In this document: in pieces, positions 1-64,000 of the stretch
How positions within the stretch are numbered: the stretch's first letter is position 1
How the letters are laid out: every line of letters begins with the position of its first letter
From: Sporobolomyces roseus
Lineage: Eukaryota > Basidiomycota > Microbotryomycetes > Sporidiobolales > Sporidiobolaceae
DNA length: 64,000 nucleotides
Direction: 5' to 3'
Assembly: GCA_016617785.1 (NCBI GenBank)
Contig: JADILM010000001.1
Coordinates: forward strand, 1,984,001 to 2,048,000
Position numbers and translations under genes: made by a program
The notes under the pieces: model-generated
What the model was told of the DNA's origin: nothing
The model's database searches: none
What the model saw: only the letters and a program-made list of their open reading frames with translations

Positions 1-1960
1 ATTCGCGACGTTTCCGAGCGATCTAGAGAAGAGAACACTCACTCTTCTTGGTAGAACCGGCGATGTTGGAAGCTGAGAACGCATACCTGTTTCCGAGAGG
101 TGTACGGGAGACGAGAAGAGAGGAGGAGCAGCGAGAAGGGGTTAATTTGATTCCGATGAGAGTGGAACAGCGAGATATGTGACTTACATCAGACAGAGTA
201 CGGCTCCGTAGGCTTGACAGAGGACGATCCCAACCACTAGTCCAGCTTTGTTGTGCGAAGAGGCCAAACCGACAACGAGGGCTAGACCGAGGATCGTGGG
301 AATAAGAGCTCCTAGCATCGGCAGGGTGCGCCTGTTCGTTCTATCGGCCCAGTAGCAACAGGCTGCGATCGTGATTGCGAGGCAGACTCCTTGTGGAAGG
401 TTGAGGAGCAGCGCATCTCTAGACGAATAACCAAAGCCTTTGATGATGATCGAGTTGAATCTATACCAACGGTAAGCTGTCAGTGACTTCCTCCGCTAGC
501 CGAGGGAACGACAGCTTGACTCACGATGCTAACCCACCGTTCGGTATGCAAGAAAGTAAGACGAGGAACACTAGAGCCCAAGTCTTGATATCGAGGAAAG
601 CTTCACGGGCTTGGTACCACTTGAAGGTACGGTTCCTGGTGCCGGTCTGATTGTCACGAACTCGTTCGAGAGCGATCAACTTCTCGCGAGGAGTCAAGAA
701 GTGAGCGGTTGCTGGACTGTCGGGTAACCAGATCAAGACCGAGATGCCGACGACGAACGCGAGTCCTCCCAGTAGGAAGTACATCTGAGTGAGAGCGCAT
801 TAATATGGTGCTCGAAGATGAGAGGCGAGAAGAAAGGGTTAAAGCTCACGATTCGCCAATGCGCAACAGCCGTTCCGTTATACTCGAGTACTCCGACAGC
901 CATGAGACTGCCTATAATTTGTGTCGCGCCGTTCATAATGTAGAACGGTTAACGACACAGCCCGCGTTAGTTTAAGAGAATGAGAAGAGATTCTCTAAGA
1001 AAGACTCACGCAACCGATCCTCTTCGCCTGTTCGTCTTTCCTGTACCATCCAGAGATCATGGCAATAAGGATAGGGGACACGCAACTTTCGAACACTCCC
1101 AAGAGGAAGCGCATAGCGAAGAAGAATCCAAAGTTGGCGGACGCAGCGTGAAGAATGAGGAACCTGTTGACGAAACTCAGCTATGTCAGTCACCGCACTT
1201 CGATGGAGGAGATCAACAGGGACAGCTCACGTTGCCCAAAGAACGATATTGACTCCGAGATATTTCGCTATGTCAATGCTAACCTATCAGCGATAGGTTT
1301 CCTCAAACGGGGAACGAGGATCGATACTTACCGAGTGGGAAATGTTGCGAGATCCAACCCGTCGGTAACTCGAACGCGAGAAACCCGAGATAGAACGCCA
1401 TCGAGACTAACTGTAATGTCAAGAATGTTCGCTTCACTCGTCAGCTGATACAGGATTCTAACGACAGGGGAAGAGAGTTCGACTTACGTTATAGTGTTCA
1501 CCTTTGATAGGTAGAGCCATGACTGAAGAGTAGTTGAGACTGTTATTGTCGACTGCAAGAGAACGAGAAACGAAAGTTCAGTCTCAGACTTTCAGGATTC
1601 GAGGCAGAGGAAAAGCTTGAACTGACGGAATTGTGACTGTCAACGAAGACAACGCTGTCAGCCCGTTGACCCATGAAGCGAGAGTACAGAGGGAACGCTT
1701 ACGAAGTATACAGCAGCGAGTAACGGGATAACTCTTCGATCAATCTTCTTTTTAACTGCATCCATCTCTTCTTGCGTAAACACCTGTCGCTCGGCACCAG
1801 CCAATTTCAGGGCTTCGTCTTGATCCTTCTCGTCGATCGTATAGAGAGGATTGTCATCGACGACGGGGAGGACAGAAGTGGCGCCTCCGAGTGATTCGGA
1901 TTTCTTTTCGTCGACTGTCGAAGAGCGGAGTGAGGGAGTAGTGGAGGAGGAATGATCCAT
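1..1960 (-). CDS. MFS anion:cation symporter (Dal5/TNA1-like), 3' end outside window
   Basis: Predicted plasma-membrane major facilitator of the anion:cation symporter family, which imports small organic anions such as allantoate, nicotinate or pantothenate; the substrate cannot be told here. The start ATG is at 1960-1958, followed by an acidic cytosolic N-terminus of about 70 residues and a first exon ending near 1690 with RRVIPLLAAVYF, which begins TM1. Later exons hold FESCVSPILIAMISGWYRKDEQ (read across 1020-1110), the family's P-x(n)-WY-x(3)-EQ signature after TM4. They also hold a loop with LPDSPATAHFLTPREK (about 660-730) and TM7-TM9 with FNSIIIKGFGYSSRDALLLN and WADRTNRR (about 190-470). 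At least six short introns interrupt it. The gene runs off the left edge, so the last TM segments are missing. Confidence 0.85.
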
Positions 1961-2463
1961 GATGATAGAGAGAGCTGAGATGGGAGAGATGGGAGAGAGG
2001 AGAAGGAAGGGTGGGAACAAGCGCTTTCGAAAGCGAAGAGAGCTAAATCCGGAGGATTCGAAAGTGGAGGATTGTGAGCCAAGGCAGATACTGTATTCGA
2101 TAATAGATAAGAGAAAGGGAAACGATGATAGGCACGAACGGTCCTGAGCTAGCGAGCCGTCGGAGCGCTGGAAACTATCGCATTTCGAAACGAAGCTTGC
2201 GGGGGAATCGTTCCGCCGACGGGGCGAGGAGCGAGATGTGAAAATAGCGATGGAAGAGCCCTCCCTTCGTTGCAGGATGAAAGGCGGAATTGAAATAGGT
2301 CGCGAAGGGTTAACCTAGATAAGGAACGAGCGGGTAGAGACGGATCAGCCGCCTTCGTTTTTCCTCCCTCCCTTCGCCCCAAACTGATCGCAAATGGACT
2401 CACAACACTATACGAAGACATCGGTAGAGTCGTCGCCGTCGCTCTCAAGCCATCCTCCTCTTC
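1961..2463. other. Intergenic, promoter side of the transporter
   Basis: About 500 nt between the transporter start and the stop of the AP endonuclease, both on the minus strand. Short open frames occur but none has a recognisable domain or intron structure. It presumably holds the transporter promoter; I see no clear motif. Confidence 0.5.
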
Positions 2464-4104
2464 TTAGTCTCCCTCTCCGAACCCTCCGATTGAATCTCTT
2501 CGAATTCCCCTCTTTCCATTTCCAAGCTCAACCAGACAGGCCAATGATCGCTCGCCGCACCTATCCCCTCCGTTCCTTTCTTTGCCCAGAACTCGTTCTT
2601 CCACTGTCAAACGAACCCATTTCCAAACTTCATCAATTCCTCTAGTCGAGAGAGATGAGAGACGAGAGGGGAACTGACGGCATAACGAATCTCACAAGCT
2701 CTTATACGATGTAAGAATCGTTCAGAGACTATGAACCCATCGACTGCACACAACCAAACAGAGTATTAGCGAAAACTCCCGGTAAAGAGAGAGAGAGAGA
2801 CGCACTTCTCCAACCACCGTACTGCTTACTCGTGTGCCTATCTCCCACTCCCATGAGTCCTATCCCCATACTCGCGAAGAGGAAGTAGCTCACGTATATT
2901 TCCTAACTCCCTCCCCATTGATCAATCTCCAAACATCCCTAAACCTCCTCCGACTCGATCCTTTCCCGTCCAACAACTCCTCGTGAGCCTTGATCTCGTC
3001 CGCGTGAGTACCAGCAAGTTTCCTCCAATTCACGTGCCATTGTAGGTCGGGGGAAGTGTGGTCGGAGGAAGTTCGATCATAGGGTTTTGGGGTGGTGTAC
3101 GGGCGAACTACGTTGAAGTCACCTAGAGAGGAGAGAGGTTCAGATAGAGAAGGTGATGAGGAGAGTGGAGACGGAGGAGAGTGGAGACGGACCTGACCAG
3201 ATGACGGGTTTCTTGAGGTCGAGGGAAAGGAGGAACGAGGAGAAATCACTATTCCATCTTCTCCGACGCTCAATGTGCTACAGAGCTGAGAAATCGTCAG
3301 TGCAAGTTCGATACCCGAGCTATCGATATGAAGAGCGTGCGAACCTGAAAGTTGTGACCTGAATTTGGGACGTAGGCTCCAATCAAATAGCATTCTTTGA
3401 ACTCGAGAGTAATGATACCTGTACGACCTGAACGATACCTTAGCTGGAACTCGAGAGCGATGTACAGCTAAGAGAGAGAGATCTGAAGACGTACGTTCCT
3501 TCCCTTCTTGTTCATCAAAGTCTTTCCCCTCTGGAAACCCAAAAATCGCTTCACTGACCGGTTTAAACTTTGATATGATCGCAGCTTGATTCGCCCAATA
3601 CCTATACTAGAACCTTACAAAGCAAGAGACTGTCAGGATCTCACCCCTCGTCTTGATAGCTTTCGAGGAGACGTACGGGATATCTCTTCCTCAAGAATGC
3701 CCATTCTTTCCCTTGTTCAAACACATTCGAATCGCGTTCCTTCACTTCAGTAATCGTCAAGATGTGTGGATCTTCCGCTTCGAGATACATCCTGAATGCG
3801 CACTATCGACACCTCATTCAGTTAGTTAGCTTTGAGAGTGAAGGGAGAGAAGAGAGGGACTTGCATTCCATTTAATATCGTTCGAGGTAGATAAACCTGC
3901 GACGTTCCAAGTAGCTATTTGACTGGAGTATAGAATATGGCTCGTTAGCTTCCGTCGGGAAAGGTGTGAGGAGAGGAGAATGAGGAAAGTTTACACTGTA
4001 TCGAAAGGTTCTCGTTTGAATTTACCTTTGAGGGGATTCTCGGGTAAAGGTTCAGTACGAGTTTGGAAGCGTTTGAGGAGTTCGACATCGATTTCATTGT
4101 TCAT
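2464..4104 (-). CDS. ExoIII/APE1-family AP endonuclease
   Basis: Base-excision repair enzyme predicted to nick DNA 5' of abasic sites. In order from the N-terminus the exons read IATWNVAGLSTSNDIKW (about 3890-3930), ILTITEVKERDS with the metal-binding Glu (about 3750), ITLEFKECYLIGAYVPN (about 3350-3400), and KKPVIWSGDFNVV carrying the catalytic Asp and Asn (about 3110-3210). GGWRIDGFIVSERFL (about 2740-2810) follows, then AASDHWPVWLSLE with the Asp-His pair (about 2510-2560). This order matches ExoIII/APE1. The stop is TAA at 2466-2464. The reading frame stays open upstream of the ATG at 4104 to an AG acceptor, so a further 5' exon is possible and the start is uncertain. At least seven introns. 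It is divergent from EMC4. Confidence 0.8.
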
Positions 4105-4468
4105 AGGATGGTCAATCTTGAGGGAAGGCGAGGTTGAAAGAAAGAGGGTAAGAGGGTGGGAGAGTCGAAGGAAGCTGGGGAGAGCTGTGAGGTGTAAAAG
4201 ATCTTACTGAGTGGCTGTATGAGCTGTTCTGCTGCTGTTTGAGTTGTTTGAGTTGTTGGAGATGGAGAGAGATCAGAAGTTGAGGGAAAGAAAGGTGGGG
4301 AGAAAATGGAAACGATGGAGAGCTTCTCTGAGATGTAGTGACTTGCGGTGGATCTTCTAATCTGTACTATGAGCGAGTTCCGAGCAAAGCGAGTCAAGTG
4401 TTGGAGTTTAAGGTTGAGTTGGTCGGTGTTCGTTTTCATCTCTTTGCATCTCCCATTCACTCTCAATC
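4105..4468. promoter_or_regulatory. Divergent promoter region between AP endonuclease and EMC4
   Basis: 364 nt separate the two divergent start codons. Part may be a 5' exon of the AP endonuclease. No specific operator motif was identified. Confidence 0.35.
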
Positions 4469-5414
4469 ATGTCTACCCCTTCAAGATACACTCTAGATTA
4501 TACAACCATCTCGTAAGTACCTCCTACATGATCGTCTACTCTCTCGCTGACTCCCCTCGCTCTTCTCCAGTCCTTCATCTCTCAAAGTTCAAGATCCACC
4601 AGGATTCACTCCTACCCTCTCTGCAACCGTAAGATTACTCTCTACACACTCTTTGCTAATCAACAGTCATACTGATTTGTCCCGTTGATGCCCATCCAGA
4701 ATTCCAAAACCACTTCAACTCCAACTTCGAAACCTTCCCCCGTCAATCTCGATGCCTTACGAGCCCAAAAGGCGTGGGAAGTAGCCTTAGCACCCGCCAA
4801 ATCAGTCCCTATGCAAGGTACGCTCCCAACTCCTCTCTCTCCCTTCATCTCTTTGGATTCGCTGACTTTGTTTCTTCTCTCTCTCTCTCCCTTGATCGCA
4901 TATTTAGCATTCATGATGTATATGACAGGAGGTGGGATTCAAGTATTCTCTGTAATGTCAGTTTGGTTCCTCCTCAAACAAGCTTTCGCTGGAATCCTCT
5001 CCGTTCAAAAAGGTTAGTCTCTCTCCCTTTTCTCTACCTCTCTTTTACAAACGGGAGCTGAACTTGATCGAGTTTGTGATAGTCTTCTTACCGTATACTA
5101 CTGCGAAACCTGCGACTCCGGTACCAGGAGTCAATATGACGGAGAAAGAGCCTCAATCGTTTATGCAACAGAAAGCGGTTTACCTTTTGTGTCAACTCGG
5201 TTTGCTCGTACGTCTCCTCTTCTCCTCTTGCTTACTATTGAGAAGCTAATGAGTATGATTGTAGGGTGTGGGATTATGGAAATTGAATTCAATGGGATTG
5301 TTACCAACTCACGAATCGGATTGGATCCATTTCGGAACGTATAGTGAGTGGAAGCGGGAGGCGATTGATACGAGTCAGGTGAGGCATCTGATGGGTAGGG
5401 TCAGGTATCAGTAG
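4469..5414 (+). CDS. EMC4: ER membrane protein complex subunit 4
   Basis: Subunit of the EMC insertase in the endoplasmic reticulum membrane, which inserts tail-anchored and multipass proteins. Spliced exons give a short N-terminus (MSTPSRYTLDYTTIS), then LRAQKAWEVALAPAKSVPM and FMMYMTGGGIQVFSVMSVW (TM1, about 4910-4970). A second hydrophobic stretch around 5160-5280 contains LCQLGLL and GLWKLNSMGLLPTHESDW. The block NSMGLLPTHxSDW is a near-exact EMC4 family signature. The stop is TAG at 5412-5414. Six exons with introns such as 4513-4570. Total length (about 180 aa) fits the family. It converges on the ammonium permease gene across about 400 nt. Confidence 0.93.
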
Positions 5415-5816
5415 ATTCAAATCGAGATGTTGTAAAAGTTATCGATTTTCTTGCGAGAATTCGTAAATTCGAGAGTAAACATTTAAAAAGCGAGTAACCG
5501 AGATTCTGAGTAGGCGGTGTAGTCGTGTCTCAAGAGTGTCTGTGTGTAATGAGGAGGAGCATCGCACGACTCGAGGTAACCGACAACGAAGAATGAGCGA
5601 GGTATGATGAAAAACGAAAGGATGACTTTAGATTACGACCCATGAAGACGAGACCAGGTAAACGGAGAGAGACGACAAAGAGAGAGAGAGAGAGAGATGA
5701 GAGAGCACTTCTAGATGAGGAGGATTGAGGAGAGAGCATGAACAGTTTCGAAGGTGGATTAGAGAGAGAGGGCAGTGAGGGTACTAAGTAAAGGACAAGA
5801 GAGAGAGAAGAAAGAT
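5415..5816. other. Convergent intergenic region, 3' UTRs
   Basis: About 400 nt between the EMC4 stop and the ammonium permease stop. It contains a short GA-rich simple repeat near 5680-5700. No gene seen. Confidence 0.5.
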
Positions 5817-7799
5817 CTAAACAGCCTGAACGTTTGAACCGGGACCTTCCCTCGTAACATCGCTCGAATTTTCGGGAACTTGATGGTGACCCGATTTCTC
5901 GTTCGAGCTTCTCGATACGGTGTTGGATAGCCCAGCACCAGTCTCACCGTGGTTGTCGTCCATTTCTCGTCGGATCGAGACGTAATCGTATCCTAATTCA
6001 CCACACTCTGCTTCGTCGATACCGACGATTTCGGATTCTTCTGAAGCGCGGAGCTTGAGTCCTGGGATGTGATCGACGATGAAGAGGAGGATGTAGGTGA
6101 CTACTGCGACGTAAGCCATGATTGAGACGGCCATTGAGAGTTCCCATCCGAGTTGAACCCAGTTGCTAGAGACGACGAAAGAACAGTCAGCGATCTAGTC
6201 AAAGTGAACAAGGTGAAGGGAGTAAGTAAACGTACTGGTTGATCCATCCTCCATCGATCTCGGTAGCTCCATCGAATGAGGCGACTCGAGAATCAGCGAA
6301 GAGGGCAGTCAAGATCGCTCCGATGAATCCTCCCATTCCGTGAAGTGCGAATCCATCGACTGCGTCGTCGATACCGAGGAGGACCTTGATTCCAGTAGCG
6401 TAGTTGCAGCCCTGAATGATAGAGAGTGTGTCAGGAGTTGTCAAGAGAGAGGAGGGGGAAAAGAGTTGTCAAAAGAGAGAAGGCAAAAAGAGGAGACTCA
6501 CGATGGCCGTGATGAAACCGATAGCCAAGGAGGAGGGAGCTCCAACGAAACCAGCCGCAGGAGTGATTCCGACAAGACCAGCCAGGATACCCGAACAGAG
6601 AGATACTGCCGAGTAACGACGGGTGTAAATCCAATCCATAAACATCCAAGTGAGTCCTCCCATGGCGGCAGCCAAGTTGGTAACGACCGAAGCTTGGACT
6701 GAACGAAGGTTCATAGCACCAGCTGAACCACCGTTGAATCCGAACCATCCGAACCAGAGGAGGGTCGTTCCGATTACGACGTGAGAAACTGAGTGTGGTC
6801 GGTAGGCCAATTTCGCAGTGCCGTAGCCTCGACGCCTTCCGAGATAATAGCTCCACACTAACGAGGCAGTGCCTGAAGCGATGTGAACTGGTCCTCCTCC
6901 TGCGAAATCGAGAACACCGTGATCGGCTCCCCATCCAGTGACGGACCAAGTCCAACATGCGACGACGTTGTAAACGATGGTTGACCAGAGGAACGAGACG
7001 ACGAGGATAGGAGCGAGACGAGCTCGTTCAGCGCAACCTCCGACTGCGATGACTGGAGTAAGGGCGGCGAACATGGATTGGTAGAAGGCGTAAAGGAGGA
7101 CGGGCATTTTTCCTCCGGGTTGAATGTCGACGTTCATGAACCCAAAGAACTCGAGGTTCCCGATAAGCTTGGACCCAGTTCCATAAGCGAGACTGTAGCC
7201 CCATACGAACCATTCGATCGAGCAGACTGAGTAGACTGCTAATGAAAGCATCATCATCGAAAGAGCGTTTTTCCTTCGTAACAGTCCAGAATCTGTTTCG
7301 CAAAGAGGGAGGGAGGGTGGAAACGGGGTAGAGATAGTGTGTGTGTGTGAGAGAGAGAGTGTGTTTGTGTGTGTGGGAGAGAGAGTGGGAGAGAGAGTGG
7401 GAGGAAGGAGACGGAATAGGAAGGTTAGTCGAAAGCTCCTCGAAGGAGAGCGAAGGAGAACTTTGAACGTACAGAGGAGACCGACACCAGGCGCCATGAT
7501 GAAGACTAACGCTGAAGACGTCAAGATCCATGACTATTTACGTTGTGAAGGGCGACGATAAGAGATTGAAAAGGGGGAATCGCGAAGAGGGCAAGACAGT
7601 CAGTAAAAGAGCGAGGGGACGGGGAATAGACGCCGGTGATGTACTCACCATATCTCCATTGTTGACTAGAGAGTATCGAAGTCACGGTCAGCGTTCGGAA
7701 CGAGAGAGAGGGGAAGGAGATGAGAAACTCACAAACTGTTGATTCTCCATCACTCGTTCCAATCAAATTGCCATCGGGTGTGTACGTCGCGTTGACCAT
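5817..7799 (-). CDS. MEP2: Ammonium permease, Mep2-type Amt/Mep/Rh family
   Basis: Plasma-membrane ammonium transporter of about 11 TM segments. The start ATG is at 7799 (MVNATYTPDGNLIGT) and the stop at 5817. Family signatures in order: SSALVFIMAPGVGLL then LLRRKNALSMMM (TM1-2), GFMNVDIQPGGKMPVLLYAFYQ, VGGCAERARLAPI, GVLDFAGGGPVHIASG, SHVVIGTTLLWFGWFGFNGG, and IDDAVDGFALHGMGGFIGA. Both pore histidines are present (PVHIASG and ALHGMGG). Known for the family: Mep2-type sensors keep this His pair, while Mep1/3-type permeases replace the first His with Glu. That suggests a Mep2-like high-affinity transporter or sensor, by inference. The cytosolic tail is about 80 residues, acidic and Ser-rich. 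About six introns. GATA-type sites lie upstream. Confidence 0.93.
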
Positions 7800-8814
7800 A
7801 GCGTCGGAATTTGAGGTTGAGAAGTGGGAGGAAGGAGAAGAAGAGGTAGTTGCGGTCGAGAGAAGAGAAGAAGCTGCAACTCAGGCGTGTTTATCAGTCG
7901 CAAGGTACGCTTAGAATCGACAATCAGGAGTGTGGAGACTCACGATCGAGAGGGAAGGATGAGTAGTGTCGAGGATGAAGGCAGATGCGCGTGAACAAGT
8001 GTAGAGAGAGAGAGAGAGAGAAAGGAAAGAGAGGGTGGATTCGGAGGTGAAACGAGGGAGGGAGCAATCTGAGATAACTGGATTCAGGCACCGAAACGGA
8101 TAAGAGGTGAAAAAGATTTCGTTTGCGACGAGCCCTTGGGTTCAAAATCGTGAAAGGTGCGGATGCTCTTCCTCGAACTCTCTTCTCGCTTCTTTCAAGC
8201 TTACTTGAACTGTATATCGTCTATACCATTGGCCGGAGTGGAGCGACGTCGACAAGAAGCAGGAGAGACTCGCTTTTTGAGGGCGCTGAATCAGGAAATC
8301 GAGCTTGACTCTTAAAAATCGAATGCACCGGCTTCAACCTTTCTGCCGGTCTCTGTCCTTTGTCTCGAAGACAATCGTCGACCCCTTGAACCCCATATCT
8401 CTCTATCTCTAATTCCAATTTTGTCGGAGATCCAAGCGAAAAAAAACTTTTTCATCTCTTCGTCGCTTCACTATCGCTAATGAGCCCTTGAACGAGGCTA
8501 GTGAAGCTTTCTCTAGTGTCGTGTGCAAGAGGATCGCTGTCTGATTACTAAGCTCTTGTAAGGACTTTGATTCGCTTGAGCTTGCGCTTGACGAGACTCT
8601 GCAGCGGAAGACTTTCCAATATCGTCGCAGGACTGCACTTCAGCAGATAGACGATCTCGCCAAGTTGACATAGATCTAGGCAGTGCGATTGCTGATGAGC
8701 GTCATTTGCGAGATGAGTGAGATATACAAAATTAAGTTCGTCCAAACAGTGTTGATCTATCGTGAGCGGTACTCGAGCTCCCTTCAAACCGTCTTCCTCC
8801 TAAGCTACCTCCTT
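7800..8814. promoter_or_regulatory. Ammonium permease upstream region with GATAA sites
   Basis: About 1 kb between the permease start and the AUR1 stop. GATAA occurs at 8073-8077 and GATAAG at 8099-8104, about 275-305 nt upstream of the permease ATG. GATA sites are bound by AreA/Nit2-type activators of nitrogen-repressed genes, so this fits nitrogen control; function is inferred. A GA repeat lies near 8010-8030. The rest shows no gene I can support. Confidence 0.35.
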
Positions 8815-10537
8815 CTATCGATACCGTCCCGATCCACCAATATCTCCGACTGAAGGAGTGTCAAACGAGTCCCTCGCTTTACCGTTCGTCAACCTCGCCT
8901 GTTCACTCGCCTCCAATTCACCTTCATCATACTCATCATCGTCTTCCCATCCACCATAACTATCTGGGTGTCCTCCTCCATTTGAACTGGCGGAATGAGC
9001 GAAAGTTTTTGGTAATCCAGATTCTTCGTCTAGAGGAATAGAATTGCCAGAGTGATATGGAGTAGCAGGCATTCCTCGAGTTGTCGGGTGTCGGAGTTGA
9101 TCGGGCATCTTGCTCAGGAAGTAATAGAAGAATGCGCAAGTGAGAGATCCTCCAGCGACGAGATCGATCAGGTAATGATGAGTGAGATACTGTTCGAATC
9201 AAATATATCCGTCAGTCTCTGAGAATCGAAGGAATCAAAAGATAAACACGAACCATAGTACTCCAGTAGAGCCAGAAGACGTAAATCCAGTAAAACACTC
9301 GACCTTTCGGGAAGAAGTGACTCAAGAAGAGCGCCTCCATCGTTGAGCACCCTGCATGAAGTGAAGGGAACGCTCCAAAAGGTACGGGAGCTCCAGAGAA
9401 TGTCTTGTCGTAACCATGTCCTCCAAAGATCGCATCGATTCGAGCGAGTCCTCCTGCAGAACCTCGCATGTTGTAATTCGCAGGTACTAAACCTTCTCGT
9501 AACTCGTACCCTGAACATGAACGGGAGATATCAGTACGTGCGATGAGGAAGGAAGAGTTGGATGAAGTGAGCTTACAAGGAGGAGCGCAAGGGAACGCGA
9601 TTTGAATCATCACTCCGACCAGATTCATGTAACCGAAAGCTGCACCGAAGAACTTGACAGCACCAGGAGGGGAGAAGATGAACAGTAGCGCGGCGACGAC
9701 GAAGGGAGCGACGAAGTGAACAACTCCGTACGGCACCCACGCCATGATATCGAGGAAAGGGTTGGTCCATCTCGTCAACAAATCCGAGATATTTGCGCCG
9801 TAGAGGACTGATTCGAGTGTGGGTAAGACAGACACCCAGATGTGTGGTCGATAGGATTTAGGGATGAATTGGGAAGAGTAAAAGAAAAGAAGCCAGGAGA
9901 AAATCGGAGTTGCGGGAAGGAAGAATTGGGAAGTGAAGGGAATGAGGAGAGCTGCCGTGTAGACAACGACGAGGAAGATCTTGAAGAATAACGGTTGAGC
10001 CATTACTGATAGTGAGAAGAGGGCGAGCTGCAAAGGAGGAAAGCAAGTCAATTTTCAATTCTCGCAGGATTTGATGGTACTGCTTGTTTCCCTCGAAGAA
10101 CCGCCCATCACGCGTATAAGATCATCTTCTACCGCTTGACGACAACTAGTCTCTGCCTCTGCCCTCGCGCTTTTTTGAAACCCTTCCTCTTCTTAACCTC
10201 GTTCTTCGAATCGATTCTCGACTATCATTTCCAAGCGGTCTCTTCACGCGCACCCTCGATGTCATATCCCTTATACTGCCCCTATCCCGTGTACTGATCC
10301 AGTGCTCCTTCGCCTCCTTCCTGAATTCCTGAGTTCTATTCTAACTAGGTCGCTGTACTCCTTCACCTCGAAAGTAAGACTTACGAGTACCAATACAGCG
10401 TATTCCCAATCCCTCTTCCATTCCCACCCATATCGTTTAAGCCGTCTAATACTTAGTTGTACATCGAAACTGATTTCCAACCTCGAAATCGCTCCCAAAA
10501 GGTGATCTCGTATCGGCGCTGGTAAGTACAGCCTCAT
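8815..10537 (-). CDS. AUR1: Inositol phosphorylceramide synthase catalytic subunit
   Basis: Golgi enzyme transferring phosphoinositol from phosphatidylinositol to ceramide; it is essential in fungi and the target of aureobasidin A. Visible signatures: LLIPFTSQFFLPATPIFSW, DIMAWVPYGVVHFVAPFVVA, FGYMNLVGVMIQ, APPWYELREGLVPANYNMRG, GAFPSLHAGCSTMEALF (lipid-phosphatase motif with catalytic His), and YLTHHYLIDLVAG (second catalytic His and Asp, about 9150-9190). The C-terminal tail, about 100 residues, is hydrophilic and acidic. Exon 1 is 10537-10385 (51 codons, ending EYAVLVL) and joins exon 2 at 10027 across a 357-nt intron, far longer than its neighbours. An alternative internal Met lies at 10003 but would drop the conserved N-terminal helix. 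Confidence 0.92.
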
Positions 10538-11060
10538 ATATTATTCGTCGCGAATTTGCTTGATCTGGGCTGGCGATGAGTGAGGGTCCAAGAGGAGGGG
10601 AATGAGGTCGAGAGGGGGTTGTTGAGGAAGGAGAGGGGAGGAGCGGGAAACAACAAAGGATCGTGGAGGATCGTCCACTCGTCCTGATGTGAGTTGAATG
10701 GGCGTAGTGTCGAGATCGGAGTGAGTAGCTGAGATGAAGGAGGAGGCGAGTGCAACTTCACCTCGGCTTCACAATTTCGCAAGTTTTGAACAACTTCGCA
10801 ACGATCAGACATCTCGCATGCAGCAACCAGAGAGAACAGGGGAGAGTATATTGTATTTGTACATGATTTGCGAGAGAAGACTGCTATTACTATACTATTT
10901 GGAACTGAAGAAAACCAAATTTTACTTTTTCCTTCCCTTCTTTCCATCCTCGATACCTTCGTTATCGACATACATGCTTCAGCTTGGCGAGACCTGCATG
11001 ACAATGACGAGAGAACGTCAATATTCTGTCGCTGAGAAACAAGCGTAGAATATAGACTGA
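10538..11060. other. Intergenic, AUR1 promoter side
   Basis: About 520 nt between AUR1 and the repeat-protein stop, both on the minus strand. No domain-bearing frame seen; a T/C-rich stretch occurs near 10920-10950. Confidence 0.45.
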
Positions 11061-12033
11061 CTAGTTCTTCGATTGTTGAACTGGCGAATCTGCGATTCCA
11101 GCCTTGTCACCCTTCCTCTCACTCGCCTTCTGTCCAGTACCGGCTAGAGGGTCCTTGTCAGACTTGTCGGCGTGGACCTCCTCTTCTGGCTGACTGGGCT
11201 TCTCCAAGTGCTCGTGTCCACTTTTTTCTGGGTGAGTCTTGTCCTCATGCTTACTTTCTGCCATCCTCCTCGTATATGTCGAGAATGACCTCTTTCCTCC
11301 AAGTCCAACTGCCTCCTTGACTGACTCGACGACTTTACCAGCTGCGTTGGCGAGGTTCGAGGCGGCTCCTGAAGCTTGTTCGATCGGGTGAGATTTCGCG
11401 TTGACCGTCTTTCCAGCGAGGGGATCGGCTCCATCTCGGTCCGCGTGGACAAAGGCTTCACTCAACGAGGGATTCTCGAGGTGGTCTGGTCCAATTCCAG
11501 GTCCAGGGTGTTGGGCATCGATGTTTTGAGCTGAGGAGGAGGAAGTGGAAGTGGTCGAGGAGGAAGAGGCTTTCTGGTGAGGTGCGAGAGGGTCAGAGGC
11601 GTGTTTGTCGGCGTGGATCTCTTCCTCTGCGATTGAAGGAGACTCGAGGTGGTCGATGTCGGATTTGCCAGGGTGAAGTTGGTTGTGGGTTTCTCCATCT
11701 TTTTGAACAGTCTTGTGAACAGTTTGCTTGACGGTCGTCTTGACTTCCTCCTCGATCGTAGTCTCGTGTTCTCCACGGTCGGCAGCGACGGCATCTTCGG
11801 AAGCAGTCGGAATTGGGCGACTGGCGTAAGCGAGGCGGGGAGAAGTCGAGATGAAACGGGTAGAGGGACTGCATTGTATAAGTCGGGTTAGCTCTCGATC
11901 AATCGAGATGAGGAAAGGGGAAGGACAGCTAAAAGACTAACGAGGAACGGGAAATGATGACATGACTGCGAGCTACAGGAGCAGCTGAACGCTTGACTTG
12001 AGTAGTGAGAGAGTTGATGATAGTTCGTTGCAT
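11061..12033 (-). CDS. Hypothetical mitochondrial-type protein with three His/Asp repeats
   Basis: I do not recognise a named family. Exon 1 is 12033-11942 and exon 2 is 11868-11061, joined in frame across a 73-nt intron to give about 299 aa. The N-terminus (MQRTIINSLTTQVKRSAAP) is basic, Ser/Thr-rich and lacks acids, typical of a mitochondrial presequence; this is inference. The mature part is hydrophilic and charged. It holds three copies of one unit: DHLESPSIAEEEIHADK..DPLA, DHLENPSLSEAFVHADR..DPLAG and EHLEKPSQPEEEVHADK..DPLAG. Between repeats 2 and 3 lies a short amphipathic Ala-rich stretch (NLANAAGKVVESVKEAVG), reminiscent of LEA or stress proteins. It is probably intrinsically disordered. 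A stress or matrix role is possible but not shown. Confidence 0.7.
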
Positions 12034-12356
12034 GATTGAATGAGTAGTTTGTAACGTTTGAAGGTGAAGGAGAGGAGGAGGAAGGAAGAGCGAAATCTTG
12101 CGATGACATCGTCTCAAATTTCACAACGACCTTTTTCCAATCGAACAACGTTCTTTTCAAGCGATCTCTCATCGACTTTCTAAACTCGAAATGAAGAGGA
12201 ACAACTGTAATACGAACGCAAAAAGAGCGATACTAGAATCGAAGTGAAAATAGCGACGACCAATAAAAACGTTTGCGAAAGAATGCGTGAAAGCTGCTGC
12301 TGCTAGAAAGGAGAGAAACGATAGAGAAACGAGATGCGAAGGAAGGTATAGACAGA

Positions 12357-14786
12357 TTAGATGCGAGAGTAAACAAGGAGGTAAGCTTTCGAGTTGAGTA
12401 CTTCGCTCAATCCCGCTCGACGGACTTTTTCATCGTCAATGTGGAAGAACTACATCACGTATGCTTGTCAGCTCGTCGCAGATAGTCATGAGTAGCGACG
12501 CAAGTCACTCACGTCGTCGGTACCTCGTACGTAGGTCGTGTAGTGACCTTGACTGAGGGAACCTTCGTGAGCGACGACCGACATGAGATTGAACTGTTGA
12601 GGATGAGGCGGTCTACGGGCATCGAGCAAACTCAGTCAGACTCGCTCTCGAGATCGAGAAGAGCTGGAAGGGTACGTACTTCGAAGCGGCAGGGTAGTCG
12701 AGAGTTGAACTCAAATGAGGAGCCATGTCGAGGTTGAGAGGAAACTTGACAAACGTATCAATCTTGCTTCCCGCTGCACTCGTATGCTCGAAGCGCTACA
12801 AGCACGAAGGAGAGTGATGAAGAGAATCAGCTCGCTCCGCTCGAGCAGAGACAACGGGAAGCAAGCAATCGCACCTTGAGCTGCACGCAGAGTACCTGAG
12901 GTAAAGCCTTGATACTCAGTCTCTTACTTGCCTGCTCCGGAGGTTTGCCACAAGCAGCACAGTCGTATTGCGCTGGCAGCTTCTCCGCCGTTGTGAAGCT
13001 ATATTTGAACAAGTCGAGAGCAGTCAGTTTCTCTCCCCGTTCTCTCGCTGGCAAATAGCGAAGTCTCAGCGTACCTGTTCAAGCACTCCTCGATCCGCTT
13101 ATGATCCTTGCCCAGCACTCGATCCCTCACATCCAAACTCAAATCCAAGAAAGGTTCGAAAGTCTCGCTTTGGTGTCCGCAGCGACCGCATCGAACTTGA
13201 GATCTGAGCTGACCGGAGAACGTCGTGTGCACTATACAGGGACAGCGCTTCGAAGGGTTGTCGGTAGGGCAAGGTGAGTGCGAATGAAGTAGATTGAGCG
13301 CTGCGAGGAATAATGCGAAAGAGACGAGACGAAGAGATCAGCGCGATGATCAAAAGGGAGGATTCTTCTAATGGTCGATGGCTGGACAGCGTCCAGACAG
13401 GATGCTTTTGCGCATCGATAGGAGACTTACTGGAGATGAGAAACTCGTGAGCATCTTGTTGAGCGTATCCAAGAGCTTCGTAGCTGCTCTGCCAGAACGC
13501 GTGCAAGAACTTTGTAGGCGCCAGACTCGGACTCTCTGACGTATAGTACTGTGTTGCAGGACGGATCGAATTCAGCTTTCTGGTCTGAAGCGAACGAAGA
13601 CCTTCAAACTCACCTCCGAGAACAGTCCATCAACTTCACAAGAGATACAAGGATCGCCTTGTGTCGCTCTTGAACAGGTAGATCGGTTGTGTCGATCGGA
13701 GAGGAAATAGGTTTTCAAGAATGGGTTGAGGAAGAAAGATTGCAAGATTACGCTCATGTAACAGCTGTCGATATCATCGAATACACTATCGTCAGTGATG
13801 TTCGAGACGATGAGATGGAGCAGCCGAGGCGGAAGGAAGTGCAATGTCGAAACGAACCTGTTTCCCAAATTTCGGATTCCTCGAGCTAGAACGATGCGCG
13901 GTCGGCAGTCAATAAAGATCATCTCCGGTAGCAGTATTCTCGAGAAATCATACCAGGAACAGCGAGGAGCGAAGCGGAAGAATCCGATGAGTCAGACGGC
14001 GTAAACCTTGTCAAATCCATTCTCGTCCTTTTCCTCTTTTTGGCTGTGAGATGAGGAGGCGTGCTATATCAGCGATCTCTCCACAGTCGGGGAAACGCAC
14101 AGTATGCAGCGAGCACGCGACAGGATGGGCGTAACCCACAAGGTGGACCCTCGACAGGTTTCGTAAAGTCCCTCCTACCCAGCTTTTCAGCTTTCGCGAT
14201 TCTCGCCAGGACAGGGTTCGAAACGTAATCCTCGCATCCGAAACAATACACTGCTTCAGACCTTAGATCCCACGCTATCCAAACAAAGGAGGGATCAGCT
14301 CTCGGATGAGAAGCGGGGGAGAAAAAAGGAAAGAGAGAGAGAAGAGAAAAAAAGGGAGAGGGAGGGATTTCTCACCTAGTGTATGATTCTCCTTTTGAGC
14401 GTGCTGATGAGAGTGGGAGTGGTTGGAGAGTTTCCCGCATGTGGAGGTACCGCAAGTGAGGCAGAGAAAGGGACGAAGTGGAATGTTGCGACAAATTGAG
14501 CAAAGAGGGGTAGCAACCTGAACGCGCGTCACTCGATTAGCTCAATCTTAGCTTACGTGGAGGTAGAGGAGGAGCTCACAGATCCTTGACCACCACGATC
14601 GAGACCTAAATTCCAGCTAGCAGCGAGATTGAACCGCTCCAAGTTGAGAGTCGAATTCGAGCCGAGCCAATTGACTACATGACTGCAAGAGCTCGTTGAA
14701 GGGGCAGGAGCTTGAGTTGTAGGTATTAGTGTAGGATAGGAGGGTAAGGGTGGTTGTACTAGCGTTGTAGTTGCCGTTTGAGCCAT
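12357..14786 (-). CDS. UBP8: Ubiquitin-specific protease, SAGA DUB module (Ubp8/USP22-like)
   Basis: Cysteine deubiquitinase predicted to remove ubiquitin from histone H2B as part of SAGA. It begins at 14786 with a low-complexity leader, then a ZnF-UBP domain (CSHVVNWLGS, CSICRNIPLRPFLCLTCGTS, AVYCFGCEDYV; about 14690-14230). The catalytic Cys box is assembled across an intron as NLG-NSCYMSVILQSFF (about 13890 joined to 13750). QQDAHEFL, CGRCGHQSETFEPFLDLSL, CAACGKPPEQASKRL and the His box EGSLSQGHYTTYVRG (about 12520-12580) follow. The last exon ends KAYLLVYSRI with TAA at 12359-12357. The domain order and single-Cys USP core fit Ubp8/USP22. Ten or so introns are needed to join it. Confidence 0.88.
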
Positions 14787-15298
14787 CTTGAACAGAGAGT
14801 TGAAGGAGTCGAATTAGGCGGGCTTCGAGGGAGGCTTGACGAGGTAGACCGCCCTGAGTAGGTTGATTATAGGCTATGGGTGTAATGCTGAGGCGTCTAA
14901 TCGATTTCGAGGAGTGGAGTTGGTTGAAGCGAAAAAGAGCAGAGAGTGACCAAATCGTCATTTTCGCAACACTTCAGCATATTTCAAGCTGTCCGACGAC
15001 TACAATCAGAAAGAAGCTAGTAAGACTCGGGGGAAGATGAGGTTCGCGAAAAGTCGACGAAAGAGGCGGCATTTTCGCAAGCTTTTCCTGCTCTCATTCG
15101 TCGAGTTTCGCTTGCACTCTCCTCGTCGTCGCGCAGTGCGCCACGGTAGTGGGAACGCATGCAACGTCGAGAATCGACGAATTAGGTATAATTCAGAACA
15201 AGGAGAGAGGGTATCGATAAAATGAAGGGAATTGTAATCAATGACTTCTTCGCAACGTCGCCTCGACGCTCGATTCAAGCTGAACAGCTTTTCCTCAC
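14787..15298. other. Intergenic
   Basis: About 510 nt between UBP8 and the SET gene stop, both on the minus strand. Antisense open frames are present, but none shows a domain or intron structure. Confidence 0.45.
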
Positions 15299-15895
15299 TC
15301 ATTCTTGCTTCCTCCTGTTGTCCCAGAACCCTTTCCCATACGATACGCATACCTCACTTCCTTTCTCTATCCCGTGAGGACCTGCGAAAATCGCCATTCT
15401 GATTCCTTTCCCTTTCCCTCCTGGTAGATCCCAACTCCTCAGCTCAAAGACTGCGTTCGCTCGAGGCAATCCAGTCCCTCTGTAATCGTTGACGAATCTC
15501 GCTTCTCCTCCTTGTTTGGTGGCATCGATTCCGATCGTTTCGAATCGATTCGTCGTCCCTTCGATCGGTATCCTCTCCAACGACAAGTCGTAGTCACTCG
15601 ATTGATCCGCTTCTCGTTCTAGGTGAACGACTCCCGTATAATCCCTCAACCAAGTCCCTCGTTCAATTTTTTTCGGCCCCATGTTGAACAAGCCTTTTTG
15701 ACCAAACGCAGGGTGGTCCTGATTTCGGATCTCGCGAATTGTCAACTTTGGTGGAGGGTTTGGAAGGGAAGATAGAGGAGCTGGCGAACAATAAATTTGA
15801 CGAAGGTGAAGAGGCAGAAGTCGAGAAGGTGAAGGAGTTTCGAGGTAGATGACGGTCGTAGGGAAGTTCGGGGGTGGTTTGCTACTCGATGGCAT
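15299..15895 (-). CDS. Small SET-domain protein
   Basis: Single-exon gene of 198 aa with a SET methyltransferase fold. The order of motifs is typical: AFGQKGLFNMGPKKIERGTW (SET-N), LRDYTGVVHLE, a middle insert with SDYDLSLERI, IGIDATKQGGEARFVNDYRG (equivalent of the N-H-S core, here ARFVNDYRG), AVFELRSW, IRMAIFAGPHGIEKGSEVCV, and VSYGKGFW with the Tyr close to the C-terminus. There is no pre-SET or post-SET Cys cluster, so it is not a typical histone lysine methyltransferase. Fungal proteins of this compact type are often annotated only as SET-domain proteins; the substrate is unknown. It is divergent from the 16357 gene. The lack of introns is unusual here. Confidence 0.8.
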   Translation of the reverse strand: MPSSSKPPPNFPTTVIYLETPSPSRLLPLHLRQIYCSPAPLSSLPNPPPKLTIREIRNQDHPAFGQKGLFNMGPKKIERGTWLRDYTGVVHLEREADQSSDYDLSLERIPIEGTTNRFETIGIDATKQGGEARFVNDYRGTGLPRANAVFELRSWDLPGGKGKGIRMAIFAGPHGIEKGSEVCVSYGKGFWDNRRKQE

Positions 15896-16356
15896 GCAGT
15901 CCAGCGACGAAGTAGACTCTCAGAGAGTGTGATTGACAGGGAACAGATCAGCCAGAGCGAGTCGCTCCAGTTCGTCGATCCCTCTTCTTCACTTCATTTG
16001 CACAGCTCTTTCCAAACGTGAGTGCTATTGTCCAGTAGCTTGTAAACTAGCCAAGCTAAGAAAAGGAGTTCCAGAGGAGGTCTCACAATATATTCGACTC
16101 ACGCTAAAGGAGCGCTCTCCCTTTTCGAAACCCCGTCTCCCTCTCTCATCACTCTTCTGGCACTCTCTCGTTCGGCTTTGATCAATAGTTCAACTGGGAT
16201 CATAACAAGGTACTCGGCGGAGACAGGTGAGTGACCCTTTCCCCCTTTCCCCTCTTCCCCTTTCAAACTCTAGCTTCGACATAAACGCGTTTCCATTTCG
16301 ACCTTGAACTCGTAGCTGACTCCGAGTTTGGGTTGGTCAATAGCTCTCGCTCGAGA
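15896..16356. promoter_or_regulatory. Divergent promoter with possible 5' UTR intron
   Basis: 460 nt between two divergent starts. A GTGAGT-like donor near 16227 and a TAG acceptor near 16314, just before the ATG at 16357, could mark a 5' UTR intron of the rightward gene. No other motif identified. Confidence 0.3.
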
Positions 16357-19300
16357 ATGAGTACCTCTTCAAGACAAGCAGAGGGAACAGCTTCGAATCC
16401 ATCATCACGTTCCTTCCCCTTTCCACTCGCTTCAACTTCTTCAACCCCTCCTCCTCCAATTCCACAAACACAAGCAGATTACTCTTCGGAGAGGTATCTA
16501 CCACCCGGAGCTGGTTATGCGAATCGTTCCTCCCCTCAACCTCAGCACCGCATTGCAGCACCTTCGACCACATCACTCCTACGAGATCAACCTCAATACT
16601 CACAGTACGATCAACGGCAGCAAGACTTTGAGCCTTCGCCTCGACCCGCGAATCAACAGCACCAACAGAAGAGTAGTAAGATGTTGCAACTTCCGACTTT
16701 GTCAATCGGTTCTGAACGACCTCTGGTAGAATCCTCAGAATGGCCTACCGGTTCTTCCCCTCTCACTCACAACAACAGTCCTTACCCTCCATCCCAGACC
16801 CCTACTTCTTCGAACAACCCTTTATCTTCACTCCCCCCACCAGTTCCCTCTCTCGCTCCAATTTCGACTGCTCCCGCTTCCCCAGCTTTCACCGGTATCC
16901 CAGCTGGTCGAGTTCAGTCCTCTTCAGCAGCTTCTTCCCCTCGACAAACTCAGTCAGCTCATTTCCCTTCTTTCGTCCCATCTCCCAACTTCTCCTCGAC
17001 TTCGAACACTCCCGGTAGGGACGAAGATCGAGGACCTTACCCTCCTCACGTGAGGAGTCAATCGACCGGAATGATGTTCGGCAGAAGTAATAACTTAGTC
17101 AACGATGGAAGGGAAGAGATGTCAGAGTTCTTAGCCGTCGACCGATCTCCGATCCAGACTCAGAACCTGAGAGCACCTGTTTCTCGGGAACAATCACTCT
17201 CGCCGGCAAATCGACCACTCTCTGTAGCCGATATGGTCGTAGGAACTCCACCTCCCGAAGCGACTTCACCTATGGCTTACGACAGAAGGTCTTACCTCGA
17301 AGATTCGACAACTCCCGTGACCCCGAGCGACATGGCAGGAATTGGTAGGAACTCGATCATTCGGTCAGCTGGAGGAGGAGCCAATGAAGGGGGAAGGAGA
17401 CAAGGGTCCACGAGTCCAACGACGAGCACCAAACTTCAATTGGCTCCTCAACCTCAAACTCCCCGAGAAATCATTCCTGCTACTCTGTCACCTCAACAGA
17501 GGAACTCGGTTTCCGCTTTCCAACAATTGCAGAACGCAGGGGGAGGAGGGAGTTCACCTTTACCGCCACATCTGATTCCACAACCTGAAGTTTGCGTCGA
17601 GTGCATGATGAGGGATCGGGACATGGCAGATGTTGATGTTACGACGATGGGAGTTTGGGATCGGGACAGCGATGTCGATTGGAAAGAACAGTTGAAGTGG
17701 GAAGAAGAAAATCCGGAATTCTCGCCTCCTTCGATCGTTTCTCATCAAGGGAGCGTCGAACATGTCGCGGGAAGCGTCGGGAGTCAGGAGAGTGGGTTTG
17801 GGGGAAGGAGGAGAGGTAGCGCGACGGCGAGTTATTCGAGAGAGAGTACGGGAAGTCGGAATGGGTTACATCACAACTTGGACAAGAGGAGGAGGTTGGG
17901 CAGAGGTCAAGCTCTCACGAGTGGGAATTTGAAAGTTTGGACAACAATGGTGAGTTTCCCCTTCTCTCCCTTCGATTCGTACAGTCAACTGAACTCGCTT
18001 TCTTGCGTCCTTTCAGAGTCCACCAGCTGCAGCTCATCGATGGCGTACTCTGCAAAAGTTCCTCGCTACTCAGATCCACCTACTCGAACTCGATCGACAA
18101 GCTCGAGAAGCAGGATTCAGCGCCAGTCATTCCGATCAACGGAATCCGTTCTCTCAATCGACTGCACCTCATCCTCAGAGTCGAAGTCGATCTTCCAGCG
18201 TGCAACGACCACTAGCAGGAGGACAACAACAATCGACACCCATGACGACTACGCCCGAACCGTTCGAACAACGTGAAGGAGGAGGACGAGCCAGAGCGAA
18301 GAGCGGGTCCCGAGGCTATCTCGTCGATCAATCGAATCGACAATCGAACGCTTCTTCCCTGTTCCCTCCTCAACATTCTCAGTCTCTTCCTCAACCTATC
18401 TCAGCTAACGCTGCATCGGGAACATCTCCCATTCCCACACATCCTCAGTACATTCACCCTTCTCTCGCTTCTTCCGGTGTATCGATTCAATCCTATTCTT
18501 ACGGAGATCAACCTTGGCTCTCTTCACAAGCTCGTCGTTACTCTTCCCCTTACATGAAAGATGGAGCTCAAGGGACCTCTCCTCCGAAATCCCCAGCTCC
18601 CTCCGGTTCAGCCATGCGATTCAACTTACCCAAATTCGCTCGTTCGACTACCGACCTTCGATCCATCTCCACACCTCGAAGTATCTCTCCCGCTCGAAAC
18701 AGTCTCAACGTCGATTATGACGACCGAAGGAGATCTTCGTCACTCTGGTCGAAATTCCGAAACTCAAATAGCAACCAATCCGTTTTGTCGTTCAATCCTT
18801 CGGCTAGTATGATGGACATGCATCTCGGCTTGTCGCAAGATAAGCACGGAGGAGGCTACGCGAGTTCGACGATCGGTGCTCTCGGTGGAGGAGGTCAAAG
18901 AGGATATTCTTACCATCAAACTCCTTACGATACTTATTCGGGAGGAATGGGTGGAGGCGCGTTGAGTATGTCAGATCCTGCAGTCGCAAGACATGCCGAG
19001 TTGAGGGAACGAGATCGGGCTTTGGCGGCTAGTCAGGCGAGTAGAGCGAGTGAAACGGCTTCGAAAAAAGAAAAGAAGAAGAAGGGAATCAAAGGGTTCT
19101 TCAGCAAGCTGGTCGGAGGAGGAGGAGGAGACAAAGCGGAAACCAAGACGAGGATTGTGCCTTATCCTCATTCGGCTCCTACTACTCCCGCTACTGAGGT
19201 TCCCTTCGCTCGAGCAGGAGGAGGAGGAGGACCACCGCTCGACGACGATGAACTCGCACCTCCACCTCCTTTATCTGCCCTCGCGAACGAGCCACGGTAC

Positions 19301-20092
19301 CATCAACGATCTTCTTCGACTTCTTCGGTCGATTCCTTCACCACCGGTCCTTACACTCCTCCGCTCCATCCCGCAAACTTCCGATCTTCCTACACCATGC
19401 CTATGCCCCTCTCCAACTCGATTGCCAATGCAGCCGATCGTCAAAGCATTATGACGATGGGATCCTACTCTTCAGCTCGATCGAAACCTCCCCAGCAACA
19501 ACTTCACAACCCGAATGATCGATTGAACGCTAGTCGAGACAGCATGAACCGACCTTCGTTCGACTCCCTTCAAGATCCCCTCGCGACGCAACGGATGAGT
19601 CATCCTATCGATGGTCAACGAGACGAGAGAGGATCGCCTGAAATCTTGGTCGACGAGGGAAACTCTGGCATCAACGATGGAGGAATCGGAGGTCCCGATG
19701 GTTCGTATTCAGCTTATCCGGTGCCTCAGCCTCGACTCCAGAAGAGCCTCCCTTCGCTGCCGAACGAGATGAGCCAATCTCAACCTCGATCGTCGAGACA
19801 AGATTATCCGAATCAACCTCATCAAGGCAACTTTTACACGAGCTATCAACCTGGAGCGTCTCGATCCGCCTACTCTCTCGTGCAATTCCCTTCCCGACCT
19901 CTATCTCCTCCCGATTCGGCAGACGAAGGCGCCAGATACGCTTCTGTCAACAGTCGGAGTGGGAGAAAAACGAGATCGACCGTGTTCTCGTTCTTTGGGA
20001 GGAAGAAGAGCGGAGACGCAATCGACGGAGCGAGTGGAGATGACTTGGCGAATAAGAGGGCAGCTTCGTTCGACATGGTTTCGCGGTATTAG
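16357..20092 (+). CDS. Conserved fungal Ser/Pro/Gln-rich disordered protein
   Basis: Not assigned to a named family. Exon 1 is 16357-17949; a 67-nt intron (17950-18016, GTGAGT..TTTCAG) joins in frame to exon 2 (18017-20092), giving about 1,220 aa. Most is low-complexity Ser/Pro/Gln. Two blocks look conserved. Around 17585-17700 there is EVCVECMMRDRDMADVDV followed by GVWDRDSDVDW, a Cys- and Asp-rich motif. After the splice there is PPAAAHRWRTLQKFLATQIH, a probable short helix. Basic clusters KKEKKKKGIKGFFSKLVGG (about 19065-19115) and TVFSFFGRKKSGD (about 19980-20020) could bind membranes. A signalling, cell-polarity or scaffold role is possible but only inference. The upstream TTG at 16333 is not a plausible start. 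Confidence 0.8.
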
Positions 20093-20586
20093 ACTTTTGA
20101 TCTCGTCTTTCTCTTCCTTCCCTTCCCCTCCCCTTCCCCTCCCCTCCTCCCTTCCTCTTCCTTCTTGCCACTTCCGCCCTTTCATCTCATCTGTATTAGC
20201 TTTTCGTCGATCCGATCTTCACTCACGTTTCTCTCCTCTTTCCTTCGACGCACCTTGTTTACACTGCATTCGCATTCCCTAGCTTTCCTCGATCTCGTTC
20301 GAATGAGACAAGAAATAGAACGACGAGAGACATTGCATTGCGACGAGCGAACCAGTGACAAGAAGGGAGAGGGAAAAAACAGGTGTTGCGAGAGATTGGT
20401 CGTAAGACGATCGTGAAAAGGTAAAGCTAACAAAGGACAAGGTGATCAAAATGGGTGGGTATACATGCTGTGTAAAAACGGAAAGAGAGGGAAACAAGAA
20501 GAAGGAAGAGAGGGAACAAGAAGAAGAGGCGAAAGTTCTATTTCGAGTGTCTATAGTTTTTTGGTTGCAGCTTGGAGATTCAGAAT
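20093..20586. other. Convergent intergenic region
   Basis: About 490 nt of 3' sequence between converging genes, with C/T-rich tracts near 20115-20165. No gene seen. Confidence 0.5.
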
Positions 20587-22359
20587 CTAGAGAGGCCCTC
20601 CTCGATAGTTGCTACCGTGATGATCTCCTACAGATGAGGGAGGAGTGTGATACCTCATCGGTTCTTGATTCGCAAAGGGATCTTGAGGAAGACCCGGGGA
20701 ACCCTCGCGAAGTGCTCCTCCAGCACCTGGTGCGCCTCTCGGTTCCGCAGCTGCGAATCCAGAAGATCCTCCTAGGTTTGGAGAACCGTTGACGCTCGGT
20801 GAACTGTATTGCGAAGGTGGGTAGACGTTTTGAGGTGGAGGGTAAGGAGCTGAAGATGAACCTAGGAAAGGATCGTAGTGGCCTTGATGACCCTGAGAAG
20901 CGTATCCTCCTTGATCAATCATTGCGAGTTGTTCGTAGCTCGCATCGTGGTTCCCTTGGCTCATACTGAGAAGAGTTCCGCTCGAGTAACGTCGGTCTCC
21001 TCCTCCCTGATGATTGTTCGCCATGAAAGGTTCAGAGGTGTCCCATTCATCTCCATCGTCTCCGATTCCAGCTCCTCCAGTACGATGAGTGTCGAGAGGT
21101 TTGAGAGTCGAAGTGTTAGTCGAAACGGTTTGACCGTCGGGTTGGAGTTCGGGCCATTTGATCTCGTCTAGGTTCTCATCGAGGTTCGAGAATCGTCGTT
21201 GAGTCATACGATAGATCACATATGCTCCAGCTAGAATTGCGACGATACCCTGCGAAGAAGGAGAAAGTCGAGAAACGATGAGCGAATTTGTTACTGCGGG
21301 CATTCTTCCTCAGACAGCAAGCGACTCGGGACTTACTCCTACGACGCCACCGACGATACCCCATACTTTGCCAGCATTTGAACTGTTGTTCTGTTTAATC
21401 GGCACTGCACTCGCACTTTGTAAAGTGCCGGTCGAGGTTTGGACTGAGCCATCTGCGTTCGTGATGGTCGAAGTGAATGTGATCTCAAAGGAGCTCAGAG
21501 CTGGGGAGGGTAAGGCGGCATCAGTTAAACAGACGCCAATGACAATTTAGATGGCGAAACTCACAACTCGATGCGAGAGAATCCGAAGAGGCCGCAGAAG
21601 ATTCTGTCGGGACTGTGGCAGCGCTCGTCAGGGTCGTCACTCCTGTAGTCGGTGATGTTACGGGCACGGGTGCGCTAGTTTGAACGGTGTTCGAAGTGGG
21701 TTGAACGGGGGAATTGCTAGTTTGCGGTTGGGTCGTTTGCGACGTTTCGGCTGTCGCGGAAGGAAGCAGCGTCAGTCTACTGATAATTTTCAACGTTCTC
21801 TCTACTCCACTGGATCCACCTTCCCTTCTAAAACGTAACTCCGTTTGCACCGCCCTCTTTTTCGCGAACGCAAGATCGCGTTCCCATCAACCCCACTTTG
21901 ATTCCCTTCTTCTCTTGGTCCCTCGCCGAGCAGCAGATGTAGAGCTCAGGATGAATGAGGCTCACCTGGTTGCGAAGTAGCTGGAGGTTGAGCAGTAGAA
22001 GTAGGTTGTTGTTGAGTGGTAGTTTCCTCTGTCGCCGAAGTCTGTGCAGGAGTCGTAGCTTGTGAGGTAGTAGCTTGTTGTTGACTCGTAGCAGAATCGG
22101 CAGCGGCAGAACTAGCAGGTTGCTCGGTCGTATCACTTGAAGAGTCCGTACCAGTATCTGTTCCTGTTCCTCCTGTTGAAGGTAAACCTGCAGTAGTATC
22201 TTGTCGCCTGACCCTCACCAGTCTTGATACTGATCCAACAATGTCCTGCCTACCTCCTGACGGGTTCGAGGGTGTGAGAGAGGAGAGAGAGGATGTAGCG
22301 ACGGTTGACTGAAATAGAAGGGCGAGGGAGAGAGGGAGCGGCAAGAGAGATAGCCGCAT
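20587..22359 (-). CDS. Single-pass membrane protein, Skg6/Mid2-like, Ser/Thr-rich ectodomain
   Basis: Start at 22359 with a signal peptide (MRLSLLPLPLSLALLFQSTV). A long Ser/Thr/Gln-rich ectodomain likely to be O-mannosylated follows (about 22290-21450). Then comes one TM segment assembled across an intron: GKVWGIVGGVVG joined to IVAILAGAYVIYRM (about 21360 to 21210). The cytosolic tail of about 200 residues is Gly/Pro/Tyr-rich and ends SNYRGGPL. The Gly/Val-rich TM with a basic stop-transfer is typical of Skg6 and Mid2 wall-stress sensor-like proteins; known members link the wall to Rho1 signalling or polarity. Assignment is by architecture only. Four introns or so. No Cys-rich WSC domain is visible. 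Confidence 0.72.
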
Positions 22360-23247
22360 CGCTTTGAGCTGGTGCTAGGTGTAAAGGATCGAGCTAGATC
22401 TTCAGGCGTTGATCAGATTTGAAGGTCGAGGTTCGAGAGAGGGAAACAGGAGGGAAGAAAGAAAAACTGCGTCCCACTTTGCACTTTGCCCAACTACAAT
22501 TCCTCTGATTCGCGCTCTCTGCAATATGGGACGCTCTACACAGTAGACGTCGTGCGAATTCGGCCTTTCGCAGGAAGACCTCGATTTTTTCCGAACACCG
22601 TTTCGCAACTCCAAGGTTGCAAACGCGTTTCTACACCAGCTATCGCGCGGAACCAGCTCTCACGACGAGGTGTAGCCGCGTGCTATAGTGGGAAAGAACC
22701 TCGGTCCTCAGTCTTCACGAATTTCTCTCCAAGTTCCAACGGTCGTCGATATTTTCACGATTTCGAAGCGTGTATGTATGCCGAAGCTGAATGACGATCT
22801 GCCGATTGGTATCGAGAGCAAGCCATGTGTGTGAATGGGCAAACTCAGAGTCGAAGAAGCGTCAGCGATTCGAACGCGCGAAGGGAAGTGTCAATGCTGC
22901 GTCGTTTTCGCAAAGGCAAGAGTACAGTACTGGGGAGAGATTGATTCGAAAGATGAAGGATACCGCTCGTAGTTGCGAATCATCCTGTTTCCAGTCAACA
23001 ACTGGAAAAAGAGCGAAGTAACGGAATACGATTCCGTCAAACAGCTCTTTTCGGTACGATGTCAAGTTTTCCGGAATGGACTTCGTAAGCTCTTGCCCTA
23101 GTTCAGTGACTGGCCAGATCTGCAAGACGCGATCGGTTCCTTTGCACAATAGGAAGGTCAGTCAAGTCGAGGAAGAGAAGCACGCTCAAGGAGACTCACC
23201 CTATGCGCCATGTCCACCGTCAATGCTGAATAGAGTCACCAATAAGC
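22360..23247. other. Intergenic, no supported gene
   Basis: About 890 nt between the Skg6-like start and the F-box stop, both on the minus strand. A minus-strand frame at 23149-22862 is open but has no recognised domain and no clear start or intron context, so I leave it unannotated. It could be a 3' extension of the F-box gene or an unrelated transcript. Confidence 0.35.
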
Positions 23248-24701
23248 TCAATCGTAATGTAAAGCGACGGTCTTTGGAAGATCGACTAAATCCTTCTCGA
23301 CGTCCCAAATACTGGCATGGAGATGTTCCAATCTCGGCATCGTCTGTCCAACCCCTTTGAGGAAGTCTGTAGATAACCAGTTGACCCCTAATACTGATAA
23401 GACCCGAACCGCTTCGAATAAGGGGATCGAAAGTGCTGATCCTGTTGTGCTCGTCGTATTGTCGAGGCGGAGGGAATCTAAAAGGGGAGCTCGAGAGGAA
23501 GAGAAGAGATCAAGAAAGGATTGTGAGAGAGTCGCAGAGTTGAGATCGAGTCGAGTGAGATGAGGGAAGTTAAGTTCGAGTTTGATGGCGAGGTCCAAGA
23601 AACGAGTTGTGAGCGATTGGGAGCGAATCATGCTGAGGGATTTGAGGGCGGGAAAGGAAGTCGACAGATCTGGATCTTCTTGTCGTGGATGATCGAGCTG
23701 GTCTTCTATAGTAAGGTCGGTGATAGAGGAGGAAGAGAAGAGATTCCAGGAGACGGGAGGAGTGGTCGGACCGAGTCGTGCGATTCTGAGAGCGGGAACA
23801 TCGGCTGGATCTATTGTTGGACTTGCTACGGTACCGTCGCGGAATCGGAGCCTCCAGATAGGGTGGACGAGGATGAGTGTCGAGAGTTTTGAAAGTGGAT
23901 GCCAATCTCTTTCTCCTTCGAAACGGGGAAGGAAAACGGGAAGGAGGTAGGCGTCCGTCGATGGGTACTTCATGTTGCAAGATCTGATATCGACGGTAGT
24001 GAGGCCGTTGAAGGTATGGCCGAGTCTGGAAAGGGAGAAGAGAATGCGAAGATGTGCCGAGGTGTAGAGAGTGAGATGCAGGAGAGTCGATGATGAGCTC
24101 TTGACGAGTCTAAAGACGTTCTGCAGCTGTTGCGATTCGTCGGAGCTTGCACTTGTGCCCGTCCAGGTGAGAAAGCACCTTTGAAGTCGAACTTGCTGCA
24201 GTAGATCGAGACTCTCGCATAGTAGCGATAGATAATCGTCCGTCCAATGTTGTATCCTCGTGAATACCAGTGTGGTGATACCTCCGCTTCCTCTCTCCGT
24301 TCTTCCTTGCGTCCTGTTCACCCTTTGCGAAGCCTTCCCCGACCAGAATAATGCCTTCTCCTCTGCTCTCGTTCCGTTTAATTCTCCATCAAGGTACAGC
24401 GAGGTCCATAGAGTTGATGTACTTGTCGCAGCTGAATTGAAGAGTCGACAGACGTGAGATAGGGCGAGAACTGGATTGATTCGAGGAGTCGAAGGAAGGA
24501 GAGCTTGTTCGTAGGATTGCAAGTCTTGATCATGTTGCTGCTTCGCGAGGTCGATGATATGAATGATGACCTCAACGGGTAGCTTCGAGATGTGGCTGGG
24601 CTGTGGGAGTAGGCAAAGCAGAGAGGGTGAGTTTAACAGGAGAGGAGGAAGAAGGAGAAGCAACGCACCGTGAGACCGCGGCTTCGAGGGCTTGACAGCA
24701 T
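23248..24701 (-). CDS. F-box/LRR-like protein
   Basis: Probable substrate adaptor of an SCF ubiquitin ligase. Exon 1 is 24701-24669 (MLSSPRSRGLT) and is joined by a 68-nt intron (24668-24601) to exon 2 at 24600-23248, giving about 461 aa. The F-box starts immediately: SHISKLPVEVIIHIIDLAK, then PVLALSHVCRLFNSAATSTS and LWTSLYLD, the pattern seen in large basidiomycete F-box families. The rest has irregular leucine-rich repeats (for example LQQVRLQRCFLTW, HLTRLDLNSATLSQSFLDLF, MPRLEHLHASIWD). An upstream in-frame Met at 24846 exists, but the spliced start fits the domain better. Its start is only about 112 nt from the MDE1 start on the other strand, so the two share a promoter region. Confidence 0.8.
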
Positions 24702-24813
24702 TCACTAGCCTTCTCGTATGCTCTAGGTCGAATTTGGGTGAGTTCAAAGTGAAGGGTAGCGAGGAAAGAAACGAAACTATAACTTCTCTTCCGACACGCA
24801 ACTCCCAGACAAC

Positions 24814-25992
24814 ATGTAAGCTCCCCAGATTGACATAAGAAGACAAGACTGACTCGTAGCTATACAGGCTCGCACCTCCAACTGAAGGAAAGAACGATCA
24901 TTCGCTCATTGAACATAAAGGAGATTCTCTGCATCCTGCAGCTCTCATCCCGGAACTCTGTCGTTCGTTCTACAAGCTCGGGTGGGTCACTGGTACTGGT
25001 GGGGGTATCTCGCTTCGAGATGGGTCAGTCGCATTTTCAATTCTTCACTCTCCTTCTCTCGCTCATCTTCAGCTCCCTCTGCTCCCGTAGTGAGAAAGTC
25101 TATCTAGCTCCTTCAGGCGTACAGAAGGAGCGTATCGAGTCAGAGGATATCTTCGTTTTGACCCTCAAGGTTCGTTGCATGTCTTCCCATCGCACTCTTT
25201 CTTTTAAAACTCAACTTCGTCAACGTAGGAACGAGACTTCCTTCGATGGCCTGTACACAAGCCTCTCAAGCAATCTCAGTGTACTCCCCTCTTCTACAAC
25301 GCTTACGAACTTCGAGATTGCGGAGCCTGTATCCACGTGCGAAACTTCCCTCTTCCTGTTCTGCGATCTTTTCAGCTTACCTCGTCTCACCTCTCGATAG
25401 ACTCACTCCCAACATGCGGTCATGGCAACTCTCCTCTGGCCCGGTAATGAGTTCCGGATATCGCATCAAGAAATGATCAAAGGCATGCGAATCGGCGGAA
25501 TGGGAACTGCTCTGAGTTACCTCGATGAACTCGTCATTCCTATCATCGAGAACACTCCTCAAGAAGAAGATCTTGCGGCTAGTATGGAGAAGGTGAGCTT
25601 TCTCCGGCGAGTTTTCAGGCAGGAGGATATGCGAAAGTTGACGGTTTCTCTTCGATTCAGGCTATGCGAGACTATCCTGACGCCGTGCGCTACTTACTTT
25701 CCTACCTGGTTCTCGATACTAGAATTTGCTGACTGTCACCCTTACGCAGCCTGCTGTGCTCGTTCGTCGACATGGGACTTATTCGTGGGGAGCTGGTACG
25801 TTTTCACTCTTCAATCTCCTGCCCTCCAAGTCGAAGCGGTACCATCTACTTTTTCACGAATGAGCTGACTAGTATGATGTCACGCTGTCGACAGATTGGG
25901 AAAAGGCGAAAGGACAAGCCGAATGTCTGGACTACCTCCTCGAGGTTGCGGTCAAGATGAAGTTGGCTGGACTTCCCACGATCGGTCTGTAG
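24814..25992 (+). CDS. MDE1: Methylthioribulose-1-phosphate dehydratase
   Basis: Zn-dependent class II aldolase-like enzyme of the methionine salvage pathway (MtnB). Spliced signatures: [20 protein letters not shown] then [45 protein letters not shown] (two Zn-binding His as HTH), [28 protein letters not shown] (third His), then [20 protein letters not shown] and stop TAG at 25990-25992. No in-frame ATG precedes the first conserved residues. A donor at 24816 and acceptor at 24867 join AT (24814-24815) to G (24868) to make the start codon, followed by [13 protein letters not shown]. Later splices include an acceptor just before TGAGAAAGTC near 25091 and one at ATTGGG near 25896. Seven or so introns in all. 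Confidence 0.9.
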
Positions 25993-26390
25993 ATGAATTC
26001 GAAACATGAAGATTGGATCCAGCTATCTTGAAGGAGAGGACATTGGGGGGAGAGTGGAAGCTTGAGCAGGCTCTCGCTTGACTTTCTTCACGCTTTCCGC
26101 AACGCCCTCTATCATTGCTAGATAGCCGTGATGGGACCACTCCCCCCGGGTTCGGTTAGGATCAGACAGGAAGATGTAGAACTCATTGAGATTGCTAGAA
26201 AAGACAAGAACATTTAGAAGGCAAAAAGAAGGGAGACTGCGAGGTGAAAGTAGTTGGGGGAAAACTTGGGAAGCAGTGTTCGTGGAAGAAAAACAAATGA
26301 GAAGGAGGGGTGAACATTATACTGATTGACGAGGAAACAAGTAAAGAGGGACGGATATCGAGGAAGGGGAGTCGTGTGTCGATAAGGTGT
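25993..26390. other. Convergent intergenic region
   Basis: About 400 nt of 3' sequence between MDE1 and YPT1. No gene seen. Confidence 0.5.
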
Positions 26391-27314
26391 TTAACAGCAT
26401 CCTCCTGAAGATTGTTGACCGACTGCAGCACCTTTGCCGAGTTCGACAGCGGGTTTACTTCCAGTAGGTTGAGTGGCGGCAGTACTGTTTGAGCAGATAG
26501 TGCAAGGGAAAAGGGTTGTAAGAAAACGATCAACTTCCTTTAATCAACCCGAGACAATGCGAATGAAGTGGTTGCGTACCGATCCTTGATCTGTTTCGCC
26601 ATTGTCAAGAAAGCCTGTTCAACGTTCGTAGCGTTTTTCGCCGAAGTTTCCAACATTGAGACTCCAATTTGATCCGCAAATTCTTTCGCTACGTTGTACT
26701 CGACGACCTTCTTCGAAGTCAGATCACTCTTGTTTCCGACGAGCAACTTGTTGACTCCCTCGCAAGCGTATCGATCGATTTCTTGTAACCATTGTTTGAC
26801 GTTTGAGAATGTGTCGGCATCGGTAACGTCGTAAACAACGATGATTCCGTGTGCTCCTCGGTAGTAAGACGAAGTGATCGTTCGGAATCGTTCTTGTCCT
26901 GCCGTATCCCACTGCATTCTCTCCCCAAATTGTCAGTCGACTCTCGCTTCGACAGTCGATTCAAGAGATAATTCTCACGATTTGAAGTTTGACCGTCTTG
27001 CCTTCCAATTCGATAGTTCTGATCTTGAAGTCGACACCGATCGTAGAGATATAAGATTCGGTGTAGGTATCGTCTGCGAATCGAAGTAGGAGACAGGATT
27101 TTCCGACTCCTGAATCACCGATGAGGAGGAGTTCTACAATCGGAAACGGAACAAGTCAGTATGCTACATCTTTCCGATGCTTCTGAGAATCATCCAGGAT
27201 CAAGGAGAGGGGAGGAGGAGACTGGGGGAAAATGAGGGGCTTGAGGAGAGGGGGAAAGTCGAAGGAGGAGAAAGGGAACAACTCACTGAAGAGTAGATCG
27301 TATTCTTGTTGCAT
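26391..27314 (-). CDS. YPT1: Rab GTPase of the Ypt1/Rab1 type
   Basis: Small GTPase controlling ER-to-Golgi traffic. The start ATG is at 27314 (MQQEYDLLF), the Ypt1 N-terminus. The P-loop [17 protein letters not shown] is read at about 27080-27130. Then come [19 protein letters not shown] (effector loop), [20 protein letters not shown] (G3 and switch II), LLVGNKSDL (G4) and ETSAKN (G5). The C-terminal exon ends SSGGCC with TAA at 26393-26391, a double-Cys geranylgeranylation signal. Four or five introns. Length (about 205 aa) matches Rab1. Confidence 0.95.
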
Positions 27315-27588
27315 TCTTGTAGTCTATAGATGTCTTACGATGGTTCAAAAGGAGAGAGTCGTCGAGAAGAGGGAGGAACGAGAACCGCGTCAGAAGGGGA
27401 TCGAGGGGAGGAACAGGAAGGAGCGAGGCAAGTGAAGCGAGTCAGCTAGTCTTCTATCTGACATAGTCCAAGGCACTCACGTCAGAGTAATCGTTATGGA
27501 AGGAGGAGGAAGCGAAACCTCAAACTTCGGATCGACGTCGGTTCATTTCCCTCCTCTCATTCTACTCAAGCTCTGCTCAGCTTATAGA

Positions 27589-28714
27589 ATGTCAGACTCA
27601 GTGCTAGATGATCAAGACTGTGCAACCGCCGCGATAGACTCCTCAACTCGACTCGTGACAGCGTACTCGCGACAAGACAGTTTACTTCAACAATCCAAGG
27701 AGAAAGAGATTCAATTGGCAGCTAGGAGACGGGCACGACACATAGTCGAACATTGGGATGAAATGGAGGAGGAACCGGAGGAGAGGCGGGGCAGGCTGGA
27801 GGGGAGGATTCAACAGTTGTCGAAGGAGAAGAGATCGATCCTACAGCGACAGACTATCGCTAGTGTAGCTGTCAGAGCGTGAGTACATTCCCTGTGATGC
27901 GTTAGACGAAGCATCTGTCGAAGAGAACTTACCGACCACTTTGTATTGTGCAGCCTCGACCTTTCTCATCTCACGAATTCGCTATCTCCCTCTCCTGATC
28001 CTTCACCTCGTCAACTGTGAGTCCGCTACAACTCTCACCGTCTGAAGTTAGTCGACTCCTAGCTCATCACTCTCTCTCTCTCCTGCTTCTAGCGCTCTCC
28101 AGCAACTCGTCAACGAAAGGGATTCTCTTTCTTTCTCTCTTCTCAAGCTGTCGAAGGACAAGTCCGAGATCACTTCGCGCAGTACACAGCTTCGGAAAAA
28201 GCTGATGAGTAGGTAGAATTCGAGTAGTAATCGTCTCCGACTCAGGATTAACTGACTCTCCTTCGCCTTCACAGGGTTGAATCGTCAAAACCTCGCGATG
28301 GCAACATCAATACGAGAACAAGCTGCCGCATCTGCGGATCCGACGTCTCTAGCTGACAATGGCTCAGCGCCGTCATCATCAGTTTCCTCGACTTTACACG
28401 AATTGTGAGCAATCTCGACGTTGTACAACTGTCCACTCTTCGCTAATCGAATCTCCGCTCGTCTCGACGTTCCTCCTTCGCGATACAGACAGCGAGACGA
28501 GTTGATCTTGACGACATCTCGACTCAAAGTCGTTTCCTTCGTTCTTCAGTCGCTTATCCACGAATCTGGAATCCTCTCTCACCGAGAATCGCGCTCTTCG
28601 CAAACTCGGACGGATACTGCTTCAACGCCAACAGATCCAGTTCCAGAGAGGCCAGAACATGGAATGCTTCGGCTCTTCCTGTTAGCGGGAGAGGATTGGG
28701 ACGAATTCGAATGA
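27589..28714 (+). CDS. Coiled-coil protein, possible CENP-H-like kinetochore subunit
   Basis: Gene assembled from at least four exons. Exon 1 (27589-27879) starts MSDSVLDDQDCATAAIDSST and continues into a charged helical stretch (EIQLAARRRARHIVEHWDEM, RIQQLSKEKRSILQRQTIAS). Later exons read ALQQLVNERDSLSFSLLKLS (about 28090-28150) and LNRQNLAMATSIREQAAAS (about 28275). The last ends with RLKVVSFVLQSLIHESGIL and MLRLFLLAGEDWDEFE, stop at 28714. The layout of N-terminal coiled coil followed by a C-terminal block of the form LK..F..LI..SGI, then a short Leu-rich end, resembles CENP-H/Fta3. The similarity is weak and from memory. A generic coiled-coil protein is the alternative. Exon borders in the middle are uncertain. 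Confidence 0.45.
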
Positions 28715-29072
28715 ATTTGTGATCGACTTTTTGCGAATTCTTACCACATGGCAATGGGTTACACGGCCCTCCAATCGATGCCCGCCGAGAGAACAGACCT
28801 CCCGTACCTCTCCGTAATCGACCCGGGGAACGCAGCAGATTCCCCCTCTTCGTTCCGTCCCCTTTGTCCTCCGGCGAGAAGTCCGAAGATCGGTTCGGTA
28901 CGTCTCTCTCTCTTCCTCCCTCTATTCCTCTTCATCTTGCTGATCCCCGACAAGCTCTTTCGCCTAGTTCAACCGCCTCGACCGTCACCTGTTCGCAATC
29001 GTTTCGCCGCAACCTTTCAAACTTCGCTCTCGTTCTCTTACCTCGAGCTCCCACCCCTCAATCACCGACGAC
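28715..29072. promoter_or_regulatory. Upstream region of Galpha gene 1
   Basis: About 360 nt between the coiled-coil gene stop and the Galpha ATG. C/T-rich blocks near 28890-28930 and 29020-29060 resemble fungal pyrimidine-rich promoters. No defined motif. Confidence 0.35.
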
Positions 29073-30492
29073 ATGGGTTGCGGACAATCGATCGATGCCG
29101 AGACTCGACAACAGCAAATAGTGAACAAACAGATCGAGGACGAGCTGAAACGAGCGCGCAACGAAGAGAGTCGGACTTCAAAATTGTTACTACTTGGGGC
29201 GGGAGAGAGCGGGAAAAGTACCTTATTGAAGCAGATGAGATTGATGTAAGCGGAATGAAAGGCGTCGATACGAAGACGAATGTTGACACTTCCGGATCTT
29301 GTGCTTAGATACGCAGAACCTTATTCGAGAACGGAGAGGGAAGCGTATAGAGAAGTCGTATATGCGGGAACGCTACTCTCGATGCAGGTGCGTCTGTTTT
29401 CATCCGTTCTCTTGTCTTTCATCGAGACAAAGCTGACTCTTTAGATTTTCCTTCCTAGGCTGTTCTCCACGGCTATACTGTTGCTCAAATCTCACTACCA
29501 ACACACCTCGAAGGTAGTGCTACGTTCATCGCTCACTATGCACCTGACGAAACTGTCGAAGAACGAACGGGAAACTTCAATTCTGCGGTTCGAGACGCTA
29601 TTCGCAAGATGTGGGAGGAGGAAAATACGCAGCGAGTAGTAGCAATGAGTGCCAAGTTTCAACTGAACGATTCTGCTCGATAGTGAGTACAAGTTCCGCC
29701 GTTCCACCGCAGAGATGGACTGAGCATAGGGGACATCGTGACAGCTTCTTCGACGCTATCGATCGAATTGGAGCACCAAGTTACCTTCCGGACGATAACG
29801 ACATTCTCCGCTGTCGTGTGAGATCAACAGGCATAGTAGAGGAGACCTTCGTTATCAAGCATCACAAACTGCGAGTGTTTGATGTTGGAGGGCAAAGAAG
29901 TGAAAGGAAGAAATGGATTCACGCTTTCGAAGCTGTCGATCAGTTGGTCTTTGTCGTCGCGATCTCTGAGTACGATCAGAGCCTGTATGAGGACGAATCA
30001 GTGAATCGATTGTCAGAAGCGAAGATGCTGTTCGAAAGCTTAAGTTCGAGTAGGTGGTTTGAACGTAGCTCGTTCGTTCTCCTGTACGCACTAACATTCC
30101 TTTCCCCACCTCGTCCTATTGCTCGGGTTGAGCTATCGCTAACGACCCTCTGTCAACAGATTGAACAAGATCGACATCTTCGAGCAGAAACTCAAATCGA
30201 ATTCGTCTCCTCTCAAGCAATACTTCCCAGACTATAACGGAGGACCTCAAGATTTCCCTTCAGCATGCGCTTTCATGAAGTCCAAATTTGTCGCCCTCAA
30301 TGCGAAACCCGATCGTCCTCTCTATGTCGTGAGTCCACTCCACCTTTCCTCGACTTCTGCTGTTGCTGACTCGATCTCTGTCGTTGTCAGCACCTCACCT
30401 GCGCTACCGATACGGGACAAGTTCGAGTCGTGATCGCTGCAGTGATGGACACTGTTCTCAACAAACTGCTCTCTGAGGTTGGATTGATGTAG
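29073..30492 (+). CDS. Heterotrimeric G-protein alpha subunit 1
   Basis: Membrane-anchored GTPase relaying receptor signals. The ATG at 29073 gives MGCGQS, with the N-myristoylation (Gly2) and palmitoylation (Cys3) sites. Motifs in order: LLLLGAGESGKSTLLKQM (G1), a helical domain with SRTEREAYREVVYAGTLLSM, RCRVRSTGI (switch I, Arg and Thr), VFDVGGQRSERKKW (switch II with catalytic Gln), LNKIDIFEQK (G4, split by an intron) and LTCATDT (G5). The end is LLSEVGLM with TAG at 30490-30492 and no Cys at position -4, so it should not be a pertussis-toxin substrate. About 350 aa. Five to seven introns. A fragment of this gene recurs, decayed, in the inverted repeats at 43501-43877 and 47514-47890. Confidence 0.95.
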
Positions 30493-30641
30493 ACGCTTTC
30501 TCGCTCTGAGTCTTCACCTGTATGTTGTTGATAATCTATCGTTTCTCGTTCTCCTAAGAGTCACTTTGGCTGTGGGTTCTCAGGGAGATAGCAAGACGCG
30601 CTAAGCTTGATCAGAACAAAAGCATTGATTGTTCGCAACAA

Positions 30642-32451
30642 CTACAAAAGTCCTGCTTGAGCTAGTGAGCTAGTGAGTACAGCTTCCATGACTGCCGCTA
30701 GTACTGGTCGAATCGAAGTCGTATCGGTTGCCTATTGAAAGAAGCGCGAGTCAGACTTCGCGAGTAAAGGGGATGCGAAGGGAAGTGAGCGAACGGTAGT
30801 GAAGTGTGAGAAAAGCGATCGTTCCTTGTAGCTACTATGTAGATTCCTGAACTTGGCAAGGAAGTAACGTTTGATGCAGTCGAGGTCGTCAACAGGTCCT
30901 CCGTAATCCCTGAGGTATGTACGAATCGAATCAGGGTTGTTAAGCGCTTTCTGTTCAAGGAGGTCGACTTTGTTGAGGCTATCGGTTTGTCAGATTAGGC
31001 CATGGATCCTGTGCGAAAGATGAGATCGAGAGAGGGCTTACAAGAGAACGAAGGATGTTTTGCGAAGCCACGGGGAGCTTGCGATAGATTCCCACAGCAT
31101 CAAGGTTTCCGACATGCGAGGTTGTGTTTCGTCTTCATAGAGGAACTGAACTCCTGCAGAGTCAGCTTTCAGCAACTCGAAGACGATAGAAATCGAAACG
31201 AGCTCACTTGATCGTATTCTGAGATGGCAGCGACGAATATGAGCAGTCCACAGGTTTCGAATTGATGCAACCTGCGTAACAAGTAGGGGATCGTTAGCGA
31301 ACTGGGTCGCTTCAGCTCAGCTCCATCGATGGACACGCTCCGAAAAAACGCTCACCATTTCTTTCTCTCTGACCTTTGACCGCCGACGTCGACAATCAGA
31401 AGTTTCACTCCGTCAACCGTGAATTGCTCCTCGGAAATCCCCGTTGTGCGAATTCTCACTTGCAGAATGTCTTGATCAGTCGGGAGGTAGTCGGGATGGG
31501 ATAGTCGAGGGAGTTCGTCGAAAAAGCTATGAGTAGAACGGATCGTCAGCATTACCATTTGCCTCTGCTCGATCCGAGAGAAGAGACTCGCTAGGGTGCG
31601 GAATCGTTGAGTTGAAAACGAAAACTTTGCTTCATGACTTCCTTCGTCGCAGGTTCTGTCCACAGTGCTTGAATGGCTTTCGCAATCTCGGGTTTGAACT
31701 TTCCAGTCACAATATCGGTTGCGTCTTCCGGAACGAGGGATAAGAGGAAAGCAGCTTCGTCCTTGTGCTTTTCGGGGAAGGGTATGTCGACAACTTCAAA
31801 CCCATTGATCGTTACCTGAGGAATTCAGTAACCTCGTCAGCCCAGCCTCGACGCACTTTGTGGCGTGGACTGACCTGCATGCTTTGTAGTGCATTCCCAT
31901 ATACGATCTCTTTGAACCTTTCCCGTTCTCCTTTCGAAAATGGTCGCGAGTACCTGCCGAACGATCGAAACTGATCAGAACGAGAACGAGAACCTCGTTC
32001 AATTCGATTCTACTCACGCCAATCGCATCTGCTTCACCACTGTCGACTTTCCAGATTCACCTATAGACGACGAGAAAGGATGGCGAACAGAAAGAGAAAG
32101 TTTCGTCAGGTTGCGAAAGAGCTCGCTCAAGAAGAAAGGAAAAGCTCTTACCAGGTCCCAGCATGAGGGTACGTATCGTTGAACTAGCGAGAATCGATAA
32201 CGATGTCGAGGACCAGAGCAAACAGCCGTGTGTGGAGAGAGCGAGGTGGAAAGTTTCGAAAGAGGGCGAGCAAAGGAGAGAAACGGGAAAGAGGTTATGT
32301 CAGCTTCCACAGAGCTTCACAGATCACTCTTTCATACCCCTGACCAAGCTACTCACGCGAGTTCCTTCCTTGTCCTCTTGATCTCCTCCTCAATCGATTT
32401 ACTTTCTGCAGACATGTGCGAACCAGAGCTTGTTGATGCTGCACAACCCAT
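30642..32451 (-). CDS. Heterotrimeric G-protein alpha subunit 2
   Basis: Second Galpha, converging on the first with about 150 nt between stops. The start is at 32451: MGCAASTSSGSHMSAES, again with myristoyl-Gly and palmitoyl-Cys. G1 is LMLGPGESGKSTVVKQM, with Pro replacing the usual Ala or Ser but the GxxxxGKS core intact. Then come PFSKGERERFKEIVYGNALQ, LQVRIRTTGISEEQF (switch I), LLIVDVGGQRSERKKW (switch II), a NKVDL-type G4 near 30960, HFTTATDT (G5, split by an intron) and a C-terminus AVLTSSLAQAGLL with TAG at 30644-30642. Intron 1 is about 165 nt, longer than most here. The two genes differ clearly in N-terminus and intron phase, so they are old paralogues and not a recent duplicate. 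Confidence 0.93.
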
Positions 32452-33038
32452 TCCTTGTTATATGTATAGACTATGTACCGGTGTTGTCGCGAAATAGAAG
32501 CTGGTAAGAGAGAAGAGGAAAGGAAGAGAGGAGGGAAGAGGAAGGGGAAATTGGAGAGTTGGAGAACTTTTCCCTTCTTCACGATTTCCAAATTCGGGCT
32601 CGAAGACCTTTGTAAGAGCGTACCTCAGATCCATCGAAAGTAGACACCTCGAGTCGATTCGAACTCGAACAAAGTTGAATCTGTTTTGTTGCGATGGCCT
32701 CGCGAACTTTCGACAAAGCTCGCTCCTTTTTTTTTGGGTCGGCCATTGTTCCCGGACGTCTCTCAAGTGGTACTCCGAGTGTATCGATGAAAGCCGAAAG
32801 TTAGCAAGGTGAGCCAGAGGCAGAGGAGAGAAGCTTTTCGCAAAAGTTGAGCCTGCTCGAACACGAACTCGCAGAGAAGCAGGCAATGAGAGTGAACGAG
32901 AGTCTTGTATCGAACAACAACCCTTTGACCAGTATGCTATACAAACGCAGAGAGACGAACAAGAACGATAGAGATAAAATAGACAGACAAGCACCAATTT
33001 CGTGACGGAACCAACTCCTTCTTTCCTCCGATCAGCGT
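32452..33038. other. Intergenic
   Basis: About 590 nt between Galpha 2 and the quinate permease stop, both on the minus strand. One long unsupported antisense frame; no gene called. Confidence 0.45.
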
Positions 33039-35226
33039 CTAAACGGACTCCTTCTCGTTGGCGTCCTCGATCCTTTCCTCCGAGGCTGAAGGCTTGAGGT
33101 ATTGGGGGTTCCTCATGGAATCGAGTTGGTTCTCGCGTTGCAGCTGTGAGGAAAAAAAGTCAGTTTCGCTTTTTCAGAAGTTTAGAAAAGACAACTCACC
33201 TCAGCCATGACAACTTTCTGCGCTCGCCAGGTGTTCTTCTGAGCCCAGAGCCTGTCCATCGCCTCAAGTGGAATCCCCTTGGTCTCAGGTAGAAGGAGGA
33301 CGATGAAGGGAATCGATAGAACCTGCATCGTCGCGAAGAAAAGGTAGACTCCGAAGCCTCGGTTGCCCATTCGAAGGAACATGGTGGGAGTGGCGCGCGA
33401 GATAACGAAGTTCCCTGTAGAGTGATAGAGTAGGGTCAGCGAGCGAAGGTGAGAGGAAGAGAGAAAGAGAACGCACAGAGCCAGTTGGAGGAAGCGGCGA
33501 GACATTGAGTAACTTGGCGAACAGCTCCAGGGAAAGCCTCCGAGTTAACGACCCAGGGAGTACCGTTCCATGATACGGCGTAGAACGCGGTCCAAAGGTA
33601 GAAGAAGAACATGCACGCGACTCCACCGGAAGAGAGGTCACCAGTTGGGACAGCAGGGATGTTGGCGGCAGAGAGGTATCCTCCAATGATGTACATCGAG
33701 ATAGCACCACCGACAGATCCGACGAGGAGCTGCAGAAAGGGAGAGAAGGTCAGTCAACAGATCGAGAGAGACGAAGGAAAGAATTCGAAGCTCACGATTC
33801 CACGACGTCCAAAGTGATCAATGACGAAGAAGCACCAAACGAGAGCAAGGACAGTCTTGATAACACCAAAGATACCGGTAGTGAGGAGACCAGCGCTAGT
33901 ACCGGCGACACCGATCGAACGGAAGAAAGTAGGAGAGTAGTAGTTGATGGCGTTGATACTGAAGAGATCGAGTGTGTCAGCGGTGAAACACAAGAGCGTC
34001 AGATAGGAAGTGCAAGCTCACCCAGTTCCGTTCTGCCACATGAAGAGAGAAGTAGTGATGAGCATTCGACGGAAGAGGAATCCTTTTCCAAAGACTTGAC
34101 GGAAAGGTGCCCAGAATCCGGATCCGACAGCGGTACGGTCGTGCTCGACTTGAACGTCAATCTCGTTGATCTCGTTGATGAGGTAAGGTTCTTGAGGGGA
34201 AAGGTTTCGGATGAAGCAGAGGTTCTTAACGGCCTCGTCTCGACGGTTTCGGGTAATCAACCAACGAGGGGACTCCTTGATGAAGAAGGGAATACCAGCG
34301 AGGAACAGTCCACCGGGAATGAGTTGAACAGCGAAGGGAATGAGCCATTGCTTGCGAGACGAGGGAATGTGTTGAGTAACACCTGCGAAAAGAGAACGAG
34401 AACGAGTCAGCTTCTCGTCGAGACCTACAATTCAGAGGGTCGAGACTCACCATAGTTGATCCAGAAACCGACGAGTCCACCGATTTGCCATCCAATTTCG
34501 TACATACCGACAAGTTGACCACGAATCGCAGGAGGGGAGATTTCGGAAATGTAGAGAGGAGTCAAGTTGGAAGCGGCACCGATACCGAGTCCAGCGACGA
34601 TACGACCACCGTAGATAGGTCCGAGTCCTCGAGCACCGTCAGCAGCAAGCATCTGTAACCGAAAAAAAAGCAGCGGATCAGTCAGAAATTCCGAGAGGGA
34701 GGGAGAGAGTCGGGATGAAACGTACGACACCAGCACCGAGGCAGAAGACGAGTGAGGAGACGAGGAGACCCATTTTTCGACCGAGGAGTTGACCCAAAGG
34801 GTAACCCAAAAGAGAACCGAAGAAACATCCTCCCTCTATGGATTACAATCACTAGAGTCAGTCAACGGACTAAAGCAGACAGATAGAGAACCCTGAGAAC
34901 GTACGGTAGGTAGAGACAATGTTGGCAGAGATGGCGGCGAACTCTTTAGCAGTCTTGTCTGCGAGAGTCAACCCGAATTCTTGCTTGAAAGAAGCAAGAG
35001 AGATGGAAGTTCCGATGAAAGCAGAGTCGTAACTATGTCAAATAAGGGAGTGTCAGCTCGAAGGATCGATTGCGAAAGTTGCGAGTTCAGTCAACTGAAT
35101 TTGAAGGTGAACTAACCCAATCATGATGGCAGCCGTGGCGGCTACGATTGCACAAGAGTAGACCCTCCAGTTGTAGATAGCTTTAGGAGTCGGTCGGTCC
35201 TCCTCACGTGCGAATAGCTTGACCAT
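33039..35226 (-). CDS. Sugar-porter MFS transporter, quinate permease-like
   Basis: Predicted 12-TM proton symporter. The start ATG is at 35226: [20 protein letters not shown], closely like the fungal quinate permease N-terminus (EDRPTPxxxYNWR). Spliced motifs: [20 protein letters not shown] (TM1), [34 protein letters not shown] then [16 protein letters not shown] (sugar-porter PESPR-like region), [34 protein letters not shown], and [17 protein letters not shown] at the end of TM12. The stop is at 33039 after a 50-residue acidic tail. About eight introns. It is divergent from a dehydroshikimate dehydratase gene, which supports quinate or shikimate as substrate over hexoses; this is inference. 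Confidence 0.88.
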
Positions 35227-35836
35227 TTTAAAGGATTTCGGTTGGTCGAAAAGGATATGCGAGGGAAGTGTCAACAAGTCAAACTCGACGTCGAAGATAC
35301 AGATGAGTGTCGATTAGCGAAGTCGAGGATTAATAGGTGAAGAGAGGAAGAGTGAAGGAGCTGGAGTGAGATGAAGAAGGAAGAGAAGAAGAAAGGAAGT
35401 AGATTCGAAAGTTGGGGAGGAGTGGAGTGAAAAGTCGAAAGGCAAGGAATTTGCGGGATGAAAGTTCTATGCGGAGCTCCCCTCTGTGGAGGCCCAGAGT
35501 ACTGTAGCGTGACTGCAAAGAGGCAATCGAAATTTGTGCTCAAGGGCGCAATAACCAATAGTCCGATCGCAATGCACCGATGTCTCGTCCCTGGACCCCC
35601 ACTTCTCCAAGTGGGCGCTCTCGGCTGCGTTGATAGTTCTGTTGCGCGAAGGAAAAATGAAAACGCGAGTGAGAGCGGAAGAATACAATTCAGCCCCCAG
35701 CCGGAGCCAGCAACCACGGCGAAAACTCAGTTTTAAACAAAAGTCCACCTTTCTGCACGCATCCACCATCTCGCTCCATACTTACAAACACCACCGCGAA
35801 TCGAAACCGAAACCGAAACCGAAACGAGGTCAAAGC
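35227..35836. promoter_or_regulatory. Divergent promoter of the quinate permease / DHS dehydratase pair
   Basis: 610 nt between the two divergent ATGs. In other fungi such pairs are induced by quinate through a Zn2Cys6 activator. I could not identify a paired CGG operator with confidence. The downstream gene's frame is open back to 35630 with another ATG, but the low-complexity translation there argues that it is 5' UTR. Confidence 0.4.
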
Positions 35837-37023
35837 ATGTCAGACGCAGGCTCCCCTCCTTCTTCTGTACCCTCTACTCCTCCCTCCTCCTCTTCCAACG
35901 TGCCAATTGGATTCCTCCCATCACTCGGTATTGCTACGTTGTCCCTAGGATCTTGCGATGCTGGTCACACCCTTCCCGACAAACTCCGAGCCGCTTCACA
36001 AGTCGGATTCCACTCGGTCGAATTATTCGACAACGACTGGTACTTGTATCGAGACCAATACGCCAAGTCACGAGGCTACCCACTACCAGCGAAAGAAGGA
36101 GATTTAGCATCAAGGGAAGCAGCGAGAGAGTTGGGAAGAATGGCGAGGGAGGTTGGAGTCGAATTCAGTTGTTTCCAACCACTAAGAAGTTTCGAGGGTC
36201 ACGTAGACGAGAAGGATAGAAGGGAGGCAAGGGAGCATGCACAAGGGATCTTGGATGTTATGGGCTTACTCGGAACCGAACTTCTCCTCGTTTGTTCAAC
36301 GACAACTCCTTCGCCTCAAACTACTGGAGACCTCGATACCGCCGTCAAGGATCTCACTTGGCTAGCCGACCTCGCTGCAACCTACTCTCCTCCGATCCGA
36401 ATCATGTACGAAGGACTGTCGTTCGGAGCTCATCGAAGGAGATGGCAAGACGTTTACGAAGTCGTCGAAACGGCGAATCGACCAAATCTCGGACTATGCC
36501 TCGACTCGTTCAACACTCTCGCTCTCGAATGGGCCGATCCTTATCAACCATCGGGACGATTGAGTGACGATGTCGACGAGCGATTGGAGAAGAACATGGC
36601 AGAACTCGTGAGACGGGTGCCAGGAGACAAGGTCAGCTCTCTCTTGTCTCTTTCTCTTCTGAAAGCGGACTCTTCATTGACATGTCGTCGTCAAATCAGA
36701 TCTTCTTTTATCAAGTCGCCGACGGGAAGTTCATGTCGCCTCCTCTCACTCCTCCTTCGGATCCGTCCATCCCACTCCTTCGACCTTGGTCCCGTTCTTC
36801 CCGTCTCTTCCCTCTCGAAACCTCGAGAGGCGCCTACCTCCCCGTCGATCGATTCTCCGACGCCGTCGTCCAAACTAGTTACCGAGGACCATGGAGTATC
36901 GAAGTTTTCAACGATTCTCTATCCGAGCGACGGAAGGAAGTTCCATTCGAACACGCTCAGCGAGGCTTCGAAGGACTCCGAACAGCTTCTATCGAAGCAT
37001 ACGTTCGAGCTGGGAAAGCTTGA
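35837..37023 (+). CDS. 3-dehydroshikimate dehydratase
   Basis: TIM-barrel metalloenzyme (AP-endonuclease-2/sugar isomerase fold) converting 3-dehydroshikimate to protocatechuate in quinate catabolism. The start ATG is at 35837 (MSDAGSPPSS), then GIATLSLGSCDAGHTLPDKL, GFHSVELFDNDWYLY, SCFQPLRSFEGHVD, IRIMYEGLSFGAHRRRW (metal Glu), NLGLCLDSFNTLALEWADPY (metal Asp) and, after one intron from about 36634 to 36699, IFFYQVADGKFMSPPL and WSIEVFNDSL with a conserved Glu. Stop TGA at 37021-37023. About 370 aa, typical of the single-domain fungal QutC/Qa-4 enzyme. The adjacent divergent permease supports the pathway. No quinate dehydrogenase or dehydroquinase gene lies in this window. Confidence 0.9.
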
Positions 37024-37278
37024 ATGGATAGACACTCAATTCTTGTACACGTTCATGTTTTTTGTTTGTCCCTTGTTCGTTTCCTTTTATTGGTTGTCTG
37101 ATTCGTCGATGTTGTCTTTGTAATCTCGCATATCGTTCTCTCCTTCTCAGGCTGCAAGTAAGATAGGAACAAAAGTATTGCAGAGGTACGACTAAGAAAG
37201 AACGACGAGACATATTAGGTTGTACGGAAAGTGAAGTAAGAACAATATAGTAGCTGAATGTGCACCTGCTCCGCCTCG

Positions 37279-39102
37279 TCACATCTGCCCTTCCTTCCAC
37301 AAGACTGGTAGGAAGACAACGCAGGCTGTCCAAAACACCTTGAAGCTTTGAACGGTGAGAGCGGGATAATCTGTAACTGGCGGGATGCGAGCCTTCGAGG
37401 GAGGTGAGGCAGGGTCACGAGATCGAGGGAAGCGTGGGAGGGTGAAGAGGAGGTAGATTGAATAGAAAGCTACTCGGAAGAAGTGGTAGAAGAGAAGAGC
37501 CGGATTTGGTCGAAGCCTGAATTCAAGAAAAAGACTCGATCAATAATGAGTCGTGTCGTGGACGAAGAGAGACGACATAGACGTACGCAGAAAGGAGAGA
37601 CACTGGTCCATCGATACAATCTCCTCCCATCTCGAAATACTTGAAGCAACCAGTTTTGAGAACTTCGAGATTCTCGTCTGTGGCAATGCGAGATCGAGAA
37701 TAAGTTTTCCGAATGACAACGGGAGCGATAGTGATCGTAGAACATGCCATCAGCGCCAAATAGAGAGTAAAGAGCCATTGAGAGGATGTTGACACATGTC
37801 GCGACACTCTTTCGTTTCCAATGCCACTCCTCCAACCTGTCGCTTACTTCGTCCCAGTTCGCGAGATCTACGACCCCCCTCGCATCAGGCTGAGCATCCT
37901 TGACTGCTGTTCCTCCGCCGAACAATTCGGTCAAGATGACAACGTCGTTGAGCGCGACCGTCATTCCTCCTCCCGTCAGAGGGTGTCGCATATTCATCGA
38001 ATCTCCCGCGAGTATCGCTCCTTTATGCTCCCTCCCTTGAGGGTAACTAGCCAAATAGCTGTTTGGCATTGATCGGAGTCGATAGTTCTTGTCGGTTGAT
38101 TCTGATTTTTGAAGCGCGGTTTCGAAAGAGGGAACGATGGAAGGAGGTAGAACCGGGGTGACGTGCTCGCGGAGGAAGGCAGAGAGTTTCGAAGCCGGGG
38201 GCAGTTTGTGACCCCGCACATCAACGAGCATTCGAGTTTCGTGAGTTGCGAGTTGATAGACGAGTACGGGGCCGAGTGAAGGAGTATTGAGATCTGCCGG
38301 GGGAGATGGGTTCGAAGGATCTGCTTTGCCGAGGATAACGTGTCCATGATGAGGGGAAGGTAGGACAGGATCTTCGAGAACGAGGCCGACGAAGTGAGAG
38401 CGAGTGATCGGAGTAACGTGGGAAGGAAGAAGTTGTCGACGGAATTTTGACATGCAACCGTCGGCGACGATAGTGAGATCCGCCTTGAAGTCGAGAGGGG
38501 TCGAATCCTTCGGGGTAGCCTTGACTCCGACAATCGTCCCTTTTCCATCCTCGAGTAAATCGTTGACGGTCGCCTCGACCAACGTCACTCGCTCCGCTCC
38601 TTTCGCCTTCTTTCGCAAGTTCTGAATGAACCGTCCATGATGGAAACTCCTCCCTTCCTGCTTCCTTTCCGTTCCATCGCTCCAGATCATTGACTTGCTC
38701 TCCTCTGGATAAGGGATTCTGACGCTCTTCTCGCCCCAAAACACCTCGTAACCTTCACACGGTGTCGCATCGATCCCTTCCAATGCGTCGTCGATCCCAA
38801 TCTTCTGTAAAGCGAGGCAGCCACCAGGTTGAAGTAATTCGCCGACGATTCGGTCAGGTTCCGAAAGATCTCGTTCGAGGAGCAAAACTTGGCGTCCAGA
38901 GGTAGCTAGAGAATAGGCGAGTGCTGAACCGAGGATTCCTGAACCAATGACAGCTACGTCAAAGTGTTTCTTTGATGCGTCCTAAGTCAAGAAAAGAGAG
39001 GAGAGTAAGCGAAGTTCCGAGTCGCTCGACGCCTGGAACTGTAGAGCTTACCTGCGCGTCGGCTGATGGTAACCTTTCGACTACCATGTTCGTTGAAGCC
39101 AT
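37279..39102 (-). CDS. ERG1: Squalene monooxygenase (epoxidase)
   Basis: FAD-dependent ER enzyme forming 2,3-oxidosqualene in ergosterol synthesis; target of terbinafine. Exon 1 (ATG at 39102) reads MASTNMVVERLPSADAQ and joins to KKHFDVAVIGSGILGSALAY, the GxGxxG dinucleotide fold. Then come LLERDLSEPDRIVGELLQPG, FHHGRFIQNLRKKA, ADGCMSKFRRQL, and GDSMNMRHPLTGGGMTVALN, the FAD-binding GD motif with the squalene epoxidase signature. It continues with CFKYFEMGGDCIDGPVSLLS and ALLFYHFFRVAFYSIYLLF, the membrane-associated C-terminal helices. Stop TGA at 37281-37279. Four introns. It is divergent from ALG3 across about 390 nt. Confidence 0.93.
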
Positions 39103-39494
39103 TCAGCTGTGTCGATGGGGGGGTGAAGATTGGCCTTTGAAGATCGAGTTGAGAGGAGCGAGCTGTTGAGAAGCTGCTTGTCGCGGTGTATATGGTTGTG
39201 CGTAGTATTCGGAAGCAATACAGAGGGTCTGAATGGATCCTCGAGATTGTCGTCGAGTGAGTCGAGGGATCAAAAGAAAGATCGAACGAGTTGAACTTTC
39301 TCAAGTTTAGGCTGCTGGTGACTTCTGAAGTATTCTGCTTTGTTCCGCAGAAGAGCTTGGTGATCTTGTCCGTGTTGAACGAAGTAGATGGTTTGTGGGA
39401 GAGAATGAAATGAAACCTCACCCTTTTCGCTCCTTCCTCTACCTTTTCTCGACGTGAATATCACAGCTAGCTCACTAGACACCACGTACGAGCA
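39103..39494. promoter_or_regulatory. Divergent promoter between ERG1 and ALG3
   Basis: 392 nt between divergent start codons. I looked for sterol-response-like ATCACNCCAC motifs and did not find a convincing one. Confidence 0.35.
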
Positions 39495-41336
39495 ATGTAC
39501 TTTGTACCACCACCGCCTCCGCTCGCGTCCTACGAATCTCCCTCCATCCCTCCTCTCTCAACTTCCACAATCAAATCTCAGTCGGCGACTCGACGGGACC
39601 TCAATGAACTCGATATAAGCAATCCTATTGGGTCCCTCACGAAGATCCTCACCGAGAGACGATACCTTGCTTTGGTCGCTGGTTGCCTGCTCCTCTGGGA
39701 AGCGTTCCTCGTTTCTGCGATAATCTTGAAGGTGCCATGTGAGTCGTCTATACATTCTCTCATGAAGGATTACTATCGCTCATGCTGGTTCACTAGGAAA
39801 AAGACACGGAAATCGACTTTAAAACTTATCTGCAACAAGCTTCGCTATTCGTAGCTGGCGAAAGAGACTACTCTCTACTCAAAGGTGATACTGGACCTTG
39901 CGTGTGAGCGACTCACTTTTCGAGCGGTTATCAAGTGGTTCCCGGCTCAACCGTGACTGATAATCGATTCCGTTTTTCAAAAAGGTATCCAGCTGGTCAC
40001 ATCTATGCCTATTCCCTTCTATATTACATCGCCGATGCAGGCCAGCACTTACAGCGCGCTCAGTGGATGTTCGCCGTCGTGTATATCGCTACTCTAGCAC
40101 TGGTCTTCGGCATTTATCGTACTAGCAGAAAGGTCAGTCCATTTCCTTCCCTGCTCGGCGGCTCGCTTCGTCGAGATCAAGGCAATGGACCCAGGACTGA
40201 ATGTTGACGTTCTTTTACCCAGGTTCCGCCTTACGCCCTGATCTTCCTCACCTTGTCGAAGCGGATTCATTCCCTCTACGTTCTTCGGCTTTTCAATGAC
40301 TGTCTCGCCATGCTCCTCCTCTACTCGGCTCTCTGGATGTACACTCGACCAGCTGAGAAAGGCGTTTTATCGAGTCGCAAGTGGCTGATCGGAACTTGTC
40401 TCTTCAGGTAACGTACAACTTAATTTCTTAATCAAGAATTTTGCGCTAACGTTGGTGTCTCGCGCAGTCTCGCACTCTCTATAAAGATGTCGATACTCCT
40501 GTTCCTACCTGCTCTCTCCTACCTGATCTTTGTCTACCACTCGCCGCTCGCCTTCGCCCAACATGCTCTTCTTCTCGTCTCATCGCAGATCATCATCGCC
40601 TCTCCCTTCCTCACTTCTGTCACCCTCGCGAAGCAGTACTTTGCTCAAGCTTTTGATTTCAATCGAGAATTCCTGTGGGAGTGGACGGTGAATTGGAGGT
40701 GGTTAGGCGGAGAAGTGTTCGAAGATCCGGCTTTTGGAAAAGTTTTACTCATGATTCACGCGGCCGGTCTGGGAGCGATGGCTGTTCGATGGAGCGAGGA
40801 GGAAGGAGGCGTAACCGCACTCTTGAGGAGGGCTTGGAGGAATCCAGGATCGAGTCCAGCTCGAGCAAGTTTGACGAGCAATCGTAAGGTCTCTTCCCGT
40901 TTCTCAGTCTTTGGCCCTTCCAAACTCATACAATCGAACGCGTGCCCGCTCTGTGCAGGTACTGTGACAGTGTTCTTCACTTCGAACCTGCTCGGCATTT
41001 TGTGCGCGAGGTCTTTGCATTACCAGTTTTACGTCTGGTTTTACCACTCTCTCGTGTGGCTTTTGTGGGAGACATGGGACGGGCTCGAGATTGATGTGAT
41101 GCAAAGGTCAGTTTGTCACAAACCCGATGCCCTGCACGGATGACCAGTGTTGACGATTTCGCTGTAACAGGCTCGTCTTTGCATCTCTGATCGAGTTTGG
41201 GTTTCATTCGTTCCCATCTACGGTCAACAGCTCTCTAGGGTTGGTGTTGAGCCTTTTGATCGTCATCGGGGTAGGATGGTATGGAAGACCGGCTGGCGAG
41301 CAAGGGAAACCCGTCGAGAAGTCAAAAGAACAGTGA
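39495..41336 (+). CDS. ALG3: Dol-P-Man:Man5GlcNAc2-PP-Dol alpha-1,3-mannosyltransferase
   Basis: Multipass ER enzyme adding the sixth mannose, the first luminal one, to the dolichol-linked N-glycan precursor. ATG at 39495. After TM1 ([20 protein letters not shown]), splicing at an AAAAAG acceptor gives [12 protein letters not shown], then [17 protein letters not shown] and [17 protein letters not shown], the luminal ALG3 signature. Then [74 protein letters not shown] and a last TM. The stop TGA is at 41334-41336. Five introns. Its 3' end lies only 218 nt from the left inverted repeat, so it marks the border of the gene-free zone. Confidence 0.93.
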
Positions 41337-42208
41337 ATGGTCTGTATCAAATTTAGATTCTTGAGCCGATGGCCGCCGAGGGAAGCGAGCGCGCGAGGAG
41401 AGAGACTGAGAACTGGTATGGATGCCGTAGGCACACAAGGCGTTACTCTGGACTGTTCTCGAGGTTAATGCACCTCAAAAAAATGGCACAAAAGGTTCCC
41501 AGATGAGCAGACACAGGAGCCCTTGACCTGCGTGGACAATCCACTGAAAGATGCAAGAAGATAGAACGCTGCTGAAGTCCGGAAGAGTAACCTGGTACGA
41601 AAGGTGAGTTTGAATTGCGATTCTGCAGAGAAGGCGGCACTACCAGCAGGTGAGTTCCTCGGCTTGGAGGGTTTCAATGGCAGAGGACTTCAGTGGCTGT
41701 CTCGAGCGGAAAGTGCAGCCACTTCAGCGAATCGAATGAGAGGTTGCAAACATGCGAGTTCCACTCGGATATAGATTTCAAAAGGACAGGGCTGCCACGG
41801 AAGGACCGCTGGGGTTGGCGGGTTCGCGAGCTGTTCTTGGTGCTTGATAAGCGAGTGAAGCGGTCAGCGAAATCAGAGATCTGTCGTTGTCGAGAGAAAC
41901 TGAGAAATTCGAAGTGCGAGGAAAACAACTGAGAGAAAGAGCCTTCCTCCTCTCCTCAACTTTGCACTCGATTTGTGATCTTCTTCTTCTCTTGATATCT
42001 CACTCGCAACATTCTAATAGCTTGACAGGGAATTGCAAGCCTGGCTTACGCCATTTCTGTCGGATGCATAAATTGCCTTCTCTTTTTCTCCTCCTGTTCT
42101 CGCTCTACTGCTCGGATGACCCTCGGCCAGTCTCCCAAAAGAGCGGAGCGAGCAAGAAAGTCAACGCTCCCCAGCTACCAGACAAAAAGAACCTCTTCCC
42201 AAAAAAGA

Positions 42209-42280
42209 CTTCCTGGCCGGGAATTGAACCCGGGTCCCACGCGTGACAGGCGTGTATACTAACCACTATACTACCAAGAA
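42209..42280 (-). tRNA. tRNA-Asp (GTC), left-arm copy
   Basis: Mirror copy of the tRNA at 49111-49182. It folds with a 7-bp acceptor stem (one G-T pair), anticodon loop CTGTCAC giving GTC, T loop TTCAATT and discriminator G, as expected for Asp. A T6 run follows on the minus strand as Pol III terminator. Confidence 0.93.
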
Positions 42281-42306
42281 AGAGAGGTATTTTTTTAATT
42301 TTCCAC

Positions 42307-42393
42307 TGCTCAGTGGCGGGATCGAACCGCCGACATCAGACTAAACTTATGAAAGTATTAGGTCTGCATCATAACCAACTAGATCAACCGAGC
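42307..42393 (-). tRNA. tRNA-Ile (AAT) with intron, left-arm copy
   Basis: Mirror copy of the tRNA at 48998-49084. Acceptor stem GCTCGGT/ACTGAGC, anticodon stem CAGAC/GTCTG, loop CTAATA then a 13-nt intron after position 37, T arm GGCGG-TTCGATC-CCGCC, discriminator A. It lies 26 nt upstream of tRNA-Asp in the same direction. Confidence 0.8.
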
Positions 42394-43500
42394 TCATGTT
42401 GTGGCGGCAATATTTTGCAACATGATGGTAAGTAAAATTGAAAACGTCAGGCCGAAGCAGCAAGCAACTCAAAGCGGTACACATAGTCTGTTCTGCTTTG
42501 CTGTTTTGTTCACCTTAGGATGATAGCTCACCAAGTAAAGCATATAAAAATGCACACACGCAACAATGCAAGACGGCCTCGGTGGCAAGCGCTGTGGCTT
42601 ATCTGATGACCTGACGTACTGCTGCCACTTCTCTATTTGCAATGGACATCAGAAACCACTCACATTTGAAGTGACCTTGTGTACACTCCTTGGGAGTGCT
42701 TGCAATTGCGTGTGAGATCCCTTGAATTTACCAAGGGACCTCAAATGACAAGGAACCTCACATTACATTGCAATATCATATTGAGTACTGTCTTGTTAAG
42801 GAGAGAAAATCAAGAGAAAGTCCAGAAAAGACAAGAGAATCGATCTCAGCTGCGGCTTGGAGGCCAGCCAACCAGAGCGGGAGTCTACAGAGCCAATGAA
42901 ACAACACAACAGAACCAATGTAATGTAGCAATACATCATTGAGCATAATGAGCGTTTGCTGCAACACATCATAGTATCAGCTGTTCTCTCCTGGCTCCAC
43001 TCGCAAGGTTTTGACCCATAGTCACTCTTAGGAACTCGCTCGCAAGGTCTTGACGTATAGTCAGTCATTCTTAGAAACATCACGTGGAGTACTGCCTCTT
43101 GATCACTTGCAATCGTGTGGCTCACAGCCAATTCCGTGTGAGTAGCTTTCCATGAGCAGGTATGCCGTGAGACTGGTGCGTGTTGTGTGCTGTGGTCTGT
43201 TATCAGCTTTGTACAATGGACAAGAGCAGGATAAATGTGGTCAAGATTCAACGTATGTTGCATCATTCTTGCAGGGCAAAGAAGCTCGTACGACGATGCC
43301 TAGCGCTGGCATGTTGATTAGTGACATCCGCACTGACTCATACAAGTGTGCAGCAGTAATCGACATGCCGTAAGTCCTCTCAGTGCCAAAACCCACTCAA
43401 TGGTTGATGATCAGCATTCTGAGCCATGACAGACTTGTATGCTAATTCCTCTGTATGTCTACTGTGTACTGTCATGTGTATGAGTACAGCTTTGAATGGG

Positions 43501-43877
43501 ATGCTGAAGGAAAATCTTGAGGTCCTCAGTTACAGTCTGGAAAGTATTGCTTGAGAGGAAAAGAATTCAATCAAGTTTTGGTTTGAAGATGTCAATCTCG
43601 TTCAATCTGTTGGCGGAGGGTTGTCAGCAGTAGCTCAATGCAAGCAACAGGACAAGGCAAAGAACTTGAGTGCGTACAGGAGAGCAAACGAGCTATGGTC
43701 AGACCACACTTACTAGAACTTAAGCTTTTGAACAGCATCTTCCCTTCTGACAATTGATTCGCTGATTTGTCCTCATACAGGCTCTGATCGCACTCGAGAT
43801 TGCGACGGCGAAGATTAGTTAATCGACAGCCCCAGAAGCGTGAATCAATTCTTCCTCTCACTTCTCTGTCCTCCAAC
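43501..43877 (-). pseudogene. Decayed fragment of Galpha gene 1, left-arm copy
   Basis: Matches 29884-30266 of the intact Galpha gene, from the GGQRSE region through an intron into the exon after the NKID motif. The intron is still present, so the copy was made from DNA and not from mRNA. Frame and key residues are lost. Many changes are CGA to CAA or TCG to TTG. Confidence 0.88.
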
Positions 43878-44409
43878 AGAGAGGATGGGAAATGTGCTGA
43901 TCACTGCTGCATAATTGTGCGAGCATAGCATTGAAGGGCCGGCAGACATCACAGTGGTGCAGCAGTCACAAGGTTTTTTTCCTGTTCGGCGTGTTGCAGT
44001 GTAGGAGTCCTTTGCTGGCAGTCACTTTGTCAATAGCTTCGCTACAGCAAATTTACCTTCTATGTAGCCCCATCAATCCAAGAAAACATACAAAACAATG
44101 AACCTGATCAAGAGCGTTTGTGTCCACTCGCATCTGGTGTAGATGAATGCTAATCATCTCACCCGCAATGTCTGTGCCATCCCGTATAGTCTGCACGCGG
44201 TGCTGAAAGTGGCAACGCAACTGCAAGCTATGGCGAGTCCATCCTCCAAAAGCTGTGAACCTTGAACCACACATTTGCGAATTAAGTGAATGCCAATGTA
44301 AGAGAGTTGAAGAAGGTGAATGCAATAGGACGAGTGCTGCATCCGTCCAGGTGTCCTGAGCAATGAAGTCTGTAAGCGTTGACGAAGACGCCCACAGGAA
44401 GCCATAGCT

Positions 44410-46981
44410 TTTCACACAGAGGGGAGACCTGATATATACACAAATCTGATGCTTGATGAGGACGGCCGTATTCTCTTGTGAATGGCATGCTCAGCTTGCT
44501 TCTCTGCTTACACTGACTACTTTCTGGCAGTACCCTTGAGCTGACCATAGGTACAACCACGCAGTCTCCCTATCTGCATTTAGGTACTGCACCCTGACGT
44601 ACCGCACTAAAACCCACTCCTCCCCTTCGGTTATAGGGTAGTTTTCGACGCTCTGCCATGCTCTGCCAGCCAAGCCGTTTCTTTAGCAGAAGTTGTACGT
44701 AGTCGTCGGATTCGCTCGTCGAGACATTGACAACGTGTATATATTCAATGAGAGTAGTGATGAGAGTAGAGGTAGGCAAAGAAGAAGGAAGAAAAGAATC
44801 AGAGAATAGAGTAGATTCAATACCAGTTGACTGAACAATCTGTAGCCTTAATGCCACAGCCAAAAAGCAGTTTCACCAATACCAAATTACAGTTCGAGAG
44901 CAACAGTGAAGTCTAAGCAATGAAGGGAAGCTCGAATTTCTTGTAAGTGAACAAGAAGAGTTGGAGAAGATAGGGCAGTAGTCATGGCAGGACACCTTCT
45001 GGCTCCTATAAAGGTTCACATTTTGACTCTCCCACCTAGTCTGATGACGCAGCTTCTGCTTTCTTACTCGGGTTCTGGATCGATACTCTGTCCCTTGCCC
45101 AAGAATTGCGCTGTGCAATCGCTTTTCATTGCTCATCCTCCGCCTTCTTGCTTGCAAGACATTGTTCGCAAAGTCTAGCATCAAGAGCAGACGGTGTCGC
45201 CAGGCTTTGCTGCATGCAGGAGCATTGGTTGTGGCAATTTTGGCTGTTTAAGATTGAGGTAGATCAGAAAGTTGGTCTCATTGGCGCTGGTTGGGTGCTG
45301 TTGCCTGGTGAAACATCAGTGCCAAATGAAAACTGTCGCAATACGTTTCTACATTTTCTATATTTTCACAATACTGCTTACCCTGCACTTTCTCTACAAA
45401 TCATGAGTTTTGATTCACTCATTTATGTTTCGATATTCTGTCCTCATTTAAGACACCTTATACCTTCATTTGTTGATCTTGTAGGTTCTTTCAGTCAGGC
45501 CAAAGTTGCTCATACGGAGCAGTTGTACCACAGAAAAGAGTTCTCGCACCCCCTTGCGTTCACCTTTTGGTATGGTTTTGTCTCGCAGAGTTTCTCTTTC
45601 CTTTGCACGCTGTTCTGGCCTATGCTTCATCCGATGCTTTGAAGCGCTCACAGGCAGACTGCTGTAGCTTCGCATGCATTGCAGCATTCTTGCCCAGAGT
45701 GGGATTTGCCAGTCTGATTGAGGATGTGAGAAGTTTGATGGCAAACAAGAATCTACGAAAGAAGGGAACACATCATGGAGGAGCTGCTCAATCACGAGAT
45801 ATAATGAAGAATGACAGTCAAGCTATTCCAGAAAAGGGGCAATGTCGAGTACAATACGGACGTTGACCTCCAGAGTTGTGACCAGGGCTGCAAAAGAAGC
45901 GTCCACCAGAGATGGTGTTCAAGGCACAACATACGCAAAATGCAGAAAGAAAGGAAGAGTCACTCAGACTGGTGCAGATATGAGTTCACAATGGAGAGAT
46001 CAGACGGCCTGTGAGTCATGTCTGCTGCCTGCACTTCAACAGAGAATATCTGACAGGTGCAAAGTCACCCTGTGCCCACAGAAACATCTCAATGTCCAAG
46101 TATTGCTGCTCTGAGGCTTCAGCTATATGCTGTGTGACTTTCTGTGAGCTTCCCTATGTGGGACTATGACAGGCTTGCTCGAGTCCTCAGGTGTATACTT
46201 GCTCTTGCAACAATTGCTGAGCTGCTGTGCAACGGTTGCACCTGAAGAAAGTGATGCTGCAACAGATTACTAGACTAGAGCGGAGGGTAAAGCTCCTCAA
46301 GTCCAGCACTACAGAGAAAGCAAGAAAGATGGAGGGAGAGGTGCAGACATAATGAAGAGCAAGAAGGTGCAAAGCAACACCCTGACCAGGCTTGTTTTGT
46401 AGTGTGGGAGGCACAGGAAGATAAAAGCAACTGGTTTCGACAATGCGGAGATTAGCGTGCGGCAGAACATGTCAGGCAAACTAGGATAGATAGCATGTCT
46501 TGATGCCCTTTAATTGATAATATAATATGTGCCATCACTGCCACACTGCTCTTCTAGCCATTGACAAGGCATAACAAACAGATACTCAGGGTGAGTGATA
46601 ATTCTGTCACAAACAGTGGTACATTGCAGAATATTGCTATCTTCAGATTCGCCGATGTTCCCCCTTGCTCCGTATCCTTGATATTGACGAGTTTTCTGCA
46701 ACAAGTGCAATTTGGCCAGAGCGACCAGCAGTGTCTATCTTGATTGGCTCCTGCGTTCCAGTTCTTTCTTCACGAACAAGGAACTTGAAGTACTGCTCCT
46801 CTTGACCGAGCTGTTGTGGGGACCCAACTCAGAATCTGTGTGTGTCATTTCCCTGCTCATGCCTGAACATGACTTTCCTGTGACGGCTTCCGCCCTGACT
46901 AAGCAAGAAGCAACAGACCAAACAGAAATTTGTGCAAGATGAAGCAGAAAGTCAATGAGAGTCGGCTTCAGACCTCTGTCT
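44410..46981. other. Unique core between the inverted repeats
   Basis: 2,572 nt present once. Six-frame reading gives only short frames (the longest about 178 codons at 45106-45642) without recognised domains, splice structure or codon style of the neighbours. It is moderately AT-richer and CpG-poor relative to flanking genes, for example around 45340-45480. No tRNA, rRNA or CRISPR seen. It sits at the centre of symmetry of the 8.3-kb structure. Confidence 0.75.
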
Positions 46982-47513
46982 AGCTATGGCTTCCTGTGGG
47001 CGTCTTTGTCAACGCTTACAGACTTCATTGCTCAGGACACCTGGACGGATGCAGCACTCGTCCTATTGCATTCACCTTCTTCAACTCTCTCACATTGGCA
47101 TTCACTTAATTCGCAAATGTGTGGTTCAAGGTTCACAGCTTTTGGAGGATGGACTCGCCATAGCTTGCAGTTGCGTTGCCACTTTCAGCACCGCGTGAAG
47201 ACTATACGGGATGGCACAGACATTGCGGGTGAAATGATTAGCATTCATCTACACCAGATGCGAGTGGACACAAACGCTCTTGATCAGGTTCATTGTTTTG
47301 TATGTTTTCTTGGATTGATGGGGCTACATAGAAGGTAAATTTGCTGTAGCGAAGCTATTGACAAAGTGACTGCCAGCAAAGGACTCCTACACTGCAACAC
47401 GCCGAACAGGAAAAAAACCTTGTGACTGCTGCACCACTGTGATGTCTGCCGGCCCTTCAATGCTATGCTCGCACAATTATGCAGCAGTGATCGGCACATT
47501 TCCCATCCTCTCT

Positions 47514-47890
47514 GTTGGAGGACAGAGAAGTGAGAGGAAGAATTGATTCACGCTTCTGGGGCTGTCGATTAACTAATCTTCGCCGTCGCAATCTCGAGTG
47601 CGATCAGAGCCTGTATGAGGACAAATCAGCGAATCAATTGTCAGAAGGGAAGATGCTGTTCAAAAGCTTAAGTTCTAGTAAGTGTGGTCTGACCATAGCT
47701 CGTTTGCTCTCCTGTACGCACTCAAGTTCTTTGCCTTGTCCTGTTGCTTGCATTGAGCTACTGCTGACAACCCTCCGCCAACAGATTGAACGAGATTGAC
47801 ATCTTCAAACCAAAACTTGATTGAATTCTTTTCCTCTCAAGCAATACTTTCCAGACTGTAACTGAGGACCTCAAGATTTTCCTTCAGCAT
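47514..47890 (+). pseudogene. Decayed fragment of Galpha gene 1, right-arm copy
   Basis: Same sequence as the left-arm fragment. Recognisable protein remnants are DQSLYEDKSANQLSEGKMLF against DQSLYEDESVNRLSEAKMLF in the intact gene. Part of the switch II exon, the intron and the following exon are all retained at DNA level. Confidence 0.88.
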
Positions 47891-48997
47891 CCCATTCAAA
47901 GCTGTACTCATACACATGACAGTACACAGTAGACATACAGAGGAATTAGCATACAAGTCTGTCATGGCTCAGAATGCTGATCATCAACCATTGAGTGGGT
48001 TTTGGCACTGAGAGGACTTACGGCATGTCGATTACTGCTGCACACTTGTATGAGTCAGTGCGGATGTCACTAATCAACATGCCAGCGCTAGGCATCGTCG
48101 TACGAGCTTCTTTGCCCTGCAAGAATGATGCAACATACGTTGAATCTTGACCACATTTATCCTGCTCTTGTCCATTGTACAAAGCTGATAACAGACCACA
48201 GCACACAACACGCACCAGTCTCACGGCATACCTGCTCATGGAAAGCTACTCACACGGAATTGGCTGTGAGCCACACGATTGCAAGTGATCAAGAGGCAGT
48301 ACTCCACGTGATGTTTCTAAGAATGACTGACTATACGTCAAGACCTTGCGAGCGAGTTCCTAAGAGTGACTATGGGTCAAAACCTTGCGAGTGGAGCCAG
48401 GAGAGAACAGCTGATACTATGATGTGTTGCAGCAAACGCTCATTATGCTCAATGATGTATTGCTACATTACATTGGTTCTGTTGTGTTGTTTCATTGGCT
48501 CTGTAGACTCCCGCTCTGGTTGGCTGGCCTCCAAGCCGCAGCTGAGATCGATTCTCTTGTCTTTTCTGGACTTTCTCTTGATTTTCTCTCCTTAACAAGA
48601 CAGTACTCAATATGATATTGCAATGTAATGTGAGGTTCCTTGTCATTTGAGGTCCCTTGGTAAATTCAAGGGATCTCACACGCAATTGCAAGCACTCCCA
48701 AGGAGTGTACACAAGGTCACTTCAAATGTGAGTGGTTTCTGATGTCCATTGCAAATAGAGAAGTGGCAGCAGTACGTCAGGTCATCAGATAAGCCACAGC
48801 GCTTGCCACCGAGGCCGTCTTGCATTGTTGCGTGTGTGCATTTTTATATGCTTTACTTGGTGAGCTATCATCCTAAGGTGAACAAAACAGCAAAGCAGAA
48901 CAGACTATGTGTACCGCTTTGAGTTGCTTGCTGCTTCGGCCTGACGTTTTCAATTTTACTTACCATCATGTTGCAAAATATTGCCGCCACAACATGA

Positions 48998-49084
48998 GCT
49001 CGGTTGATCTAGTTGGTTATGATGCAGACCTAATACTTTCATAAGTTTAGTCTGATGTCGGCGGTTCGATCCCGCCACTGAGCA
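48998..49084 (+). tRNA. tRNA-Ile (AAT) with 13-nt intron
   Basis: A cloverleaf can be drawn: 7-bp acceptor stem with one wobble, D loop AGTTGGTT, anticodon loop CTAAT-A, intron CTTTCATAAGTTT, T arm GGCGGTTCGATCCCGCC. Anticodon AAT and the T arm resemble yeast tRNA-Ile. No T run follows before tRNA-Asp begins 26 nt downstream, suggesting a shared transcript. Confidence 0.8.
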
Positions 49085-49110
49085 GTGGAAAATTAAAAAA
49101 ATACCTCTCT

Positions 49111-49182
49111 TTCTTGGTAGTATAGTGGTTAGTATACACGCCTGTCACGCGTGGGACCCGGGTTCAATTCCCGGCCAGGAAG
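49111..49182 (+). tRNA. tRNA-Asp (GTC)
   Basis: 72 nt including discriminator G. Acceptor TTCTTGG/CCAGGAA, D arm with AGTGGTTA, anticodon stem CACGC/GCGTG around CTGTCAC, T stem CCGGG/CCCGG. A T6 tract just downstream (about 49185) is the Pol III terminator. Confidence 0.95.
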
Positions 49183-49836
49183 TCTTTTTTGGGAAGAGGT
49201 TCTTTTTGTCTGGTAGCTGGGGAGCGTTGACTTTCTTGCTCGCTCCGCTCTTTTGGGAGACTGGCCGAGGGTCATCCGAGCAGTAGAGCGAGAACAGGAG
49301 GAGAAAAAGAGAAGGCAATTTATGCATCCGACAGAAATGGCGTAAGCCAGGCTTGCAATTCCCTGTCAAGCTATTAGAATGTTGCGAGTGAGATATCAAG
49401 AGAAGAAGAAGATCACAAATCGAGTGCAAAGTTGAGGAGAGGAGGAAGGCTCTTTCTCTCAGTTGTTTTCCTCGCACTTCGAATTTCTCAGTTTCTCTCG
49501 ACAACGACAGATCTCTGATTTCGCTGACCGCTTCACTCGCTTATCAAGCACCAAGAACAGCTCGCGAACCCGCCAACCCCAGCGGTCCTTCCGTGGCAGC
49601 CCTGTCCTTTTGAAATCTATATCCGAGTGGAACTCGCATGTTTGCAACCTCTCATTCGATTCGCTGAAGTGGCTGCACTTTCCGCTCGAGACAGCCACTG
49701 AAGTCCTCTGCCATTGAAACCCTCCAAGCCGAGGAACTCACCTGCTGGTAGTGCCGCCTTCTCTGCAGAATCGCAATTCAAACTCACCTTTCGTACCAGG
49801 TTACTCTTCCTGACTTCAGCAGCGTTCTATCTTCTT

Positions 49837-50910
49837 ACTGCCTGATCTGGGTATTGTAAATGTGCGACTGAGTCGGATTGGGACGAGATCATCGACGATT
49901 GGCGCGTCCGAAGGAGATCCTCTCTCTCCCTTCAATCATCACGAGTATATCTAGTCAGTACGAGCCCAGGTCTACGAGCTTCAAGGAGGCCAGCAAAGCA
50001 CTCACCGCACGTCGCAACTGTCTCTTGATTCACCAAACGCTCGCAGGTTCTCGATTCTACAGTATTATCGGTTCCTTCGTTGTCAATACAAGCTCGCAAG
50101 TTCGCTAACTGTAAACGACAAGCCAAATGAAAAAGCCATTTGTGTCTACCTCCAAAGGGGTCGACAGTCTGTTCCTGCGCGCTCGCACGTTGAGCTCGTA
50201 CAGCGATTCGCCGTCGTTCAATCCCCGGGAGGTCGCGAACCTCTGTTCGAATTGAATGCGAAAGTGACACAAGCGACGGATTTGACGGCGAGGAACGAGT
50301 GAAAAGTTAAATCCAACCGCACGAGTGCGAGCGGCGAGAAAAGCCTCCTGTCGCGAGTCGAGCCTGCGAAGCGAGCGAGAGACGGTTCTCTTCTGTCGAA
50401 TCAATCTGCTCGCTCGCCGCTCGCAAGAAAACACTTTCAGTTCGACGACTCAGCTCGATGAAGGACGTCGAAGAGAACTTTTCGCAAAGAAACCGAATTC
50501 CTCTCAGTCGAAGATTCGGATGGAAAGCCTCTCTTAACCCACAAAATAATAGTAGCGTTACAGTATCATTGCGTCGAGTCTGTGCAAGCCAGCTACAGAG
50601 CGAGACGAACCACAAAGTTCTACGAAGGTGCATTCCGGCCGAGATGACGTCTGCAAAAGCAGTCTCTTTTGAACAAATTGAGATTGAGAGCTCTAGGGAA
50701 TTCGAGCCATCTTGATTTCTTTCAGTGTTTTGTCGCCTTCCAAACTCGCCCTCGGCCGCCTGACAAGTGGGTGATAGATATATACGCCTACAGCTTCACG
50801 GGCAGGTCCCGCTTACAGCCGCTCGCTCAGTTTGACGACTTCTTCAATTTACATCTCACAACGAGCCATTCTACTCCACCACAACACAAGCTAGGTCATT
50901 AGAGACTGGA
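49837..50910. other. Gene-free flank to the right of the inverted repeat
   Basis: About 1.07 kb before PDE1, with ordinary host composition (CpG and TCGA common). No gene, tRNA or repeat seen. The proximal part presumably holds the PDE1 promoter. The matching left flank (41337-41554) is only 218 nt and not similar. Confidence 0.5.
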
Positions 50911-52642
50911 ATGGACATTATAGATCTCTCTCCAGAAAGCTCTGTTGCTTCCTTCGAGCTACTGGTTGTCGTAGGTTCACTCCGCTTCTCCCGAAGTCGA
51001 ATTGAATTGATCTTGGTTTTGAACAGGGATGCGGAGGTGGCCCATTAGAGAACAACCTCAGCTGCTACCTCGTCAAATCAAAGGACAGCCCTTGGTCAAA
51101 TTGCGCTGCCATCGAAGGTGAGAAACAACGTTCACTTCCTTTCGTCTTGTCTGACCCTCTAACGATCTTGTTTCACAGGAGGGTCGAGCTTGGGTGCTAT
51201 AGCTACTCTGTTTGAACGAAGTCCAGAATCGTTTAGAGGGTTTGGCGGGTTGGTGACGGACAAAAAGAAAGAGAATGAACGAGTTTTCGAGATCGGAAGC
51301 AGTAAATTTGCGGGTCAGGTCTTGGAGATGATCCGGACTTTCACAATCTCCCATTCCCACTTCGATCACATCGCTGGACTCGTACTCTCCTCGGCCGCCT
51401 GTACGGCGACAAAGACGGTGTATGGGCTCGAAAGTACACTTGTGAACCTCGAAAAGGTGATGGATTGGCACCTCTGGCCTGATCTAGGGACGGCTGAGGT
51501 TGGTCCAGTAGCGGGGAAAGCGTTCAGGTGGAAAGAGTAAGTTATATATTGATTCGACTACTACCTCTCGCGAATAGAAAAATTGACAGTTTTGACGTAG
51601 AGTCGCGATAGGACAAGCCTATCAGATCTGCGACTCGCTGACGATTTCTGCTTTACCTCTCTCACACGGCCGTGATCCTCGCCATCCGCTGTCCTACGAA
51701 TCGACTGCATTCTTTGTTCGCAACTCGGAGTCTTCCCGAGAATTCCTCTTTCTAGGAGACGTCGAGCCAGGTATGTCCCACACCTTTGCCCTTCAATCTA
51801 TCTAAGTAATTCTGACTCGGATCCGATCGTACAGACTCGATTTCTGCGCGTCCCTTGACTCGCAGGGTCTGGGAAGTTGCCGCGAAGAAAATCGTCAGCG
51901 AGCAGCTCTGCGTTGTGTTCCTCGAATGTAGCTATCCCGTAAGCTTTCGAGACTTGCTTTCGGGGATCACGAGAAGAAGCTCATTCTCAGTGGCCTTTCA
52001 CAGAATTCACAACCAAACAACAAACTCTTCGGTCATCTAAAACCCCTATTTGTTCTCGAGGAGATGCAAGTCTTAGCTGGTTGCGTGAACGAAGAGAGAC
52101 AAAGAAGGAGCTTAGAGAAATCAACCTCCCCTTTAAATGGCGTGAAAGGTTCATCATTCCTCAATTCTTTTGGATGTTCGATCGAGAGCTGATTCCCGGA
52201 TCATTGCCAGTCGTTATTCACCACATCAAGGATGACATCTTTACTCCACCGCCAGTTTCGCCTGAACCGCTGAAAGAGAGCAAACCATCGTTATCGGTCG
52301 CTGCACTTTCGATGTCTCCACCAATCGCCACTATCCCTCTCAGACGACCATCTCTACAATTACCCTATTCACCATCTCTCTCGTCTCTTCCTCGCTCGTC
52401 TCCCGGACTCGACTTTCATCCGCCTGCACCTACGGCTGAAGAAGATGAGTACGACAATGAGATTGAGACGGTAGAAGAGACAGTACACGAAAGGATCGAA
52501 CGTGAATTGAACGAAGGCGAGGCCGAGGCCAGAACAGGAGTTTGTTTCCTCCTTGCTAAACAAGGCATGAGATTGAGTCCGTTCTCTCGTCTCCTTTTCA
52601 AAATTCTGCACCGCTGACAGCTGTTTGATTCCAGTCTTTTGA
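50911..52642 (+). CDS. PDE1: Class II cyclic-nucleotide phosphodiesterase (low-affinity cAMP PDE)
   Basis: Metallo-beta-lactamase-fold enzyme hydrolysing cAMP. ATG at 50911 (MDIIDLSPESSVASFELLVV), then GCGGGPLENNLSCYLVKSK, IEGGSSLGAIATLFERSPES, FTISHSHFDHIAGLVLSSAA with the HxHxDHxxG metal motif, LPLSHGRDPRHPLSYESTAF, FLFLGDVEPDS (metal Asp), LCVVFLECSYP, LFGHLKPLFVLEEMQVLAG (GHL motif) and PVVIHHIKDDIF (IHIK-like). Before the C-terminal block (ERELNEGEAEARTGV) sits a Pro/Ser-rich insert of about 85 residues containing LRRPSLQLP, a PKA-type R-R-x-S site. The final splice gives stop TGA at 52640-52642, but that donor (GTCCGT) is weak. Confidence 0.9.
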
Positions 52643-52668
52643 TACCCGTTATCTCCGTATACCTAGCC

Positions 52669-54065
52669 TTAGACGATACCTCGAATAAACTGTTTTGACC
52701 AATCTCGGAACTTCACCGCTCGACAGTTGACGCCGATTTCTTCGAGAGCACGCTGTTTGAGAGCAGATTGAGCTGAATCTTCATGAGAGGGTGCTCGACG
52801 GATACTCACATTCGACAAGTGGCAGTCTCGGGGTCTGACTGTATCTCCTGGCTTTGGTCCAGTTGAATCTTGATCGAGCCATTGGATGTCTAGAGGCGGA
52901 GAATGAAGGGAAGCGAACAGCGTCGCGATCTCGTACTTCGTCATGGGTTCTTGAGCTGAAAAATGAAGGATCGGAGGTAGACCTTGCCTTTGCGAAAGCA
53001 CTGCAAAGTTCTGAGGTCAGGTCGAGTTTGAGGCGGCGTGAAAGAGAGAAACAGAAGTGTACCTGCGAGATCGATCAAGACACGCGCGACGTCGGCAGTG
53101 TTCGTTGGGTAACGAGTCGCCCAATCGTCCATTTTCGTTGTCTGTTCTCTTTCCACGCTCTCCTTGACGGCAGTGAGAAGCACGTTGATCGCAGACTCTG
53201 AATTTTCTGAAGCTGCACCATATCTACGACGATCAAGGTTCAGCCAGTGACATCTAGGAATTACGGACCAAACACTCACAAGACAGGAACCCTCAGGATG
53301 GAGACTTTCCCACCAGATTCCGCCTCCTCGAGACAAGCAATTTCGCCGTCACGCTTTGTTTCCCCGTAAAAGTTTGTCGGTGAGGGTAAATCGTCGACGT
53401 CGTAACCTCCAGGAGGTGCAAATCCGTTGAAGACGTAATCAGTGGAGATATAGATCAACGAGAAAGCAAGCTGTGAAGCGAGCTTTGCAAGGTTGCTTGT
53501 ACAGTCCACGTTGAGCTTGCGTGCGCTTTCGGGGAACTGTCACACTCAGTTTGGTTAGAGAGAGGCGAGGAGAGAGAGGAAGAGAAGCGAAGGAAGAGAA
53601 GAGAAAGGAGAGAGAAGAGAGGAGAGAGGCAGAAGGAACTCACCTTCTCGCATTGATCCGGTTTCCGCTCGGCCGCACAATGAATGACGACGTCAGGCTT
53701 CAGCTCCTCCAAGAGCTGCTTCGTAGCCTGTGGATCATTCAAGTCGAGCTATTGACAATTCAAGGGTAAGATTTCTTTCGAACGATGGAAGCGAACGTCA
53801 ACTTGCTTTCGAGAGACCATCACCTTTGCGAGTGAAAGCTGTTCCGTGAACTGTATGATATCTAACATAGTCAGCCAGAGGGCAAGGGGACTAGGTAGGA
53901 GACTGAAGCATTCTTACTTTCAAATTCAGAGGAACGAGCCATCCCTTCTGCGAGGACAGCTCGACCGAGGAAACCTGTCCTTGCAAAATGGTGTGAGGCA
54001 TTTCAAGAGCGGTCTAGGGAAGGCTGTAGCGCACCCGAAGCGCCGGTAAGGAGAATCGACAGCAT
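52669..54065 (-). CDS. MAT2B/RmlD-like NAD(P)-binding reductase
   Basis: Extended short-chain dehydrogenase of the dTDP-4-dehydrorhamnose reductase family, close to the methionine adenosyltransferase beta subunit. Start at 54065: MLSILLTGASG, spliced to GFLGRAVLAEGMA, completing TGASGFLG (dinucleotide binding). Then ELKPDVVIHCAAERKPDQCE (the MAT2B-like CAAERRPD block), LIYISTDYVFNGFAPPGGY, TNFYGETKRDGE (YxxxK catalytic pair), VSILRVPVLYG, and ILHFSAQEPMTKYEIATLFA. The stop is at 52669 after KQFIRGIV. Five introns. Known role in animals: regulating S-adenosylmethionine synthesis; in fungi it is less clear. It shares a close divergent border with TLG1. Confidence 0.88.
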
Positions 54066-54300
54066 TTGATGCAGATGAGCTGATTACTGAGAGTCAGAGT
54101 CGCAACGAAGCTGGTTCTATCGTGCGTAGAAGGTGACTAGATGCTCGATGTACCGCACTGAAGAGCAGACGCGTTAACGGAGTGAACAGGAGAACTAGAA
54201 GGCCGTTCGCGAGAAGGATCTTCGAGAATTCGAATTCTCCCTTCTAACTCGCGCTCCATCCCGACTCACCTATCTAGTAAGACCGCAAGCCTTTCAGAAA

Positions 54301-55316
54301 ATGGACGAAGATCCTTACTTCACAGTCAAACGGTGAACCCTCTTTCCTTGCCTCTCTCTTACCCCACACAACTCACCCCTCAGCCTCTCTACAGGGAGGT
54401 CGCCAATCAACTTGAAGCTCTACACTTCCTCTCTACTACATATCAAGAAACACCGTCGGATTGGACTTTATCTGAGTTGAAGGGAGCCCTGGGAGCTCTT
54501 AGACCGGATCTTGACGAGTTGGAGGAAAGCGTCGCGGCTATCGAAGAGCCAGGAGTCAGTAGACGATTGGGCATCGACGCGAGCGAAGTCAAAAGCAGGA
54601 GACAATTCGTCGATAGAGTTACCAGCGAAGTAAAGGTAAGTTTTCTTCGTCCTATTGACTCGGACAAAGTGGTGCTGGACTCACGACTTGCTTCGGTTGA
54701 ACAGAGAATTCGACAGCGGCTACCGTCCACGAGTCGTTCTCCTTCACCAGTGAGAACGTTCACTCACCGCACATGATTTCTCAATCTAATCTACTTTTCC
54801 CGTTCATTCACTCCAGGAGATCTATCGTACTGTGACGAGAAGCGACGTATCGCATCCACTCGAAGATGTAGAACCCAACACAGACTTTGAGACGCAACAT
54901 CAATCAGTATGTCGAACTCTCTGATTCATAAACGAGTGATTCTGTCTTACCAAACTTTGCGTCTTTTCAAAGCTGCTGCTGCAACAACAAGACTCGACTC
55001 TGACAGATATCGCATCTACCGTTGGTCTACTGAGAGAGCAAGCAAAGGTGATAGGACAAGAAGTATCGGAACAGTCGGGCATGCTGAGTGAACTCGATGC
55101 GCAAGTTGATTCGACGTCGTCAAGACTCGCGAAAGCTCAAAGGAAGATGGACAAGTTCATGAGAGACAATTCCAGTACGTGCTCAGTCCATTCCTCTCAT
55201 AGACGGTTCGTCGTCTGAACTTGGCGTCTGATTAACTAGATTCTCCATCGAGCTGGCTGATTCTCGGTCTCATCCTCGTTCTGAGCATTCTCCTGTTCAT
55301 CATCCTCTTTCTATAA
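54301..55316 (+). CDS. TLG1: t-SNARE of the Tlg1/syntaxin-6 type
   Basis: Endosome-to-Golgi SNARE. ATG at 54301 (MDEDPYFTVKR), then REVANQLEALHFLSTTYQET (syntaxin-6 N-terminal helical bundle), LGALRPDLDELEESVAAIEE and SRRQFVDRVTSEVKRIRQRL. The SNARE helix DIASTVGLLREQAKVIGQEV continues SEQSGMLSELDAQVDST with Gln in the zero layer (Qc class). The C-terminal anchor is SSWLILGLILVLSILLFIIL, and TAA is at 55314-55316. Four introns, one inside the SNARE coding region. Length about 240 aa fits. Confidence 0.9.
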
Positions 55317-55447
55317 TCATGACTTCTCTTCAGATACCTTATCATGCCATACCCTATCGACGTGTAACTGCATTGCGAAACGATACCCACAACAGAATTT
55401 AGTCGATTTTTGAAGTTGCGAAACTCAAACGATGGCGACGACGACCC

Positions 55448-56825
55448 TCAATCCAACTCTACATCCCATTCTGCAACGAATTGATATATCTTCCTTCGAT
55501 TGTGCTCGTCAACGTCTGGCCTTCCTCCAACTTCAAACATGCTCTTGAGAATCTCCTTTCCTACGAATTCTCCCTCCTTCTCGGCTTCTGCTCCTTCATC
55601 TTCAACACAATTGTCCAAGATTGCAGGGTACTCTGGTCGAGGGGGAGGAGGTCCATCCTTCTTGCGTCGTCGGGGTTGAGGTTTCGATGGAGGAGGGAAG
55701 AAGGCGGTCAACATGGGCTTGAAGAGACCTTCGATGAGACGAGAGAATATGGGACTCGAGGGTGCGATGGTGAGGGTGCGCATGTAAGGTTGAAGCAGAG
55801 GGACGAGGGGAATAGAACGGAAAGACGAGGGTGATGCTGCCGAGACTTTTTCGAGTTCGTCAAGGAAGATTTCCGCAAGATGGTAGGTGAGAGAGTGAGG
55901 TGTTTTGGGAGATTCGACGCTGTGAAACATGAAATATGAGCAAGTCACTTTGGACTCATAGCGCCAGCTCTGAACATACTGTAGTGGCCCTCCAGGCGAA
56001 GTCAATACTTCGTTGTAGAGTTCGATCGCCCTCAAATCCCAATCCTCCCTTTCGAGAAGCCTGAAACCGACATTGATGAACCTCCTAATCAACATATAGA
56101 ACTTGTCGATTCTGCACGGGCCGAAACAAGATACAGATCATCGGTTTCGAGAGGGAGAAAGTAAGAAGAAACTCACCTCAATCGATCTAATCCGACCCAT
56201 TCCCTGCACACAGTTTCCCAGAACCCCTTCAAGAAGCACAATGTCGTCTTTGTTCGCTCTACCCTCCCGTTCTTCTCCGGCTTTTTACTCTTCGGTCTGA
56301 CTACCAAAGTCAAATCCGCCAAATTCTGTGCCAATGCTTGCTGCACGAGAGGTTTGTCCGACATCCAGAAGCCTGTATGCGATTTTGACTGTACATGTTA
56401 GGAACTGACTTCACTGCATAAAGAGGAGAGGGATAACTGACAGTAGTAGATTCCTTTCCAGAGTTTAGCGATTTCTAACGCCTCGAATCTCGAATCAGGT
56501 TCCCAATCTTTGTCCCAGTCCAGATCTCCTAACTCTAGCTGTTCTCCTTCTTCCCCTTCTTTCAGTGGAAGCTTTCCAGCAGACAGGAATTTTGTGAGAG
56601 AAGCGACTGCTTTATCTCTGATCGGTTTCTCGCCTAACATGAGAGAGAATTAGTACTACATCTTTGAGAAGAGAATGTGCAATACATACTAGAAGCTAGG
56701 AATTTCCCGAGAGGAGGAACGCCGCCAGAGGTTGAAGTTGATGAAGAAGAAGTTTGAGTTCGTCTCACTCTCTTTGAAGGAGGCTGAACTTCGCTTGCGC
56801 CCTCAGGTGCTGTTCTTGTAGGCAT
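55448..56825 (-). CDS. RRP1: Ribosomal RNA processing protein 1 (Nop52 family)
   Basis: Nucleolar protein needed for 27S pre-rRNA processing and 60S assembly. Start at 56825 (MPTRTAPEGASEV), then GKFLASSEKPIRDKAVASLT, FEALEIAKLWKGIYYCFWMS, DKPLVQQALAQNLADL, FLKGFWETVCREWVGLDRLR, IDKFYMLIRRFINVGFRLLE, TYHLAEIFLDELEKV and FSRLIEGLFKPMLTAFF, all in the order of the Nop52 domain. Stop at 55448 after QFVAEWDVELD. Four introns. It converges on TLG1 with 131 nt between stops. Confidence 0.92.
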
Positions 56826-57246
56826 CGTAGGATGTTAAAGGTTTTCGTGTGAGTGGAAAGACGAGGCCAGAGGAGAAGGGCAACTTTTTTTTTTTTCCGC
56901 TTCAACTCTCGACTCTGGAGTTACCGTCGTCGACGGAGCGTGAATCAATACAAGCTATCGTAGTCTATCAGAGTCAATCCTCATTCAATGCGAAGAACAG
57001 GTTCGTAGAAAAACCGAATTCTCTGAATCATTTCGCAACTCCAGAGTTGAACAGAAAGGTTCGATAGAGAGGACAAGGGGTGGGTATCATTTTGCGAACG
57101 AATCGTGCAGTACTACTAGAGAGGGCAAAGTAACGAGGGAAGTAGAATCAACAAAGGGGGAAGTGGAAACCAGTTGGGAGAGTCAGAGGAAGGGATCAAT
57201 TCGAGTCGCTGCACTCGAAACGCGGGCGGGGGGGAGATAACCTGGT
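56826..57246. other. Intergenic, with duplication breakpoint at 57168
   Basis: RRP1 promoter side and UBC12 3' flank. From 57168 rightward the sequence recurs at 62851. A T-run occurs at about 56887-56896. Confidence 0.6.
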
Positions 57247-58317
57247 TCAAGACCGTTGCGCCACGCTTCCGACTCGTACATCATCGAACTGTTCCGATCC
57301 TACATAACCTCCACGCATTGAGCTTTTGACATTTTGGATGAATCGATCGCGATTCGCTCGAAGGTCGTTCGCAGCGTCTGTGAGGCGTGAAGAACCGGAT
57401 AGGTCAGCTCAGGAGGGACGAGATAGAAAGGCTTTGGAGAGTGAGGAAGTCTAGAGTATGGATTCGTCGAAGGGGAGAAGAAACCGTTCTCATTTCCCTT
57501 GGTTGGTACGGCGACGTCTCGAGACGGGTTGGAGGACCTACGTGTCCTCGTCGCGAAGACACAAAACCATCGCGTTGAGATGCACGCAAAGCGAAAGCTT
57601 ACCTTTGTTCAAAGGATCATCTGCGTTGGGTTCGAGGAAGAGATACTGGATTCCGACCATGACTGCGTTGAGGTTGAGAACGGGCTTCCAGTCCTCGCGA
57701 AGAATGTTGAGACAGACATTGCCAGCTAGATCGAGATTAGGGTGGTAGATCTGAAGGATTTCACCGCAGAACAGCGAGTGGAAGAGGAAGAAAGGGCAGA
57801 ACGGGGAGTCAAGCGATGTCAGTCATGCACTCGTCAAGAGAAGTCACAAATTCGGGTGAGAAGAACGAGATGAGCTAGTGAGGAACACGAGGAGACGAAA
57901 CTCACCTTTGGTACACACTTGACTTTCGGAGCGTCGTGAGGATAGTTGTTGTTGATCGCGAAAGTGAATTTGAAAGATCCTCCCTTGTACATACCTACTC
58001 TCCCTATGCGTCAGCGGAGCGACAAAGACACAGGAGGAGGGGAGGACGCGATCGATTACCTTCATCGGGAGTAATGGTAAGTTCAAAGTTGAGCAAATCT
58101 TCGGGGTTTGGGAAGTTGGTCTTCATCGTCGATGGGAGGTCGAGTTCAGTGAGATCTGTTCGTGTCGGAAGAGTGAGTCAATAAAGCGATCTTGCGAACG
58201 AATTTTAGATAATTTCGGATTGATCCGACATTTGTCACTCCCTCGAAACGCTTCTTCTTCGCTTTCCGGTATCCGTCTTGAGAGCGATAGACACGACCAC
58301 GTTGCCGTATCCCTGTC
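57168..58317 (+). repeat. Direct repeat, copy 1 (matches 62851-64000)
   Basis: At least 1,150 nt recurs 5,683 nt downstream in the same orientation. I saw one mismatch (A at 58058, G at 63741). It begins in the UBC12 3' flank and covers most of UBC12; the right limit is unknown because the second copy meets the window edge. Confidence 0.95.
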
Positions 58318-58721
58318 GTCCTCTCCAGTGCATGGGCTCAGATGTCGATAAATTGCGATCAAGTCGACCTTGAACTGAGTGACCCGGTTGTCGATCAAGA
58401 TCCGTTCTCATGATCGCAGTGTTCGTATACTCCCTCTTCGCCCAAGTAGCCTGCCAATGGAGAGGAAGCTTACCTTTCTGAACCCTGATCAAAGCGGCTG
58501 AAGTTTTGGGTTTCTTCTTAGCTGCCGCATCCTCGTTCTTCTTCAATGACCAAATCTATGACAAGCGACGTGTACCAGAGACGAGATCGCGAGGTTAGGT
58601 TAGAAGTTGATTGAAAGAGGAGGAAGGGAAGGGAAGGGAAGGCAAGTGGAGGGAGAAGATTAGCTTCCACTTATGTTGGATACAGGAAGAGCGCAGAGTA
58701 ATTTGAGCTCACTTTCATCAT
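57247..58721 (-). CDS. UBC12: NEDD8-conjugating enzyme
   Basis: E2 enzyme that transfers Nedd8/Rub1 to cullins. Start at 58721; MMK is spliced to [20 protein letters not shown], the Ubc12-specific N-terminus that docks the E1. Then [72 protein letters not shown] with the catalytic Cys, [20 protein letters not shown], and the last exon [20 protein letters not shown] then [13 protein letters not shown]. Stop TGA at 57249-57247. Six introns or so, one about 190 nt (after PLNK, about 57594 to 57390). It is divergent from MOCS1 across 129 nt. A second copy starts at 62930. Confidence 0.95.
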
Positions 58722-58850
58722 CTTGGGCGGGATTCGTGATCTTGTAAAGTCGTGATTGAGAGGCAAGAGAGTGCAACTAGCTTCGTATCGTATCTCCTCT
58801 CTCTTCCTCTCTCTCTCCTCCTCTTTAACGCGATAGGTACTTGAAGACAG

Positions 58851-61141
58851 ATGAGGGTAGTAAGGAGCTCCATCCCTCCAGCAGTCCACGTCTTCCGATC
58901 AATACCTAGAACGGTTCCTCCACTTTCTTCCTTATCTCTCCCGAAAGTCAACTACTCGACCCGCACGGCTGTGAGTCTTCTATACTTAGATCTGATCTGA
59001 TATTGCATGGGACTCATACTGTCAAGAGGTTCAGGCTCAGCGAAAGATCTCGCAAATCGACCTTCAACAACCTTTCGTCTCTCCCAATCTCATCGACTCC
59101 TTCGGAAGGCAACACGATTACTTGCGGATAAGCCTGACGGAGAAGTGCAACCTGCGATGTACGTCTTGCTTGCCTTGATCAGCGATAAAATCCTCGCAAC
59201 TAAACCTTTCGGAATCTTTTAGGTACTTATTGCATGCCCTCGACGGGAGTTCCTCTCCTTCCAAAGGACGACTTGCTCACAACCGACGAGATTGAAAGAG
59301 TCGCAAAGCTCTTCATATCGAATGGCGTCAAGAAGATACGACTTACAGGAGGAGAACCAACAGTTCGCAAAGATTTGATCGACGTTGTTTGTAAGTACTC
59401 GTACCTACACTGTTCACTCGCGATGATCCTGTAGCTCAATATGCTTCAATTACTACAGCCCGAATATCAGCCTTGAAACCGAAAGTAGAGTCTCTCGGGA
59501 TGACCTCGAACGGCGTGACCTTGCGAAGACATCTTCCCTCTCTCGTCAAAGCCGGCCTGACGCACCTCAACCTCTCTCTCGATACTCTGGATGAATTCAA
59601 ATACGAGCTCATGACCCGTCGAAGGGGGTTCCACAAGGTCATGGAAAGTCTCGAAGTAGCGAAAGAACTGAGAAAAGATGGATTGAGAGTCAAGATTAAC
59701 GTCGTCGTGATCAAAGGCTTGAACGATATGGAGGTCTCTGACTTTGTCGAAATGACCAAAGACGAAGACATCACCGTTCGTTTCATCGAGTACATGCCGT
59801 TCGAAGGTGAGCAAAACCCTATCTTTCGCTCTGACACGAGTTCTGCTGATGTGTTGCTGTCGTCGCAGACAATCGATGGTCAACCACAAAACTCGTTCCC
59901 TCGTCGACGCTTCTCTCGCAAATCCAAGCCCATTACGACTCGTCTCGATCGATCGACAAACTTTGCGATTCACCTTCCGACACGACTCGAGCTTATCGGG
60001 TCAATGGTTATCGTGGTTCATTTGGATTCATCAGCAGCATGACGGATCATTTTTGTGGATCCTGCTCGAGACTGCGAGTTGGTGCTGATGGAGGAGTCAA
60101 GGTTCGCTTTCTACCTCGATTTGTGTTTTTGCAGCTTTGACTCATTCCTCCACTGTCTCTTACAGGTTTGTCTCTTCGGTCCTCCAGCACTCGCTCTCCG
60201 ACCCCTACTTCGCTCGTTACCTTCTACTCTGCAAAATGACACGACCATCTCGCAAAAGATTGGAGAGATTGTCTGGAAGAAGAAATTCGCTCATGACGGG
60301 TTAGGAGGTGCGTTAGGAATTCAAGAGAAGGGAAAAATGGGGAGTATGGTCGGAATTGGAGGCTGATAAGATACGCCCTTCTGCTGGTATCCGAGGCGCA
60401 ACAGGTACGTCAATCCCCCTGAATCGTGTTCGAAGATCCGAGGAAGCTCAATCGAGGGCTCTGCTGGGTACAGTACCTCGATACTTACCGACACGAAAGC
60501 CCACGAGACACCGATCTTCTATACTCGGTACACTCTCGGCCTCGCCCCTTTCACCCCCTTCTTCGTTCAGCTCTCTCCGACTATTCTCAACAACACCTCG
60601 CTTACAAAAACCGAACAAACTATCAGCTCAGTCGCCTACACTGTCTCATATCGATCCAAAAACTGGGAAAGCCTCAATGGTCGACGTAGGTGGAAAGGCT
60701 GTCACAGTTCGAACCGCAACAGCGAAAGGGAAGATTTACCTCAATCGGACAGCTTTCTCCATGATCGATCTCGGCAACTCCTCGTCTTCATCCACCATGG
60801 AGTCCAAGAAGGGAGACGTCATGTCGATAGCGCAAATTGCGGGAATTCTGGGATCCAAGCAGACCAGCTCCCTCATCCCCCTCTGTCACCCTCTATCGCT
60901 CTCACACATCTCCGTCACTCTCGTACCTTCCCAAGTCGACTCGTCAATCGAGATCACCTGCACCGCAAAATGTCGAGGTACAACGGGTGTCGAGATGGAG
61001 GCTTTGATGGGTGTCTCCGTCGCTGGATTGACAGTTTGGGACATGTGCAAAGCGGTGGCAGGGGAGGAAATGAGTCTCGGTGATATCAGGGTTGTCGAGA
61101 AAAGCGGAGGAAGAAGCGGTGACTGGAAGAGGGGGGAGTAG
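58851..61141 (+). CDS. MOCS1: Molybdenum cofactor biosynthesis MoaA-MoaC locus (MOCS1/cnxABC type)
   Basis: Makes cyclic pyranopterin monophosphate from GTP. ATG at 58851 with a basic, acid-free leader ([20 protein letters not shown]), probably mitochondrial. The MoaA part has [20 protein letters not shown] spliced to TYCMP, giving the radical-SAM CxxxCxxC, then [43 protein letters not shown] and the C-terminal cluster [18 protein letters not shown]. The frame ends [14 protein letters not shown] at 60366; a C-terminal Gly-Gly is essential in MoaA. An optional intron (60344-60404) removes Gly-Gly and the stop and runs in frame into Moa[67 protein letters not shown]. Stop at 61141. MoaC has no ATG of its own before its conserved start. 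Confidence 0.9.
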
Positions 61142-61235
61142 CGTTCGTACGATGTTGAATTAATCTTTGATTCAGCTAGTCTGCCGCTTGCGGAAATGCT
61201 CGAGCTATGCGCGATAACGATGAACAGAGAGAGAC

Positions 61236-61280
<45 letters not shown>

Positions 61281-61891
61281 TGAGCTCCTCAATTTCCAAG
61301 ACCGTTTTGCAACAAACTCGACTTTGATTCGCTCTTTGAGCCAGGTTCACGAGGCCGTGACTGTTGGAATGCATTCATGGCGACTCGTCTAACTACGTAT
61401 TGTGAGCGTTGTCCTATCGTTCACCCTTCGGCAACCACTTTTCTCTCGGTAAAGTATCGCCTCGACCTTTCATCTCCTGGTCTAGTCATTCTCCCGTCAT
61501 CGATACGCTCATCTAGTACGGCTCCTCCCCCTCCAGTCCAAATAGCTCTCGAGTAGCCGTGGCTGACTACTTGCGGAACATCGGAAGGTTTGTCGGATTC
61601 GATAGCGGTTCAGCGTCGTCCTCCTGCTCGGCGGCCGAGTCTTACTGTGTTCTCCAAGAAGACGGAGAGCCGTGGATGGGCTTTAGCTGAAGAAAGGTGG
61701 AAGAGCCCGTGGTTGAGAGTAGGAAACCTCCTGCGCCAACGGTGAACATGACAATTCGTTCCCTGGTGGTCCGTCTCGTGTCAGCTCAGCGAATAAAAGT
61801 CCCCCCCACAAGCAGAACAGATGAAGATGCTTACGAAGATCCGCTGATCTAACATTTCGAAAACTGGTCGCTTTCGAATTCCCCTCATCGT
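61142..61891. other. Convergent intergenic region with (GA)n repeat
   Basis: About 750 nt between MOCS1 and the GPI2 stop. A GA/CA simple repeat lies at about 61225-61278. No gene supported. Confidence 0.5.
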
Positions 61892-62850
61892 TCATGATGG
61901 TACAATTCCCACTCTCGGAACCGCCTGATCCCACGGCCCTCTAATCTTGTCCTTGTATCTGATCATCAACCACCCTCTGACCAAAGGTGCAACAACACTC
62001 GATCCGAACAGTAACGCAGCAGCGATCAACATACTCCCCGTTCCCAAACTTCGCAAACTGACGAGTGCCGTAGTGACGAGCAGCCATGTGAGGATCAGAG
62101 TAGGCTTCAAGGTGAGGGAAGATCGAAGAAGTGGGAATGGTCCGAAGAATAAGGTCGAAAAGAGGAGGAGGGAGAAGACTGAGGTGTTTGAAGTGAGTCG
62201 AGAGGCGAGAACAGTGCTTCCCGATAACGCGGCCGTCAGAGATATTGTCGAAGGGAGAGGAGCTCGGCGAGCCATAGGTGGAGAGGTCGAGGGTGGTAAA
62301 GGGGAAGGAGTGTCGAAAGGAGAAATGTAGCGGAGGAAAGGGAGGGTGGTCAGAAGAGGTCTGGATTGTAAGGAGCTTTTTGTAGGGATGGAGCGATAGT
62401 CGCCGAAGAGTAGGTTGATAGCGAATAGAGTTCCGCTCAACGCCCAAATCGAATCAGACGTGGTCGATTTCGTCAAGGTCTTGAGGGCCGGGGACAGGAG
62501 ATACAACGCGAACAGAGGTATCAACGGTGCTGCGATGCCTGCACCATCCTTTGAAGCAGTGAGGGAAGGAGTCGATTCTCCGATGAGGAATGACCAAATT
62601 CGAAAGGTGATGCCGAGTAAGACTGAGAGTATGAGGAGGGTCGTGGGATGAAGGGCATCTTGGGATAGGCGAACGAATATCGATATGAAGATGAAGGTGC
62701 AGGCGAGATGTTGTGTTATTGGGAGAGTTTGACGAAGGAGGAGAGGGAGAGAAGCGGGATGGACGTTGACTAGCGAACGATATGTCACTTTTGAGTCAGT
62801 CTCTCACTTTTCGCAGCTCAATAGGTCGATATCCTGACTTACCATTGCGT
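61892..62850 (-). CDS. GPI2: GPI-GlcNAc transferase subunit (PIG-C/Gpi2), 5'-truncated copy
   Basis: ER membrane subunit of the enzyme that starts GPI-anchor synthesis. Exon 2 (62787-61892) reads TYRSLVNVHPASLPLLLRQT, ITQHLACTFIFISIFVRLS, APLIPLFALYLLSPALKTLT, SIWALSGTLFAINLLFGDYR, SRLTSNTSVFSLLLFSTLFF and ends GWLMIRYKDKIRGPWDQAVP, all Gpi2-like. A 55-nt intron (62842-62788) precedes it, but only 8 nt of the upstream exon (62850-62843) remain before sequence switches to a copy of the UBC12 3' flank. The expected N-terminus and any in-frame ATG are missing, so this copy is probably not functional. An intact copy may lie beyond the window. Confidence 0.82.
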
Positions 62851-64000
62851 AACCAGTTGGGAGAGTCAGAGGAAGGGATCAATTCGAGTCGCTGCACTCG
62901 AAACGCGGGCGGGGGGGAGATAACCTGGTTCAAGACCGTTGCGCCACGCTTCCGACTCGTACATCATCGAACTGTTCCGATCCTACATAACCTCCACGCA
63001 TTGAGCTTTTGACATTTTGGATGAATCGATCGCGATTCGCTCGAAGGTCGTTCGCAGCGTCTGTGAGGCGTGAAGAACCGGATAGGTCAGCTCAGGAGGG
63101 ACGAGATAGAAAGGCTTTGGAGAGTGAGGAAGTCTAGAGTATGGATTCGTCGAAGGGGAGAAGAAACCGTTCTCATTTCCCTTGGTTGGTACGGCGACGT
63201 CTCGAGACGGGTTGGAGGACCTACGTGTCCTCGTCGCGAAGACACAAAACCATCGCGTTGAGATGCACGCAAAGCGAAAGCTTACCTTTGTTCAAAGGAT
63301 CATCTGCGTTGGGTTCGAGGAAGAGATACTGGATTCCGACCATGACTGCGTTGAGGTTGAGAACGGGCTTCCAGTCCTCGCGAAGAATGTTGAGACAGAC
63401 ATTGCCAGCTAGATCGAGATTAGGGTGGTAGATCTGAAGGATTTCACCGCAGAACAGCGAGTGGAAGAGGAAGAAAGGGCAGAACGGGGAGTCAAGCGAT
63501 GTCAGTCATGCACTCGTCAAGAGAAGTCACAAATTCGGGTGAGAAGAACGAGATGAGCTAGTGAGGAACACGAGGAGACGAAACTCACCTTTGGTACACA
63601 CTTGACTTTCGGAGCGTCGTGAGGATAGTTGTTGTTGATCGCGAAAGTGAATTTGAAAGATCCTCCCTTGTACATACCTACTCTCCCTATGCGTCAGCGG
63701 AGCGACAAAGACACAGGAGGAGGGGAGGACGCGATCGATTGCCTTCATCGGGAGTAATGGTAAGTTCAAAGTTGAGCAAATCTTCGGGGTTTGGGAAGTT
63801 GGTCTTCATCGTCGATGGGAGGTCGAGTTCAGTGAGATCTGTTCGTGTCGGAAGAGTGAGTCAATAAAGCGATCTTGCGAACGAATTTTAGATAATTTCG
63901 GATTGATCCGACATTTGTCACTCCCTCGAAACGCTTCTTCTTCGCTTTCCGGTATCCGTCTTGAGAGCGATAGACACGACCACGTTGCCGTATCCCTGTC
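62851..64000 (+). repeat. Direct repeat, copy 2 (matches 57168-58317)
   Basis: Starts at AACCAGTTGGG, inside what should be GPI2 exon 1, and continues to the window end. It is essentially identical to copy 1 apart from one base. Confidence 0.95.
62930..64000 (-). CDS. UBC12: UBC12, second copy, 5' end outside window
   Basis: Duplicate of 57247-58317 with the same exons and stop. The only base change found, at 63741, turns the donor after the codons for TITPDEG from GT to GC on the coding strand. GC-AG introns can splice, though less efficiently; read-through would reach a stop within about 20 codons. The 5' exons lie beyond the edge. Confidence 0.88.

What the first reader, a model, noticed from the sequence alone, without database searches (positions are those of the whole stretch)
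41337..50910. Centromere-like architecture: unique core flanked by homogenised inverted repeats and tRNA genes
Seen: a 9.6-kb zone with no recognisable protein gene in an otherwise gene-dense window. It holds two inverted repeats of exactly equal length (2,855 bp, about six differences), a 2,572-bp unique core, and a tRNA-Ile/tRNA-Asp pair near the outer end of each arm. Known: Candida tropicalis and Komagataella phaffii centromeres are 2-5 kb inverted repeats around a short core, and Schizosaccharomyces pombe centromeres have inverted repeats with tRNA genes as barriers. Inference: this could be a small regional centromere of a basidiomycete yeast. Near-identity over the middle of the arms implies gene conversion or very recent origin. 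Alternatives: a one-off inverted duplication, or a foldback element.
Basis: partly seen in the sequence, partly recalled or inferred. Interest (0 to 1): 0.9.

Follow-up and report, generated by a model that had tools for sequence, protein, structure and literature searches.

The report
Likely small centromere of red yeast
This stretch is very probably a centromere, the place where a chromosome is pulled during cell division, of a red yeast related to Sporobolomyces: mirror-image DNA arms with tRNA genes surround a gene-free core, and the same design with different sequence turns up on several other chromosomes of the same genome.

Summary
The host is a Sporobolomyces-like yeast. It is not a one-off: contigs C2, C5, C7 and C12 carry core-plus-inverted-repeat loci with mirrored tRNA genes and otherwise different sequence. 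C4, C9 and C10 have a similar island without a detected inverted repeat. All eight islands are poor in CpG and rich in TpG/CpA; 0 of 156 control windows are. In the window this domain ends inside the tRNA-Ile genes. A diverged ~185-bp repeat occurs in seven of the eight islands and, in the 313.7 kb searched, not clearly elsewhere. Best explanation: a small regional centromere bounded by tRNA genes. Against it: no CENP-A data, no DNA methyltransferase found, loci chosen by tRNA pairs or relics, and no site read on five of 13 nuclear contigs. Within my literature searches, such centromeres are undescribed in basidiomycetes.

The parts
41555..44409 (+). left arm of the inverted repeat
46982..49836 (-). 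right arm of the inverted repeat, 99.79% identical to the left
44410..46981 (.). unique core, 2,572 bp, CpG o/e 0.47
42333..49058 (.). CpG-poor, TpG/CpA-rich domain (best-scoring segment), both ends inside tRNA-Ile genes; inferred centromeric/heterochromatic domain
42207..42281 (-). tRNA-Asp (GTC), left arm
42307..42393 (-). tRNA-Ile (AAT, intron), left arm; left edge of the CpG-poor domain
48998..49084 (+). tRNA-Ile (AAT, intron), right arm; right edge of the CpG-poor domain
49110..49184 (+). tRNA-Asp (GTC), right arm
42841..42968 (+). copy of the ~185-bp island repeat (family A), left arm
48423..48550 (-). copy of family A, right arm
43501..43878 (-). decayed fragment of the G-alpha gene, left arm
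47513..47890 (+). decayed fragment of the G-alpha gene, right arm
44740..44932 (.). LTR relic in the core (71-73% to LTRs of elements on C8 and C1)
40487..41143 (+). flanking gene, ALG3 exon (PF05208)
51190..51540 (+). flanking gene, cAMP phosphodiesterase class II exon (PF02112)

Best explanation
A small regional centromere of a Sporobolomyces-like yeast. Shown: a unique core without recognised genes inside near-identical inverted arms, a 6.7-kb CpG-poor domain that covers core plus inner arms and stops at tRNA genes, and recurrence of this design on other contigs. Inferred: CENP-A nucleosomes and the kinetochore sit on the core and/or inner arms; silent chromatin fills the rest of the domain; RNA polymerase III/TFIIIC complexes on the tRNA genes stop it from spreading towards ALG3 and the phosphodiesterase gene; gene conversion between the arms keeps them alike, while unselected DNA inside decays and collects LTR and gene fragments. 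Position is probably kept epigenetically, since the cores share no sequence apart from diverged repeats.
For: Same architecture on C2 (arms at least 3,381 bp, core 1,731), C5 (arms 6.4 kb, core 2,460), C7 (3.25 kb, core 2,489) and C12 (6.7 kb, core 2,993), each with mirrored tRNA genes. CpG-poor segment of 4.1-7.1 kb in 8 loci (C10 cut by the stretch read) with scores 148-328, versus 8-13 in 5 other loci and at most 12.2 in 20 simulated 60-kb sequences. Domain edges lie in a tRNA gene (C1, C5), 35 bp (C12), 71 bp (C2) or 354 bp (C7) from one. Loss follows place, not duplication: outer C12 arms and LTR elements and the tandem array at 57-64 kb are not CpG-poor. Family A: 16 of 18 hits in 313.7 kb have E<=0.003 and all 16 lie in islands (the eight copies that built the model match by construction); the C2 copies were found by a first model that did not hold them. 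Genome-wide DNA hits are at one place on each of C3, C4, C5, C10, C11, C12. ORFs in the islands are no longer than chance gives (C4 the nearest to significance, 0.05).
Against: No CENP-A, H3K9me, Hi-C or transcript data. C4 and C9 islands have neither an IR nor an intact tRNA gene within the 20 kb first read, and no IR was found at C10. 'One per contig' is not proven: only about 0.31 Mb of 22.4 Mb was read, loci were chosen by tRNA pairs or relics, the genome-wide DNA searches missed the known family A copies of C1, C2 and C7, C6 and C13 gave no site, and C3, C8, C11 sites are unread. No PF00145 methyltransferase was found, so the CpG loss lacks an enzyme. The C1:776-796k tRNA-Pro inverted repeat (91%) without CpG loss shows that tRNA inverted repeats arise without an island. 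C7's edge is 354 bp outside its tRNA genes, and in C2 a tRNA-His gene lies inside the depleted segment. C9 has no family A copy.
Confidence: 0.78

Rival explanations
1. Heterochromatic islands that are not centromeres: gene-free, tRNA-insulated pockets in which repeats and gene fragments collect; centromeres lie elsewhere.
For: LTR relics and a G-alpha fragment sit inside; no kinetochore data; C4 and C9 lack IR and intact tRNA genes; one per contig is not proven.
Against: One place per contig in the genome-wide family A hits, as far as those searches reach, domain size of about 5-7 kb in all loci read whole, mirrored arms on 5 contigs. No retrotransposon cluster that could be another centromere was seen among the 7 RVT_1 matches (8 candidates; counts are lower bounds).
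Confidence: 0.13
2. Ordinary noncoding DNA next to a chance inverted duplication of tRNA genes; CpG poverty is just the neutral composition of gene-free sequence.
For: No methyltransferase found; the C1:776-796k tRNA-Pro inverted repeat shows that such duplications occur.
Against: Background 500-bp windows whose longest open stretch is 50-80 codons (31 + 132 windows) have mean CpG o/e 0.95 and 1.03 and TpG/CpA 0.98 and 0.91; island windows of the same kind 0.56 and 0.52, and 1.31 and 1.40. Five core-plus-IR loci of different sequence.
Confidence: 0.05
3. Repeat-induced point mutation of the duplicated arms, unrelated to centromeres.
For: CpG-to-TpG signature; TCG is most reduced (ratio 0.26 against 0.53-0.66 for the other three NCG), a context I recall (no call) as typical of RIP-like mutation in Microbotryum.
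Against: The unique cores are depleted as much as or more than the arms, whereas duplicated outer arms of C12, LTR pairs and the 5.7-kb tandem array keep CpG o/e near 1 or above. TCG is over-represented in the background, and inside islands the four NCG contexts are about equal.
Confidence: 0.02
4. A foldback transposon or an assembly artefact.
For: Inverted arms around a spacer; 6 differences only.
Against: 42500-44400 occurs at its two arms and once more as the G-alpha gene only; different flanking genes on either side; C7 arms diverge at the outer end and C12's right arm holds a 652-bp insert, unlike a folded-read artefact.
Confidence: 0.02

Closest known systems
Inverted-repeat small regional centromeres of budding yeasts (Komagataella phaffii, Candida tropicalis, C. 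parapsilosis; passages of PMC7263194 seen)
   Same: ORF-free core between kilobase inverted repeats; cores differ between chromosomes in K. phaffii and C. parapsilosis; IRs lost in some relatives.
   Different: A basidiomycete; tRNA genes in every arm of the five IR loci and a CpG-poor domain ending at or near them; no CENP-A data here.
Fission yeast centromeres (S. pombe, S. octosporus, S. cryophilus; abstract of PMC2040200; passages of PMC6538654)
   Same: Central region, inverted inner repeats, tRNA genes at domain borders, non-homologous cores.
   Different: No outer repeat arrays seen here; tRNA genes here lie at the outer edge of the CpG-poor domain. That fission yeast centromeres are far larger is recalled.
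Malassezia short regional centromeres (passages of PMC7025860)
   Same: Short regional type in a basidiomycete.
   Different: Those have an AT-rich core (78% AT) with a 12-bp motif and no inverted repeats; here the core is 46% GC with long IRs.
Cryptococcus and Ustilago large regional centromeres (as described in PMC7025860 passages)
   Same: Basidiomycete; LTR-retrotransposon sequence present, here as relics.
   Different: [quoted passage not shown] here about 7 kb, and the genome gave only 7 RVT_1 matches.

Membership tests
Small regional centromere, inverted-repeat type | CENP-A (Cse4) enrichment | not testable with these tools
   needs ChIP-seq
Small regional centromere, inverted-repeat type | unique core flanked by long, near-identical inverted repeats | tested here: met
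   window and C2, C5, C7, C12; not met at C4, C9, C10 as far as read
Small regional centromere, inverted-repeat type | ORF-free kilobase-scale region | tested here: met
   longest ORFs within chance in 8 of 8 islands (resampling share 0.05-0.87); Pfam scan of 8 of 24 window ORFs, one weak match
Small regional centromere, inverted-repeat type | exactly one per chromosome | tested here: inconclusive
   8 of 13 non-mitochondrial contigs with an island read; 3 more indicated by relic hits only; none found on C6 and C13; no contig with two family A places, but those searches miss diverged copies
Fission-yeast-like centromere | tRNA genes at the domain border | tested here: met
   C1, C2, C5, C12 within 71 bp, C7 354 bp; C10's left edge is at a tRNA but the stretch begins there; C4 and C9 have no intact tRNA gene
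Fission-yeast-like centromere | outer repeat arrays beyond the inner inverted repeats | tested here: not met
   no repeat next to the arms at the window locus, 38-54 kb
Malassezia-type centromere | AT-rich core (about 78% AT) | tested here: not met
   core GC 0.462
Cryptococcus-type centromere | large, retrotransposon-rich array | tested here: not met
   6.7-kb domain with one LTR relic seen; 7 RVT_1 matches in the genome
Foldback transposon | dispersed copies of the inverted unit | tested here: not met
   (query 42500-44400; 41555-42499 was not searched genome-wide)

The most novel reading that the evidence does not exclude
A basidiomycete lineage (Sporidiobolales) has evolved, convergently with ascomycete yeasts, a centromere type built from a tRNA-bounded domain of about 5-7 kb with conversion-maintained inverted arms and a lineage-specific ~185-bp centromeric repeat, while keeping an Argonaute-like gene. 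This would break the proposed link in basidiomycetes between short centromeres and loss of RNAi, and the border of centromeric chromatin would be readable from DNA alone as a sharp step in CpG decay at the tRNA genes.
Probability: 0.53. Interest if true: 0.87.

Novelty: new variant of a known kind. Interest (0 to 1): 0.8.

Why it matters
[quoted passage not shown] If right, this gives candidate centromeres for 8 of 13 non-mitochondrial contigs, a sequence-only way to look for them in relatives, parts for stable plasmids in red yeasts, and a case for asking why inverted repeats and tRNA genes recur at unrelated fungal centromeres. It also bears on the proposal that genome size and complete RNAi machinery set centromere type (PMC7025860 passages): here short candidate centromeres coexist with Piwi-domain matches; Dicer and RdRP were not searched.

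Tried and rejected
Foldback transposon: rejected on copy number. RIP on duplicated DNA: rejected because unique cores are depleted while duplicated outer arms, LTR pairs and a tandem array are not. Plain noncoding composition: weakened by the open-frame control. Retrotransposon-rich centromere elsewhere: only 7 RVT_1 matches, on C1, C4, C5 (2), C8 (2) and C12. tRNA repeats as such: C1:776-796k (tRNA-Pro IR, 91%) and C4:1515-1535k (same-strand tRNA-Lys pair) are not islands. LTR elements on C8 and C1 with identical LTR pairs and a single LTR copy on C5 are not in islands.

Methylation: PF00145 gave no match in the genome, so a present-day 5mC mechanism is not claimed; intron-split exons could hide one. 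The directional test (outside CpG to island TpG/CpA 34, reverse 14, over four copy pairs; two outside controls together 0 and 1) fits CpG decay in the islands, but three pairs share one LTR reference and one pair (C1 core) is nearly even, 5 to 4.

Mended on checking: I first took the C2 hits for a repeat relic. By position they are tRNA-Ser genes, so the choice of C2 rested on tRNA hits alone; and the genome-wide DNA searches missed known family A copies on C1, C2 and C7. For both reasons I lowered the main confidence from 0.80 to 0.78 and the novel case from 0.55 to 0.53, and raised two rivals by 0.01 each.
Full report
OBSERVATION. The inverted repeat is exact as described: arms 41555-44409 and 46982-49836, 2,855 bp, ungapped, six differences; core 44410-46981, 2,572 bp. 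ARAGORN and Rfam give tRNA-Asp(GTC) at 42207-42281(-) / 49110-49184(+) and an intron-bearing tRNA-Ile(AAT) at 42307-42393(-) / 48998-49084(+). Five of the six arm differences lie within 511 bp of the core (binomial P about 0.001), which fits recent gene conversion over the outer arm. The zone lies between an ALG3 exon and a class-II cAMP phosphodiesterase exon. Of 24 ORFs of 80 aa or more in 41337-50910 (several are mirror copies), 8 were given to Pfam; one matched, weakly, G-alpha (E 0.008). That piece (43501-43878, mirrored at 47513-47890) is 82% identical to part of the G-alpha gene at 29073-30433, so it is a decayed gene fragment carried by both arms.

HOST AND GENOME. The window is C1:1984001-2048000 of a 22.4-Mb, 15-contig genome; C1 is 4,742,556 bp. 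A squalene epoxidase exon is 87% identical to Sporobolomyces phaffii and 81% to S. blumeae over 83% of the query. C14 and C15 carry dense, repeated tRNA sets and are taken to be mitochondrial (inference), leaving 13 nuclear contigs.

COPY NUMBER. A query of 42500-44400 found the two arms and the G-alpha gene only; 41555-42499 was not searched genome-wide. The core matched itself plus, over about 341-569 of the query, LTRs of elements on C8 and C1, a single LTR copy on C5, and single places on C9 and C4, at 67-73%, so the core holds an LTR relic.

A SEQUENCE MARK. Over 42.0-49.0 kb CpG observed/expected falls to 0.34-0.63 and TpG+CpA rises to 1.25-1.52; elsewhere in the window CpG is 0.84-1.32 and TpG+CpA below 1.12, except 4001-5000 with CpG 0.60 but TpG+CpA 0.98. 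A dinucleotide log-odds score, trained on pieces of the C2, C7 and C9 islands and on background, places the best segment at 42333-49058, inside the tRNA-Ile genes on both sides, with score 327.8; 20 simulated 60-kb sequences reach at most 12.2, five non-island loci 8.1-13.0. In background controls, 0 of 156 1-kb windows pass CpG<0.7 and TpG+CpA>1.15; of 500-bp background windows at most a share of 0.004 per class passes, against about 0.8 in islands, and those without long open frames keep mean CpG 0.95-1.03.

SISTER LOCI. Besides the window, 12 loci were read (hit flanks apart). Five were picked from inverted or paired tRNA hits (C5:178k, C7:184k, C12:688k, C1:776k, C4:1515k): three are islands, two are not. 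Five were picked from LTR-relic hits (C9:798k, C4:135k, C5:931k, C8:334k, C1:2612k): two are islands, three (LTR copies of two elements and a single LTR) are not. C2 was picked from inverted hits, which by position are tRNA-Ser genes, and an inverted B-box pair (first 100 of 504 matches listed; reversed control pattern 100); before it was read I expected an island there. C10 was picked from a family A hit and a tRNA. Both are islands. So 8 of 13 loci are islands, on 8 different contigs; of the 6 chosen by tRNA pairs, 4 are. Five have core plus inverted arms plus mirrored tRNA genes: C1 (2,855; core 2,572), C2 (at least 3,381, cut by the stretch read; core 1,731), C5 (6,407; core 2,460), C7 (3,252; core 2,489), C12 (6,702; core 2,993, with a further mirrored piece outside). 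Arms differ by 3-9 substitutions and 0-2 gaps, except C7 with 65 substitutions and 16 gaps; the first 60 of these 81, those printed, lie in the outer 280 bp. C4 and C9 have neither an IR nor an intact tRNA gene in 20 kb; C9 holds a 109-bp stretch 90% identical to the tRNA-Ser region of C12, and a 502-bp piece of C9 recurs inverted 19 kb away, so a broken IR is possible there. C10 (4.2 kb read, no outer flank) has a tRNA-Thr at its left edge and no inverted partner in the genome.

EDGES. Distances from the island edge to the nearest tRNA gene are 0 bp (C1, C5), 35 (C12), 71 (C2) and 354 bp (C7); the share of positions of each locus equally near is 0.005, 0.053, 0.078, 0.216 and 0.184. The two edges of a locus are mirror copies and count once. 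C10 (0 bp, 0.017) is not counted because the stretch begins there. In C2 a tRNA-His gene, and in C7 both tRNA genes of each arm, lie inside the depleted segment. CpG loss follows place, not duplication: the outer C12 arms and the LTR pairs on C8 and C1 and the tandem array at 57-64 kb of the window are not depleted.

A SHARED REPEAT. An HMM from copies in C1, C4, C5, C7, C10 and C12 also found copies in both C2 arms (E 5.7e-13). A sequence-only profile that then included C2 gave 18 matches in 313.7 kb (7 kb of it given twice): 16 with E<=0.003, all in islands of C1, C2, C4, C5, C7, C10 and C12, and two weak ones (0.23 in the C10 island, 0.5 at window 14281); the eight model copies match by construction. 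C9 has none. Genome-wide DNA searches place this repeat at C3:251859, C4:141.4k, C5:185.3/188.4k (mirror copies), C10:836.9k, C11:75.6k and C12:701.4k, one place per contig; they missed the more diverged copies of C1, C2 and C7, so second places are not excluded. One search also shows another relic in inverted orientation at C8:1546124-1546331 / 1550477-1550684. C3, C8 and C11 are therefore predicted sites, not read; C6 and C13 gave no site.

MACHINERY. PF00145 (DNA methylase) gave no match; PF02171 (Piwi) matched at C1:3958924-3959825 (two pieces) and C5:1756968. Present-day cytosine methylation is therefore not claimed. The comparison of island copies with outside copies gives 34 CpG-to-TpG/CpA against 14 the other way over four pairs.

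MECHANISM. Committed reading: a small regional centromere; CENP-A on core and/or inner arms (inferred), silent chromatin limited by Pol III complexes on tRNA genes (inferred by analogy with S. pombe, PMC2040200 abstract), arms homogenised by gene conversion (supported by the near-identity and the difference pattern), decay of unselected DNA inside (shown as composition).

COMPARISON. It works like the IR centromeres of Komagataella and Candida (passages of PMC7263194) and the tRNA-bounded ones of fission yeasts (passages of PMC6538654), and differs from the basidiomycete types described in PMC7025860 (passages). A 2025 budding-yeast survey (passages of PMC12711049) reports centromeres that consist of large IRs in some species. 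Searches (listings only, 25 of 203 shown) showed no description of centromeres in Sporobolomyces or Rhodotorula; PMC9027234 has the word only in a reference, PMC12584667 only as a protein name. Preprint servers are not held as such, and most subscription papers are missing.

Noticed in passing
57168-64000 and beyond (L012): A 5,683-bp unit holding MoaC and GPI2 genes is repeated head to tail at least three times (57168, 62851, 68528 in joined coordinates; the third cut by the stretch read) at 99.5-99.9% identity: a recent amplification or an assembly effect.
   Followed up: partly
29073-30433 and 31352-31663: Two G-alpha genes or gene parts side by side in opposite orientation; the first is the likely source of the fragment in the arms.
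   Followed up: partly
C12:710114-710765, C1:3261380-3262030, C4:140564-141203: A ~650-bp element (94%) inserted in only one arm of the C12 inverted repeat, not yet homogenised.
   Followed up: partly
G000 contig ends: Exact (TTAGGG)4 was found only at right-hand contig ends (C2, C4, C5, C6, C12; 27 forward, 0 reverse matches).
   Followed up: no
C9:811487-811988 and 830604-831105: A 502-bp stretch of the C9 island, with a tRNA-Ser-like piece, recurs inverted at 99% 19 kb away; possibly a broken inverted repeat or a recent inversion.
   Followed up: no
C14, C15: tRNA sets repeat on C14 with a period of 28,061 bp, as expected of a concatenated mitochondrial genome.
   Followed up: no
C5:1876533-1880667, C6:133-412: Sequence near contig ends, around a reverse transcriptase frame on C5, is shared with the inner arms of C7 and C12 and with the C8 inverted pair.
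   Followed up: no
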